Source: Imbricaverruca yamaguchii
Taxonomy: Eukaryota; Arthropoda; Thecostraca; Neoverrucidae
DNA: 64,000 nucleotides
Direction of reading: 5' to 3'
Assembly (NCBI GenBank): GCA_034440575.1
Contig: JAOTOL010001433.1
Location: forward strand, 692,001-756,000
The translations under genes and the position numbers were made by a program. Position 1 is the stretch's first letter. Every line of letters begins with the position of its first letter. Shown piece after piece: positions 1 to 64,000 of this stretch. The notes under the pieces are model-generated. The model made no database searches. It saw only the letters and a program-made list of their open reading frames with translations, and was not told where the DNA came from.

Positions 1-718
1 GCAATTGTGTGTAACAAACCAAGAACCTTAACCTGAAGCTGAAGCAAGCATGCTGGCAGTTGTTATTGATGCGAACCATTGATTGCTGCTTGAATTGTTT
101 CCAACCGTGGTTTCGAGCGCAAACCGTATAATTAGCATACAAAAACGAACGCTTCGTTTAACAAATGCTACTTCGCAGAGCTCCACCTAGTCCACGACAA
201 GCTTCGAGGTGTGATGACAGCACCGCACCCACCACCAAAAAAGCACCTACACACAGACAGCAATACAATTCCCCATACGGACATTTCCCAATCCCGCGGC
301 CCACCGGCGAAACAGTGTGGGGGGCGCCATTAGCCGTGAATGTGCATAAAGTGTGTCGTGAACCAACCAATAAACAAACAAACAACTCCCCATGCCACCT
401 TAGACACATGAACTGTTTCAGCAGACAGCGAACGCTCCGAACAACATAATCGTTATCACAGCAGCACGCCAGCAGGCCACCATCAATGGTATGCTTGACC
501 ACGAACCAAATAGCTTGCCTTTGGTTTCTCCACCCACCGAGACAATCAGATCCACAAGCATTCTTTCACAGGTATACAGGGGTCTCTCCAGCCACCTCCA
601 AAAATATACAGCCACGCACGGCTCCCGCCACACACAGCAGCGGTGTCCCGTCAGGTAGCTTAGCGCCGCATGGCCTTTGTTGTCGGCGGGTTCCAATAGC
701 TGTCAGTCCCGCCGGCGA
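1..718. other. Flank downstream of RUSF1, no gene seen
   Basis: This stretch lies beyond the stop codon of the minus-strand RUSF1 gene and would hold its 3' UTR. I see no coding region with family resemblance and no clear minus-strand polyadenylation signal. The only recognisable part is a SINE tail fragment at 280-386. Confidence 0.5.
280..386 (+). repeat. tRNA-Ser-type SINE, 5'-truncated tail
   Basis: The segment matches the 3' part of the SINE family seen in full at 12019-12199 and 40453-40634. Shared features are the block around CCCACGGCCCAC, the stretch ending AGCCGTGAATGTGCATAAAG, and a tail of AATAAACAAACAAAC. The tRNA-like head is missing. Confidence 0.8.
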
Positions 719-1417
719 CTACCAGTCGGCGCGGTACTCGCCCGGCTCCAGCAGGGTCCGCTCCAGCGCCCAGCCCTCGGCGCTGAGCCGCTGCAGCAGG
801 CGCGGCAGCAGGGCGCGCGCGGCCGCCTCGGCCGCCGCCTGCCAGTCGTCACCGCCGTCCCAGCTGCCGAGCTGGGCGCCGACCGGGCCGGCCGGCCGCC
901 GGCCGCCCGCCTCCAGCACGACCGCGGCCACGGCGGCCGCCAGCGCCGCCGCCAGCTGGTCCTCGACGGCGGCGCCGCGCCGCAGGCACGCCAGCGCGCG
1001 CCGCCGCCGCCGCTGCAGCAGCAGCAGGTACGGCCGGCCGGCGTACAGCGCCGCCAGCCGGCGCAGCCGCGCGGCGCCCGCGCAGCCGGCCAGCCGCTGC
1101 GGCGCGGCGCCCAGCTCCAGCCGCCAGCCGGCCGGCCCGCCGCCCAGCAGCAGGCGCTCGCGCCGGTTCACGCCGCGCACGCTCATGTCGCCGCCGCCGG
1201 CGGGCGAGAGGAACGCGTCCAGCACCAGCCGCAGGCGCGGCCCGTTCAGGCCGGACATGCACACGGCGCGCACCGCCCGGTAGTTGGTGAACACGTGCAG
1301 CGCCGTGAACGCGGCGAACAGCAGCCACGAGACGGCGCCGCCCGTCTCCACCATCGGCAGCAGCGCCATGGTGGTCAGCAGGCCGGCCAGCCCCACCACC
1401 CGCTCCTGGCTGCCGTC
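719..1417 (-). CDS. RUSF1: RUSF1 exon 5 (terminal coding exon)
   Basis: The exon opens after a CCGCAG acceptor with residues DGSQERVVGLAGLL and ends EPGEYRADW followed by TAG at 719-721. It covers residues 205-436. The first part holds hydrophobic segments (LLTTMALLPMV, WLLFAAFTALHVF), then NYRAVRAV, and then a long Arg/Ala-rich C-terminal domain ending in a GW...EPGEYRA signature like the vertebrate C-terminus. Extreme GC content produces long shadow reading frames on the other strand. Confidence 0.92.
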   Translation of the reverse strand, partial: DGSQERVVGLAGLLTTMALLPMVETGGAVSWLLFAAFTALHVFTNYRAVRAVCMSGLNGPRLRLVLDAFLSPAGGGDMSVRGVNRRERLLLGGGPAGWRLELGAAPQRLAGCAGAARLRRLAALYAGRPYLLLLQRRRRRALACLRRGAAVEDQLAAALAAAVAAVVLEAGGRRPAGPVGAQLGSWDGGDDWQAAAEAAARALLPRLLQRLSAEGWALERTLLEPGEYRADW

Positions 1418-4400
1418 CTGCGGATGTCAGAGGCCGGACACACTCGGGTCAGGCTCAGGTCGTCTGCCGGGTCAGGCTCCGGTCACCTGGCACACGCCAG
1501 ACGCAGGCCATTTGTCACACGTCCAACCCAGATCATCCGGCATGTAACTTCTACCACTCAAGTCACCTGTCGTGTGACCTCCGTCAGACTCGCCACCAAC
1601 AAACACCAGCTCTGTCTGGGCACGGGCGTGAAGGAGAAAAACCCGGAGAACAGCGCTCGTAGCCACGACAAACTATGCCACAAGTGACAACCAAAACGCC
1701 GATCTAAGACATGCTTACACACTGCAACACGTCTCGCACCACCGGCGTTCCCAATCCGTAATCACCACTGCGGTACTTATCTACATCTCCCGTTACCGTG
1801 CTCTCGGACTACACCCCTAAGTGATGCGAACTCGCCGTGGACCGCTGCGGCGTTTTTCTTTCGTGAAAATGGGTGGAAAATACAACTCATTGAAGACAGA
1901 ATTGATACCCATTCTGGAGGGTCTTGACATCATGCTTCTAGGCGTGAGCTTGGGCAGTATGCCACATTTTAGACCGTGGACCAGCCGGGCAACTAAAAAA
2001 GACCGCTGGTCTACTATCAGTCCGAATTCCATTACCGCACACCTATTTTCAGCATCGCACAGCCAACGAAACAACATCCGTTTAACCCTGGCGGGCCGCC
2101 GCCAGTGCGGACAAAGACGCGCTGCACCCTGGTTCTGCCAGCGGTGCAGGGGTGTCTGCGACAGGCGACCGCCAGGGACACGATCGTGTCGGGTGAGGTC
2201 GGCTGACCTTGACGGAGAGGTCGGCCATGTTGTTGTGGCGCGCCTGGTGCTGCACTATGGCCGCCCGCGTGGCGCCTCCCGCCACACCCACCAGGCTCTT
2301 AGCCAGGCCCGACACCACCATGGCTCCCTGGCGGCCAAGGGCGGAACTGTCAGTGCCGTGATCCTACTGCGGCGCATGGTGGAACGGCGAGAAATATGCC
2401 AGGAAGGTAGACAAATGACTAAATATATTGAATGATTGCAATCATACTTCGCAGTTTATGGTATCAACGTACTACTAATGTATTTATGTACCGTGCGAGC
2501 TGACACTGTAGAAATAGTGCCAAGTAGGAGCATGTGAAATATAACAACCATTGAACAAATTCCCCACCATTCAAAGCAGGATAGTATCACCTTGCAGCAG
2601 TTCCACCCATCCACAAACCACTGCGACTTTGTTCTAGACGCCACCCAACATCTAATCTGTGATTCCACCGCGATCTTATTCTCATTCCCACCAGTCCTCC
2701 CCGTCGTGAATTCACATATGCCCACGTGAACTGTCGACCACCCAAACTACGTCGGTGACCTTCAGGCGCGCACCCAGGATTTTTCCATGGGGGGGGGGCG
2801 GACCGAAAAGAGCACTTGGCCGGCTCCAAAAGGGCACTTTGCGGCCCGGGCACACTGGAACGTTTGCTGACCGGGGGGAGCGTGAATTTTCCATGGGACA
2901 CGTTATATCTGATAGCACCGAACCTGGGCAGGGCACGGAGCACTTTTAGATAAAAAGGCACCTAATTGGGACAGGCATAGGACAGCAAATGGCCCAGAGG
3001 AATTCCGTTTTTAGGCCGAAAGCGCAGTTTTGGGCCCAAAGGGCACCTTTAGCACAGGCGGGGCACATAAGGCAGGTGATTTTTGGGATAAATTTGGGAC
3101 ATTCCGGCCAAGAGGGCATTTCCCGTTCAAAAGAACACTTTGGTCTCATGGGGGGAGGGCCGGCCCCTGCCCCCCCTCCGGCGCGCCTATGGTGACCTTA
3201 TCCCCCCAATCTTGCACGTAACCGTTCATGACCATCTCATACCAACCCGTAAACGATGCACGTCCACTGTTACCATTCATGACCCAATCAGCGATCATGC
3301 CCGCGAACTCATCAGGTCACCTGGGACCCCGTGAGCTGCAGCTCAGGGGTGTAACGACTACACAGGTCAAGCAGCGAGACCACGTGAGTGACGCCACTTA
3401 TAACCCTCCCTCATGACCTGCCTATCACCACGTCCGTGGTCTCGCGTCACGGGCAGGCGTGACCTGCCCGTGACCTCGGTCGTGACCCACGGTGAAGTAG
3501 CGCCGCCCGAGGCTGGGTGCCGCCAGCTCCAGGCAGATGGCCGCGTCGTTCAGCACGTCGGCGAACAGGCGCCACTGCTTACAGCGCGCGTCCAGCGCCG
3601 CCGAGGAGCGCCACGCGAACACGATCTGTCCCACCATACTGGTGCCGTCCTGCCGGTCAGGGGAACACACTGTCCTGATGAGGGGAACACGACCTGTCAC
3701 ACCATACTGGTGCCGTCCTGCCGGTCAGATCACGATCTGTCCCACCATGCTGGTGCCGTCCTGCCGGTCAGAACACGATCTGTCCCACCATGCTGGTGCC
3801 GTCCTGCAGGTCAGGGGAACACGACCTGTCCCACCATACTGGTGTCGTCCTGCTGGTCAGGGAACACGATCTGTCCTGATGAGGGGAACACGATCTGTCC
3901 CACCATACTGGTGCCGTCCTGCCGGTCAGAACACGGTCTGTCCCGCCATACTGGTGCCGTCCTGCCGGTTAGGGGAACACGATCTGTCCCACCATACTGG
4001 TGTCGTCCTGCCGGTCAGGGGAACACGATCTGTCCCACCATACTGGTGTCGTCCTGCCGGTCAGGGGAACACGATCTGTCCCACCATACTGGTGCCGTCC
4101 TGCTGGTCAGGAGAACACGACCTGTCCCACCATACTGGTGCCGTCCTGCCGGTCAGGGGAACACGATCTGTCCCACCATAATGGTGCCGTCCTGCTGGTC
4201 AGGGGAACACGATCTGTCCCACCATACTGGTGCCGTCCTGCCGGTCAGGAGAACACGACCTGTCCCACCATACTGGTGCCGTCCTGCCGGTCAGGGGAAC
4301 ACGATCTGTCCTGATGAGGGGAACACGTTTGTCCCACCATACTGGTGCCGTCCTGCCGGTCAGGGGAACACGACCTGTCCCACCATACTGGTGCCGTCCT

Positions 4401-7400
4401 GCTGGTCAGGAGAACACGACCTGTCCACCATACTGGTGCCGTCCTGCTGGTCAGGGAACACGATCTGTCCCACCATACTGGTGCCGTCCTGCTGGTCAGG
4501 GGAACACGATCTGTCCCACCATACTGGTGTCGTCCTGCCGGTCAGGGGAACACGATCTGTCCCACCATACTGGTGTCGTCCTGCCGGTCAGGGGAACACG
4601 ATTGTCCCACCATACTGGTGCTGTCCTGCCGGTCAGGGGAACACGATCTGTCCCACCATACTGGTGTCGTCCTGCCGGTCAGGGGAACACGATCTGTCCC
4701 ACCATACTGGTGTCGTCCTCCCGGTCAGGGGAACACGATCTGTCCCACCATACTGGTGTCGTCCTGCCGGTCAGGGGAACACGATCTGTCCCACCATACT
4801 GGTGCCGTCCTGCTGGTCAGGGGAACACGATCTGTCCCACCATACTGGTGTCGTCCTGCCGGTCAGGGGAACACGATCTGTCCCACCATACTGGTGCCGT
4901 CCTGCTGGTCAGGAGAACACGATCTGTCCCACCATACTGGTGCCGTCCTGCTGGTCAGGGGAACACGATCTGTCCCACCATACTGGTGTCGTCCTGCCGG
5001 TCAGGGGAACACGATCTGTCCCACCATACTGGTGTCGTCCTGCCGGTCAGGGTAACACGATCTGTCCACCATACTGGTGTCGTCCTGCCGGTCAGGGAAC
5101 ACGATCTGTCCCACCATACTGGTGTCGTCCTGCCGGTCAGGGGAACACGATCTGTCCCACCATACTGGTGTCGTCCTGCCGGTCAGGGGAACACGATCTG
5201 TCCACCATACTGGTGTCGTCCTGCCGGTCAGGGGAACACGATCTGTCCCACCATACTGGTGTCGTCCTGCCGGTTAGGGGAACACGATCTGTCCCACCAT
5301 ACTGGTGTCGTCCTGCCGGTCAGGGGAACACGATCTGTCCACCATACTGGTGCCGTTGCTGGTCAGGGGAACACGATCTGTCCCACCATACTGGTGTCGT
5401 CCTGCCGGTCAGGGGAACACGATCTGTCCCACCATACTGGTGCCGTCCTGCTGGTCAGGAGAACACGATCTGTCCCACATACTGGTGCCGTCCTGCCGGT
5501 CAGGAGAACACGGTCTGTCCGCCATACTGGTGCCGTCCTGCTGGTCAGGGGAACACGATCTGTCCCACCATACTGGTGTCGTCCTGCCGGTCAGGGGAAC
5601 ACGATCTGTCCCACATACTGGTGTCGTCCTGCCGGTCAGGGGAACACGATCTGTCCCACCATACTGGTGCCGTCCTGCTGGTCAGGAGAACACGATCTGT
5701 CCCACCATACTGGTGTCGTCCTGCCGGTCAGGGAACACGATCTGTCCCCCATACTGGTGTCGTCCTGCCGGTCAGGGGAACACGATCTGTCCCACCATAC
5801 TGGTGTCGTCCTGCCGGTCAGGGGAACACGATTGTCCCACCATACTGGTGTCGTCCTGCCGGTTGGGGAACACGATCTGTCACCATACTGGTGTCGTCCT
5901 GCCGGTCGGGACACGATCTGTCCCACCATACTGGTGTCGTCCTGCCGGTCAGGGGAACACGATCTGTCACCATACTGGTGTCGTCCTCCCGGTCAGGGTA
6001 ACGATCTGTCCCACCATACTGGTGCCGTCCTGCCGGTCAGGGGAAACGACCTGTCACCATACTGGTGTGTCCTGCCGGTCAGGGGAACACGATCTGTCCC
6101 ACCATACTGGTGTCGTCCTGCCGGTCAGGGGACACGATCTGTCCCACATACTGGTGTCGTCCTGCCGGTCAGGGAACACGATCTGTCCCACCATACTGGT
6201 GTCGTCTCCGGTCGGGTAACACGATCTGTCCCACCATACTGGTGCCGTCCTGCCGGTCGGGAACACGACCTGTCCCACCATACTGGTGCCGTCCTGCCGG
6301 TAGGGAACACGATCTGTCCCACCATACTGGTGTCGTCCTGCTGGTCAGGGGAACACGATCTGTCCTGATGAGGGGAACACGACCTGTCCCACCATACTGG
6401 TGCCGTCCTGCCGGTCAGGGGAACACGATCTGTCCCACCATACTGGTGCCATCCTGCCGGCCGGGGGAACACGATCTGTCCTGATGAGGGGAACACGATC
6501 TGTCCCACCATACTGGTGCCGTCCTGCTGGTCAGGGGAACACGATCTGTCCCACCATACTGGTGTCGTCCTGCCGGTCAGGGAACACGATCTGTCCCACC
6601 ATACTGGTGTCGTCCTGCCGGTCAGGGGAACACGACTGTCCCACCATACTGGTGTCGTCCTGCCGGTTAGGGGAACACGATCTGTCCCACCATACTGGTG
6701 TCGTCCTGCCGGTCAGGGAACACGATCTGTCCCACCATACTGGTGTCGTCCTGCCGGGTCAGGGGAACACGATCTGTCCCACCATACTGGTGTCGTCCCG
6801 GTAGGGTAAACTTGTCCCACCCTGGTGCCGTCCTGCCGGTCGGGAACACGATCTGTCCCACCATACTGGTGTCGTCTGCTGGTCAGGGGAACACGATCTG
6901 TCCTGATGGGGGAACACGACCTGTCCCACCATACTGGTGCCGTCCTGCCGGTCAGGGGAACACGATCTGTCCCCATCTGGTGTCGTCCTGTGGTCGGGGA
7001 CACGATCTGTCTGATGGGGACACGACCTGTCCCACCTACTGGTGCCGTCCTGCCGGTCGGGAACACGATCTGTCCCACCATACTGGTGCCGTCCTGCTGG
7101 TCAGGGGAACACGATCTGTCCCACCATACTGGTGCCGTCCTGCTGGTCAGGGGAACACACTGTCCTGATGAGGGGAACACGATCTGTCCCACCATACTGG
7201 TGCCGTCCTGCTGGTCAGGGGAACACGATCTGTCACCTACTGGTGCCGTCCTGCTGGTCAGGGGAACACGACCTGTCCACCATACTGGTGCCGTCCTGCT
7301 GGTCGGGAAACGTCTGTCCACTACTGGTGCGTCCTGCTGGTCGGGAACACGATCTGTCCCACCATACTGGTGTCGTCCTGCCGGTCAGGGGAACACGATC

Positions 7401-10400
7401 TGTCCCACCATACTGGTGCCGTCCTGCCGGTCAGGGGAACACGATCTGTCCCACCATACTGGTGTCGTCCTCCGGTCGGGAACACGTTGTCCCCCATACT
7501 GGTGCCGTCCTGCTGGTCGGGACCGACCTGTCCCCATACTGGTGCCTCCTGCCGGTGGGACACGATCTGTCCCCATACTGGTGCCGTCTGCCGGTCGGGA
7601 CACCTTTACTGGTGCCGTCCTGCCGGTAGGGGAACACGATCTGTCCCACCATACTGGTGTCGTCCTGCTGGTCGGGCACACTGTCCTGATGAGGGAACAC
7701 GACCTGTCCCACCATACTGGTGCCGTCCTGCCGGTCAGGGGAACACGATCTGTCCCACCATACTGGTGCCGTCCTGCCGGTCAGGGGAACACGATCTGTC
7801 CTGATGAGGGGAACACGATCTGTCCCACCATACTGGTGCCGTCCTGCCGGTCGGGCCCGTGGGGAACACATCTGTCCACATCTGTCTGCCGGTAGGGGAA
7901 CACGACCTGTCCCACCATACTGGTGCCGTCCTGCCGGTCAGGGGAACACGATCTGTCCCACCATACTGGTGCCGTCCTGCTGGTCAGGGGAACACACTGT
8001 CCTGATGAGGGGAACACGATCTGTCCCACCATACTGGTGCCGTCCTGCCGGTCAGGGGAACACGATCTGTCCCACCATACTGGTGCCGTCCTGCCGGTCA
8101 GGGGAACACGATCTGTCCCACCATACTGGTGCCGTCCTGCGGTCAGGGGAACACGATCTGTCCCCTACTGGTGCCGTCCTGCCGGGGGAACACGTCTGTC
8201 CCCCTACTGGTGCCGTCCTGCCGGTGGGGAACACGATCTGTCCCCATCTGGTGCCGTCCTGCTGGTCGGGGACACATCTGCCTACTGGTGGTCCTGTTGG
8301 TCGGGGACCGACCTGTCCCACCATACTGGTCCGTCCTGGGGTCCCACCATACTGGTGCCGTCCTGCTGGTCAGGGGAACACGATCTGTCCCACCATACTG
8401 GTGCCGTCCTGCCGGTCAGGGGAACACGATCTGTCCCACCATACTGGTGCCGTCCTGCTGGTCAGGGGAACACGATCTGTCCCACCATACTGGTGCCGTC
8501 CTACCGATCGGCATGTCGTTACTAAAACGACTTTTCTAAATGAGCTAGATTCACAAGAACGACGCATTCTGAGTTGAAGTACAGACCGTGTTTCGCATAC
8601 CTCAATCCACGACACCATTGGATAAAAATGCTTGGCGGCGACATCATGATTGCGAGCTTAGAACAGGTTCATTTGGTGGTCGCGTACTCGGGAGTGTCAG
8701 ATGTCAGCTGACACTCCCGTCCGGAGATGAAACACGAGCGCGAGAAGCGAGTCGAACCTCGCTTCGCCGCAGCAGAGGAGACCAATCGCGGCCGGTGATG
8801 TGCCAACAGAGCTCTGTTGACAAGCTAACAGACATGTGAATGAGACGGACGGGTACCCCGGGAAGCCCCACCTTCAGCAGCCAGGTGATGGTGGCGGCCA
8901 GTGGTGTGGCCTCGGCGTCGCCGACGCCCATCCCCTGCAGGACGGCGCGTGTGGCGAGCGCTCCGGTGATGCAGCTGCAGAACGCCTGCAGCGTGTCCCA
9001 GATCTGCGGCACACGGTCATCTTCAACTCAATACGCACTGCGCAGCCAGGAGACGAGTGGTCCAGGCGTAAGTTGCTCGACTCACGATCGAAAGGCTGTG
9101 GGTTCGGGTCTCACCTGTCGCTACTCGTCGCCCGCCACCAATCGGCGTAAGGGATTGGCTGGATTGGATTGTGGATTTACGACGCGCTCAGCAGCTGAGG
9201 CCATACAGCGTCGCCTGCCTCTCACCCTGGCAGGAAGGGCGGACATCGCGTGGAATCAAACCCCGTACCTCTGGCTTGCCAGACGCTCAGCTTAACCACT
9301 GAGCTACCGACGCCCGTAAGGGATTGGCGACGCTATATGACTCAGCGGTCGATGTGTCGTAAAACCAACAACCAACCAACCGCTACGCAGCCACTTCCCT
9401 CCAATGTGCAGTCGCTTCTCTGCAGCACGCCATCATTTTTCCTCAGCGCACAGTCACCTCTCCTCAATTCACGCTCACCCCACTGCAATACACCGATATT
9501 TTCCTTCAACATATAATGGCACCGCCTCAGTACACGGGCATCGCTCGTGAATACACCATCACTCTCCTCAATACACCATCCCCCACCCCCATACAGTCGC
9601 TATTTCTGCAATATGCCATCATATCCCTTCAACACACCATCGTCTCCCTCAATACTCCAGTCACCTCCTTCAATACTCCAGTCACCTCCCTCAAATACAC
9701 CACTGTTGCTCTTCGACACATCATCGACCTTCCTCTATATCTCGTCATTTCCCAATACACCGCCACCTTCCTCCAGTCCATAGTTGCCTTTCTTCAATCG
9801 AATTCGCCTTTCCCCGAGACACAGCCACCTTTCCCCGACACCCAGTCTCCTGCAACAAGTCACAGTTCTCTATCACGATGTACCTGGTCGTCAGCAATCT
9901 GTTCGTTGGTTGGTTGGTTATTCATCTTACGACACATCGACCGTTGAGTCATGTAACGCCGCCAATCTCTCACGCCGATTGACCGAAGGCGAATAGTAGC
10001 GACAGGTGACACTCGAACCTACCATCTTTTGATGGTGAGGCAGGCATCTCACCACTGGACTACTCATCAACAGCCATCTGTTTGTGGAACCAAGCACAAA
10101 AACGTATCAAAGGTCAGTCCAGCAGTTCAGCGAGGACATCACCTGATGCCGTGTATCCCGAGTCTACCGACGCGCCGTGTACCAGCCGGTAGGAACAACC
10201 ACTATACAATTTCGGCAGGCCCCAGCCCCCCCCCTCCACCAAAGTGGACATAAGTCACCATATTTTTGGACTTTAGCATGGGATCCTATGGTGTGCTGAC
10301 TCACAACCGTTTCAAGTTCCCTTATTACTTCCATGCACCGGCCCTTCAACTCATTTTGGAAAAGCCCTACTGCTGGATGGTTGGTTATTTGGGCTTAGGG

Positions 10401-12477
10401 GCGCATCGACTAGCCCTACCACTGCTGGCCTGCTGAGACCAAACATCTACTGGTTCATGGATAATGACCAGTGTGTTCAAATTCACAAATTTGAGTGGAA
10501 GACTATGCCTAGCAGAAACAATACACACATCTTCACATCTTCAGCCAATACATTTTGTTTTTGCTTGCATGTTTACAATCCTACCTCAGTTGCATCCAAG
10601 ATATCGTGATATGTGAAATGCACCTGACATTAGTCTCCTTCAGTTTCAAATCTTGGTAGTGAAGATGTGCAACTGCAGAGAACTGGAAGTGCATCTTCGG
10701 AGATCACGCGACAAAAATCACATCAGGCGAGCCCACTGAACCATACATCTTGAAACCCCACCACGTTTCGCTATGATGTTCCAAGCTCTGATTCATTCTC
10801 CAAGAAGTAGACCCATTGCATAAATATCTGCTTTTGCCAGCTTTATCGCAATTTGTCAAGCACTTGTTATCTCAGATCAAAGAGGGGCTTCGGCATTGCG
10901 TGAGACGAAATGTACGACCCTCACTATACCAGGAGGTGCTGAGTTTACATCAAAAGTAACGTAGTAAAGTTCTCTCCTGACGATGGCTCCTGGCCGAAAC
11001 GTTGAGTAATATAGCATAATCCCTAACGTTACTTCTGATGTAAACTCAGCACCTCCTGGTATCTTGAGGGTCGTACATTTCGTCTCACACAATGTCTAAA
11101 ACCCAGGAGCACTTAAGAGCCATTCTTCGTTGTATTAAACAGGGGCTCTGGCTGCACATCGGCACCTGCCCGGCTTGCCAGGCACATCACACAACCGCAA
11201 TTGATCGCCGGTCGGCGGCTTGGCTCAGCCTGTAGCGAGTCGTGGCGTTGTTATCCGAACGTTCTTCCTCTGAATTGAAAGAGGCGAGAGCAAACGGATC
11301 ACTTTTCGAGGAAACCGCCTGTTTCAGAGGTTATAGTGTTCGAACCTGGGCAGTACGGCGTTGAACCTGAACGCAGCTGAGCCACCATTTCACGGCAGGA
11401 GTTCAGAGTGTACACGCAATCGGTCACTGCGAGGATTACCGATGGCACCGATGTCTAGAGGTCGTATGCTCGGCGGCCGAACCCACGGTCTTCGCTTGAG
11501 TACACCCACATCGCGAGTACACCCACATCGCGAGTCATTTCACCCACATCGCGAGCTAAGTACACCCACATATCAAGTTAAGTATACCCACATTTGGTTA
11601 GTACACACATCGGAGTTAAGTACCCCACACGCGAGTTAAGTACACCCACATCGCGAGTCATTTCACCCACATCGCGAGCTAAGTACACCCACATATCAAG
11701 TTAAGTATACCCACATTATGAGTTAAGTACACCCACATCATGAGTTAAGTACACCCACACTGCGAGTTAAGTACACCCACACTGTGAGTTAAGTGCACCC
11801 ACATCGCGAGCTAAGCACACCCACATCGCGGGTTAAGTATACCCACATTACGAGTTAAGTAGACACACATCGCGAGTTAAGTACACTCACATGGCGAGTT
11901 AAGTACACCCACATCGAGTCAAGTACACCCACACTGCGAGTTAAGTACACCCACACTGTGAGTTAAGTGCACCCACATCGCGAGTTAAGTGCACCCACAT
12001 CGGGAGTTAAGTACGCCCGGGGCGGGATGGCCGAGTGGTTAAGGTGTCAGGCTCAGAGTACCAAAGGTCCCGGGTTCGACACTGGCGCCGCTCAGAACAT
12101 TTCCCAATCCCACGGCCCACTGGCGAAACAGTGTGGGTGGCGCCATTAGCCGTGAATGTGCATAAAGTGCGTCGTGAGCCACCCAATAAACAAATACACG
12201 AACGAGTCAAGTACACCCAAATCCCGAGTCAAGTACACCCACGTCGCGAGTCGACGATCCCACGCTCGCCGCTCACCTGGTACTCGAGGTAGTCGTCGCT
12301 GACCGACGACGGGTAGTCTCGCGGCAGGAACACCTCACACAGGGTGTCGACCAGCGCGCGCCGCCGGGTCGGCTGTCGACGGAGCACGAGCGCGCTGTTG
12401 CCGTCGCCGTCGCCGTCGCCCAGCTCCAGCGTCCCCTCCAGCGAGTCGCCCAGGTACTGGTGGATGGCCACCGCCAT
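719..12477 (-). CDS. RUSF1: RUS family member 1 (RUSF1/C16orf58 orthologue), five-exon gene
   Basis: The exons, in transcript order, are 12477-12277, 9003-8872, 3649-3491, 2327-2208 and 1417-719. All junctions are phase 0 with GT-AG borders and give 436 codons plus a stop, close to the vertebrate protein (about 470). I recognise the family from ordered conserved blocks: EVFLPRDYPSSVSDDYLEYQ (exon 1), WDTLQAF and TRAVLQGMGVG (exon 2), CKQWRLFADVLNDAA (exon 3), VAGGATRAAIVQHQARHNNM (exon 4) and LHVFTNYRAVRAV (exon 5). RUS/DUF647 proteins are predicted membrane or organelle proteins. Plant members act in UV-B and auxin-related responses; the animal role is not established. The gene is head-to-head with PRELID3B. 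Its oddity is intron 2, which carries about 4.9 kb of tandem repeats that copy the exon 3 acceptor. Identification is firm, biochemical function unknown. Confidence 0.93.
1418..2207 (-). other. RUSF1 intron 4
   Basis: This intron runs from a GTCAGC donor below 2208 to a CCGCAG acceptor above 1417. I see no recognised element in it. The stretch at 1821-2070 has open frames on both strands, but neither resembles a known family. Confidence 0.6.
2208..2327 (-). CDS. RUSF1: RUSF1 exon 4
   Basis: Forty codons from GAMVVSGLAKSLVG to HNNMADLSVK, the most conserved part of the RUS domain (VAGGATRAA, QARHNNMADLS). The acceptor is GGCCGCCAG before GGAGCC. The donor is AAG followed by GTCAGC. Both borders are phase 0. 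Confidence 0.93.
2763..3191. mobile_element. hAT-type MITE in RUSF1 intron 3
   Basis: This 429-bp non-coding element is flanked by an 8-bp target-site duplication, GTGACCTT, at 2755-2762 and 3192-3199. The ends are inverted: the left begins CAGGCGCGC and the right, read in reverse complement, begins CATAGGCGCGC. An 8-bp duplication and CA-starting ends are typical of the hAT superfamily. The interior has poly-G runs and no transposase. Confidence 0.75.
3491..3649 (-). CDS. RUSF1: RUSF1 exon 3, boundary of the splice-site minisatellite
   Basis: Fifty-three codons from DGTSMVGQIVFAWRSSAALD to SLGRRYFT. The acceptor is CTGACCGGCAG before GACGGC, and the donor is ACC followed by GTGGGT. The first 33 bases of the exon (residues DGTSMVGQIVF), together with the last bases of the intron, are the sequence that is tandemly repeated through 8512. 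The exon itself is the last, diverging copy, since after GTGTTC it continues GCGTGG instead of returning to CCCCTGAC. Confidence 0.93.
3619..8512. repeat. 46-bp minisatellite derived from the RUSF1 exon 3 splice acceptor
   Basis: About 4.9 kb of head-to-tail units, basic period 46 bp (for example unit starts at 4021 and 4067), roughly 100 copies. Read on the minus strand each unit contains CCCCTGACCGGCAG, the intron end, then the exon 3 start encoding DGTSMVGQIVF. Recurrent variants are GCCGTCC/GTCGTCC and CTGCCGG/CTGCTGG. Short units carry CTGATGA in place of the middle (near 3678, 3878, 4312, 6367, 6483, 7155, 7800, 8005). From about 5700, and most strongly at 6780-7690 and 8130-8345, units have many small deletions. 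Absence of plus-strand stops creates long open frames with a three-phase repeat peptide. They have no start or splice context and are not genes. Confidence 0.97.
8513..8871 (-). other. RUSF1 intron 2, unique part
   Basis: This is non-repetitive intron between the exon 2 donor (AAG then GTGGGG, at 8871 downward) and the start of the array. No element is recognised. Confidence 0.6.
8872..9003 (-). CDS. RUSF1: RUSF1 exon 2
   Basis: Forty-four codons from IWDTLQAFCSCITG to AATITWLLK. The acceptor is GTGCCGCAG before ATCTGG, and the donor is CTGAAG followed by GTGGGG. It is strongly conserved with the family (W-D-x-x-Q-A-F, then a Gly-rich helix GMGVGDAEAT). Confidence 0.93.
9052..9381 (+). repeat. 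tRNA-Val-like SINE, split by a later insertion
   Basis: The head (9052-9118) carries a Pol III A-box-like stretch and a B-box-like GGTTCGGGTCTC, followed by the family body with CACCAATCGG. The copy is interrupted at 9159-9314, and its tail (ATTGGCGACGCTATATGACT...GTGTCGTAAAACC) resumes at 9315. It lies in RUSF1 intron 1. Confidence 0.85.
9159..9314 (-). mobile_element. Second tRNA-derived SINE nested inside the first
   Basis: This 156-bp insertion is bounded by a perfect 13-bp target-site duplication, CGTAAGGGATTGG (9146-9158 and 9315-9327). On the minus strand it starts with a tRNA-like head: A box TAGCTCAGTGGTTAA, B box GGTTTGATTCC. It ends with a GACGCT...GCGTCGTAAA tail related to that of its host SINE. 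Confidence 0.85.
9383..9860. repeat. Degenerate CT/CA-rich minisatellite
   Basis: Imperfect repetition of an about 20-bp motif such as CTCCAGTCACCTCC and CAATACACCATC. It is best ordered at 9640-9720. No coding features. Confidence 0.7.
9904..10070 (-). repeat. tRNA-Val-like SINE
   Basis: Minus-strand copy of the family at 25255-25414. The tRNA-like head is at the high-coordinate end and the tail GTCGTAAGA...AACCAACCAAC at the low end. It is flanked by the near-perfect duplication CAGCAATCTGTT / CAGCCATCTGTT (9892-9903 and 10071-10082). Confidence 0.85.
10071..10893. other. RUSF1 intron 1 segment, mostly unassigned
   Basis: AT-balanced unique sequence. It includes one reverse-oriented LINE/SINE hairpin-tail fragment at about 10376-10420 (reads as GTCGATGCGCCCCTAAGCCC then AAATAACCAACC on the minus strand). 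Nothing else is recognised. Confidence 0.5.
10894..11094. repeat. Foldback element with hammerhead-like core
   Basis: Two arms of about 69 bp (10894-10962 and 11026-11094) are nearly perfect reverse complements. Between them lies CTGACGA (10977-10983), a GGC/GCC mini-stem, and GAAAC (10996-11000), with ACGTT (10999-11003) complementary to AACGT (11025-11029). This has the order of a hammerhead ribozyme core. Similar CTGAnGA...GAAAC blocks are known near Penelope-like elements. A reading frame through it is only the palindrome. Confidence 0.6.
11508..12252. repeat. 22-bp minisatellite in RUSF1 intron 1
   Basis: Tandem units of about 22 bp with core GAGTTAAGTACACCCACATC, more than 20 copies at 11508-12018. 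A few more occur at 12200-12252 after an inserted SINE. It ends 24 bp short of the exon 1 donor at 12276. Confidence 0.95.
12019..12199 (+). repeat. tRNA-Ser-type SINE inserted in the minisatellite
   Basis: The head GGATGGCCGAGTGGTTAAGG resembles a class II (Ser/Leu) tRNA A box. GGTTCGACACTGG is the B box. The body is the same as at 40453-40634 and the tail is AATAAACAAATA. It splits the 22-bp array, so it arrived after the array formed. Confidence 0.88.
12277..12477 (-). CDS. RUSF1: RUSF1 exon 1 (start of coding)
   Basis: Sixty-seven codons starting MAVAIHQYLGDSLEG and ending VSDDYLEYQ. The ATG sits in a strong context, GGCACCATGG. It has an acidic GDGDGDG stretch before the conserved block LCEVFLPRDYPSSVS. 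The donor is CAG followed by GTGAGC (12276 downward). An upstream non-coding exon is possible. Confidence 0.85.
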
Positions 12478-12576
12478 GGTGCCAACCGTTTGGCAGGTGA
12501 CCCACTGTCCTGGGCCAGGAAATGATGTTCACCAGTGTGGGTCTCAAGCATGTTGATTATGAACCAGTGCACTACA

Positions 12577-12740
12577 TGTTCGTTCCGTTACTGGTTTACG
12601 ACACATCGACCGTTGAGTCATGTAGCTTCGCCAATCTCTCACGCCGATTGGTCGCGGGCGAAGAGTAGCGACAGGTGAGACTCGAACCCAAAACCTTTTG
12701 ATTGTGAGACAGGAAACTTACCCCTAGGCTACTCGTCCCA
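12577..12740 (-). repeat. tRNA-Val-like SINE
   Basis: Minus-strand copy with the family body and tail. The flanking duplication AGTGCACTACA occurs at 12566-12576 and 12741-12751. Confidence 0.88.
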
Positions 12741-12751
12741 AGTGCACTACA

Positions 12752-15186
12752 CAAAAAGTGGTGCTGGGAAAGGGATGTTAGGAGACAGACTATGAGGCTC
12801 TATGTTAAAGATAAATAATTGTGAATCACTCTCTATTGGTGGATACTTGTGTGGATCAGTTGCAACTATCATCTCCTGGCAATGGATAGACAAAAATCAG
12901 GATTACTAGTGTACATAGCATAATAGTTAGGATTTGCACACACCAGATAAAGACTCTTGCTTCACCCACACCCACTCCAAGAAGTAAGGAATCTTGTCTT
13001 GAATCTGGAAAGGAATCTGGGAAGTAAGGAATCTTCAAGTCTTGTCAGCATGCCATATCTCACACTGCATAGCATGGCACAATTTCACCTGGCATAGTGT
13101 GCTGTTAGCTGGCAATACATTTACTCATGGAAAATCCATTCCACTGAAATGCAAGGCAGAAGCAGAGGAAGAATAATATTTATATTTTGGCTGAGTTTTA
13201 ATGCTATGCTAATACCTTTAAGGTAGCAAAGGTGTGTTACTCTTGTTTACCTACCTAATAAATGTAGTGCAATGTAATGCATCTGTATTTTGGAGCTGCA
13301 ACTCAACATAAAGGTGTCACCTGATGATAAACATGTGACCTGTATAATGTGATCAACTGGTCAATATTTTCTGCAATGTGCAAACTGAGAATCTGATGAA
13401 TGAAGCAGATAACATTGCAGTGTAAGGTGTTTGTGAGGTAAGTTTTCATACATTTGTTCTATAAACATATGTAAAATAATATATATAAAAATATGCTACA
13501 AAAGCAATGAAAGGGGATGGTCTAGGTTAGATTAGGTAAGTTCAGATATTCTCAGAAGTGAAAAATTGATCCATTTTTACACATAAAAAACAACCTGATT
13601 TTATTTCAGGTAAAGAATTTACTATGTTAACTGATGTATTGGACTTCATTTTTCAACATTACCAAAAGTTTGACTTTTCTTATATTTTCAACAAATAACA
13701 TAAAGAATCTATACTAGGCAAGGTTAGCTTAGGTTAGGTTATACTTGACAAGATTTTGTGTTTAAACTTGAACAAAGTTTGCATTCTTCATCTTATGTTG
13801 CCCCACTGAAAGCCCCTTTTTGTATTACTTTGCTCTCCAACTAAAAAAACAGCATAAATGAGTGGTCACATGTTCATAATTAGATTTATAAATATGACAA
13901 TGAAACCTCTATTTGCACAAAGTCTAATGAACAACTTAAATTAAGAATATCCCATCTATATTTTACTATCCCAGACATATCCTTTACACATGCCACACAT
14001 CCAACCCTGGTCCAAAAAGGCTGCTGCATTATTTTGTCTGAGTTTCAAAGAGTTACCCTGTGTATCACTTTCTGAGTCAATGACAAATAAGTCATCCTAC
14101 TTAAGTAATGCTCTGCCAGTTACTATCCTATAGTCCACCATGATCATCTTCCATTGCTGTCTTCTGTATGCCACACATAGCAGCTTTATCATTTTTAATC
14201 TGCTTCCATATGACAAGCTTTGAATGTCTGAATCAGACTTATGTCTTCTGCTTCAAACTAGTCACATTAGCTAGACCCAACTGTATAACTGCCAAAAAAT
14301 CCCACCACCACAGCAAACAATCGCTCTGGATGTCACTATTTTGGATGTTCTGAAGAATCATTGGCCCTCCAACCTAACCCCTTTCTCACTGTCTCACCAA
14401 AGGCCTTTCTCACTGTCCACTAAACTGAGTGATGTACCTAGTCTACTCCATAATATACTCATGCCTTGCATGATGCTGGTTTCCAGAATCCTACTTTTCT
14501 CCCATAAATCTTAGCTGGATCTAACAACTACCACTAAATTCAAATATAAATATATGGGTCAGTTTCTGACCATGTTAAAAAAGAGTAGACCAATTTGAGC
14601 CAACCTTGTTAAAGGCTTATGCTAAGGGACTTGCCTCTAACTTACAACACAATAAACTTGAGGAAGTCGCAAAACGCTTCGTAAATGTATCTTCTACGCC
14701 ACATTTGTATTGCTCCAAGCTGCTCCAAGTTGCCACAATCGGATAAGTTAGTGTAAACTGGAGCCACTTCAATCTGCTCCGAAAACGCACCGGAATACAG
14801 AACAGCTACTCCAAATTGTTCGGAACAGTCTGGAATATGGTCAGGATCAGACCTTATACATCAGCAGAGGCCAATTTCACTTTCTCACAATTACGTGATG
14901 TAACTGTACATACCAAAATCCCAATAGATTCTACTAGAATTATCGCATATTCCTGGTTGCGTCATCATGGATAAGGTATACCATACTCGTTATCTCCGAT
15001 CTATGGCGTCATCAGGGCTGGAACTAGAAAATCTACTAGATTCCGCTGTACTATTATGCAACCTTATCGCTAACCACGCCTACCTTCACTTCCCGTGCGT
15101 CGTCGGAGGTCGTGGGTCTCACTGTGTGCTTGTATAGTTGTGTGCGCGTTTGTACGGAAGATCAGAGTGTGAAAGAAACCGTCATA
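12752..15186. other. AT-rich intergenic region between divergent RUSF1 and PRELID3B
   Basis: No gene is seen. The region contains scattered TTAGG-type motifs (around 13527 and 13723-13742) and must hold the promoters of both divergent genes. The last hundred bases (15080-15186) are the probable 5' UTR of PRELID3B. No TATA box or other element could be assigned with confidence. Confidence 0.6.
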
Positions 15187-15218
15187 ATGAAAATATGGAC
15201 TTCTGAACATGTATTTAA
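15187..15218 (+). CDS. PRELID3B: PRELID3B exon 1
   Basis: A 32-base coding piece, MKIWTSEHVF plus two bases of the next codon, followed by a perfect GTAAGT donor. The AA left at the junction joins C of exon 2 to give Asn, restoring the family motif VFNHSWETV. It is too short for ordinary gene finders. Confidence 0.93.
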
Positions 15219-18200
15219 GTAAGTTTCTGATGGCTTACCTCTATCTTGTGCCTTCGTGGCGTGGTTTTCATTTTAGGGAAGCTGCGTCGAAAACGTAGGT
15301 AGTGAGCTTTCCACCTTTATGAAATAAATTCGATATCTGAGAATTGTTATTTCAAACATTGTGATGTGTATGAATTAAGTAAAGTGTTGTCATTAAATTT
15401 GGAGATCAAGGTAAAATTTAATTCTTTGTAGATCGTTTCAATGCGATTTTCCTTGATGTGAGTACGATGCGACCATTGATTTTCTCCGCAAATGATTACT
15501 TTTAAGTCAACGACGATCGGTATAATTGATGAGGGCATAAGCAAGATACTAAAGAAATGGAATGGATAATTTTTCCTTTAAGTTTTCCAACTTATAAAGA
15601 CCTAAACTAACAGCCTAACCAAATCTACCTCATTGGTTTTGTTTACGAAGGCAGATGCATGCAAATTTTTTTATTTTTACCACCTTAAAGCACAATAATT
15701 CCAGAATCCTTCCAATTTTTTCACAACAATTTTTACAGTGATAATTTTGTTTTTGTTTTGTTTTTGTTTTGTTATCATTTTCATTTACTTCAAAAGCAGC
15801 TTAGGTTGGGTTAGGTTATGTCAGGCTTTGTTAGGTTCTTTTTTAATTTTAATAACTCAAAATAAATTGTTTAACATTTTTCTCCTGATATTTTTGGATG
15901 TTTTGTTTCTAAGGTGTTAGGTCAGATTAAGTTGCAGTTCTATTATATTTTTCATTTCTTTTTATGCTGTGTACTAACTCAAAGCATTTTGGCATTATTT
16001 TCCTCACAACCTGAAAAGTAAGCATTTGCACAGAAATAAGTGGTCCCATCATCTTTGTTACCTTCATATACATTGTATTCCAAAGAAAAATTGTGTAAAA
16101 ATACACATTTGAAGACAAATCTACTGACCATGCTAGGTTAGTTTAGTTTGATGCATAAATTTGTGCTGTAAGCTGTTGTAGGAATTCTTGGAATTTGCCT
16201 TACCAGTATCATTTTTGAATGCAACTGAGATGCTTGGACCACCCATTTTCTGTACAAATACTTTCTTTGCAGTTTGTGGACAATATAATCCCAAAAAGGG
16301 TATTACAGTTTAGGGTACCTATGAGACAAGTTTTGCACATATTTGATCTCCATCAAGCATACTAATTGGTTGGTTTGGTTTAGGTTAGGTTAGGCTTTTG
16401 TTTAAGTTCAAATTGTTTCCCCCCCCCCCCCCCAAGGGTTACATTAAGAAAATGCACCTTTTTCACTTTGAAAAAAAAAATGTTGGCCTTGGCTTGGATA
16501 TGCTGTTGGTTTTAAAAATTTGTGATTTTTTTCAAGATAAGATTATGTCAACATTTTCGTCTTAAAATAATGCTTCCATGGAAAATATTCTCCCATGGAA
16601 GTTTAGCCTATGTTAGGTTATGTTGCTATTTTTCTTTTTTGGGAACATATTTGATCTTATATTACCCAATTCCAAGCCCCTTTTCTGGGTGTTATTGCTC
16701 CTCATAACTGAAAAGTGTGCACTTTAGTATGTTGGGTAACATAGCAAAGAAAGTAATGTTTAAAAATATAATAAAATGCAACATGATGCAACCTAACCTA
16801 ACCAAGCATAACCTCCCTTTGGTAGAAATCAAATATGAGGTTGACAAAGCTTTCAAACATTTCAGGTTCTTAACATCTTTTCACATGAAAAACTATGTAA
16901 CAGAATAACATAGCATAACATAACAGAACTTGCTTTTGAAAAAAGAGTTCTATTTCAATATTCCTACACTTTAAAAAATTATAACTTAGCCTAACCAACC
17001 ATAATCCATTTGTTCATTTTAAGAAGCAAAACAAATATATAATAAATAAGTGTAAAGCTTGTCTTGTGAAAACTTTGAAGCATGGTATGCAATTTTTTGC
17101 TTGTAACAACATGTTTTACTTGTAACAGTCTGAAGAGGCCATATGGGCCAAGTAGCAGATCGTCTCTGGTTGGTGGCATGTACTCTGGCCCAGCGCCTGC
17201 CAGCCAGGGTCAATTGGTGGGCGGCGCTATAGTGCGGTAGGAGTGCCTCTCCCGGCCGTGCGGAGGTGTCGCCTGTCCTGTATAGCTCTTCAGCTTCCCC
17301 GGTAGGTCCCCTGTGTGGTGGGGTATGACAAGGAGCTGAACACAGGCTCCACAACAGGTTTCACACCATATGCAAGCAAATAGCATCCAGAGGCAAATTT
17401 CGCTAATATCACAAGCTTCACGCCGAATTCGGTGTGAATACACAGCTTGTGATTTTAGCGAAATTGGACAGGCTCAGACGATAATAATAAAACACTTTGT
17501 ACACACAGACGTGAGCTGGTCGGAATAGAGGAAAGGTAATAGTGCCAGTGCTATTCTAGCCATTACGGCCACCCGCCCATCTGACATGTACTGGGTATAA
17601 TATGACCACCATGGTCGATGCACCCTAAAGCCCAAATAAGTAGCTAACCAGCTGCCATTGCGGTCCCCAACACACCTACTCACGGACTCCTGTGCCACGC
17701 CCCGGCTGCCGCCATCTGACCCGCTGACCGCCAGCTGACCCGCTGACGCTGACCCACTGATGCTCAGTGTAAAATGTGACCATGTGGCCTGGAAATTCAC
17801 AGTTAATGGAATTGTGTATTTCATCCTTGTCTTAGGTTTTTACCATTTTGCTACATGTGTGGGCAGTCATTATACATACGATTGCTAAAAAATGTAAAAT
17901 GCATGTGACTGAAGTGAAAGGCATTCTGCCTTTTTAATCCTTCAGTGGTGATCCTTTATTTTCTTCCAATCTTTCACTATTCCCAAGCAACTTCTTTCTT
18001 CATCCACACAGTTAATGGTGAAGTAATTTTAGGACAGTGCTGACGCTGACCCGCTGACCTGCTCCGTCCCGCAGCCACTCGTGGGAGACGGTGACGCAGG
18101 CCGCCTGGCGCAAGTACCCCAACCCGATGAACCCGGCCGTGGTGGGCATCGACGTGCTGGAGCGGCGCGTGCAGGCCGGCCGGCTGCTGACCGACCGCCT

Positions 18201-21200
18201 CATCAGCTCCAAGTGGGGTATCCCCGGCTGGGCGGCGCGCCTCATCGGCTCGCCCAACGTCTGCTACGGCTTCGAGCGCTCCACGGTCGACCCGGCCGCC
18301 CGCTGGATGGAGCTCAACACGAGAAACGTGGGTGCCGCCGCTTGCGACCTTGTGCCGCCGCTCGCTCACGAGGACGCGCTAGATTGCTAGATCCATTCAA
18401 CACCCTTAAGCGTAATGTTCTAGAGCAGTAACGAGGGAACGTGTCGGCCTCAACTCCAATGGTTGCGGAAATCAAGCCAGGCACATCGTTTATCGTTTCG
18501 AATATTAAAACCTGCTGGTGACTGTGGCATCGGGGGTCCATTAACGTTCGCGGAATGGTGCCATGCCCTGCCGAATCGTGAGTGGTGGGCGGTCGGTGGC
18601 GTTCCGGCCGTCTATGGTGAATGAAGGTCAGAAAATAGTTCCAGAAGACAATACGCAAGGTGACAATATGCGCAATATATCTCTGTATGTGGCAATGGGA
18701 TTGACCGTGGCCGGGATAGTTCAGTTGGTGGAGCGTCGGACTTTTGGTCGCAAGATCGTGGGTTCGAATCTTACAACCGACGGGATTTGCCGAGTCCACC
18801 CGCGACCAATCGGCGTGAGAGGTTGGCGACGCTTTATGACCCAGCGATTGAATGCGTCGTAAAAGACCCAATGTACGTATGTATGTATTCGATGAAATTG
18901 ACATCTGACGGTAAGCTAACTTTCATAAATGCCATTCGCATCATACTTTATGGAGACAAGGTCGCATAAATTGTAGCTACTACTATTAACTACTATTATA
19001 TACTAAACTACTACCATTATTCGCTCACATACTAGTGAGCATCCGGGTGCGTTTGTTGCGAACGCATATTTGAGTTCTTGAATGACATCGGGAGCCTACC
19101 TGTTTTCTGTGTTTGCTGGCGATCCCCGATGTCCGCACGAGCATCGCGTCTGACGCCCGGCGGGATGCCGACCAACACCGGCCACGTCGTGCCCTCCTGA
19201 TCACCACTGCACCGGACCAGTATCTTGGTGGTTATTGGCTTTACGACACGTCGACCGTCGAGTCATGTAGCGTCGCCAATCACTCACGTCGATTGGTCGC
19301 GGGCGAATAGTAGCGGCAGGTGAGACTCAAACCCACAATTTTTCGATCGTGAAACGGGCAACTCACCCCTAGCCTACTTACTCGTCCTCCCGGGTCAACA
19401 TCTGCTGCATGACCGATGTAGTCGATGCGCCCCTAAACTCCAATAACCCGGGTCAGCATCTGACGACGTTCCGTGGCCGCAGATCACGTTCGGCACGAGC
19501 ATCTCGGTGGACGAGCGACTGGTGTACTCCCCCCACCCGGAGGACTCGTCCCGGACGCTGCTGCGCCAGGAGGCCGTGGTGACTGTCCGCGGCGTGCCGC
19601 TCACCAGCTACATGGAGAGCATCCTCACCGGCGTCATCTCGTCCAACGCCGGCAAGGTGGGTGGCCGCCGCCGCCGCCGGTGGAGCCTGTCGGGGCCGGG
19701 TCTTCCCCGTGACGACTCTGCCGCGTCCGGAGCGGACTTGTGCTCGACTCGAGTTGGGTCGAGAATCGACTCGTGAATCGATCGTTTTCGGATGGGTCGC
19801 GAGTTGAATCGATTCTTTTCCCCAAAATATATCTTGAGTCGTGAGTTGAATCACATCTTTTTTTGAAAAATGAGTCGAATCATGAGTCAATCATTCAAAT
19901 ATGTGTGGGCAGTGTACACTGAATCATATGGCTCATGAGTCTGATACCACTGAGTCGGATCTGAATCGATTAAAATATATGTCAGTCTGTTTGAGTCGCG
20001 AGTCGAATCAGATCTCAAGATCTATGAGTCACATGTGAGTCGACTAAAAAAATTTTAGTCGAGCACAAGTCTGGTCGGGAGATGGGCTTGTGTTGAGGTG
20101 TTGAGTCTTAAAGGCTAAGGGGAGGTAGAAAAAAACGAAGTTACCCATGTACGCAGACAATGAAATTGATGTATATGCTAATGAGCCTCAGGTGTTTCGC
20201 ATTAAACGTGCATTTGGTGTTCATAGCACACCAGTTCCTGTTTTTTTTTTTTTTGTAGCATTCCTGTATATCATGCATATAGTTATATGATAAGAGATAC
20301 ATGTACATTCGAAGTAAATAATGTCCCAGCTAACAGTGAAGCCACACTCTTATGTAAAAAATGCGTGTCTTTTCCAATTGTCCCACGTGTTTCCACTAGA
20401 GTTGGAAAATGTAGAGACAAAGCTCGGGGTCAGCAATCCCGTTCAAGACCGTCGAGTTTTTTTAGCTCGTCTCTGTAGCTTTTGCCGGGTCTTATGCAAG
20501 CTTATAGCAAAAGATCACAACAAAACAAAATATTAACGTATTGTGACGTAATCTAATTATCATCGTAGTGTCGAACGTGGCCTACTATTCCACGTGGCAT
20601 TTCATGGTTTGCGGTAAATATTGATATCAGAATCAAATTTTGAACTTCTATTATGGTCGAGGGTTATCCCCTCTTGGCTACTTCTCTCCGTTTTTTCTCT
20701 CCTTTTTACTTTACACAGAATTCTCACAAATACAGATGTTCACAGCCCAAGTCACCTTGACCTACGTCCAAACAACGCCAAACGACCACTTATCCCATAG
20801 GACCGCGGTATTTCTGTAGTCAAGGCAACCACGTGGGCCAACAAACACAACTCATCCCTTTGATGATGAGCGCACCCGCGGCTCCCCGCCATTTTTAGCA
20901 GCGGCGGATGTGTGGTATATTCAGAGCACTTGTGTCCGATATTTAAGAACTATTGGCCAAATTCGGTTCATACCTACCTACATTGTACATAAACCAAGAC
21001 TATTACAAATAGCGACCCTCCCAAATTATCGCGGCCTGTGTCAAGGTGCATGCTTACTTATCTATATTGCACAATCATCGAAACTTAAAACTGGTGGTGT
21101 GCCCAATTTTTGCTGCTTTGGGGAAGCGTGGGCGCGTCCCACCTGCCTGCGTCAACATAGGACAGACGCCCAAACTTAAAATTTATCGGTAAGCCATCAC

Positions 21201-21773
21201 ATTTTTTGGAGAACTGTTCATTCCCGATGTGCTGACAATCGCCAGTTCGTGGGGGCCCATGGTTGCTTAAATCTATAGGTCAATTTAAAAGGATGCGGCC
21301 AGAAGTGCGTCGGCTATGCCACTCACAGGATACATAACAAATTAATATCAGAATCAAGTTTCAGCCTTTCCAAATTTCGAGACTTTCCAAAGTTGCATAC
21401 TTTCCAAATTTACAGACTTTCCTAATTTCCTGACTTTCCAAATTTACAGACTTAAAATTTCCGCGGATGAACGTTGCATTCCACGTTGCCTCTCCGGACA
21501 GACGAAGCACCGCGCGTGACACGACCACGTCTCGGCCGACAGGGTCGAGAGGCGATGGAGTGGGTGATCGGCAAGATCAACCAGGAGGTGCAGGAGCTGG
21601 CGGCGGCCACGTCGGCCGCCGTCAAGACCACCGACGAGCTGCTGGCCACGGCCAAACACTCGGTGGACGGCATCGCCGAGCGCGCGCGCCAGCTGGGCCA
21701 CCTGACCGACGGCATGACCGTCAAGGCGCAGGAGCTGCCGCTCGGCGAGGCCGCCGGCCGGCGACCGTTGTGA
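15187..21773 (+). CDS. PRELID3B: PRELI domain-containing protein 3B / slowmo (PRELID3B) orthologue, four exons
   Basis: The exons are 15187-15218, 18075-18327, 19483-19656 and 21543-21773, with phases 2, 0, 0 at the junctions, totalling 229 codons. The N-terminus MKIWTSEHVFNHSWETV, then KYPNPMNPAVVGIDVLERRV, ISVDERLVYSPHPED and GREAMEWVI are signatures of the PRELI/MSF1 domain of SLMO/PRELID3 proteins. In the known family this protein pairs with TRIAP1 in the mitochondrial intermembrane space and shuttles phospholipid (phosphatidylserine for PRELID3B) between membranes. The protein is somewhat longer than human PRELID3B (194 residues) because of an extended helical C-terminus. Exon 1 was found by its exact match to the conserved start peptide and a GTAAGT donor. 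Introns carry SINEs and a hAT-type MITE. Confidence in identity is high. Confidence 0.95.
15219..18074 (+). other. PRELID3B intron 1
   Basis: AT-rich, with several TTAGG-type runs (15800-15836, 16379-16397, 16613-16622, 16791-16804), a poly-C run near 16420, a nested palindrome at 17395-17465, and a diverged hairpin-tail fragment at about 17590-17645 ending TAAAGCCCAAATAAG. No additional exon is recognised. Confidence 0.7.
17395..17465. repeat. Nested inverted repeat (cruciform-like)
   Basis: Outer arms of about 22 bp (AATTTCGCTAATATCACAAG / CTTGTGATTTTAGCGAAATT, one indel) enclose an inner near-perfect 20-bp palindrome TCACGCCGAATTCGGTGTGA at 17418-17437. Confidence 0.8.
18075..18327 (+). 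CDS. PRELID3B: PRELID3B exon 2
   Basis: The exon runs from CCACTCGTGG after the CCCGCAG acceptor to ACGAGAAAC before GTGGGT. It encodes HSWETVTQAAWRKYPNPMNP through VDPAARWMELNTRN, the first half of the PRELI domain. Confidence 0.95.
18704..18870 (+). repeat. tRNA-Lys-like SINE
   Basis: The head GGGATAGTTCAGTTGGTGGA (A box) and GGGTTCGAATCTT (B box) lead into the body GCCGAGTCCACCCGCGACCA and the tail GGCGACGCTTTATGACC...GCGTCGTAAAAGA. It lies in PRELID3B intron 2. It lacks a paired acceptor stem and so is not a tRNA gene. Confidence 0.85.
19228..19388 (-). repeat. tRNA-Val-like SINE
   Basis: Minus-strand copy of the 25255-25414 family in PRELID3B intron 2. The head is near 19385 and the tail TTTACGACACGTCGACCG near 19240. 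Confidence 0.85.
19405..19446 (+). mobile_element. 42-bp tail-only retro-insertion
   Basis: A 42-bp segment consisting only of the hairpin tail (CTGCATGACC...GTCGATGCGCCCCTAAAC then TCCAATAA). It is flanked by the 16-bp duplication CCCGGGTCAACATCTG / CCCGGGTCAGCATCTG (19389-19404 and 19447-19462, one mismatch). It sits 20 bp before the exon 3 acceptor of PRELID3B. Confidence 0.8.
19483..19656 (+). CDS. PRELID3B: PRELID3B exon 3
   Basis: Fifty-eight codons, ITFGTSISVDERLVY to GVISSNAGK. The acceptor is GTGGCCGCAG, the donor is AAG followed by GTGGGT, and both ends are phase 0. It covers the second half of the PRELI domain. Confidence 0.95.
19733..20073. mobile_element. hAT-type MITE rich in GAGTCG repeats
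   Basis: A 341-bp element whose ends are inverted: GGACTTGTGCTCGACT on the left and AGTCGAGCACAAGTCTG on the right. It is flanked by GTCCGGAG / GTCGGGAG (19725-19732 and 20074-20081, seven of eight). The interior repeats GAGTCG/CGAATC variants and has no coding capacity. It lies in PRELID3B intron 3. Confidence 0.72.
20082..21542 (+). other. PRELID3B intron 3, remainder
   Basis: No exon or assignable element. A short homopurine/homopyrimidine run (T stretch near 20242) and repeated CTTTCCAAATTT-type phrases at 21364-21450 are present. Confidence 0.6.
21543..21773 (+). CDS. PRELID3B: PRELID3B exon 4 (terminal)
   Basis: Starts GGTCGAGAGGCGATGGAGTG after CGACAG, encoding GREAMEWVIGKINQEVQEL, and ends EAAGRRPL with TGA at 21771-21773. 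After the conserved helix the C-terminus is a long Ala/Glu-rich helical tail absent from the shorter vertebrate protein. Confidence 0.94.
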   Translation, partial: GREAMEWVIGKINQEVQELAAATSAAVKTTDELLATAKHSVDGIAERARQLGHLTDGMTVKAQELPLGEAAGRRPL

Positions 21774-22645
21774 GCGTCGCCCCGCCTAGGCCAGCTTCGA
21801 ATTCGCCCGGCTCGGCCGGGCGGTAGTCTAGTGTGCAGCGCGGGACGCGTGGCGCCGCCGCGAGGTGGCGACCCGCGCGTCGATGGCGCGTGTCCGGTGT
21901 TGCCATAATGCGTCACGGCGGGGTGGCGTGCGTCGGCGTTTTGCTTTCTTGTACGGGCTGTCGACCGCGTGATATCTTGCCGTGATTAGGCATGAGTGAA
22001 TGTACAAAATATGGGCAGGTTAAGTTGGCGGTGATCGTGACATTTTGTGACGTTTGTACCCTGAGCTGTGACCTGGGAATGTGTGTTGCGCACGTTTTTA
22101 CCGTCGAAAGATAGATTCTTTGAGCACCCTCTATATAAAGATATGTTCCATGAGCATCCTATATAAAGATATATTTCATGAGCATCCTCTATATAAAGAT
22201 ATATCCTATGCGTACCACATTCTATGAGTATTCTATGAGCATGGTGGGCAGCGATTTTGAATTACCTTCAGATTTTCTCTTTGCTTCTTTGCTTTCCTGT
22301 CGCTGGCCGTAGTCCCCCCAGCGATGGTTGTTGTGGAGTATCTGCCAGTGATGTCACCATGTGGGTACGACGGAGACGACTGACCACAGGCGTGCCGACC
22401 GACGTGCCGAGCCCACATGCAATTTACGCCGCCTCGTGCCGCTCAAAGGGAGAGTGCGTTTTGGAGTGAGGTGTGCTTGCTCGCGACGTACACAGGAATG
22501 GATGGAGGTGGCATGTATCCCGTGTACATCGATGAGAATTGAGTGCACCCCTCGTTCATCAGTGGCAAGCTTAGCCCGCATGCGTTCACGGGTGAACAAG
22601 CTATCCACCGATGGGGACGGGGGCGTCCTGCATCCTGTATCCACT
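21774..22645. other. Region downstream of PRELID3B
   Basis: Presumably includes the PRELID3B 3' UTR, but no AATAAA is evident close to the stop. A four-copy tandem repeat of about 30 bp (core CTCTATATAAAGATATAT) lies at about 22119-22210. No gene is seen. Confidence 0.55.
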
Positions 22646-22819
22646 CAGGGGTCGCGGTAGCTCAATCTGTACGGCGTCGGACTCTTGACCGCAGGGTCGT
22701 GGGTTCGCGTCCCGCAGCCGGAAGGATTGCCGAGTCCGCCCACGACCGATCGGCGAGAGCGATTGGCGACGCTGTGTAATCTGGCAGTCGAGCGCGTTGT
22801 AGAAAGAGCCCGTGGTTCT
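22646..22819 (+). repeat. tRNA-Lys-like SINE
   Basis: Starts GGTCGCGGTAGCTCAA, with B box GGGTTCGCGTCCC and body GAGTCCGCCCACGACCGATC. It is flanked by the 10-bp duplication TGTATCCACT (22636-22645 and 22820-22829). Confidence 0.85.
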
Positions 22820-22829
22820 TGTATCCACT

Positions 22830-23344
22830 AGTGGAAGACGTGCACCTCGTATCCAAACAATGTGCCCGGCTCACAACATTCGGCGGGGAGCACGCAATGG
22901 GAAGACATAGACGTCTGAAACAAAATATTGCTTGTCATTCGAGTCCAATCGGCCGAAGTTATCCTATCGTAGGGACCTGTTTTTGTTGATGCGGTGACCA
23001 TCAGTTCCCAACAGCTTCGCGTGCACGAAGAGTCGTGTATTTGATCAGAGCCGTAGGCCTTCAGCAAATGTCAACAGCACCGTGCAACTTTTCAGCAAGA
23101 AAGGTATAAAATATTGTGGAGGGGATGATGTTCTGTAGTGCAGAAATCATGCGACCTGTTCTGTTGTTGTTGAAAACCTGCCGCAGCCGATGATTGCCCG
23201 ATAATCTACCGATGGGAGTCGCTGGCGCCTGTTGTACCCACCGCTGCGGGGGCGCGGTCGTGTGTCGTGTCCGCGAGCCGGGCCGGTCTGTGCGCGGCGT
23301 GTCGCGGCTCGCCACCGTCAGCGTCGACTGCGTGACGTCGCGCG
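22830..23344. other. Unassigned intergenic sequence
   Basis: No coding or repeat feature recognised. GC content rises sharply from about 23220. Confidence 0.5.
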
Positions 23345-23357
23345 TGACGTGACGTCA
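23345..23357. promoter_or_regulatory. Overlapping CRE-like sites
   Basis: TGACGTGACGTCA combines a half site with a perfect CRE palindrome (TGACGTCA at 23350-23357). It is set in a near-symmetric CGCG context. A regulatory role is inferred only from the motif. Confidence 0.4.
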
Positions 23358-23388
23358 CGCGCGCCGGTGATCGCCGAGCCGACGGCGC

Positions 23389-23660
23389 GGATCCACCCAC
23401 TGGGATCCCACGGCGCGACAATACACAGCCGACCGTGACGCGTGTGTCTGGGAGCCGGCCCGCCGCCCGCCGGGTATTTATACCCGGCGGGCGGCGGATC
23501 CACCCGCTGGGATCCCACGGCGCGACAATACACGGCCACTACGTGTTGGGGGCCCCTTGCCACCCGCTGGGATCCCACGGCGCGACAATACACGGCCGAT
23601 CGTGACGCGTGTGTCTGGGAGCAGGCCCGCCGCCCGCCGGGTATTTATACCCGGCGGCGG
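23389..23660. repeat. GC-rich local duplication with TATTTATA palindromes
   Basis: The block CTGGGATCCCACGGCGCGAC occurs three times, starting near 23399, 23506 and 23566. Two copies are followed by a palindrome whose GC arms enclose TTTA. At 23460-23497 the arms are 17 bp; near 23632-23660 they are shortened by a 2-base deletion. Confidence 0.85.
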
Positions 23661-23777
23661 CGGCGCGTCAGCACAGGTCACCGACTTGGGAACGGCGGGC
23701 GAGGACGAGCGGTCATCAGGTCATTGTTGTCAAAGGCCAGTATGCGGTCAATGTGCGTACTAGCATGAGTATGCATG

Positions 23778-23915
23778 TTGACGCTTTCAACAAGCACGCT
23801 TCGATGTTGTATATCGCCGACACCAACGATCGTTAATTGCTGTCTAAACACAGTTATGGGCGCAAAATGACCCTGGCAGTCGACGCGCCCCTAAACTCCA
23901 ATTCATCATCACCGT
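23778..23915 (+). mobile_element. LINE 3' end, 5'-truncated
   Basis: It matches the end of the LINE fragment at 52505-52675: TTCAACAAGCACGCTTCGAT, the AACACAGTTATGGGCGC hairpin tail, GTCGACGCGCCCCTAAAC and a TCATCATC terminal repeat. Another tail copy follows at about 23935-24006. Confidence 0.8.
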
Positions 23916-24015
23916 GAAGCACTAGGATAAACGTTATGGGCGCGAACGATCAACCCTGGTCGATGCGCCCTAAAGCCCAAATAACTAACCAATTCATCAT
24001 CATCGTGTGAACTCT

Positions 24016-25254
24016 AATTCGATTTTGATATTGATCATAATTGCGATGTAAGCCCTGGGCTGCTAGTGTGGGAAGAAAGACACTGTGGCGTCCCCTCTCA
24101 TCCGCACACTCGGCGTATTACCGGGTCTGTTCCGCGTCGCTTGGCATTGAGCAGAAGGTAACGGCATGACTCAGCATTCTACGTTGTGACGTCACACTGT
24201 CTGGGAACAGGCGGACACTGGAATAACGCCGGAAGGTCCGGTTAAGTCGGGGCGGGGCCGGTTGGGGATGTGCAGCGCTCTCGTCGAGCCCTGGCAGTTT
24301 GCTGATGGGTAGCGTAGCAGTGGGTGGTCTACCTGCGAAGAACACTGATGTTTTTGGCGACGGACGTTGGTGGGGCGTGAACGTGTGCGCTCGCGCCCGG
24401 ATGAACCTTCGGCTTGTGTTCGACTGTGTAGCGCCGTGCCTGCGGGTGGTTAAACCGACACGTGAACAGTGCTGGACGATGTCGCAGATGTAGCAGTACC
24501 GCGCCCGCAGACGTTCGTCAGTATGTTCGTCAGTGTCGGTTGGCCGCTCGTGATCTCACTCTCGTGTCGCAGGCGAGAAAGCACTCGAACACAGGCCATT
24601 GTTGATCCGGCGCGCCGGAGCGATGCCCGAACACATGAGGCCGACGCTCGCTCAGTTGCGTAACACGTGTTGTTGTCTCGCGCTGCCGTACCACCTGGAC
24701 ACTGTACCTCCCCCGCACCCCCCCCCCCCCGCTCCGGCTAACGAGGCACGGTCAGCCAGCCGCAGCTGGGGATGACACACGTGTGCTGTTGGTGCGGGCG
24801 ATGTGATGGGAAATACGGCCATGGACGTCCGTCCGTCCTGAAGATGGATTTCTGCTGCGGACGATCTCCTCACGTGGAGGATCCACATCGCTCGTTTTGG
24901 AAATGCAGACAATTTAGACTCCGAAATGCAATATCTCCAAGAGCACAATTCTCTCGAAACTTTCTCCTGCTTGCCATGCGCTGTGTATGCATTGCACTGT
25001 TGAAATTATACCACTTCTATGACATGAATATAATTTGAGCAATTGAAATTGCGTCCAGAAGCGAATTGTCTGGGCACCGACAATCGTCCTCACCCTGCTC
25101 TCTCCGGGACCGTTTCGGTGCAGGATTGCGGCGGCCTGCCGCCGTATCTTTCCGACACGCTACGAACAGTTCACAGTGCAAACTCGTGGTGATAGGACGG
25201 TTCGTCAGTGCGTTTATTCACGCTAACTTACGGCCTTTGGCATCCGCTATCACG
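24016..25254. other. Intergenic sequence with CRE site
   Basis: A perfect TGACGTCA lies at 24187-24194. A poly-C run lies near 24720. No gene is recognised. NUP153 exon 1 could lie in this broader GC-rich region but could not be identified. Confidence 0.45.
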
Positions 25255-25414
25255 GGGACGAGTAGTCTAGGGGCAGGTTGCTCGTCTCACAATCGAAAGG
25301 TTGTGGGTTCGAGTCTCACCTGTCGCTACTCTTCGCCCGCGACCAATCAGCGTGAGAGATTGGCGACGCTACATGACTCAACGGTCGATGTGTCGTAAAA
25401 CCAACGACCAACCA
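25255..25414 (+). repeat. tRNA-Val-like SINE, best-preserved copy
   Basis: A 160-bp copy flanked by a perfect 15-bp duplication GCATCCGCTATCACG (25240-25254 and 25415-25429). Order of parts: tRNA-like head (TAGTCTAGGGGCAGG; B box GGTTCGAGTCTC), body with GACCAATCAGCGTGAGAGAT, then the tail hairpin GGCGACGCTACATGACTCAA...GTGTCGTAAAACC. It is a useful reference for the family. Confidence 0.93.
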
Positions 25415-25530
25415 GCATCCGCTATCACGTTCTTCGAACGGACCAAGTAGGCTGACGAGTCTGTGCGCTGCTCGAGTCACAGAGGCATCGCGGAACCGCG
25501 GCGGCGGCGCCGCCACAATGCCGACGGCTC

Positions 25531-25555
25531 TGACGTCAGGGCTGCGATGACGTCA
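25531..25555. promoter_or_regulatory. Pair of CRE palindromes
   Basis: Two perfect TGACGTCA sites (25531-25538 and 25548-25555) are spaced 9 bp apart in a CpG-rich setting. Function is inferred from the motif only. Confidence 0.4.
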
Positions 25556-25960
25556 GCGGTCCGCCAAGGTCGCGCCGGAGACCATGTGATACAGTGGGGC
25601 GTGTGCGTGCTGACGTGCTGCGCCACGGCCGTTCGCCCGCGTGCGGCCTTGAACTCGGAAAGTTGGCCGAGTTCCGGCCCGCAAATGTGCTGCCAAGGTC
25701 GTGCCAAGAAAGTGGTCTCCAGGTGCGACAGGGGCGGATCCAGAAGTTGCCATGTGGAGCTCCCATATGGAGGTTGGCAGTTCCTCGGAGCCTTCGACTG
25801 AAAATGTGTTGAGCAGGGGGAGGAGACGTTATTCTCGAGCATACACTGATGGGGCCACTTTCCTCTCACAAGACGCGAGACGCTTTTGGCTGCAAAATCA
25901 GAAGCCGCTCATAGAGCTTCACAGCGATGTAGGGGTCATGTTACTCTATGCCAAGAGGCT

Positions 25961-26025
25961 ATGTTCCTCTATGCCAAGAGACTATTAGCTCATAGAGGTC
26001 ATAACCTCTTGGCATAGAGGAACAT
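25961..26025. repeat. Perfect 20-bp inverted repeat
   Basis: ATGTTCCTCTATGCCAAGAG at 25961-25980 and its exact reverse complement at 26006-26025, loop 25 bp. A partial direct copy of the arm precedes it at about 25940-25957. Confidence 0.9.
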
Positions 26026-26495
26026 TTCCCAATGTACCACCGGTATCCGCACGTGAGATGCGACAGTTTCTGTTCGGATAGCACGACCCGTTGAAAGGGC
26101 TCAGAATGGTTTTAAAAAAAGAGCCCAGACACGATAGCTTTTGCAAAGTAACCATATTCTGATTTTGAACATGTTAATTATATCAAAATCTATTGATCGC
26201 TTCTGTGAAAGACTTTGCTTGTTTTGTCCAGAGAAATAGCGCCCCTCCAGAAACAGCTCTACCCATAAAAACCCAGGATTTGGCCTTGTGATCTGCGTCA
26301 AGTCCGGTCAAATTCTTCCCATTTCTATTCACCTGCTGGAACCGTGGTTAAGAAACGAAAAATTACACACAGTTTGCTTCTGATCCCGGTCCACGATGAC
26401 CAGCCATCAGCCATGTGTCGTCAGCTGCAGCGCATTTGTTCATTTTGCTTCAATCCACAGATTGTCACAGAGCCGGGGCCCCGTTTTAGCTCGTC

Positions 26496-26770
26496 AGTCT
26501 CGGGCTGCGGTGAACGTTGGTGGAAGAAGCACAGCAGTCCGGCTGTATGACTGCAATAACATCCTCGGTACAGTCGCAGGCAGGTACATAGGTGAACGTT
26601 GGTGGAGACTGGAGAAGCACATTAGCCCAGCTGTACGACGGATACACCATCAGTCGTACATTCTCACCATCCTCCGTACAGTCGCAGACAGGTACATAGG
26701 TGAACGTTGGTGGAGACTACTGGAGAAACACAGTAGCCCAGCTGTATGATCGACGCACCATCCTCCGTAC
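26496..26770. repeat. Three-copy tandem repeat of about 110 bp
   Basis: The phrase GTGAACGTTGGTGGA recurs at about 26509, 26592 and 26700 with matching downstream CAGCTGTA and ATCCTCCGTACAGTCGCAG segments. No coding potential. Confidence 0.8.
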
Positions 26771-28499
26771 AATCTCAGGCAGGTGCATATATCGGTTGTG
26801 GCCATGGGTGCACACGGGCGGATATTTGCCGTGTAGGTCTGTGCGAGCAGTCCAGCTGAATTTGCACTGTTCCCGCGGTACATGTGTTAAGACAGCCCAT
26901 GCGGCCACGACTGGCCACATGGGTGGGTAATTATTGTAATGACTTGGATGGGCGTTAATATGGCGGTGGGTTAAATATTGTTTATGTTATGTGGGGGAGG
27001 GTGTTGCCTAAAGGGGGTGCGAAACGCATTAGTTATAGTGAGGCTGCGGGGGAACGACGGATGGACGGGGGACTGCTGGTACTTGCTGTCGCTCCGCCCG
27101 CACGCGCAATGGCCGCATGAATGTCGCCTGGCTCATCGGTGCATGTCCTGCATGCCACCGCGCTATCGCAACGCCGCCATGCTCGACTACGGAGTCATTT
27201 AAAGACGACACCTCAAACGTATCGACGCCAAGAAAGTCCAGGCGCGGGAGGCCCTTAGGGAGCTGCGGGAAGGCGGCAATGACGTGCCGGGAAGGACATC
27301 GGCTTGACTTCGATGGACGGAAGGACTGGACGCTGAAGATAGCGGTGGGGGAAGTGACCAGCTCACCCCTGTTCCAGGAGGATCACTACTCGTGGAGCTA
27401 GCCGGGGGGCTGCCCTCCAGGCAGATGAGACTGCCACGCCGCCGAGGACGCCAATGTCTGGTGCAGTGGATGCGGGAACACGGCGTCGACAGACCATCAT
27501 GATATTGGAGGCGACTCACCAACACAACAGCGGCATCTGGGGCGGCGTATTCAATTCGTGGGGTGCTGGGCAGGTCGCTGAATTGGCTGCTGTGCGGTTC
27601 ACTCAACGAACTTCCTCTCCGCCACCTGATCATAAACCTGGACGGGCCACCAGCAGGGACACGGCTTGGTGAGTACTGTATCATTACGTCAACATGTGTT
27701 GCAAGATTCGAATGTGTCGAAATGAATTTTGTCATCGACTGCACTGTCTTCATCGATCACTGAAGGGATATAGTCCTGTATCACTTTGTGTATGTATCAC
27801 TGATTGATATTAGTTTTGTTTTATCTTAAATGTTTTTTTGTCCAGTTGAAGCACTGTTATCATTTGCATTCTAAATAGCCATATCGCCGTACGCCCTAGT
27901 CCCTGAAATATTTTAAGTAACGTTATGCTGCCGCATGGCTAACAACCATCCATTTCGACGACTAACTACCCATTCACGATATCGGCCCTGGACAGGCCCT
28001 CGCGACTGCCACCGGTGCCGCGGTCGCGATCCCATGGGCCGCCTGTCGGGCTGACGGGGAGGTGGGGCAGACCTGTCCACCGACCGCGGTACGGGTACGA
28101 CATGGTGGCACGATCGTCCGGGCCGTGACGACGCCGCCACATGGACACGCCGACTGTGGTGCCAGCTGCGGCTGCCGGCCTGCCGCCGGGGTGACACCCA
28201 CGTGGCGGACGATCGTACACTGGTGGCGCACGGTGCAGCTGGCGCCGCAGGGGGGCCTGGGCATCGGCTCTTGGGGCGCTCTGCCGATGGGGGCTCAGAC
28301 CGGGGGTCAGGCGTTTGGTTTGCCCCGGGACTGCCCTGTCTGAGTGGACGGGGGACTGCTCCGGCTCTTTGTATGTGCTACCGGGTTATTGGGTGGCCGT
28401 TGGGTCTGTATTTATGGCCTGGTGATGTACACTGGCCACATAGTGGTGACTGGCGAATATTTTACTTTTATCCTATACTGTCCCGGGGGGTGGCGCCGA
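26771..28499. other. Unassigned GC-rich to mixed intergenic sequence
   Basis: Several open frames exist on both strands, but none shows family motifs or exon-like conservation. No repeat was identified with confidence. Confidence 0.45.
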
Positions 28500-28642
28500 A
28501 TTTATAAATTTTTTTTGAAAAATATGAGAGAGAAAAAAAGGGGTTTAAAAAAAAAAAAACAAACCCCCCCCGGCGGGAAAAAAAAAAAAAAAATAACAAA
28601 AACTTATAAAAAAAAAAAAAAAAAAAAAAAATTTTTTTTTAA

Positions 28643-28675
<33 letters not shown>

Positions 28676-28692
28676 CAAAAAAAAAAAAAAGT
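28500..28692. repeat. Long A-rich homopolymer tract
   Basis: Nearly pure A with short runs of C, G and T. The stretch is unlike its surroundings and looks like either a poly-A locus or poor consensus sequence. Confidence 0.8.
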
Positions 28693-29052
28693 GGGTATCC
28701 TACATGTTAGCTGCGGGCCAAGTCAGGGCTCCCGGGCCCCTGATCTCCGTGGTCGGGCCCAACTCACTCCAGTGAAATCGCACTTCCTGTCGCTTACGTA
28801 TTACCGACGGGGAAGCTCGAAAGGCTGGTCCCATTCGAGGGAATTGTAGCGTGGCACAGATCGCCCCCCCCCTCAGTGATACAGCTTCACCTCACCTTGT
28901 GAGACGAGACCGCGGTATCTGCGGCATGATTCAGAACCCTTTGAGTTTCATATGTCCATATCTCTCTCATTCTCACCCTGGCTCTCACTCTCACCCAATC
29001 TCTCTATTTTTTATCTCTCTCTGTCTCTCTCCACCCATCAGTCTGTCTCAGT

Positions 29053-29212
29053 GGGGACGCATAGGCTAGGGGTAAGCTACCCGTCTCACGATCGAAAGAT
29101 TGTGGGCTCGAGTCTCACATGTTGCTTCTCTTCGCCCGCAACCGATCGGCATGAGAAATTGGCGACGCTACATGACTCAACGGTCGACGTGTCGTAAAAA
29201 CAACCACCAGTA
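29053..29212 (+). repeat. tRNA-Val-like SINE
   Basis: Copy of the 25255-25414 family. It is flanked by the 9-bp duplication TGTCTCAGT (29044-29052 and 29213-29221). Confidence 0.88.
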
Positions 29213-29659
29213 TGTCTCAGTCATAGGTTCAGCTATAGCTATACAGTACAGCTATAGGGTCAGTTATAGTCACTTTATGAAGTTGGTTGGGAGCCAAATG
29301 ACCTTTTTGATGGCCAAAGATGCCCAGAAAGCAATTTGTAACTAATGTCGGGAAGATTCAGGTGACGCCCAACAGCAGTCAGTCCCGGACGCCTCAATTC
29401 CTTCACACGTTGAACCCTGGCGAGGTGTTCAGAAGCATTAGCAAGGTAGCGCTCTAAAGGTAGGTAGCAAGGTAGCGCTCATTCCGCTGTGTCCGGACGG
29501 GTGGGGGTAGGTATGTTTTTGAAATATAATAACAAGTTTTTATGCATGCAATTTTATGTGATGAATATGATAATTTAATGTGGCTTGGTTTGTGATAAAT
29601 TATCTAACTTTGTGGAAATTGTCATAAATATATCAATTTATGTTGTTTTTTTTACTGTT

Positions 29660-31090
29660 CTCGACATGGCAAACGCGGCTAACTTCTCAATCACATTTCG
29701 CCCTTACCGGTGCGCCATTTTTAATATCGGACTGCGTCCGATATCATGTTTTAGCGCACTGAACATCTTGAAATGTGTATCTCGTACCACCTATGGTGCA
29801 GATCGGGAAACGCTTATGCTACTGTGCCGTTCGCTTGTACGCTCAAAACTTGACTACGCCTGTTTTATCTATGACGGTACCGCTGCAACAAACAAACGTA
29901 AACTGGACATTATCCATCACACCGCCATCCGCATTGCAACCGGAGCATTTTGCACCTCACTCACCACGAGCCTCCTAGCAGAAACGCACGAGGCACCACT
30001 ATGTCTGCGCAGAGAAAGACTCGGAATGCGATACGCTTGGAAGCTTCGGCAGTTCTCTGACCACCCGACCTACTGGTATGTTTTTTTTTGCACAACTACA
30101 GAACATTTTTCCAGGGGAACGTCATTTGAACGTCGCCCCGTTCGGCATACGCATTCGAAAGCTCCTCCAAGAAAACCGAGTGAAACTTAAAGGAATCTTG
30201 AGGGCCCAGGACATGGAGACACCCCCATGGGAGTTGATAGTACCGGACGTGGATGTGTCCCTCGCCAAGACAAGAAAGGCTGAAGTGGCTCCAGAAGATT
30301 TTCGGGCGCTGGCCCTAGGACGCATCACATCGTTTCCGGAATGGGTAACAACCTATGCGGACGGGTCTCGAACGGATGATGGAGTGGGCAGTGCTTTTGT
30401 TTGTGGATCCACCGTCCGATCGTTTTCCCTCCCGACGTACTCATCCGTATACTCGTCAGAACTTGTCGCCATTCTGAAAGCTCTGCGCTATATAAAGGTG
30501 TCAGAATGTGATTGACACGTTATATTCACAGACACTTTTAGAAGTCGGTTGGCTCTGGACAAATTTTACCCATCCAAACCCCTTTTTCGTGATATCTTGA
30601 ACCGTCTTACTGCTATGCATCGCCTGGGACGACGGGTGGTCCTGTGTTTGCTCCCTAGCCGTGTGGGAATTTCAGGAAAAGAGTGGGCAGATGCCGCGGC
30701 GAAGCGGGCGGCGTGTGCTCCATGCACCAGGTCATTACCACTCCCTGCCACTGACCATTTCCGAGAAATATCTATTTTCCTCCTAGACAAGTGGCAGGCA
30801 ATGTGGGACGCGACACCTACAAACAAGCTGAAGGTCATCAAGCAACGGCTGGGTCCATGGGGCTCATCCTGCCGTAAGTATAGGAAAGAAGAAGTTACTC
30901 TGTGCCGCCTCCGCATAGGGCACACTTATGCGACTCACGGTTACCTTCTGTGCGGGGACAACAAACCGCAGTGCCCGAGATGTCGTGCACCTCTGACAGT
31001 TCGCTGTGCTGCTTTCGTGCCCATTTTATTCTCACACACGCAGACGTCATTTTGGGTCTGCCTAAGTGGTGTCCCCTAGTGATATCCTGC
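29660..31090 (+). pseudogene. Degenerate non-LTR retrotransposon ORF2 (RT end and RNase H)
   Basis: The reading frame is broken by shifts and stops but shows ordered LINE features. First comes the reverse-transcriptase C-terminal region (GADRETLMLLCRSLVRSKLD, IIHHTAIRIATGAF). Then an RNase H-like domain (YADGSRTDDGVGSAF, SVYSSELVAILKALRYI, then SRVGISGKEWADAAAKRA). Then a C-terminal zinc-binding region (LGPWGSSCRKYRKEEVTLC, RLRIGHTYATHGYLLC, CPRCRAPLTV). RT plus RNase H and this RLRIGHT motif point to the I-type group of LINEs. Breaks near 30061-30125 and at 30512 show it is dead. The same family provides fragments at 23778, 50190, 52130 and, on the minus strand, 63560. Confidence 0.85.
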
Positions 31091-31259
31091 CAAACGAATC
31101 TAGCATTGTGCAATAGGTACGACTGGCCGATTTCTTGTCTGAAGCGTCATTTTCAACCATATATACTCCTCACTAAAATACTATTCTTCTCCCTTTTTTA
31201 AATCAGCAAACTAGAGCCATATAGACTGTAGCCCAGATGTGAACCTTGGCTCTGTATCT

Positions 31260-31340
31260 AATCGCGTTTGACTGTCTTGAGTTGTGGGCGCAATATGACG
31301 ATAGCAGCCGAGACGCCCGAAAACCCAAATAACAAACAAG
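31260..31340 (+). repeat. Solo hairpin-tail fragment
   Basis: GTGGGCGCAATATGACGATA...GAGACGCCCGAAAACCC then AAATAACAAAC matches the LINE/SINE 3' tail consensus, including the GGGCG/CGCCC stem ends. Confidence 0.6.
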
Positions 31341-34289
31341 CGTCCGATATCAGCTGATAGTGGCTTCATCAGTGATTTATGGGAATTGGAATATCGCATC
31401 ACTGACGGATCTGGTTTCGTTTAAGTGGGCGGAGACACAAGTTTGAGGGTGTGCCATTGCACCGATGAGGCACCTCTGGCTGAAAACTTGCTGCGCCGAA
31501 ATGGGGGAGGTGCGCACTCCGAGTCTTCTGCAAGAGCGAGTTTCCTACTCGGAAGTGGCGACCCTATTCGAAAAAAAGTTGTTATTAAGGTATTGGCGAA
31601 GCTCGTCCGGCGTCATTGCGGAGCTCGACTTCGAACTGTTCCGAGTAGAGTAAAGAAGTGGTGACGCCAACTGTAGGCAAATATGTTATTGAAGATGTTG
31701 AATATGAAAGAGAGAGAGAGGAAAAAACTTTAGCCTATCGTCAGTGTAGATTGTCGGTGAGTTTCGGCCACCAGGATTTTGATTTCGTGGTGAGTTTACA
31801 GTGATTACACCAAGACGCAAGTCATAGACGCTTAGAGCTAGGCGTCAGGAACCACCCGAATCTCACCTACGTCTCCCACAGCCAAAATGGTTAACACGCG
31901 CCCTGGAGGGACTCTGAAAATTACGTGCACTGGAGGGGCGGGGGCGGATTCCGCCCCTAAGATTTCGGTTCCTATTAAGGCCGGAGTAACGAATTTCTCA
32001 GGGTGGATGGGTAGGGGAGTGAACTCTATTGTGCACAAAATGCATGACGTTATGGGTAAATATCTTCGAGGTCAAATGAGGTCACATGTGTGAAAATTGT
32101 CTTCTTTTGCGTGGCTTGGCTTGTCACTGTCATGGATCGATGTGATTGTGTTTATATTCTCCAAAATTGGCATCAATGATGCTTTGGACACGACTAATGA
32201 TGCAATGCAGATGCTAGACCAGGAATTTGACCTCAGATCACATATATAGCAGCACATTATTAGGTTAGTTCGTTTCCTGCTCCAGTTACCGGAACCGGAC
32301 CGCCCGCCAGACCGCCCCGTCGGGCGACTCTGCACAATCAGCTTCGCGAAGAAAGTAGAGAAGTACATGCATAAAGTATGGAGACGCTTAGGTACACAAT
32401 GATAAACAGTAGTTTTCAGGATGTGTAGGGAATAATATGCAGTGACATCAATCACATGACAGTCACTTGCATTGTCATTTATGACAACATTCCGGCGGGA
32501 ATGTTGTCAATATACGGAGAGCGCACCAGCGCCGAAGTGCGTGGCCTGGCGAGGTGAAATGTTTTGACTCTAACGGCCTCTAACACGGACTTTTTTCGGC
32601 AGATTTCCCTTTTCTTGCTTTAAACAACGTGTCGCACATTTCTAAGGAGGTAAGGAATAATGGCGTATATCGACCGGTACAATCTCAAGTTATGTTCGAC
32701 GAACAGCAGGGGTGCGCGGATTTTGCCCCCCCCCCGGGGCTCATGCTAAGCTTCAGCATGTCTGCGGGGTCAAACGGATGATTGAGGAGGCCAAATGTAT
32801 TATTGAGGAAGCCAATGGCACATCAAGCATATAAAACTGACACTCCAGGTCTCAGTATTCATCTCACGCAGACGAGATCCGAAAATACCCAACATTTGTT
32901 TTGTCCGAATCCTTCAATTTGCTGTTGGTGTGATTGCATAGGCGCAGCTTGAAGGAATATATCAGAAATAAACCAAGATAAAAAGCATACTTTAAAAACC
33001 AAATGTCGACTCCTGACCAGAAACAACGGACGCCTGACCGGCCCCCTCCAATAGCACCTAAGACTGTCAAAATATAGCACAATAACGGAAATGGGAAGGC
33101 TTGCAGCATTAATATCTATCACACAAAGTTTTTCTCGTCCCTTGTGACGTAATCGACCCTTGGAAAGTATTATATTGCCAAATCTTATTTTCGTCCATTT
33201 AAAATATTAAATTATTAGCAATGTCTGAGCGAAATATCCTGTTTTGGAGGTTGTGGTAGAATTTAGTTATGAGCGAAAGGTTAATTGTCCAGTTAGTTCA
33301 CATCTGCCTTCGTTGGTCACTTGCCATACATGCGCTGAAACAACTACAAATAGTACCAGATTTCTAACATAATTATATTGACTTTACTCTTCCAGGTCGC
33401 TTGGTGAATTAACTAAAATAGCGTCATCTTCAATTTTTGATCTTGTCACGGATCTTAGTACAAAACAAACTACTACACTTGCTAACAGTAAGAAATCCAA
33501 TAATTGTGATGTTTCCGAATGCATTAGTATATTTTACATCACAACGGTCACAAGCTGAGTTGCACTGCCAAAACACCTCTTATGATTAAAATACATTTTT
33601 TACAAGTGGCGGCGCTGCATGCTCTGACCAATCAACATGTGAATTACAAAATTTCCAGCGCCATCTTCCTCTGGTTGGGTGGGTTGTCAGTTGGAGAGGT
33701 GGGATGGAGCTGTGCCGCGAAAAAATTGCTGTTGTAGTTCCATACTAATTGGTCAGTGGTAAAATTTCTCGTGATGACATCGCAGGGCGAGGGAAGAGAT
33801 AGACGTGCTCATCGGAACACGCCGTATGAACGCCGACGGGTAAGTTTTGTCTTCCACGAGGTGCGCCGATAATGTATTTCTCGTTTCTCGTGCAAGAATT
33901 GAAATTACTGTTTGTTGTGTTCTGATATTTCCGTTGGTGTATTTCAAAACATGTCGTTTTGTGCTGTTCTCTCTTGATTTTTGGAAGTATTCTGTATTGC
34001 TGAGACATTGCAATAATAATATTAATGTTGTCAGGCCAATTCTTGACCACCATAAAGTCATGGATTGTTTAGAATTAATAGGAGCCACAAGGGCCGATCC
34101 AGTTTAGTCTGAATCACAAGTCACCAGGGCCCATCTTAATTTTGTACTTCAGTAAGTGCTAACAATTCTCTGGAACAGTAGAAGTTTGCATTATGCAAGT
34201 ACTGCCCTTTATTTCACAATGCATGCTATGTATTGTTAATTATTAATAAGTACATAGGTATATTCTTAACACTCAAGATATGCAAGAAA
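31341..34289. other. Unassigned intergenic sequence
   Basis: No recognised gene. A short open frame at 31887-32093 (MVNTRPGGTLKITCTGG) has no family I know. A poly-C run lies near 32729. Confidence 0.4.
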
Positions 34290-34466
34290 TTGACAGCTTT
34301 TCTGCTGCTTCTGTATAACCAAGTTCCAGTGTTCACTGAACATGGTGCATGTGGCTTAAAGGGTTTTGTGAATTCTTTGAAGTTATCTTGTCATTGCAAT
34401 GTTTGTGAATGTGACTTAGATGATGGTACAACTCATTTACTGTGGAAATGCTTACTTTTCAGATAG
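34290..34466 (+). pseudogene. Possible LINE ORF2 C-terminal fragment
   Basis: The frame EHGACGLKGFVNSLKLSC, then a CxC..C cluster and DDGTTHLLWKC, resembles the zinc-binding tail that follows RNase H in many LINEs (H-G...L...C-x-C...HLLWxCP). It is short, and the surrounding sequence is AT-rich. Confidence 0.5.
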
Positions 34467-35410
34467 TTAACAAAATAACACCAAAGGGAACATTGAGTTA
34501 GGTAGCATTAAAGGAAATGCTTTTAAAAATGTAAACATTCATTGTGACCTAATGTAACCTGGCATGGTTTAACAGTCATATTTATCCTAATGTTTTTTTG
34601 GTTGGTCTGATGTTGAAACAGGCACAGTTGGATGTGAAGATTCACCTCAGAAATTATGTTTCTTAACAACATACATTCTTGAAGCACAATTTTGATTCAA
34701 CAGCATACTCCTGATAGCATGATGGCATAAACAGAAGAGTGGAAAACTTATATTCTGGGGTCAGAGAGCAAACTTCTTCCAGAGTAATACATTTTTGTGG
34801 ACATTATTTTTTGAGGCATTGAATCTATTCAATAGTGACTGACAGGAAAAGCATATGTAATCAGAACCTACATAATATGCATAAGTAATATATATTGCCA
34901 TTTTGTCAAATAAAATGATGAAGCATAGAAAAAAAGAAGTGAACAATGGATTGCACTTCAAGGCAGAAATTTGTGATGATCAGCACAGCTTTGTCTCCCA
35001 TAACTCATAGGAGCAATGTCCCTTCCTTTCACTGTTGGTCTCAATACAAGGCTAGCAATATGAAAAACAAACAAAAATCATTCACCCTCAACTTGAGTGT
35101 GTACCTACCTGCTCAGCCAATTCCAACATGATATGAACCCAACTCTGCTACTGCATATGCCAGTCTTATGTGATGAGTGTGTACAAAGCAAAGCATCGGT
35201 CAAGTTCTTGTATTGCAGTGTGACACTGTTAACCTTGTGTTCAAAGTTGCTAATAGCTATGATGTCACATAAAAGTACCTCAAATCAATTGGTTGACAGA
35301 TGGATTTCAGAACAGAACACAATAATGAAGCAAGTTATGATAGGCTTTCTCTGAGACTCAGGAGGACACATTCTAAAGAAGCTGTCAGATATTCCACTGT
35401 ATGGGCGAGT
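34467..35410. other. AT-rich intergenic sequence
   Basis: No gene or repeat recognised. Confidence 0.5.
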
Positions 35411-35640
35411 GGGGGAAGAGTAGTCTAGGGGTAAGTTGCTTGTCTCACAAACAAAAGGTAGTGGGTTCAAGTCTCACCTGTCGCTACTGTTCGCCTGCAA
35501 CCAATCAGTGTGAGAGATTGGTGACGCTACATGACAACAGTCAACATGTCATAAAACCAATAACCAATCAGCATGAGAGATTGGGAATGCTGCATGACTC
35601 AATGGTCAATGTGTCGTAAAACCAATAGCCAACCAACCCA
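35411..35640 (+). repeat. tRNA-Val-like SINE with duplicated tail
   Basis: Full head and body (TAGTCTAGGGGTAAGTTGC; B box GGTTCAAGTCTC), then the tail twice (ATTGGTGACGCTACATG... and ATTGGGAATGCTGCATGACT...TCGTAAAACCAATAGCC). The partial tandem duplication suggests a second tail added at the 3' end. Confidence 0.83.
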
Positions 35641-36189
35641 CCATGGGTTGGTTGGCTATTATGAATATTATAAATATTAGAATATGGGTGGCAAGACTGT
35701 GGGCTTCTCAGAGGTGCTGCCCTGGAGCCAGATAACATTGTATTCAGTGTGCATGCTCACAGTTTTGCACCTGCTGTTGGCACATTGTGGCATGCATTTC
35801 TGGTGGTTGAGATTGAGATTAGTGTGGGAAGCTGTGGTCATACTGCTGGCTCTTACCTGGTTCCCTCACCTGGTTGGCTCCCCAAATTCTTGAGCATTGC
35901 TCACTCAGAGATGAGGTCTGTGGCTGATCAAGGGGAGCCTGTATCTGCGGGTATGCCAGTCCCCTAGATTAAAGAAAAGTATGGTTATCAGATAGATAGG
36001 GAAAGACACCGGAACTGGAAAGTGTACCTTAAGCAGAAATTGTATGCTTAGAGTAGCTACTACATCTGCTAATATATTGTCAGAAAAGGTTTCTGATGAA
36101 AGTTAAGAAAAGTATAGAGAAGTAAAGCAACTCTTAAAGTTTGATTAGTATATTATCATGGCTAATCTATTCAGTATATTCATACAACA
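35641..36189. other. Unassigned intergenic sequence
   Basis: Open frames at 35684-35967 have no recognisable family. Confidence 0.4.
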
Positions 36190-36660
36190 TTATGCAGAGG
36201 TTTGATGGTAGTGCAGCTTTGAATGCCCCCAGGTCTGTTAAGGCTATTACATTATCAGGCAGCAAGTTCCAGGTGACACAGCATCCAAGGCTAAAAGATC
36301 TTCCTAGAATCCACTGATGTGCACTTGTGAGCCAATTTCAAGGAGTGTCAAGGTGTGCACCAATGGTGCCACCACAAGCATGTCGGGAATCTTAATGGCA
36401 GAATGGTCATGAAAAATATTCCAACATTTAATGTGCTCAAATCAGTACCTTTCACTGAGTACAGAGCACAAATCTAGTTTCTGTAATCTGGCACCATAAT
36501 CCAGACCATCCATCCCCTCTGTTCCTTGTCCACCTTCTCTGTGCTGATTCTAGTTGCCTTAAATCACCAATGTAACCTGTATGCCAAACACATGATGAAA
36601 ACTGCAAGAGGCCTGACATGAGTAATATATATAGTGTTTTCATGAATTCAGGAGAGCAAC
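36190..36660 (-). pseudogene. Second LINE type, reverse-transcriptase C-terminal remnant
   Basis: The minus-strand translation reads LLQFSSCVWHTGYIGDLRQL then ESAQRRWTR, continues with segments like KCWKIFHDHSAIK, and ends near WN-LP-DNVIAL. That is the conserved end of CR1/L2/Jockey-like reverse transcriptases (YCS-VW, LE-VQRR-T, WN-LP). Several frameshifts and stops show it is a fossil. It lacks the RNase H of the I-type family seen elsewhere. Confidence 0.75.
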
Positions 36661-37182
36661 ATCAAGTAGAACTTCATAGGTTACTTGCCTGACTCCCAGC
36701 TTTGAAAAGCTGGGAAAGTTTGAGTGGTAACCATAGTTGGTATAAAAAGCATTTTTGTGAGTCATTCTGTGCTTGTTTTTATTGACATCCTCGGTCCCAC
36801 ATTTGTGTCTGAATACATGTGAAGCCCATCCTATCTAGTATGAACCTTGAGTGCAAAGGTGTTTTCAGGGATATAATCTGAATATTTGCCTTTATTCCTT
36901 TCCTTGTGAACAGTGCACCTTTTCATTTCTTTTGAGATATCTGAGACAACTATTTTAGCAGTAGTGATACAAAATGCCTAATATTGTCAAATTGTTATTG
37001 TATCATAAACTAGAGTATAGGCAATCCTGCTGTTGCATGGAATTGTGATAAGAGATGTTTGTGAGTCACTGTCTACAATGGCGAATATCAGCCTGATCAT
37101 GACCAGCTAGATACTGTTAGAAATTAGATATCAAGGCTTTGTGGACCCACCATGAAGCACAATGATATCATCCACTTTGTTA
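36661..37182. other. Unassigned AT-rich sequence
   Basis: No gene or repeat recognised. Confidence 0.45.
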
Positions 37183-37249
37183 AGAGGATGTCAATTCAGT
37201 GTTCCGAAAGTGGTATATTGCACACTATTTCATGAATAATTCATCACTG
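37183..37249 (+). mobile_element. 3' end fragment of the 480-bp hAT-type MITE
   Basis: GAGGATGTCAATTCAGTGTT, AAAGTGGTATATTGCACACT and AATAATTCATCACTG match the right end of the family at 39089-39572. Confidence 0.75.
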
Positions 37250-38265
37250 AACAAAGAAAGTATTAAACAAAGTATTAAAACAAGGTATTAAACCAATTTT
37301 GAATAAAAATTCCATGGGAAAGAATCCAAATTAAAAGGCCTGCATGAACCTGGCCCATTATTTCCTTTATGGAAGCAAATGTATATAAAACTTAGTCTTA
37401 ATAATATCAATGAACAAGTTATCCATGTTCAAAAGGTCTTTCAATGAAAATATTCCAACATGTACAAAGAGCAGCTTTAAAACAATTATTTTGTATTGTT
37501 TTTATTTTATTTGAAGCACAAATGTGCTTGTACTACAAATGACTATGAACACTAGGTGTGTTGTTTCACAAACATTTGAATCGATTGGATATATCTCCAA
37601 CATAATTGTGTGATTTCACCAGGAAAGCTCATGTTTAGGTTTCTGGATACTTTTTTTTATCATAATCCTTGACAGAATTATTAATGAACAGCTCCATATG
37701 AGCTGAGCATGGGACATATACAAAGTGCATTAGGTGACTGATATTTTAGTTATTTTAGTTTTAGTTATTATATTTTAGTTTTTATTGAAGAAGCTGCACT
37801 TGATATGATCAAATAATCAAGATGAATGCTTACTGTGTACTTGTCATTCAGGTAATGCTTGGAACAGACACTCCCGGTATAAATTTTGTGGTGGGTGCAT
37901 GGACAGATGCAGTAATATCATAAGGGCCATTTGTCTAGATGAGCATTATTTTATCAGTGTGGTACCACTGTGGGTGTCCCTGAAGGGATGTATTCAGGAA
38001 AAAATTGTGTATATGGTAAAAATAAAAAATTGACACGGTCCCAATGCCTTTTTTTTTTTTTTTTTAGAGGAACAACAGTTGGCATTGATCATTGCACATT
38101 GCCACCATATTACCCGGATTTGGGTTGGGCTAACATTATGAGTGCCTTATTGGCCCCACATCATCAATGGCCATAGCCATCCTGTCATAATCTACAACAG
38201 GATCTTGAGTGCTTGCCATTGAGCCGAACAACAAAGTCAAACATGGTATGTTTCACTTCATTGCC
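37250..38265. other. Unassigned AT-rich sequence
   Basis: No gene is seen. A poly-T run lies at about 38049-38066. Confidence 0.45.
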
Positions 38266-38480
38266 ATCTCGGTAGCTCAGTTGGTTAAAGCGCTGGCTTG
38301 CGCTGGTCTCCCCTGTACTGGCAACACAGGGTTCGAGTCGCTTCGCGCGCTCGCATTTAGCCCCCGACCGGGAGGGTCAGTTGGCAGCTGGCCCGATAAG
38401 GCTGGGGACCAGCTACCGGTCGGCCGAGTCGGTGCATTGGCGGCACATTAAACTTTCGGTCTAAATCCTGCCTGTGCCGT
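38266..38480 (+). repeat. Fourth tRNA-derived SINE family
   Basis: The head has a perfect A box, CGGTAGCTCAGTTGGTTAAA, and B box GGGTTCGAGTC, but the anticodon arm is expanded. A different body follows (GGCAGCTGGCCCGATAAGGC, GGCCGAGTCGGTGCATTGG). A tRNA gene is excluded by the missing acceptor pairing. Confidence 0.65.
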
Positions 38481-39088
38481 TGAACTGGAGTTCATGGATC
38501 GGGTGGTGGGGCCAGGGTTCACGGAACAAGCTTGCTTAGCAATAGAACCCTGGTTCCTCAAGCCACCCCAGCAACAATTTGGATCAGATGCAGATTGATT
38601 ATTTATCATGCTGAGGACACATTACCTCAGAGTGCCTTTGGCTGGAAAATTTGTTTTTGGATGGAATGGGGGTTTGCTCAAGCATCGTTTCATCTCAGAG
38701 TGGTACCTTTTTCTCTAAAAGGAGCAAATTCGGCTAGAAAAATCCATTTGGCATGGGCATGCTCCCAGTCATTCCTGTAAGGTCCTGCCCTGGCAGGTGG
38801 ATCCCACCTTTTCCATGGGAGGGTGCACATGCCTGCGACACCCCTCAACCTGTATCCACCCCTGGTATATTTGCGAGCAATGCGCAGCAAAGCCTCGGGC
38901 ACACTGGGGGAGGGCTCAGTTTCGCCATCCCCATGCCAGAACACGGCAGCGAAGATCGGCGAAGGTGGCACTCTGCGGCGAACGATGGGCGCAGATATTC
39001 TGACATCATTGCTCAAGTCCTTTGCTGACACAAACACTAGGCAACGTGAACACTAACTAATAACTAGCACTGAGCAAGTGCAGCACCA
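38481..39088. other. Unassigned sequence
   Basis: Several short frames, none recognisable. Confidence 0.4.
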
Positions 39089-39572
39089 CAGGGTTAAAAT
39101 ATTGGTTTTTCGTTCGGTGTGAGATGTCGAAACGGGCATGGAAGGATGTCGAATTTTGTCATATAATTAGTGTCAATTAAAATGCATTTGATGTCTTTCA
39201 GACTCAAATTTGAGACAATGGTGTAGGTACTTATGTCTGTACATTTGTCAGTTGCTTTGATATTCATAATATAGGAAGAGCTATATCGGGACAGGGAGAA
39301 AAGTGTCTATGCTATACACTGATATCCTACGCCATATTATATCATAGTTAATCCATATACCCAAAATTGAGTTGCCAAATGTTCGTGTATCACTATTCCT
39401 TATTATGAGCATTAACATGATACTTATAAGCAACATACAGTTAGAAAGGAGACACAAAGAGCTCATAAGCACGCAACATGGAACAGGATGTCGATATTTC
39501 TTGGAGAAGGGTGTCGATTAAGTGTTCAGAAAGTGGTATTTTCCACCCTATTTTGCGAATAATTTATCACTG
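39089..39572 (+). mobile_element. hAT-type MITE, copy A (best preserved)
   Basis: A 484-bp non-coding element beginning CAGGGTTAAAATATTGG and ending AATAATTTATCACTG, whose ends are imperfect inverted repeats. It is flanked by a perfect 8-bp duplication CAGCACCA (39081-39088 and 39573-39580). Related copies are at 40819, 41925, 47880 and 51632. Confidence 0.88.
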
Positions 39573-39580
39573 CAGCACCA

Positions 39581-40452
39581 GGACCTGCCTTCCACATGAT
39601 GCCCGTGAAGGCTTCGTCATCGCCATTGTCTAGCAGGTGGGCGTAGGACCCTTGATATACTGTAATGTGCACCAGATGTGGACATTTGTGGGGCGCATGT
39701 CGCATTCAACCCAAGTCCTGCCCGGTGAGCATGTCGTTAGTCGCCCGCTGTCAGCTGCCAACCTTCACTAGAGAAATTCATCGATCCACAGTGGACGCCC
39801 TGAAAAAAGTAAGATTGTGCTTCAACTGTTTACTCAATTCCACAACCAAACTGACCATATTGGGCGTCCGAAGCTCGATGGTCAAGCTGATGGTCTTGCA
39901 TGTCGCGGTGCGCGGTTCGGTTCTTCGCGGCCCCCCCCCCCCCCCCCCCACTTCATGTCAGGGCGAGAGGCGGGCGATGCCATATGGTCTTAGCTGCTGA
40001 GTGCGCTGTAAAGCCAAAATTAACCGACCAAAATGACCATGAGTTGCCGCCTTATCGATGTGACCAGCGATGTAACATACGATTTTTGTGCTTGTTGAAC
40101 ATGTCGATGAATTTTACAACTCATCCCCTGGAAGGTAGAGGCTGGCTGCATGCTCTCCATAGTCGATGCAGCTTTTCGTCACGTATGGGAAAGCATATCT
40201 TCCCCCCACCCCAAGAAAAGCTAAACATTCGTTAATAAGCTGAAGAGTTCTCAGTGTTTTCACACGTACTGTTTTCAGTTTACCCTCCTATTGTAGTCAG
40301 CTTCTCATAGTATTTTCGGATTGTGATTTGTACTGGTCACCGGGCTCGTCATGTCGTAATTTTGTCTCCTTGGCTGGCACATGCGCTCGTCTTATCGGAG
40401 AGTTAATGATGTAGCTTGCAGGCACATGATAATTGTCACGGAATGTCACTGG
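39581..40452. other. Unassigned sequence
   Basis: Poly-C run at about 39932-39950. No gene or repeat recognised. Confidence 0.4.
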
Positions 40453-40634
40453 GGGCGGGGATGGCCGAGTAGTTAAGGTGTCGGGCTATGGGTACCAAAG
40501 GTCCCGGGTTCGACACTAGCGCCGCTCAGGACATTTCCAAATCCCTCGGCCCACCGGCGAAACAGTGCGGACGGTGCCATTAGCCGTGGGTGTGCATAAA
40601 GTGCGTCGTGAACCACCCAATAAACAAACAAACA
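40453..40634 (+). repeat. tRNA-Ser-type SINE
   Basis: Head GGGGATGGCCGAGTAGTTAA, B box GGTTCGACACTAG, body with CGGCCCACCGGCGAAACAGT and tail AATAAACAAACAAAC. This copy is full-length. Confidence 0.88.
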
Positions 40635-40818
40635 GCGGAGTGGAGCTGTACATTTGTTCTCGACGGAACAACCAGTTTTGCTCATCGCACCGGGGCAACA
40701 TTAAAGCACCATTTTTATTGATGCTTCGCATCGTTGCTATTGACATATGCATGGCCAGTGCGACCGCAGGAACAGCCGTGGCCGGGCTGGTCGTCAGCCG
40801 GGGCTGCCCGGTCCAGCT

Positions 40819-41315
40819 CACTCGGTTAAAATATTGATTTTTCGTCAGGTGTGAGATGTCGAAACGAGCACAGGATGTTGAAATTTGACGTGGAATTAGT
40901 GCCACTTAAAATGCTTTTGACGTCTTTCGGACTCAAGTTCGAACCGAATGGTCCAGGTGTACTTTTATGATTTATGTAGGTGACTACCTTTATTAATTGT
41001 TTTCAGATTCATAATTTAGGAAGGTATATTTGGGATCGAGAGGATAATACCTATGCTAGAAACTGGTATTGTACGCTATATAGCATCATACATAATCCCT
41101 TAACTTGAAATTGCATTGCGAAATGTTCGCGGCTCACCATTCCTCATCGAGAGCACTAACATGATGCTCATAAACAACATTCATAGAAGGGAAACATGAG
41201 GATCCCATAAGCACGCATCAAGAATCAGGATGTCTATACTTCTTGGACAAGGATGTCGATTGGAGTGTTCAGGGAGTGGTATATTCCACCCTATTTCACG
41301 AATAGTTGATCACTG
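40819..41315 (+). mobile_element. hAT-type MITE, copy B
   Basis: Starts CACTCGGTTAAAATATTG and ends TTGATCACTG, with the same interior as copy A (ATGTCGAAACGAGCACAGGA, CCACCCTATTTCACGAATAG). No clear flanking duplication remains. It lies 155 bp upstream of NUP153 exon 2. Confidence 0.82.
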
Positions 41316-41470
41316 AGCCCACACCAATATCCATGTGTCTGATGGTCGGGTGTGACGTTGTTGTATTGGGTGTGTCCACCGACCCGGAGCCCGACAGTGC
41401 GGGCGGTCTGTGCGCGGCACACCGGGCGGAGTCGGCAGGCGAGTTGACCGTGCCGGCCGTGTCGCCGCAG

Positions 41471-41645
41471 AGCCTGCTGAGCCGGCTGACCGGCACTGTG
41501 AGCCGGATCCTGCCCGAGAGCTGGGTGCCGGCCTGGCTGCAGGCGGACGAGGGGCGGCCGCCGGCCGCCGAGCAGACGGGCGCGGCGGCGCGCCGGCACC
41601 ACCTGAACGACGGCGCCGCCGCCGCCGCCGGATGGACGCCCGCAG
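41471..41645 (+). CDS. NUP153: NUP153 exon 2
   Basis: Begins AGCCTGCTGAGCCGG after the acceptor GTGTCGCCGCAG, at the same place where the vertebrate gene starts its second exon. It encodes the conserved amphipathic helix region SLLSRLTGTVSRILPESWVP then AWLQADEG. The donor is GCAG then GTGAGT. The frame stays open upstream through a MITE end, but the acceptor and homology argue against a start there. Confidence 0.88.
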
Positions 41646-44600
41646 GTGAGTCGGCCGAGCAGTGCTGCTGTAATGGTGTCTCGCTGGATGTTTGTTTGTT
41701 TATTAGGTGATTCACGACACACTATGCACATTCACGGCTTGTGGTGTTTATTGGGTGTTTCACGACACACTTTATGCACATTCACTGTTAATGGCGCCGC
41801 CCACACTGTTTCGCCGGTGGGCCGCGGGATTGGGAAATGTACCGATCTGGTGTAGAACCCGGGACCTTTGGTATCCAGCGCCCAACACCTTAACCACTCG
41901 GTCATCCCCGCCCCTCGCCTTGGATGTGAGATGTCGAAACGGGTACGGAAGGATGTCGAAATCGCCATGGAAACGGTGTTATTGACATGTGTTCTGCGAA
42001 CCCAGTGTTGAGACAAGTGCGTACATATCTGGGGACACTGATATTAATGCTGATGATACAACATCTATATGCTATCAACTGGTATCGTGCAACATAGCAT
42101 ATAATAGCTAATCCGTTCACCTGGAATTGCTCTACGGGATGTTCGTTGCCGCGATACCAGATCCGTTGTGCTGAGCATAAGCACGATACTTGAAAACGGG
42201 ATACAGTGATAAATTAGAAATGAAGACTTCACAAACACGCACCAAAAAGAGCGATGTCGATACCCCTTTGGGGAGAATGACATCTGTGTTCAGTAAGTGG
42301 TATGGTCCGCCATATTTCGTGAATAATTTATCGCTGTGTCGTCGGCTGGCGACGGCGGGGGTCTGCCAGGCACGCCTGCTGGACAACACCCGAGTGGCCA
42401 CTCCGGATAATTAGGCAGCCTTGCTGACTTGCACATCCATTTAACACTAATTACCACCAGGGGCCGCGGTAGCTCAGTTGGTGGAGCGTCGGACTCTTGA
42501 TCGCCAGGCTGTGGGTTCGAATCTCATAACAGATGACTGCATTTATCGAGTCCACCCTCGTTCAATCGGCGTGAGAGGTTGGCGCGCTGCATACGTTTGG
42601 ATGCGCCGTAAAATAACACAAAGTTCACTGGGCGCTACATGACCAATGTAGTAGATGCGCCCCAAATCCCTAATAACCAACCAACACAAAGTTCACACCA
42701 CTAGCCACCAGCGGTAGTGGCGTACTTAATTACTGTCGCTGAGACAGCGACATGGGCACCACTGTACACCGCCGCATCATACCGCCCGGAGGGCCGAGTT
42801 GAGCTACGAAGCACGGGGGCGGTGCAGCGACCGAGCATGGCAGACTGCAGCAGCAGCAGCTGGCGTCGACCCGCTGCCACAGCCGCCAGCCAAAACACTT
42901 CCGTATATATAGCACCCTTGCCTCAAGCAACCGCGCTCGACATGCTTATTGGTTCGGGCTGATAAGCGTGCGCTCCAAGTCCACAACGCCGTTTCTCTTG
43001 CGGCAAGCGACGTTCAGTGAAGAAGTGGAACCCTGGACGTCCGGTGACCGCCAGCAGTCCATGCGCCCTTGGTCCGCCCCCGAACAATGCATCAATCGAC
43101 AGTGCAATCCGACAGTGCAGCCCGTCACGCCCCGCACTGCCAGCTGTCCGGGGCGCGGCGCAGTTGCTGGTCCGTGCCGGCAACTGGCGACCGTGCCGGC
43201 GGCCGCGGCGGACTTGCAGTCGCGCTCCGTCCCCCAGTGCTGTTCCGACCCTGTGCCGCGGACGGTCTCAAAACACCGTGTTATCGTTGCCCGTTTGCCA
43301 AGTCTGTGGCGTCATGTTTGGTAGCCTCAGCCGGCGCGCCGCGAACGGGTGCTATATATACGGAAGTGTTTTGGCTGGCGGCTGTGGCAGCGGGTCGGCG
43401 CCAGCTGCTGCAGTCTGCCATGCTCGGTCGCTGCACCGCCCCCGTGCTTCGTAGCTCAACTCGGCTCGGCAACTGAGGCCTCCGACGGCCCGGAAACCCT
43501 GTCGGACGGCTCCAGGTGTCGACTCCGGCGGTATGATGCCGCGGTGTACAGTGGTGACCCCTGCCGCTATTCCAGCGACAGGGAGTCCAGGTGTCACCAC
43601 TGGCGGTATGATGCCACGGTGTACAATGGTGTTTGCCGCCGTTTCCATGGTCAGAGAATGTCACCTCGCTGCTTCCGCGCTCTGTGGCGTTTGTGGCGTT
43701 TTGTTGAGGAGCTTCATCATTGTTGAGGAGGCGAGCACCGGCCGTGCCGCTCCAAGTAGTTGGTGTGTGTTTGTGTTTGTGTTTCCGGTGAGCCACGTGT
43801 TTGCGTGCCGCACTCGGCATGTATCGTGATGTGGCGCCAACTTGTATTCGGCGGGCGCGTTTTGAAACCCAGTCAACTAGCTAATTGGTGGTGCCGATCT
43901 TGCATGCATCTTTGATGTGACATAATTTTTACATGCACTAATGGAGTGGATATTTCCTTTCGTGGTTTGATTTTATTAAACCTTGACGTCCTTTGTTGGA
44001 TGGTTATTTGGGCTTCACATCCAATGTTAAATGGTTTGATAAATGCATTTTAGTCTCTACATCCACCACTGCACCGACGACATCATTTGTGCATTGTGTG
44101 CAATATGTATATTGTGTTTTAAACTATACGTGCTAAATTGGACGTTATATGTGTGATATGTGTGGACGTTTCACTGTCGCGTGGTAAAAAATAATTAGCA
44201 CATCACAACCGTTACCATCCCTTCCTAAGTAGCAACACCACGTAACCACATTCGTCATAAGGACATGAGTAAAACAACGGGGAGGAAGGGAAAATACGAC
44301 ACCTATCCAAGATGATGAAAAGACAGCACATACCATCGCTACAGGACCCAGTCCTGTCGAGATTCGACCTCGGACACTTGTTTATCTGCAGAGATGCTGA
44401 GGTCACATGTTTGAAGAAAATATCCTCTCCGTATTCGATTTACTGAAAATTTCCGTCTCCACATCCGGGATTGTAAAACCCAAGTCCAAGTTGAATGCGC
44501 AAATCCCAGTTTCAAAGCACAAGCTTCAAAAATCCCACAACGTGTAACAACTCCATTATCGGCCGACCTCGATGGCATAAACAGCTTCTAAAGATAGTCT

Positions 44601-47600
44601 CGTGCAGGGTTTGAACGTTCGCAGCCAGTTGGGCGTTAGTAGACCAGCGCCATAACATTTGTCCATAGTTCACAACCTCCGGCGATATATTCAAATATTT
44701 GCCGAGTGGTGATTTTGCGCTTGTTTCCGAATAATCTGAAGAAGAAAAAAAAACAGGTTATCTGTATGATTCCATGGTAAGACTTGGTTATCTCATTGGA
44801 GTGTGTTGGTATCTTGTTGAGCAATCTGGTGTTCCTTTTTGTCCAAGCCCCCTGGCCCAGTTTGGGGGCCGACCCGGCGTTAGAATGGAAACCACCTCCC
44901 TCGGAACCGAGTGCTGGCGAATTGCTGTTGGCTGGTGGCGATAGGCTACCCGGCCACCCTCGAGTCTGAATCCTCGTTCGAATCATTGCCGGTGGTTTGC
45001 CTCGTGCTGAGCATGGTACGCGTGTGCTGTTGCGTTGTGCCGTCGTGTGCGGTCGGCCTGTGCGCGGCATTTCGCTGTTGTGGAATTCCAGGATTTAAGT
45101 GTGTTTGTTATGGGTTGTTCGGCGCGTCCTCAAACATATTTTCGTCTCATGAATTGATTTTCATGAAATACGTTATGGTAGAACTGAGCCGTTCCAACAC
45201 TTACCAGGCTTGTCATAATCGATATGGGCACTGCGTGGCCAATGAAGTCCATGCGCCCTGAAGCCCTATCACTATCGATGATGGCACGGTGACTAATGGC
45301 ATCGATGTTTTGTGCACATGTGCTACTTTTGAATAGGTTTTGCAGTATTTTTTTACGCTTTAAAACGTGATGTCAACGACACAAGTGGCGTTAAACATAT
45401 GTCCCTTCCACTTGACGGTACTGCCACGGCCAGAGACCGGATTGGCGTTGGAGCCATGTTGCAGTGGCGCTGTGCGATGCATCGTGTCAGAGACCGGATC
45501 AGTGTGGCGCTGTGCGATGTTTGTGTCAGAGACCGGATCGGTGTGTTGCAGTGGCGCTGTGTGGTGTTTCAGTGTCGGTACATCAGCCGGGCGATATTTC
45601 AGTGTCGGTACATCAGCCGGGCGATGTTTCAGTATCGGTACAGCGTCCGGGCGGTGTTTCAGTGTTGGTACATGATGTTTCAGTGTCGGTACAGCATCCG
45701 GGCGGTGTTTCACTGTCTGTACACGGTGTTTCAGTGTCTGTACAGCAGCTGGGCGGTGTTTCAGTGTTGGTACACGATGTTTCAGTGTCGGTACAGCATC
45801 CGGGCGGTGTTTCAGTGTTGGTACACGGTGTTTCAGGGTCGGTACAGCAGCCGGGCGGTGTTTCATTGTCTGTACACGGTGTTTCAGTATCGGTGCAGCA
45901 GCTGGGGCCGGACCGGGACGGCACCAGCACGCTGCCGTCGCCCGTCGGCTGGCCGCCGCCGACGGCCGCGACAGACCGGTCGACCCCGCCGACCGTGTGG
46001 CCGGCGGCGAGCGGCCGCGGCGTGCAGGCGGCGTCGGCCGACCGCCTGACCTCGCCGGCCGTCTGGCCGGTCATCGGCGCCCGGCCTGCCGTCCTGTCTT
46101 CCGTCGGCGGGCTCGAGCCGCTGCCGGAGCCGGCCGGCTGCACGCCCTGCCTGGATCAGAGTATGGCGCGCAAGCGGCGCCGCCGGCAGGAGCAGGAGGA
46201 CGCCGAGCTGAGCGAAGACAGCGACCCGGTGACGGCCGAGGCCGGCCCGGAGATGCGGCCGGCCGCCCGGCCTCAGCCGTCGGCGCTCAGCGGTAAACGG
46301 CCGCGCTTCAACGTGGCGGCGCTCAGCACCTCGCTGATGTCACAGGTCAGTCGCCCGCGTAGCGTATAGATGCGCGCATTTGCACCACCGAGCTTGATTT
46401 GGCTGTCAGCACTTATAGCCCGTCACATCCGCCATGCCCTAATGATTGTGTGCCTGCTCTGTATTCAAAAATATGTCGTGTACCGGGTAAAAATTGTCAT
46501 TATGCCTGTCATCCCAAGCATTGTTAGATCTTTTTCTTGTAGAAGGATTCACCGGCGTGATTGGAATGACTGAAAACTATTGTTCTTTGGAAGGCCACTA
46601 TCGGATAAGTGTTCGGATGGTAAGAAGAGAAATTATTTTCTTGGAACTGTACAGCCCTTAAGTGTTTCTCTCCGCATCCAATATTCCGAAACATAAATCC
46701 AGCCCTGTTTTTGTAGCTCATCAACTAAGAATGCCCCGGCCACATTATTCTCCACTGATGTTGACATGCTCGGACATGTCGCGAGTGTGCTATGGCGCCG
46801 GCCGTGCGGTGACTCGCGTCGTGTGCTGTGGTCAGGAGGAGGTGGCCAGCAGCAGCGGCAGGGGCAGCGGCAGCACCACCACCATGTCGCCCTGCTACCC
46901 GGGCCCGACCCGGTACGGCGGCGCCAACAACCACCGCCGGCTGCGCGTGCCGCCGCCCACCTCGGTCGGACCGTACCGGGTGAGTCGCGCGCCGGCGCCG
47001 GCGCTGCGGCTGGACGGGCACTGGCCGCGCCACGGTGTACCGAGAGACGGCACGCGTGTGCGCCACACGGTGGGCGGCTGGCGGCTCGGCTGGCGGCCGC
47101 CAGCGACGAGCGAGTTGTGTGCGTCGTGCTTATTCCGAGAGTTGTGCGTTCTGACGGCGAGTGGCCCCAGCCTTTCTGCGGTTACCGTCTTTTCTCGTTT
47201 TTTTTTAAAGAATGATAATTGGTGTCAAATGACCGCGTAGTCGGCGCGCCCTCAAACCCAAATAATCAATCAATCGAGACTGGCAGATATGACGTTACGT
47301 GCTGTTGGGCGGTCTCGTGCTGGTGTGATTTTGTCAGTGGGACGCTGCAGCTTGTCTGTATTGCCGGTGGTGTGCCGTGCTCTTGGCATTCATTTATCGT
47401 ACAGTGGATGGCGTGAGTCCAAGACGTCAAATCCAGTTATGGCTTGAAGGACGTCAGCAAGGTCACGTATATAAGTGACGACAGGAGGAAAATAACTGTT
47501 TAACGACACATTTTCAAGATAATATTAAAAGGGAGTATTGTATATAAAACATGCGTTGATTACTGCAGATTATTTCAGTTATATTCTGTTACTCCCATTT

Positions 47601-50600
47601 CACTGTATGACTGATGTTTACTTTTCTCTGTCTGATTGACGATGTTGCATGCATTTCACTGTTTCACTGACGATGTTATGGGCGCTGCATGACCGATGTA
47701 GTCGATGCGCCCCTAAACTCCAATAACCAACCAATAACCAAGTATTTCAGTTATATTTCACGAACGTCAGTTCAAGAAGTAAAAACCGTTAGATGGAGTC
47801 GCAATAAACCTCTACCAGGTGTAGGCTTTCACATACGATTTGGAATTCCGATGCGCTGGCCGAGCGATAGTGCCTGTCGCATCGTTAAAATAGTTTTTCG
47901 TTATGCATGGGATGTCGACACGAGCCCAGTAGAATGTCGAAATTTGCCATGGAATTAGTGTCATTTAAAATGCTTTTGATGTCTTTCAGACTCAAATTTG
48001 AGCCCGTGGTGTAGGAACTTTTGACTACCTTTATCGTTCGTTGTGAGGTTCATAATTTATGATTAGAATCGGGATATGGAGAATGATGAGTATGTTGTAA
48101 ACTGGCATTGTGTGCCATATATAGGTAATCTCTACCTGAAATTTCGTTGCGGAATGTTCGTGTATGCCAAATTTTCGTGTTAGCATTAATTGTCGAGTGC
48201 ATGCACATGATGCTTATAAACAAGATACTGTTATAAAGTGTCATACAGTGTCATACTTGTCATACAAAGACAGGAGGCCACGAATACTTCATCAGCGTGC
48301 ATCAGCAGGAACAGGATGTCGATACTTCTTGAAGAGGGATGTCGATTGACTGTTCAAAAAGTGGTATATTTCACCCTATTTCACGATCGATTTATCACTG
48401 GTCGGTCGTGTCGGCCACCGCCGGCCGCTAAATGACTCCGTAGTCGGCTCGCTCTAAACCCAAATAATCGATCGACTTGTAAAAATAACGTAAATAATCC
48501 GCGTCCGGGGCCGCCGCTGACCGGCGATGTTGCCGCCAGGTGAGGCCGCGGGCGGTGCCGGTGCACGCGCCGTCGGCCGGCCAGGACGAGCCGGCCACCA
48601 TGTCGACGACGGCGCGCCGCATCCTGTCCGTGCTGGAGCACATGTCGACGCCGGTGACGGACGCGCGCCGCGTGCCGGTGGCGTCGCCCGGCGCCCGCCT
48701 GCTGGAGGCCAGCTTCAGCGGCGACCGCAGCCGGCGCGCCGGCCTGTACGGCGCGCACGGCGCGCGGCTGGGCCGCCGCACGCGCAGCCCGCCCGTCCAC
48801 CGGGTCGTGTCGCCCGTCAAGGTCACCGTCGAGCCCAACCGCAGCCTGACGGGGCCGGCGGCGGCGGCGCGCGCCGACACCGACGCGCAGGATGCCGCGG
48901 CCAGGTGAGTTGGCGGTTGGGGGCCGGTGTGGGCTGTGGGCTCCCGTTACACCTCGAGAAACGCGGCATGGCACACCTGCGTCGCTACACGGCGGTGTGT
49001 GTCGCCACAAGTTGGCGGTCTGGGGCCGGCGGGCCTGCTGTCGCCAACTGTCGTGCAGATTGAACTCAAAGAATGGCGCTGAATTGAACTCAAAGTATGA
49101 CGCTGAAATATTTCAGTATGCTTTGTTGAGATCAGTTATTTACCAGCTTAATTGTGTTCGTATCAGAGAGCCTGCCCCTATCTTCTACGGTCGTTTTCTG
49201 AACGATAGTACGAAAAAAAATATGCTGAGGCCCAATTTTCAAGACTGAATCAAAAGCACATGTTAATGCCGTGCATCAATTAACTCGGTAAGATCTTGAG
49301 GTGCTAGGCACAGAGGTAAGGCATTATTTTTGGCCAGCTTTGATCTTCACTTGTTAGTATTCGAGTTGCATTGCGTAATTATTGGTTGGTTATCGGGGTT
49401 GATTGGCACATCAACTGCAGTGGCCATGCAGCTCCCATTTGGGTAATCCTTGGTTGGTTATTGGTTTTACGACACGCCGACCGTTAGAGTCGTGTAGCGT
49501 CGCCAATCTCTCACGCTGATTGGTCGCGGGCGAAGAGTAGCGACAGGTGAGACCTCAACCCACGATCTTCCGATTGCGAGACGGGCAACTTACCCCTAGA
49601 CTAATCGTCCCCTTTTGTGTATTCCTTGAGTTCACGAAATCATGGAGTGCATTATGTTTGGTATACCGAGTAAATGAAGTGCTTTCATTTTAGTAGGACT
49701 AGATATACATGTATTGCTTTTCCATGCATTCAGAGGGTGTTTAATTCCCTTGCAGTTTTACTTTTATTTGGTCAAAATTATGTATCCTAAGTTTGATCAG
49801 TGCATTGCGGTGTGCAATGTGTGGCAGTCCGGCGGATACTGTGTACTGCTTACTACACTTGGCATACTGGGCACAATACTGGTATGGGGTCCAACATGTA
49901 CCTTTCGTTGTAAACCAGAACTTCAAATTGAGCGTTATATCTGAGGTGGTTACGTGCACCAGATGAGGCATCACCTTTCCGTGGTGGGGGAGATTGAATG
50001 CCCCAGTGACTCGGCGACCATCATACCGGCGAGGGGTGAGACCAAGGGTGCCTCACTCGTCCTTCCGTCCATACGCTCCCATTCCAATGCCTATCTCATC
50101 CCAACATCCATGCCCTTCATCTGGCCCTGCAACACAAACTATCCCTACTATGAGCAGGCAGGGCAACTTCCTCGGTCCTGCCCACCAGCTCAGTTTTATC
50201 TCCGGTGATGACCGACCTTTGTGCCCACGGTGTTCTGACCCGCTTACCGTTTGTCATGTTTTAATAGGCTGTTTATCATTAGAACCTCTACGACACCAGA
50301 TTTTAAGACCTGTAAACAGCGACACTTTGCGTATGTTGCTAAAGGATGACTGTGAGGTTGTGTCGTCTGGGGACATTTTTACTTTCCTTCGACAAGCAAA
50401 TTTTGATGTCATCTATCGCCGTCTCTGAATATTTTGTCTTGCTGCCTACTGTAGGAGCATAATAAATAGCCTATAAACACAGTTATGGGCGCAAAATGTC
50501 CATGGCAGTCGACGCGCCCCAATTCATCATCATCATCATAAGGTGGTTACGTGGTAGCAATTTATAATAAACTCCGCCTTGGAGCGAACTGTTCCCCACA

Positions 50601-53600
50601 GGGAATATCAATTTGATGGTCCATACCATGAAGGCAACGCCTTTATTTTCAAGAATAGATGGCTGTCACAGTATTTGTGCACGGGCGTTGCGATGAAGCA
50701 TGATCAAGAACAGTTTCATTTGCCGCGGAAACTTATTGGGCCAGGGCAGGACCGTATACCATGTGTTCTGTGCTTAATGTCCAGCAAATCTTACCTAAGT
50801 CATCCCAATCTAAGCCGAACAATTATTAATGGCGTAAGCTACACCTTCGGATGTTGGATGGCGCAAAGCCAATGCTAGCACATAACAAACTAACATCAGC
50901 TAGCTCCAACAATTTTTGATATTGTGAAGCCTACACATATTGATGTTGATTGCCTAAAGCTTGTGGTAATCGGCAATAAACTAGCCTAACCTAGCCCCAT
51001 GATTTATGATGACATCAAACTTGAACCTACAGACGATGTATGGAATGAAACCGATACCTACGTCTGTCGCAGAGCATAACATCTGAAATTTAATGCAAGC
51101 AGACCTAAGCAAACTCCGACAATTTGTAATGCCCAGACACATACTCGTACGAATATTGGGTAACATACAATCCAAGCCAATTGTGCCAAAGGTTGGATGA
51201 TGTGGAACTTACACCAACGGATGTTCGATCACACTAAGCCTGCGCCTTCCGATGTTGGATCACACGCGACAAATATACATCAGTGGCGATGACAGGTCCG
51301 TGTTTGTCATAGTTTGCAGTCTTCCTTGGCTCGGTACCAGAGAAATTCTTGCCTTTCATCTCAGGAATACATAATGCGTCGATGTTTCCGACGGAGCCTC
51401 TGGGTTTGTCGCACAATTAACGGGCCTTCTTAGCTCTTTTGAAGTGCCTGCTGCGTCGCAAGTGAGTCGAGATCAGCAAAGTGAATACCACACTGATGCG
51501 GCCGGGGTTCCACCGTTGATGGTCAAAGCCCCCTCTGTCCTTCCCGCCCGGTTTCAGCCCCTCCCCATCTACCTCGAAATCCCCACCTCTCATTCCCCAT
51601 CCGCTATCCAACCTACGCTCACCCACCTCCACAGGGTTAAAATATTGGCTTTTCGTTAGGTGTGAAATGTCTAATCAAGCACAGTAGGATATCGAAATTT
51701 GACATCGATTTAGTGTCATTTAAGATGCTTTTCATGTCTTTCAGACTCAAATTTAAACCAATGGTTTGGGAATTTATGATTGTACCGTTGCGATGTGTTT
51801 GTAGGTATTGTATACCATATCGCATCATAGATAATCCAGAAACCTGAATTTGCGTTGCGAAATGCTCGTGTTTCGAGAGCACGAACATGACTTATAAACA
51901 ACATACTGTTAGAAAGGAAACACGAGGACTTCATAAGCACGCATCAATGATCAGGATGTCGATTGGTATTCAGCAACTGGTATATTTCACCTTCCACGAA
52001 TAATTTATCATTGCACCTCCACCTCCAAGCCCAGCCTCCCTCCAGAATTATCAACGTAATTATCTGCTGAATTCCCAGCCAGCACGCCATTACCAATGGC
52101 CGGGAAGTCCACCTACGGCTCCCTCCAAGATACTTGTACCCTGATGTGTTGTCAAGTATACGGTTAAAATGTCAGCGAGCATCGAATTAAACGTATGGTA
52201 AGCTGAGGGTTTTAAAGCCAGCACTAGGACTGTGGAGGTCCTTAAGCCGGACACAACGACGGTGGGAAGTAATACTCTGCCGATTGAGGATAGGTCGTAC
52301 CTTCGCGACACATGGCTACATACTGACCGGTGATGAACGACCTTTATGCCCACGCTGTTCGGACCCGCTTACCGTGTATCATGTTTCGGTAGGTTGTGTA
52401 CTTTTCGAGCCACTTCCACGCCAAATTTCAGGACAGCTGGACGCCGACATTACTTTGCATACGCCAATAGAGACACTACTCTGGAGTCGTGACGTCTGGG
52501 AACATTTTTACCTTCCTTCAACAAGCACGCTTTGATGTTGTATATCGCCGCTCGTGAGGATTATTTATTACTGACTGCTGTGGGAGCATGATATATTCTC
52601 TGTAAACACAGTTATGGGCGCAACATGATCTTGGCAGTCGACGCGCCCCTAAGCTCCAATTCATCATCATGTTTCTGATAGTTAGCCTCCAACTCATTGG
52701 CTGTAAGCGATAATCCGTGGTATGATTCGATTGCACACAAAACCCCATCATGCCCCAGTCGTTATCCTTCCTAATCTCGTACCGACATGTAGCTGCCCAC
52801 GTTCGCCCCAACAACATGGGTAAAACAATGATGCAAAACGATAATGTAACAGCTGTTATGGATGGTAGGAGTTGCTGATGATCAAGTGGTGGCACGTATC
52901 AATGACTCAGTACCAACTAATCTGGAGACGCGAACCCGAGGCACCAAAAATGTAACGTCCAGATTTACTTGTCTGCGTAGCCTTACGTACCGGAAAAAAA
53001 GACATCATCGGAGCGTAATCATGGCCTGAATGAACGTCAACGTTCTGCATTAGCACTAATTTAAGTGAAATACACAAACTAGATAAGATGTCGATTAACT
53101 GCAATATCATTCGCGTAAATAACCAAAAGGGATGCTTTTCATGGATGGATGTACAAAATATGTACAATAATAGCTTGGACAAAATAGCACCTTAGTAATC
53201 AACTTAGAGTGAAACGTTGTTTTTAAAGAAATGGAATGAAAAAGTATGCAAGGATTGCTGGCTCGGTGGTGGCACATTTTTGTCGCAAGATACTTGGCAC
53301 GAGCGGCCGAGGGCGGGCTGCCCGCCTGTCGGCCGAATGGTGTGGGTTCGAGTCTCCCAGTGGCTCTTGGCCGGACACCAATCGCCGCCGGAGATTCACG
53401 ACGCCATGTGACCAAACAGTCGATGCGTCACGAAGCCAACACCCGACCGACGAGCGTTCGTTGGGCCGCTGGGTGGCAAAGTGTCGACGCCGACAAGCGT
53501 GCCTGTTCTGTTTCGGTTTAGTGAGGGCGTGCCGACTTGTTCCAGGCGGGTGACATTCTCCAGCGAGACAGTGGAGGCGACCGGCACCGCCGCCGCCACC

Positions 53601-56600
53601 ACCGCTGCCGGCGGAGCCGCCGCGCCCGGCGGCAAGATGCGTCGGCAGAAGGAGCGCGGCCACTACTCGGCGTCGCGGCCCGAGCCGGCGCCGCCGCCGG
53701 AGCCCGAGCCGCTGCCGGACGTCAGTCTGCCCTTCTCGGCGGCGCTGCGGCCGTTCAGCCTGTCCACGTCGACTCCCAAGCCGTCTGCGGACGCGGCGGC
53801 GGCCGCCAAACGCGCCGCCGCCGCCGCCGCCGCCAAGGGCTTCTCGTTCGCCAGCCCGCAGACGGTGGTGGCCGCCGGCGGCCTCGTGAACGGCCTGCCC
53901 GACGCCGTCGACCTGTCGTTCACGTTCAGCGCGCCGGCGGCCCTGGACGGCTGTCGGCCGGCCGTCGCCGCCGCGGTCGCGGCCGCGAGGTCTGAGACAT
54001 CCGCCACCGGCGGCGACAGGCTGCTCGACAAGTTCCAGCCGACGCCCGGCTCCTGGGAGTGCACGGCGTGCATGCTCGCCAACCGAGCGAGCGCGTCCGT
54101 CTGCGTCGCGTGCCAGACGGCCCGGCCATCGCCCGCCGGCGCCACGCCCCTCACATCTGCCGTAGCCAAGTCGTCGCCGACACCGCAGACGCAGCCGGCG
54201 CCGCTCGCCAGCACGTGGGGCGACAAGTTCAAGCCGGCGTCCGACGCGTGGACGTGCGACACGTGCATGGTGTCCAACAAGCAGGACGCTGCTAAATGCG
54301 TCGCCTGCGGGACGCCGAGCTCGAGCGCGGCCTCGATCAAGACCAGCGCTGCTGACAAGATGGAGACTGCAGCGACTCCAACGGCATCGTCTTGGGGCGA
54401 CAAGTTTAAGCCGGTCGCCAACACGTGGACGTGCGATACGTGCATGTTGTCTAATAAGCCGGACGCTGCCAAGTGCGCCGCCTGCGAGAGCGCGGCGCCA
54501 GGTCCGGCCAAGCCTGTCGCAGCCGAGAAGGCAGTCGTGAGCACACCTGTGTCGTGGGGCGGTAAGTTTAAGCCGGTCGCTGGCACGTGGACGTGCGACA
54601 CGTGTATGGTGTCGAACAAGCCGGGCGCCGACAAGTGCGCGGCCTGCGAGACGCCGAACGCCAACGGGAAGGCCAAGTCGCCGGCCGGCCAGACGTGGGA
54701 GTGTTCCACGTGTCTGGTGCGCAACCGGGCGACCGTGTCCCGCTGCGTGGCGTGCGAGTCTCCGCGGCCGCAGGCGCGCTCGCCGCCGAGCCAGCCGGCC
54801 ACGGGCGCGCCCGGCGGCGGGTTCTCGTTCGGGTTCGCCGACGGCCAGTCGGCCAGCGCGGCGGCCGTGTCGACGGCCGGCTCCGGCGTCGACGGGTTCG
54901 CCGTGGCCGCGCCCGCCGTGTCCACCCCGGTCGCGGTCACGTTCGGCTTCGGCGCCAGCGTCAAGACGACGGCGGCGGCGGCCAGCCCGCCGACTCCGGC
55001 CGTCGCTGGCGGCGCCGCCTTCCAGTTCGGCACGGGCGGCAGCGGCGGCAGTCGGAAGCGGAAGCAGAAGCAGCCGGCCGCCGCCGAGAAGCCGGTGCCC
55101 GAGCTGAAGTCTGGCAGCATCATGGACGTGCTCGGCAAGGCCTTTGTCGATCCGGCCAAGCCCGCCGCCGGCGAGGCCGGTAAGCAGCCAGCCGTATTGT
55201 CGGCCAACGGCGTCTTCGCTATCGGCTCATCCCCGGCGTCCAAGGACTCGCCAGCCCCAGCCGGCAAGGACTCGCCAGCTCCGGCGGTGCTGGCGTTCGC
55301 TTCTCCGGCCGCGACGCCGGAGGGCGCGGGTGTGCCGACATCGTCGGCCGCCAAGAGGTCCGCCACGCCCGACAAGGCGGTCGCGTCTTCGTTTGGCACC
55401 AAGTCGCCTCAGGGCGACAACAAGGTGGCCGGTGGGTTTGCGTTCGGTGCGAAGCCGTCGGCGGGTGCGGAGAAGCCAGGAGTTACGTTCTCGTTCGGCG
55501 CGCCGGTGTCAAAGGAAGCCGGCAAGACCCCGGGCGAGACCGGCGGGTTTATGTTCGGAGGGAAGCCTCCCGAGGCGACGATCGGTGCGGCGGGCGGATT
55601 GTCTTTCGGCGCGAAAGCTTCCGAGGCATCCGACAAGCCAGCCCCGGCGTTCGTTTTCGGCGCGAAGGCGCCGGACGGCTCGGCGAAGGCCGCTGGAGGG
55701 TTTACCTTCGGCGCAAAGTCCGCCGACTCCACCGAGAAGCCCGCCGACTTGTTCTCGTTCGGCTCGAAGGCGTCCACCGCAGCCGACAAGCCGGCTGCGC
55801 CGCTGTCGTTCGGCACGACGCCGGACAAGGTCGACAAGCCGGCCGCCATGTTCTCGTTCGGCAGCGGATCATCAACGCCGTCAACAAAGCCGGCCACGAC
55901 GGCGGCATTCCCCAGCAGTTGGTCTTCCGCGGACAACAAGAGCACCAACGCGTCGACAGGGTTCTCGTTCGGGGCGCCGCCGGCCGCCAGCACGACCGCG
56001 GCTGGCGGCAAGTCGGCCGGTGCCGCGGGTGGTGTGTTCGGAGCTGCGCTTGCGTTCGGTGCCGCCGGCACGACCGCGGCTGGCGACAAGCGGGTCAGCG
56101 CCGCGGGCGGTGTGTTCGGAGCTGCGTTTGCGTTCGGCGCCGCGAGCGCCAACGGTCCGTCGGCGACGCCGGCGCCGGCTCCGGCTCAGGCTCCGCAGGC
56201 AGGCGCGCCGGGCGTCTTCAAGTTCGGCTCAAACCCGCCCGCTTCAGCGGCGGCGGCTCCGTTCGGCGCGCCGACTGCCGCTCCCGCCGCCGCCATCCCC
56301 GCAGCGTCCGCTCCCGCCGGCCCTGCCGCCGTCGCCACCACCGGCGCGCCGTTCGCGTTCGGCGCCAAGACGCCGGACGTGTTCCAGTTCGGCGGGTCTC
56401 AGCCGGCCCCGACCACCACCACGACCGCGACCGCCGCCACCGCCGGGGTGTTCACCTTCGGCGCGTCGCAGCCGTCTCCGGCCACCACCACCACCACTAC
56501 AGCGGCGCCGGCGGCGCCGTTCGCGTTCGGCGGCTCGACGCCGGCGCCGGGCGTGTTCGCGTTCGGCTCGTCGCAGCCGGCGGCGGGCGCGTTCGGCGCT

Positions 56601-58648
56601 GCCGCCGCGCCGCCGTCGGCCGGCTTCTCGTTCGGCGCCGGCGCGTCGGCCGCCTCGCCGCGCTTCAACTTCAGCAGCGGCCAGGCGGTGGCGCTCGCCC
56701 CCGGCGTGTTCCAGTTCGGCACGGTGAGACCCGGCCACGTGACGCCGTTATTGTACATGTTGTGCATCGTGTGTGACGTACATTGTGTACTGTGTATGAC
56801 GTGTGCATTATGTATGTTGTGTGCTATATATTGTGCATTGTGTGTGGCATAGATTGTGTATCGTGTATGACGTATTGTGTTTGATATATATTGTGTATTG
56901 TTTGTGACATACATTGTGTATTGTGTATGATTCGTATTGTGTGACGTACTATGTGTATTGTGTGATATACATTGTGTATTGCGTGCGTGGCATATATTGT
57001 GTGTGATATATATTATGTATTGTGTTTGCTGTATATTGCGGCCGGAAGATGTGTAAATTCGGCCGGTGCATTGGATTTCTTGCTTTTCGTTTTCTTTTCT
57101 TGTGGAAATGGAGTTCAGACTTAATAACAACCTCCAAGGTCATGAAACTGTCATTCTGAACACTGATCGAGCTTTCCTTTTGTGATTGGGCGCTGATAAC
57201 CACTGCAATTGATGCGCCCGAAATCCCTAATAACTAACTAGCCTGTTATTCAATCGCCTTTAACCCTCGTCCGGTGGGGAGGCGAAATCCGGTCTCCCCT
57301 GCGATTTTCCGTGACAACAGAAAAACTGCACTTGTTCCCGCACCCGGACTTGATACACATTTTCCTTCATCAATAGCGCACATTTTCCAGAAAAAAGGTT
57401 GGTCAAGTCATTCAAATTCACAGCCTTGTAGTCTTATGTGACCATTGTGTAATCGGTGTCTGCCCTCGACGTGTGGCCCGCTGTGTTATTGTGTGACCGG
57501 TGTTTGCCATCGATGTGTTATTGTGTGATATGTGTGACCAGTGTCTGCCCTCGATGTGTGACTCGCTGTGGCATTGTGTGACCGCTGTGTGGCCAGTGTT
57601 GCCCTCGATGTGTGACTCGCTGTGGCATTGTGTGTTGCCAGTGTCTGCCCTCGATGTGTGACCGCTGTGTTATTGTGTGCCAGTTTTGTGTATGTGTGAC
57701 CAGTGTCTGCCCTCGATGTGTGACTCGCTGTGTTATTGTGTGACCGCTGTGTGACCAGTGTCTGCCCTCGATGTGTGACTCGCTGTGTTATTGTGTGACC
57801 GCTGTGTGGCCAGTGTCTGCCCTCGATGTGTGACCGCTGTGTGGCCTACGCCTCCTCGGCGTGTGGCGCGCTGTGTCAGTGTGGCGCCAGCGTGTGCCTC
57901 ACGTATCTGACCGGCCGTGTGTTGTGTCAGCAGCCGTCGGCGGGCGCGCCGGCACCGGCAGCGGCGGCGCCACAGTTTGGAGCGACCGCCCCGGCACAGT
58001 GAGTGGCACGCCACGCGGCACTCTGTGCTGAACTCCGGCTCGGTCGGCTGTCCGGCTGGCATGGTCGTTTGCTAGCGCAACACGAAGGCTCCCAGTGGTT
58101 TAGGGGACGAGTAGTCTAGGGGCAAGTTACACGTCTCACGATCGAAAGGTTGTAGGTTCGAGTCTCACCTGTCGCTACTCTTCGCCCGCGACTGATCGGC
58201 GTGCGAGATTGGTGACGCTACATGACTCAACGGTCAATGTGTCGTAAAATCAATAACCAACCAACCAACACGAAGGCTTAGTCGCGACACCTCCGTGCGT
58301 TTATTCTCACATGTGATGAGGTGATATCGGACGGACTTACCGACTTATGGCTGCGGTCTGGTCCTCGTGTGTGGTGTCTGCCAGCGTTTTGGCCGGCTAT
58401 CGCCCGTGCCCACACGTGTTTTGCCCTGGTGATAGCGTGATTAGCTCCGGATAACGTGATTAGCTCCGCATTTGTCAGTGCATATGTGACGCGCGTCCGC
58501 TGTGGCCCGGTGCCGCCACGTGACCCAACCTGACCTGACCCGACCTGACCCGACCTGCGTCCGCAGACCACCGAACCCGTTCTCGGCGAGCGGCGGCGTG
58601 GTGGCCGGCCGGCGCATCAAGCCGGCCCGGCGACGCATCAAGAAGTGA
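41471..58648 (+). CDS. NUP153: Nuclear pore basket protein NUP153 orthologue (exon 2 to stop)
   Basis: Exons 41471-41645, 45888-46345, 46836-46979, 48540-48904, 53522-56723, 57931-57998 and 58567-58648 join in phase (0/1, 1/0, 0/0, 0/2, 2/0, 0/2, 2/stop) to 1497 codons. Order of parts matches NUP153: an amphipathic segment SLLSRLTGTVSRILPESWVP; RPRFNVAALSTSL; SPCYPGPTRYGG; TARRILSVLEHMSTPVTDAR; GGKMRRQKERGHYSASRPE; five RanBP2-type zinc fingers (W-x-C-x2-C-x10-C-x2-C; about residues 555-800 of this part); a long FG domain; and the basic end AGRRIKPARRRIKK. In known biology the N-terminus docks at the nuclear envelope and pore, the fingers bind Ran, the FG region binds transport receptors, and the C-terminus contacts importin-alpha. 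Vertebrate NUP153 has four fingers. The short exon 1 with the start codon was not found. Confidence 0.94.
41691..41914 (-). repeat. tRNA-Ser-type SINE with duplicated tail
   Basis: Minus-strand copy in NUP153 intron 2, only about 45 bp after the exon 2 donor. The head is at 41914 (CCACTCGGTCATCCCC is the A box reversed). The 3' tail portion occurs twice (41691-41738 and 41739-41800). Confidence 0.85.
41925..42336 (+). mobile_element. hAT-type MITE, copy C (5'-truncated)
   Basis: Interior GTGAGATGTCGAAACGGGTA through the right end GAATAATTTATCGCTG. The left terminus is missing where it meets the preceding SINE. Confidence 0.8.
42459..42614 (+). repeat. tRNA-Lys-like SINE
   Basis: Head GCCGCGGTAGCTCAGTTGG (perfect A box), ACTCTTGATC anticodon-like loop with CTT, B box GGGTTCGAATCTC, body GAGTCCACCCTCGTTCAATC and tail ending GCGCCGTAAAAT. 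The closest tRNA resemblance is Lys. Confidence 0.87.
42629..42682 (+). mobile_element. 54-bp tail-only retro-insertion
   Basis: The segment consists only of the hairpin tail: TGGGCGCTACATGACC...GATGCGCCCC then AAATCCCTAATAACCAACC. It is bounded by a perfect 14-bp duplication AACACAAAGTTCAC (42615-42628 and 42683-42696). Confidence 0.9.
42738..43640. repeat. Large foldback with TATA-like motifs in both arms
   Basis: The left arm (about 42738-42925) and right arm (about 43346-43582) are inverted copies. Each contains GGTGCTATATATACGGAAGT reading outward, followed by TTGGCTGGCGGCTGTGGCAG. The right arm has about 80 extra bases and a further direct repeat of its GGCGGTATGATGCC block to 43640. 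The centre (42926-43345) is unique. It lies in NUP153 intron 2. Confidence 0.82.
43641..45550 (+). other. NUP153 intron 2, remainder
   Basis: No exon recognised. A diverged hairpin-tail fragment occurs at about 45221-45270 (ATATGGGCACTGCGTGGCC...CATGCGCCCTGAAGCCC). Confidence 0.6.
45551..45901 (+). repeat. In-frame minisatellite spanning the NUP153 exon 3 acceptor
   Basis: Units of about 30 bp (TGTTTCAGTGTCGGTACAGC then AGCCGGGCGG) and 21 bp alternate. Each holds a TTTCAG/T acceptor-like site. Both lengths are multiples of three, so the exon 3 frame runs open through the array, giving VSVSVQ-PGG and VSVLVHG peptides back to about 45464. The last TTTCAG (45882-45887) is the acceptor that fits the phase from exon 2. 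Earlier ones would fit equally. Confidence 0.88.
45888..46345 (+). CDS. NUP153: NUP153 exon 3
   Basis: It starts TATCGGTGCAGCAG to complete the GTA codon begun in exon 2. It ends with GKRPRFNVAALSTSLMSQ before GTCAGT. The basic KRRRR motif near the middle (SMARKRRRRQEQEDAE) is a candidate nuclear localisation signal. The true 5' end may lie further upstream within the repeat array. Confidence 0.78.
46836..46979 (+). CDS. NUP153: NUP153 exon 4
   Basis: Forty-eight codons, EEVASSSGRGSGSTTTMSPC then YPGPTRYGG, ending TSVGPYR before GTGAGT. The SPCYPGPTRYGG block is the hallmark shared with vertebrate NUP153. The acceptor is GTGTGCTGTGGTCAG. Confidence 0.87.
47586..47742 (+). mobile_element. Short retro-element carrying the shared hairpin tail
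   Basis: 157 bp flanked by a perfect 15-bp duplication TATTTCAGTTATATT (47571-47585 and 47743-47757). The 3' part is GTTATGGGCGCTGCATGACC...GTCGATGCGCCCCTAAAC. The 5' part has no tRNA-like head. Confidence 0.85.
47880..48400 (+). mobile_element. hAT-type MITE, copy E
   Basis: Starts CATCGTTAAAATAG and ends GATTTATCACTG. The flanks GCCTGTCG and GTCGGTCG (47872-47879, 48401-48408) agree at six of eight positions. Confidence 0.8.
48540..48904 (+). CDS. NUP153: NUP153 exon 5
   Basis: Starts GTGAGGCCGCGG directly after GCCGCCAG and encodes VRPRAVPVHAPSAGQ, then MSTTARRILSVLEHMSTPVT and DARRVP, the strongest N-terminal match to vertebrate NUP153. It ends QDAAA plus two bases before GTGAGT. The exon's first six bases themselves form a good 5' splice site. 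Confidence 0.9.
49450..49611 (-). repeat. tRNA-Val-like SINE
   Basis: Minus-strand copy. The tail is at the low end (TTGGTTTTACGACACGCCGA) and the head near 49605. Confidence 0.85.
49957..50540 (+). mobile_element. Internally deleted or chimeric LINE copy
   Basis: 584 bp bounded by a perfect 13-bp duplication AGGTGGTTACGTG (49944-49956 and 50541-50553). The 3' half encodes the LINE C-terminus (SGDDRPLCPRCSDPLTVCHV, ending FDVIYRRL), followed by the hairpin tail and a CATCATCAT end. The 5' half (about 49957-50190) is non-coding and unrelated to ORF2. Confidence 0.85.
50554..51631. other. Intron 5, unassigned
   Basis: No recognised feature. The phrase CGGATGTTGGAT recurs (50847, 51228, 51251), hinting at an old repeat. 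Confidence 0.4.
51632..52013 (+). mobile_element. hAT-type MITE, copy D (internally shortened)
   Basis: 382 bp, starts CAGGGTTAAAATATTGGC and ends AATTTATCATTG. It has a perfect 8-bp duplication CACCTCCA (51624-51631 and 52014-52021). Confidence 0.88.
52130..52680 (+). pseudogene. LINE ORF2 C-terminus and 3' end
   Basis: One frame gives LGLWRSLSRTQRRWEVILCR, LRIGRTFATHGYILTGDERP and CPRCSDPLTVYHVSVGC, the zinc-binding tail of the I-type LINE. It is followed by CACAGTTATGGGCGCAAC, GTCGACGCGCCCC and a TCATCATCAT terminus. It is 5'-truncated. Confidence 0.87.
53264..53452 (+). repeat. Diverged tRNA-derived SINE
   Basis: GGTGTGGGTTCGAGTCTCCC holds the B box. The body ACACCAATCGCCGCCGGAGA and the tail ACGACGCCATGTGACCAAAC...GATGCGTCACGAAGCC follow the Val/Lys SINE plan. 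It lies only 70 bp before the exon 6 acceptor. Confidence 0.7.
53522..56723 (+). CDS. NUP153: NUP153 exon 6 (zinc fingers and FG domain)
   Basis: A single 3.2-kb exon. It opens with S-EGVPTCSRRVTFSSETVEA, then GGKMRRQKERGHYSASRPE. Five RanBP2-type fingers start at W codons near 54054, 54249, 54426, 54588 and 54696 (for example TWTCDTCMVSNKPGADKCAA), separated by WGDKFKP linkers that look recently duplicated. A Lys/Arg-rich patch SRKRKQKQ and SGSIMDVLGKAFVDPAK follow. The rest is FSFG/FxFG/FG repeats in Ala/Pro/Thr-rich spacers. It ends VFQFGT before GTGAGA. High GC leaves a 579-codon open frame on the opposite strand, which is a shadow. Confidence 0.96.
56757..57030. repeat. TG-rich tandem repeat just after the exon 6 donor
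   Basis: Imperfect units such as ATTGTGTATTGTGTATGACG of about 25-30 bp. Non-coding. Confidence 0.85.
57186..57240 (+). repeat. Solo hairpin-tail fragment
   Basis: GGGCGCTGATAACCACTG...GATGCGCCCGAAATCCC then TAATAACTAAC. It keeps the GGGCGC/GCGCCC stem. Confidence 0.75.
57427..57840. repeat. Minisatellite of about 57 bp in NUP153 intron 6
   Basis: Units built from CAGTGTCTGCCCTCGATGTG, TGACTCGCTGTGTTATTGTG and TGACCGCTGTGTGG, about seven copies. It stops roughly 90 bp before exon 7. Confidence 0.9.
57931..57998 (+). CDS. NUP153: NUP153 exon 7
   Basis: 68 bases, QPSAGAPAPAAAAPQFGATA then PA plus CA. The acceptor is TGTTGTGTCAG and the donor GTGAGT. It fits the phase from exon 6 and to exon 8. 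It contains one FG unit (QFG). Confidence 0.85.
58091..58266 (+). repeat. tRNA-Val-like SINE in intron 7
   Basis: Complete copy flanked by the 12-bp duplication AACACGAAGGCT (58079-58090 and 58267-58278). Confidence 0.9.
58567..58648 (+). CDS. NUP153: NUP153 exon 8 (terminal)
   Basis: Encodes PPNPFSASGGVVAGRRIK then PARRRIKK, stop TGA at 58646-58648. This basic end matches the conserved NUP153 C-terminus (N-x-F-S-x-S-G...GRxIK-x-A-RRR). The acceptor is GCGTCCGCAG. Confidence 0.95.
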
Positions 58649-59388
58649 CGCCGCCACCGCCGCACCGGTCGTGCCGAGCGCACGCGCGGGCCGAGCCGCC
58701 GGCGAGCGGCTGTCGGCCGCCCGGGTACAAATACCGGTCATTCCGCGGCGGACGGCGCGGCCGCCGGCTGACACGCGCGCGCGCCGCCGCCGAGCCACGC
58801 CGAGCGCGCCAAGGGCCTGGCGACGCAGGGTCCGCAATCATCCCCGAGCGCGCGTTCGCGCCGAGCTTGTTCAGCACCCCTCCCCTCACGTCAATAAGTG
58901 CAGCGTCCGTTGACTGCCAGGCTATCTGTGATAGATTCTGTGATCGACCAGGCCCTTGGAGTTGGCGTGGGGGCGCGTGCGGGCGGGCGCTGCGCGGCTC
59001 GCAGCCGGCGGCCGTGCGCGCTGGAGTCGCTGACGTGGCGAGAAGACAGCTGGACAAGGGAGAGAGAGAGAGAGACATCCGTGTAGCCGGCGACTATTTT
59101 CCGACGCGGCCGCTGGCCGGGCGAGTTCTGTGCGGGTCCGAGAGGGAACGTTGTCCTGTGTCAAATTCGGCCGCACGGTCGGCGACTGACGACGTTCTGG
59201 AGAGTGGTGAGGAAATTGTGTGCGAGTACGATGTCGCGGTCTTACTCCCAGTGGTATTTTTATGCCTGTTGGATATGTTCAAACTCGCTACGTATGCTGC
59301 ATCGATGCTGTTTAAGATGTGATTGTTTTGTCGGCGAGAATACTGGGGAGTCAGACTGTAGATCTTTACCGAGAAGATGGAAAATAAA
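58649..59388 (+). other. Probable NUP153 3' UTR
   Basis: GC-rich sequence after the stop with a GAGAGA microsatellite near 59061. AATAAA at 59383-59388 is the first good polyadenylation signal. The extent is inferred. Confidence 0.55.
59383..59388 (+). terminator. Candidate polyadenylation signal of NUP153
   Basis: AATAAA in the context GGAAAATAAATTGAG, about 735 bases after the stop codon. Confidence 0.5.
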
Positions 59389-60039
59389 TTGAGACACCAA
59401 GACGTGATCGGCCTTTAACGTGGGTGCGCCGCGTATTCCTTCCTGTTTGGGCTGGATCCACTGTCACTTTCTTCATCGGAATTGCTGCGAAGTGTTGTCA
59501 TTGTTTGGATTATGGTTGAACCCAAGTAATTTAATGAAGAGACTCCTCTGGGTACATATGTGGGGTGTACGTGTCTTTACCCTTACTCAATGTACTTATT
59601 CGGTGTGTTGTACGCATGTACTCACTTTGTCACTGTCATTAGTAGTTAAAGCAGCTGTGCTTGCGAACGGTGACAAAGTAGTAATGTCCACTGTTTATTC
59701 GTTTCATTTTACAGTAAATACCCAGTGCAGGCTGCACTATTCTGTTGGCTTTGCCAGAATTGTACACAGCAGAAGCGGAAGCAAGAAATTGAGCTCTTCA
59801 AAGGTTGAAAACGTTGTATTTCCGAAGGTGACTGCATGTATTACTCTATATAAGGTATGCTGTTAGCAAAGCGGGCATTTGTTTTGAACCAAGGTTTAGG
59901 TGCGAACCGGGTCATCGCCACCCCACCCCTCCGATTGGACCTGGGGTAGGCTATTGCAGCTTGAAGCTAGTCTAAACTTGGTGCACAACACACCCGCTGT
60001 TCATATTTTTCGTTTTTCTCTCATAAAGAAGTTCATTGC
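59389..60039. other. Unassigned intergenic sequence
   Basis: No gene or repeat recognised. Confidence 0.4.
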
Positions 60040-60215
60040 ATTGTAATGTGCCTTTGTCGTTTATGTATACTTAAGGATGCGACTCAGGTGTGTGAAACTG
60101 TGTACATGTATACTTCGGAAGGCTTGATTATTTTTAGCAAGTAGCAAACCATTAGTTATGGGTGCTAAATGACCATACCTGGTCGATGCGCCCTGAAACT
60201 CAAATAACCAACCAA
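60040..60215 (+). mobile_element. Short retro-element with hairpin tail
   Basis: About 176 bp ending GTTATGGGTGCTAAATGACC...GATGCGCCCTGAAACTC then AAATAACCAACC. It is flanked by AAGAAGTTCATTGC / AAGAACTTCATTGC (one mismatch). It has no tRNA-like head. Confidence 0.65.
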
Positions 60216-60544
60216 AAGAACTTCATTGCCTCCGTCCATGCAGTGTGCAGTCAAGTTCGGAATCCAGGCTCGCCGTGTGTTGGTGTTCTATGCGCATAGC
60301 TCCGTCGCGAGCCGCATCTGGTCAGTCATCTCCCCGAGCAACTGATTCTGCCGATTTCGTGGACACTGTAGTACAGGGTAAATTTCTGTGCAGAAAAGGC
60401 TGCAGTGACCGGGCTGTCACTGGTTTCCGTATGGGTCCAGCCCAAGGAGCGCAGGCGCCATTGCTATGTCAGGAGTAAGGCTTCGGCCGTCTCCTTGCCT
60501 GCTCCTTGAGTCTTGCCGAGCCGATAGGGTCATTTGTGCCACCT
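60216..60544. other. Unassigned intergenic sequence
   Basis: Nothing recognised. Confidence 0.4.
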
Positions 60545-60548
60545 TTAA

Positions 60549-61556
60549 CCCGCGCACGTCTGGGGCTGGGGGCAGATATCTGCCCCCTTCCGGTTTTTCT
60601 TCATTTGCCGCCAAGCTAATAGGGTTAGTAAGGCCAAACCTCGCATGGTTGTTCATTGGTCTTTTCCGCATATCCTCATGCATTTACATTCCTGGGTCAT
60701 CTCAGGTCAAGTCCCGGGTCAGGCGAAGTGACTCAACTACACTCGGAGTTCTAGGTGCGGTAACTTCCACAATAATTGGGCGATTGATTTAAAACATATA
60801 GCATGTCATGATCTCATCAGGGATCACGATATGTATATCGGTTTTTCGTAGCATTGACCTTAGGTCAGGTCGCTGCCATGGCTTCCCCATTATAGGGCTA
60901 TGGTAAAATATACAAATGTTTCCTAATTACATATTTGCGCTCGGAATGATCTCACAACGGTTGTGGCATGCAGATGGAAGCTATGCTCAATGTTACCGCT
61001 GACATTTTTTTCTCGGTGACCTCACCAAGGTCTCTGAGGTCACCTGAGATCACTACACATTTATGCGCATTGCATCTCACTGCATTGAGCTAGAAGGCTG
61101 AAATTACTGTCATTGTGCTTGTATCGTCAAGACGTGTCGATTGATACCTTACATGACCTCCATAGGCCTTGACCTGAGGTCACGACTTCATGACCTTGAC
61201 CTGAGTTTCGGTTGACCTGACTTTAAATTACACCGCCTATTGTTGGTAGCGCATTTCGAGGACTGTCGACTAGCGATCGCCATTTGTTTCTATCTGTTAC
61301 AGGTCCTGAGATATGTGTCAATATCTGAGTCCCACCTGATCTGGTCGAATTTGACCTATGATGCCCCAGTGACCTGAATGTTGACCTGAGCGAAAAAAAA
61401 TTACCCAACCACTTTCGATAGAGCCCATCACCAGCTATCCAACGCCGTTTTCCGTTTGTCGCTAGCTAGCATAGTTCCAGAGATCTTAGGCGGCAGACAT
61501 CTGCCCCCCCCTCTCCGGACATGCGAAGTTGGCGCGGACTGCCGGACGTGCGAGTG
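60549..61556. mobile_element. piggyBac-like non-autonomous element
   Basis: 1008 bp between TTAA sites (60545-60548 and 61557-61560). The ends are inverted: CCCGCGCACGTCTGG on the left, CCGGACGTGCGAGTG on the right. Subterminal palindromes are GGGGGCAGATATCTGCCCCC (60568-60587) and the related GGCAGACATCTGCC near 61492. TTAA targets and CCC-starting ends fit piggyBac. No transposase is present. Confidence 0.7.
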
Positions 61557-61560
61557 TTAA

Positions 61561-63243
61561 AGCGAGTGTTTTGCAAGCAAAGCTAAGGCAAGTGTACATT
61601 TACTTTGAGGGAGTTTTGCATTATAGTGTGATATTTTACGTGCTGAAGGCCGGGGCTGGGTAGGAGACATCTCCCGGATGTCTAAATGGTTTAAATTTTA
61701 TCTGGCTTCTCAACAATTTGCAGATGTGGTGGGGAGGGATATTTTGAGAGACAAGAATGTTGATTTTGCCGAGATCGCGGCATTATCTTACACTTATCGG
61801 AGGGCACCGGGGGGGGGGGGGGTACCGTGCGGTGTCCCACCGCCTATCACGCCGGCTGCCGCGTGATAGTTGTCGCAGGTTAGTCTGAGCATGCCATTGC
61901 AGGGTTGTCAGTGGGGTCAGTGCGGTGTTTGGCAATTCGGTTCATCTATGTCTACTGTGCCTCCTGGCAGCCGTTTTACGTTATGAGTTGCAAGGTTCTC
62001 CGGCTCACCTACGTCCGATGGTTCCTCTGGGTGTCGTTTTGCGCGATTATTTTTTTTCATAAAGGAAGCCGACTCATCTGCGTCCGACGGCATCGCCAGG
62101 CGACCAATTATTTATAATGGGAAAGCAAATCGGCTCATGTACGTCTGATGCCCTTCGGGGGTGGCTATTTACGTGTTTCATACGGTTGTATCGCGCACAT
62201 GCATTGCGTGTTGAAGTGGGTTGGTGGTGTGGTGTCTACAGTGCTACTGCTAATTGTGTGACGTAGCAGATATTCAAATATCAATTGAAGGAGTTCTAAA
62301 CTATTGCCACCCAGAAGCGGTGGAAGCGACAGGTGATGCCATCTTTTCGGCAGAAGACATCCCGTCCCGTGTCGGGGGTCTTCAGCCGCCCCCTGAGGTA
62401 TTTCGCGGACACCGGACGAACGGCGCAGGGTAGCGCGCGCAAATTTGGCATACCGTTTTCCACATCAATTTGACATGCTGATTCAAAATTTTGAAGTCCG
62501 GTCATCTAGGGATGGGCGCTGCATAACCCCCCCAGTCGAGCCCCCCCACCCAAAAAAACAGGTCATCTAGGGTCAACGAGTTAGTCAAAGTCAAGTGAGG
62601 TCACCTCCAAAGAAGTTCAACCAATCGTCACGCTTTAACGGATACAGTTACTTCAACGAAACTTTCAGCGTTTGCTTATCTTTAGGAATGCAACAAAACG
62701 CACGAGTGCAATTTATAATTTTTTTTTCGTTTTTGACTACATATAAATTTTGCATATTTGTCAATTGCAGTTCAAATAGAAAATTATGGCTAAAGTAAAC
62801 CTTTTTTATTAGGGCAAGTTGACTTCCAACAACTTTTCTCGGTGTGCTCTACCCATTGGAAAAGGAAAATTAAAGAGAACTTAAAAACTCAATTTTGAAA
62901 TGTAAAAATAATAAAATTGTATTTTGGGGGCCAAAAAAATGTTATGGCTCTGGTTGATTTCGCTGTCATTTTCTCCTTCCAGATACATTTTGTTTTTCAT
63001 ATATCCCCAAAATGAGCTACCCAGAGCCAAAAGCATGATGTAAGTAGTGAAAAGTGAAAATCTAGCCCCTGGTGTCGTCACTTTTGGGGAAAAATTGTTT
63101 TGGGGGTGTATCCGGACCCTACTCGTCGAGCGCTTTCTGATGACGCCTCTTTCGTTTTCGTGCGACGCTTAGTTTGGATTTTAGAGGGGGTTGCTATCCC
63201 CCCGAGACGGGGTGTGAGGATCTGACCGGAGAGACGGCGCGGG
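61561..63243. other. Possible second, decayed piggyBac-like element
   Basis: A left-end-like block (ACGTGCTGAAGGCCGGGGCT, GGAGACATCTCC near 61660) and a right end GACGGCGCGGG followed by TTAA (63244-63247) resemble the element at 60549-61556. The interior has no reading frame of note. Confidence 0.35.
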
Positions 63244-63559
63244 TTAAGTGGTCGTCTTTGAGTGTTGAAGCTAGTAGGATGCAGAAGCAGTCTAACAGGA
63301 TTTGTCCCATGCTTAATGTGATGTTGCAGGTGTCGCAGTGAGGTGTTTATTGGTCATCATCTAGTTGAGACTGTTAGTTTAGTGCAGCCGGTTCAAAGTC
63401 TAGCGATGATGACCTTTTGTCGGTGGGATTGATTTGATGTGTTTCATGCGTTCACCGTTGTTTTGATGTCGTGGGTGTGGTTGGATGTGTGTTGTATCCA
63501 TGTGTTCTGGCAATGCGGACTTGTATGGCGTGATAGGAGTGCTTTGCAATCATCTGCAC

Positions 63560-64000
63560 GAATATTCCATACTGAGGTAAGTGTTTAATGCTAAGGCTTG
63601 CTTTGCGAAGCGATCTGCTTCTTCATTACCTGGAATGTTGGTGTGGCCCGGTATCTGGAGGAAGGAAAAGCTATTGTTTACGTTACGGGCCATGATTTGT
63701 TGGATTCTGTCAAAGGCTGGATATGGACAGTCATGGGTGTTGCTAATTGACTGAAGTACTAATTTGCAATCTGAGCAAATTACTACGTCCTAGCTTTACG
63801 CCTCATTAGAATGGCGATAGCGGTCATAATGGCCAGTGCTTCAGCGGAGTGGATGGAGAGGTTATTGGGTAGACGCCTGGAAAGCCTGAGGCCTGGTCCA
63901 GTGATGCCGACGCCTGCCATGACCTCGTGTTTCGATACACCCGCGAATGCCAGTGCTTTTATTGTTGTCAGCAGCGAATTTGTGGAAGATACCAGGCATT
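63560..64000 (-). pseudogene. LINE RNase H fragment, runs off the window
   Basis: Minus-strand translation shows SIHSAEALAIMTAIAIL, then SDCKLVLQSISNTHDCPYPA, then FLQIPGHTNIPGNEEADRFA. These are the catalytic-Glu, Asp and GN-x-x-AD regions of a retrotransposon RNase H. A frame break lies near 63790 (around CTAGGACGTAG). It belongs to an I-type LINE. Confidence 0.8.

Follow-up and report, generated by a model that had tools for sequence, protein, structure and literature searches.

How is a gene spliced when the acceptor of one of its introns is preceded by about a hundred look-alikes? The question is raised by RUSF1 of Imbricaverruca yamaguchii, in the window analysed here (a stretch of 64,000 nucleotides from contig JAOTOL010001433.1). 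A sequence-only reading had placed about 100 tandem copies of an intron/exon junction directly upstream of RUSF1 exon 3, and had proposed that they act as a splicing trap, act as a dosage control, or are tolerated only because splicing takes the last site.

RUSF1 lies on the minus strand and was modelled by homology as five in-frame coding exons, with every boundary in phase 0 and every intron starting with GT and ending with AG; its 1,311 coding bases contain no frameshift and no internal stop. The protein belongs to the RUS family, with a PF04884 profile match over residues 38-275, most of its length (E=1.3e-90, 303.7 bits), and a PF24160 match at the C terminus (residues 283-436, 43.6 bits). 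The border of exon 3 is supported by conservation, since all ten of ten aligned relatives have K, then D (nine) or S (one), then G; K111, G113, M116, I120 and F122 are invariant in all 11 rows of the alignment. Long antisense ORFs span exon 5.

Read in gene orientation, the array runs from 8506 to 3617 and terminates inside exon 3 itself. Wraparound alignment to a 46-bp unit divided it into 116 pieces, the first of 6 nt only, and ten piece pairs form a recurring composite, giving ~105 units, in keeping with the number first proposed. The unit, mostly 46 bp, joins GACGGCACCAGTATGGTGGGACAGATCGTGTTC (33 exon bases) to CCCTGACCGGCAG (13 intron bases); the exon part is identical to the first coding bases of exon 3 and encodes DGTSMVGQIVF, as the sequence-only reading had described. 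Because 4.9 kb is built of this one unit, chance is excluded for the array. Selection on the units as coding sequence is unsupported, with Gly changed to Asp at unit column 5 in 43 of 103 pieces. A genome-wide search that ignored very common words found no second copy of the array, all 10 matches lying within this one. The features are collected in the table, in which a slash marks each exon/intron junction.

Table. Features of RUSF1 and of the array in its intron 2 (window positions)
Feature	Position	Strand	Remarks
RUSF1 coding exon 1	12277..12477	-	67 codons; ATG start; donor CAG/GTGAGC
RUSF1 exon 2	8872..9003	-	44 codons; donor AAG/GTGGGG
RUSF1 intron 2	3650..8871	-	5,222 nt; array (8506-3650) makes up 93% of it
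TAGTAAC branch-point-like motif	8518..8524	-	sole TA[GC]TAAC in intron 2
Most upstream junction, gccgatcggtag/GACGGC	8468..8512	-	exon base 8500
Junction-spanning minisatellite	3617..8506	-	~105 units; 94 AG/GACG acceptors, 93 of them decoys
Last composite unit, 68 bp	3650..3717	-	adjoins the real acceptor; lacks one AG/GACG junction and the GTATGGTG core
RUSF1 exon 3	3491..3649	-	53 codons; opens with the last array unit, 33 bases (3649-3617); donor ACC/GTGGGT
RUSF1 exon 4	2208..2327	-	40 codons; donor AAG/GTCAGC
RUSF1 exon 5	719..1417	-	includes the stop codon

Exact AG/GACG junctions number 94, that is, 93 decoys and the real site at 3649, which bears out the expectation of about 100 decoy 3' splice sites before the true one. 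A further 11 junctions read AG/GACAG, ten within composites and one (4625) a variant of an ordinary junction. Many units retain usable splice dinucleotides: the acceptor A is substituted in 0 of 104 and the acceptor G in 0 of 100 pieces having a base there. When exon 2 is joined in phase 0 to the decoys, all 93 reach a stop, each within the array; 42 do so after exactly 12 codons (DGTSMVGQIVFP and then the stop), 49 within 13 and 56 within 25, while 37 run beyond 25, to a maximum of 206. For all 41 decoys that open a gap-free 46-bp unit, the stop comes after 12 codons. Thus, the expectation of a stop within about 13 codons is correct for standard units and fails for units with indels.

Just upstream of the array stands TAGTAAC, the presumed ancestral branch point. 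Its branch A precedes the exon base of the first unit by 19 nt, so that the ancestral 3' splice site probably lay at the most upstream junction, 4.85 kb from exon 3. The intron end of this junction, gccgatcggtag, occurs in 1 of the 94 junctions. Between exon 2 and the array lie 365 nt of unique intron that carry the branch-point motif, and intron 2 is therefore probably older than the array.

Although the array had been thought to have no described counterpart, similar ones are known. In the passages cited here on amphioxus 'mirages' (PMC3087553, PMC3902484), minisatellite-like tandem intron/exon boundaries occur in Adh3, the globins Gb6 and Gb9 and troponin C, with PGBD5 similar. In Gb6 an intron end and the start of the next exon are tandemly duplicated, the unit measuring 150-160 bp and being present 3 or 6 times; the Adh3 unit measures 10-72 bp. 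Many of these units, not all, keep splice signals able to give aberrant transcripts; the authentic exon stands at the array end, and splicing is reported as normal. The RUSF1 array likewise has a unit that spans the intron/exon boundary of a coding gene (13 intron and 33 exon bases) and an intact authentic exon at its end, exon 3 being open and conserved. Its boundary unit has also escaped homogenisation, as judged at the upstream boundary only. It differs from the mirages of those passages in its ~105 units of mostly 46 bp, its crustacean host and its 93 decoys ahead of one exon.

Other systems are less close. The VNTR in intron 18 of human ABCA7, in the part of the source cited (PMC5954066), is also intronic, of kilobase scale (one allele is 9,711 bp) and made of units, here 25 bp, carrying the neighbouring exon's splice signal; that signal is a donor, whereas RUSF1 repeats an acceptor, and that part mentions no coding portion of the ABCA7 unit. 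Introns born from tandem arrays (the Rogers model; Zhuo et al. 2007 and Gao and Lynch 2009, as cited in the passages of PMC3087553) share a within-gene tandem duplication bearing splice signals, but intron 2 is probably older than its array, and the unique intron and branch-point motif upstream speak against intron creation here. As in recursive splicing at ratchet points (PMC8605326, in the passages cited), an adjacent acceptor and donor could permit stepwise removal; unlike at ratchet points, the donor lies 15 nt into the unit, and juxtaposed AG/GT is found at only 19 places in the array.

In a search for further mirages, ORFs crossing minisatellite ends gave 70 rows (43 in 12 sampled stretches, 27 in the window). 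No coding junction was seen in the 22 frames scanned with Pfam (20 from the sampled stretches, 2 from the window), which is weak evidence and applies to Pfam-known genes only. The scan returned a weak DUF2345 match below cut-off and a RanBP zinc-finger frame, whose arrays at 56018-56148 and 56512-56612 sit within the open frame. The 17-bp array at 21362-21453 before a PRELI-gene exon is not a mirage, since by eye it stops ~90 nt short of the acceptor. The literature searched yielded no published case of a coding splice junction in ~105 copies, and among the matches listed no paper was, by title, on point for barnacle minisatellites.

What, then, distinguishes the true acceptor? Its 33 exon bases are shared by 23 of the 93 decoys, five of which also share its 19 upstream nt, and no decoy matches it over at least 20 nt upstream. 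Local sequence thus barely separates the true site from the decoys, and more distant features should account for much of the discrimination. Local signals may nevertheless help, since the composite unit just before the true site brings in a branch-point-like CTCAT, its A 30 nt upstream of exon 3; the nine other composite pairs precede no true exon. Hiding of the decoys by RNA structure is unsupported: five array units fold no more stably than shuffled sequences (z -1.06), and the true AG has mid-range accessibility, with 46 of the 93 decoys at or below its value. The -20..-4 stretch of the true site is more open than most, 85 of the 93 decoys scoring no higher. At the start of the exon (+1..+6), the true site is less accessible than 90 of the 93 decoys, the reverse of what decoy hiding would need.

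We consider it likely that the array is a mirage-type minisatellite, born of a chance junction-spanning duplication, enlarged by repeat turnover and probably functionless, in a gene that works by exon definition. A tandem duplication would have happened across the 3' splice junction of exon 3, followed by expansion through the usual turnover of repeats in a genome rich in minisatellites; the chance origin is plausible, as minisatellites make up 13,362 of 120,000 bases (11%) in the 12 sampled stretches. Exon 3, flanked by long introns (5.2 and 1.2 kb), may for that reason be recognised by exon definition, and RUSF1 would therefore still work. According to the part of a survey cited here (PMC9225289), large flanking introns go with a preference for whichever splice sites lie closest across the exon. 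The acceptor at 3649, 159 nt from the exon 3 donor, would then beat the AG/GACG decoys, at 227 nt (3717) and farther; after 3717, those at 3760 and 3803 come next. Tolerance of the array is thus most likely explained by exon definition taking the acceptor nearest the exon 3 donor, and of the three functions first proposed, tolerance through choice of the last site is, by inference, the best supported. Counting against the nearest-acceptor reading, an AG/GACAG at 3674 is just 184 nt from that donor. By consensus the donor itself looks weak, a handicap for exon definition. Identity to two barnacle orthologues is 77-85% in exon 3 and 78% in exon 4, both downstream of the array, which speaks for a working gene; the lower values of exon 5, also downstream (58-60%), and of exon 1 (52%) count against a working gene. 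The array itself would probably be without function, contributing at most a graded leak of decoy-spliced, stop-containing RNA that is then degraded.

It is unlikely that the array instead serves as a trap that sets dosage, with decoys or array-bound proteins diverting a length-dependent share of pre-mRNA into stop-containing or exon-3-skipped forms; equally doubtful is the corollary that array length would set the RUSF1 protein level. Stops follow all 93 decoys, as a trap would have it, and the upstream-most decoy retains the sole TA[GC]TAAC motif and is transcribed first. In the cited part of the ABCA7 report (PMC5954066), VNTR lengthening goes with lower expression and more exon 19 skipping, which favours the trap and counts against a functionless array, but retention of one VNTR unit stays at ~2% whatever the length. 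Amphioxus mirages are reported with normal splicing, and just one RUSF1 allele is known; among the best candidates scored in the one assembly, no array-free haplotig or second allele was found.

That RUSF1 has been newly broken by the array in this lineage, its intact frame marking recency only, is quite improbable. The far-end branch-point motif and first AG/GACG, if used, would kill the message, and GC-rich exons easily stay open by chance (compare the antisense ORFs at exon 5); against this stand the unbroken 1,311-base frame, the GT...AG ends of every modelled intron and the retention of RUSF1 from crustaceans to mammals. The 767-Mb assembly yielded no second RUSF1 copy among the best 13 candidates scored, the only five matches being the five exons of this locus, and so no other copy is known to cover for this one.

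Still less probable is an assembly artefact in which the animal's array is much shorter or longer than the contig's. Its basis is an excess of small deletions (at most 3 nt), 116 against 3 units with insertions, with no excess of substitutions, a pattern resembling consensus error. Consensus error is indeed the most likely source of these deletions, 94 of which fall in pieces 1-65. Old age of the deletion-rich units is unsupported, as the 28 of 115 pieces with at least two small deletions carry 6 substitutions in 964 bases, against 22 in 3,357, though these are few events. Exact repeats of at least 150 bp were not found inside the array, which makes a looped assembly unlikely; 14 distinct types occur among 42 46-bp units, and the column 5 variant is clustered, switching 34 times along the array against a mean of 50.2 after shuffling (a value this low arose in 4 of 5,000 shuffles), whereas the four other variable columns tested show no clustering. 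It is near certain that an array of this kind is truly present; its exact length is less sure, and its exact copy number is not reliable.

Least credible is that decoys correct themselves, a donor ATG/GTGGGA 15 nt inside the unit yielding an in-frame microexon before a second splice to the true exon 3: 72 AG/GACR...ATG/GTGGGA cassettes exist (one in the true exon), of which 71 measure 15 nt and keep the frame (38 predicted to encode DGTSM, 31 DDTSM and 2 others), and GTGGGN donors are modelled at two of four RUSF1 donors, but 15-nt exons are difficult to define, frame is kept by a one-in-three chance, and the donor departs from the consensus at -2 (no A) and at +6 (no T). To a functional microexon bank, with decoys used co-transcriptionally, corrected by the in-unit donor, and array length setting isoform mix and dosage, we give little credence; if true, RUSF1 would carry zero, one or more DGTSM/DDTSM inserts at a conserved site.

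The RUSF1 array thus belongs to a kind already known; its crustacean host and its 93 decoys appear, to our knowledge, to be new. It marks a place that is sensitive to assembly and at which gene annotation could err, and it extends mirages, known from amphioxus in the literature examined, to crustaceans. Duplication of a 3' splice site is a classic experiment, and the RUSF1 array is its natural extreme, a clean test of splice-site choice: since the 93 acceptors share much local signal, the acceptor used would reveal whether branch point, first-AG scanning or across-exon pairing decides.

RUSF1 as modelled has five exons joined in phase 0, giving 436 codons with no stop, and the encoded protein is RUSF1 (PF04884, E=1.3e-90, plus PF24160). 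Its closest relatives are barnacle proteins, with 65% identity to Amphibalanus amphitrite across the whole length and 70% to Pollicipes pollicipes over 68% of the query, which makes a barnacle or near kin the most likely source. A search of the assembly (767,457,503 bases, 1,430 contigs) gave five matches, the five exons of this locus, and no second copy.

Intron 2 (5,222 nt) carries the array, a tandem repeat of mostly 46-bp units whose last unit is the first 33 bases of exon 3. Alignment to the unit yielded 116 pieces, ten pairs of which form recurring composites, and thus about 105 units. Among 363 AG dinucleotides in the array, AG|GACG occurs 94 times, once as the true acceptor (3649) and 93 times as a decoy, bearing out the sequence-only reading of about 100 junction copies ahead of exon 3. 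The acceptor A and G are never substituted (0/104 and 0/100 pieces), which is no evidence of selection because many further columns of the unit are equally unsubstituted. Gly is changed to Asp in 43 of 103 pieces, so the units are not maintained as protein. A variant at column 5 clusters along the array (4 of 5,000 shuffles were equally low), and no clustering was found at columns 8, 25, 34 and 42. By eye, the unit core CACCAGTATGGTG is a near palindrome.

Coordinates in the window of the genes, frame and repeat discussed
Feature	Position	Strand	Basis
RUSF1 coding exons	12477-12277, 9003-8872, 3649-3491, 2327-2208, 1417-719	minus	modelled by homology
Array in RUSF1 intron 2, continuing directly into exon 3	8506-3650	minus	tandem repeat
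PRELI-family gene	18058-21790	+	PF04707, E=1.8e-26 on 18058-18387
1,146-codon open frame, five RanBP-type zinc fingers	53412-56849	+	PF00641

Small deletions number 116 against insertions in 3 units, and 94 of them fall in pieces 1-65. Substitutions are not raised alongside them (6/964 versus 22/3,357 bases). Given this imbalance and the lack of a substitution rise, we take most small deletions for probable consensus error. The array contains no exact repeat of at least 150 bp, which speaks against a looped assembly.

Translation onward from every decoy (93/93) meets a stop within the array. The expectation that a standard decoy gives a stop within about 13 codons held for decoys opening a gap-free 46-bp unit (41/41 stop after 12 codons); overall, 42 stop after 12 codons, 56 within 25 and 37 later. 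Single-base deletions change the frame of many remaining decoys. K111, directly ahead of the unit-coded part, and G113, M116, I120 and F122 are invariant across 11 aligned rows of RUS proteins. Since the unit-coded residues are conserved, a functional protein requires the acceptor at 3649 or an in-frame detour.

Judged from nearby sequence, the true acceptor is hard to distinguish from the decoys. The 33 exon bases are identical in 23 of 93 decoys, five of which also match the 19 nt upstream; none matches over 20 nt. Pyrimidine content is 0.69 at the true site, as at the acceptors of exons 4 and 5, and 0.44 at the first decoy, similar to exon 2. RNA folding did not single out the true AG among the junctions. 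One local difference is that a composite unit with CTCAT, its A 30 nt upstream, precedes the true site. This composite lies at 3650-3717; others lie at 3850-3918 and in eight further pairs. In the recurring composite the hairpin-like core and one decoy junction are missing; inspection of the unit alignment by eye suggests a dimer with two deletions, which took out one junction.

The most upstream junction has a private intron end, gccgatcggtag (1/94 junctions), and the sole TA[GC]TAAC of intron 2 sits 19 nt ahead of its exon base. On these two grounds, the simplest reading is that it is the old 3' splice site. Junction duplication would then have moved exon 3 4.85 kb away from it, and the copy attached to exon 3 would have taken over as acceptor. 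Minisatellites (period 10 or more, 3 or more copies) make up 13,362 bases (11%) of twelve sampled 10-kb stretches (120,000 bases), three of which come from the contig that holds the window; with arrays this common in the sample, it is no great surprise that one landed on a splice junction.

The genome appears very minisatellite-rich, and one sampled array exceeds 2 kb (L010 5436-7767). RUSF1 intron 1 has its own (11498-12018, 22-bp unit, about 23 copies), whose unit by eye resembles sequence just behind the exon 1 donor, with no coding part apparent. A 39-bp repeat of about 45 copies (sampled stretch L015, 6256-7986) lies inside open frames of about 680-700 codons; by eye its unit contains AAG|GTG and CGCAG|A, so that the repeat would either encode a repetitive protein or have both splice signals in each unit. 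The PRELI-family gene has, by eye, additional exons from 19483 and 21543 and two GTGGGT-type donors. The zinc-finger frame, which we take to be NUP153-like, has FG-rich, nucleoporin-like repeats (by eye) and minisatellites close to its end.

The sequence-only reading knew of no minisatellite built from a coding splice junction at this scale. Amphioxus mirages, tandem duplications spanning an intron/exon boundary, show that the kind is already described: the RUSF1 array matches them in the four features, of six, that could be compared (PMC3087553, PMC3902484), and the founding paper is cited as Nucleic Acids Res 2002, 30:2871. The human ABCA7 VNTR, an intron 18 repeat carrying a splice donor, is a longer splice-signal repeat (PMC5954066). 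No barnacle mirage was found among the papers listed in the literature searched, which covers few subscription papers. To our knowledge, a crustacean mirage, 93 decoys and a branch-point motif at the far end are new.

Array length could alter RUSF1 splicing or dosage, which we hold to be unlikely; a length-dependent effect is real for the ABCA7 VNTR (PMC5954066). That the array has recently killed RUSF1 in this lineage is unsupported and seems to us quite unlikely. Rescue of a wrongly used unit as an in-frame microexon, a second splice then reaching exon 3, is very improbable, even with 72 AG|GACR...ATG|GTGGGA cassettes (71 of them 15 nt and in frame, one of the 72 inside the true exon) and GTGGGN donors modelled at 2/4 RUSF1 introns and, on inspection by eye, present in the adjacent PRELI-family gene.

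According to a survey (PMC9225289), alternative sites flanked by large introns are used with a preference for those nearest across the exon. The introns on either side of exon 3 measure 5.2 and 1.2 kb, so this exon would be recognised through exon definition, and its donor would pair with the closest acceptor. Conservation downstream of the array is mixed, with 77-85% identity to barnacle orthologues in exons 3 and 4 and just 58-60% in exon 5. We infer that exon definition choosing the nearest acceptor accounts for the survival of the gene, and that the array needs no function.
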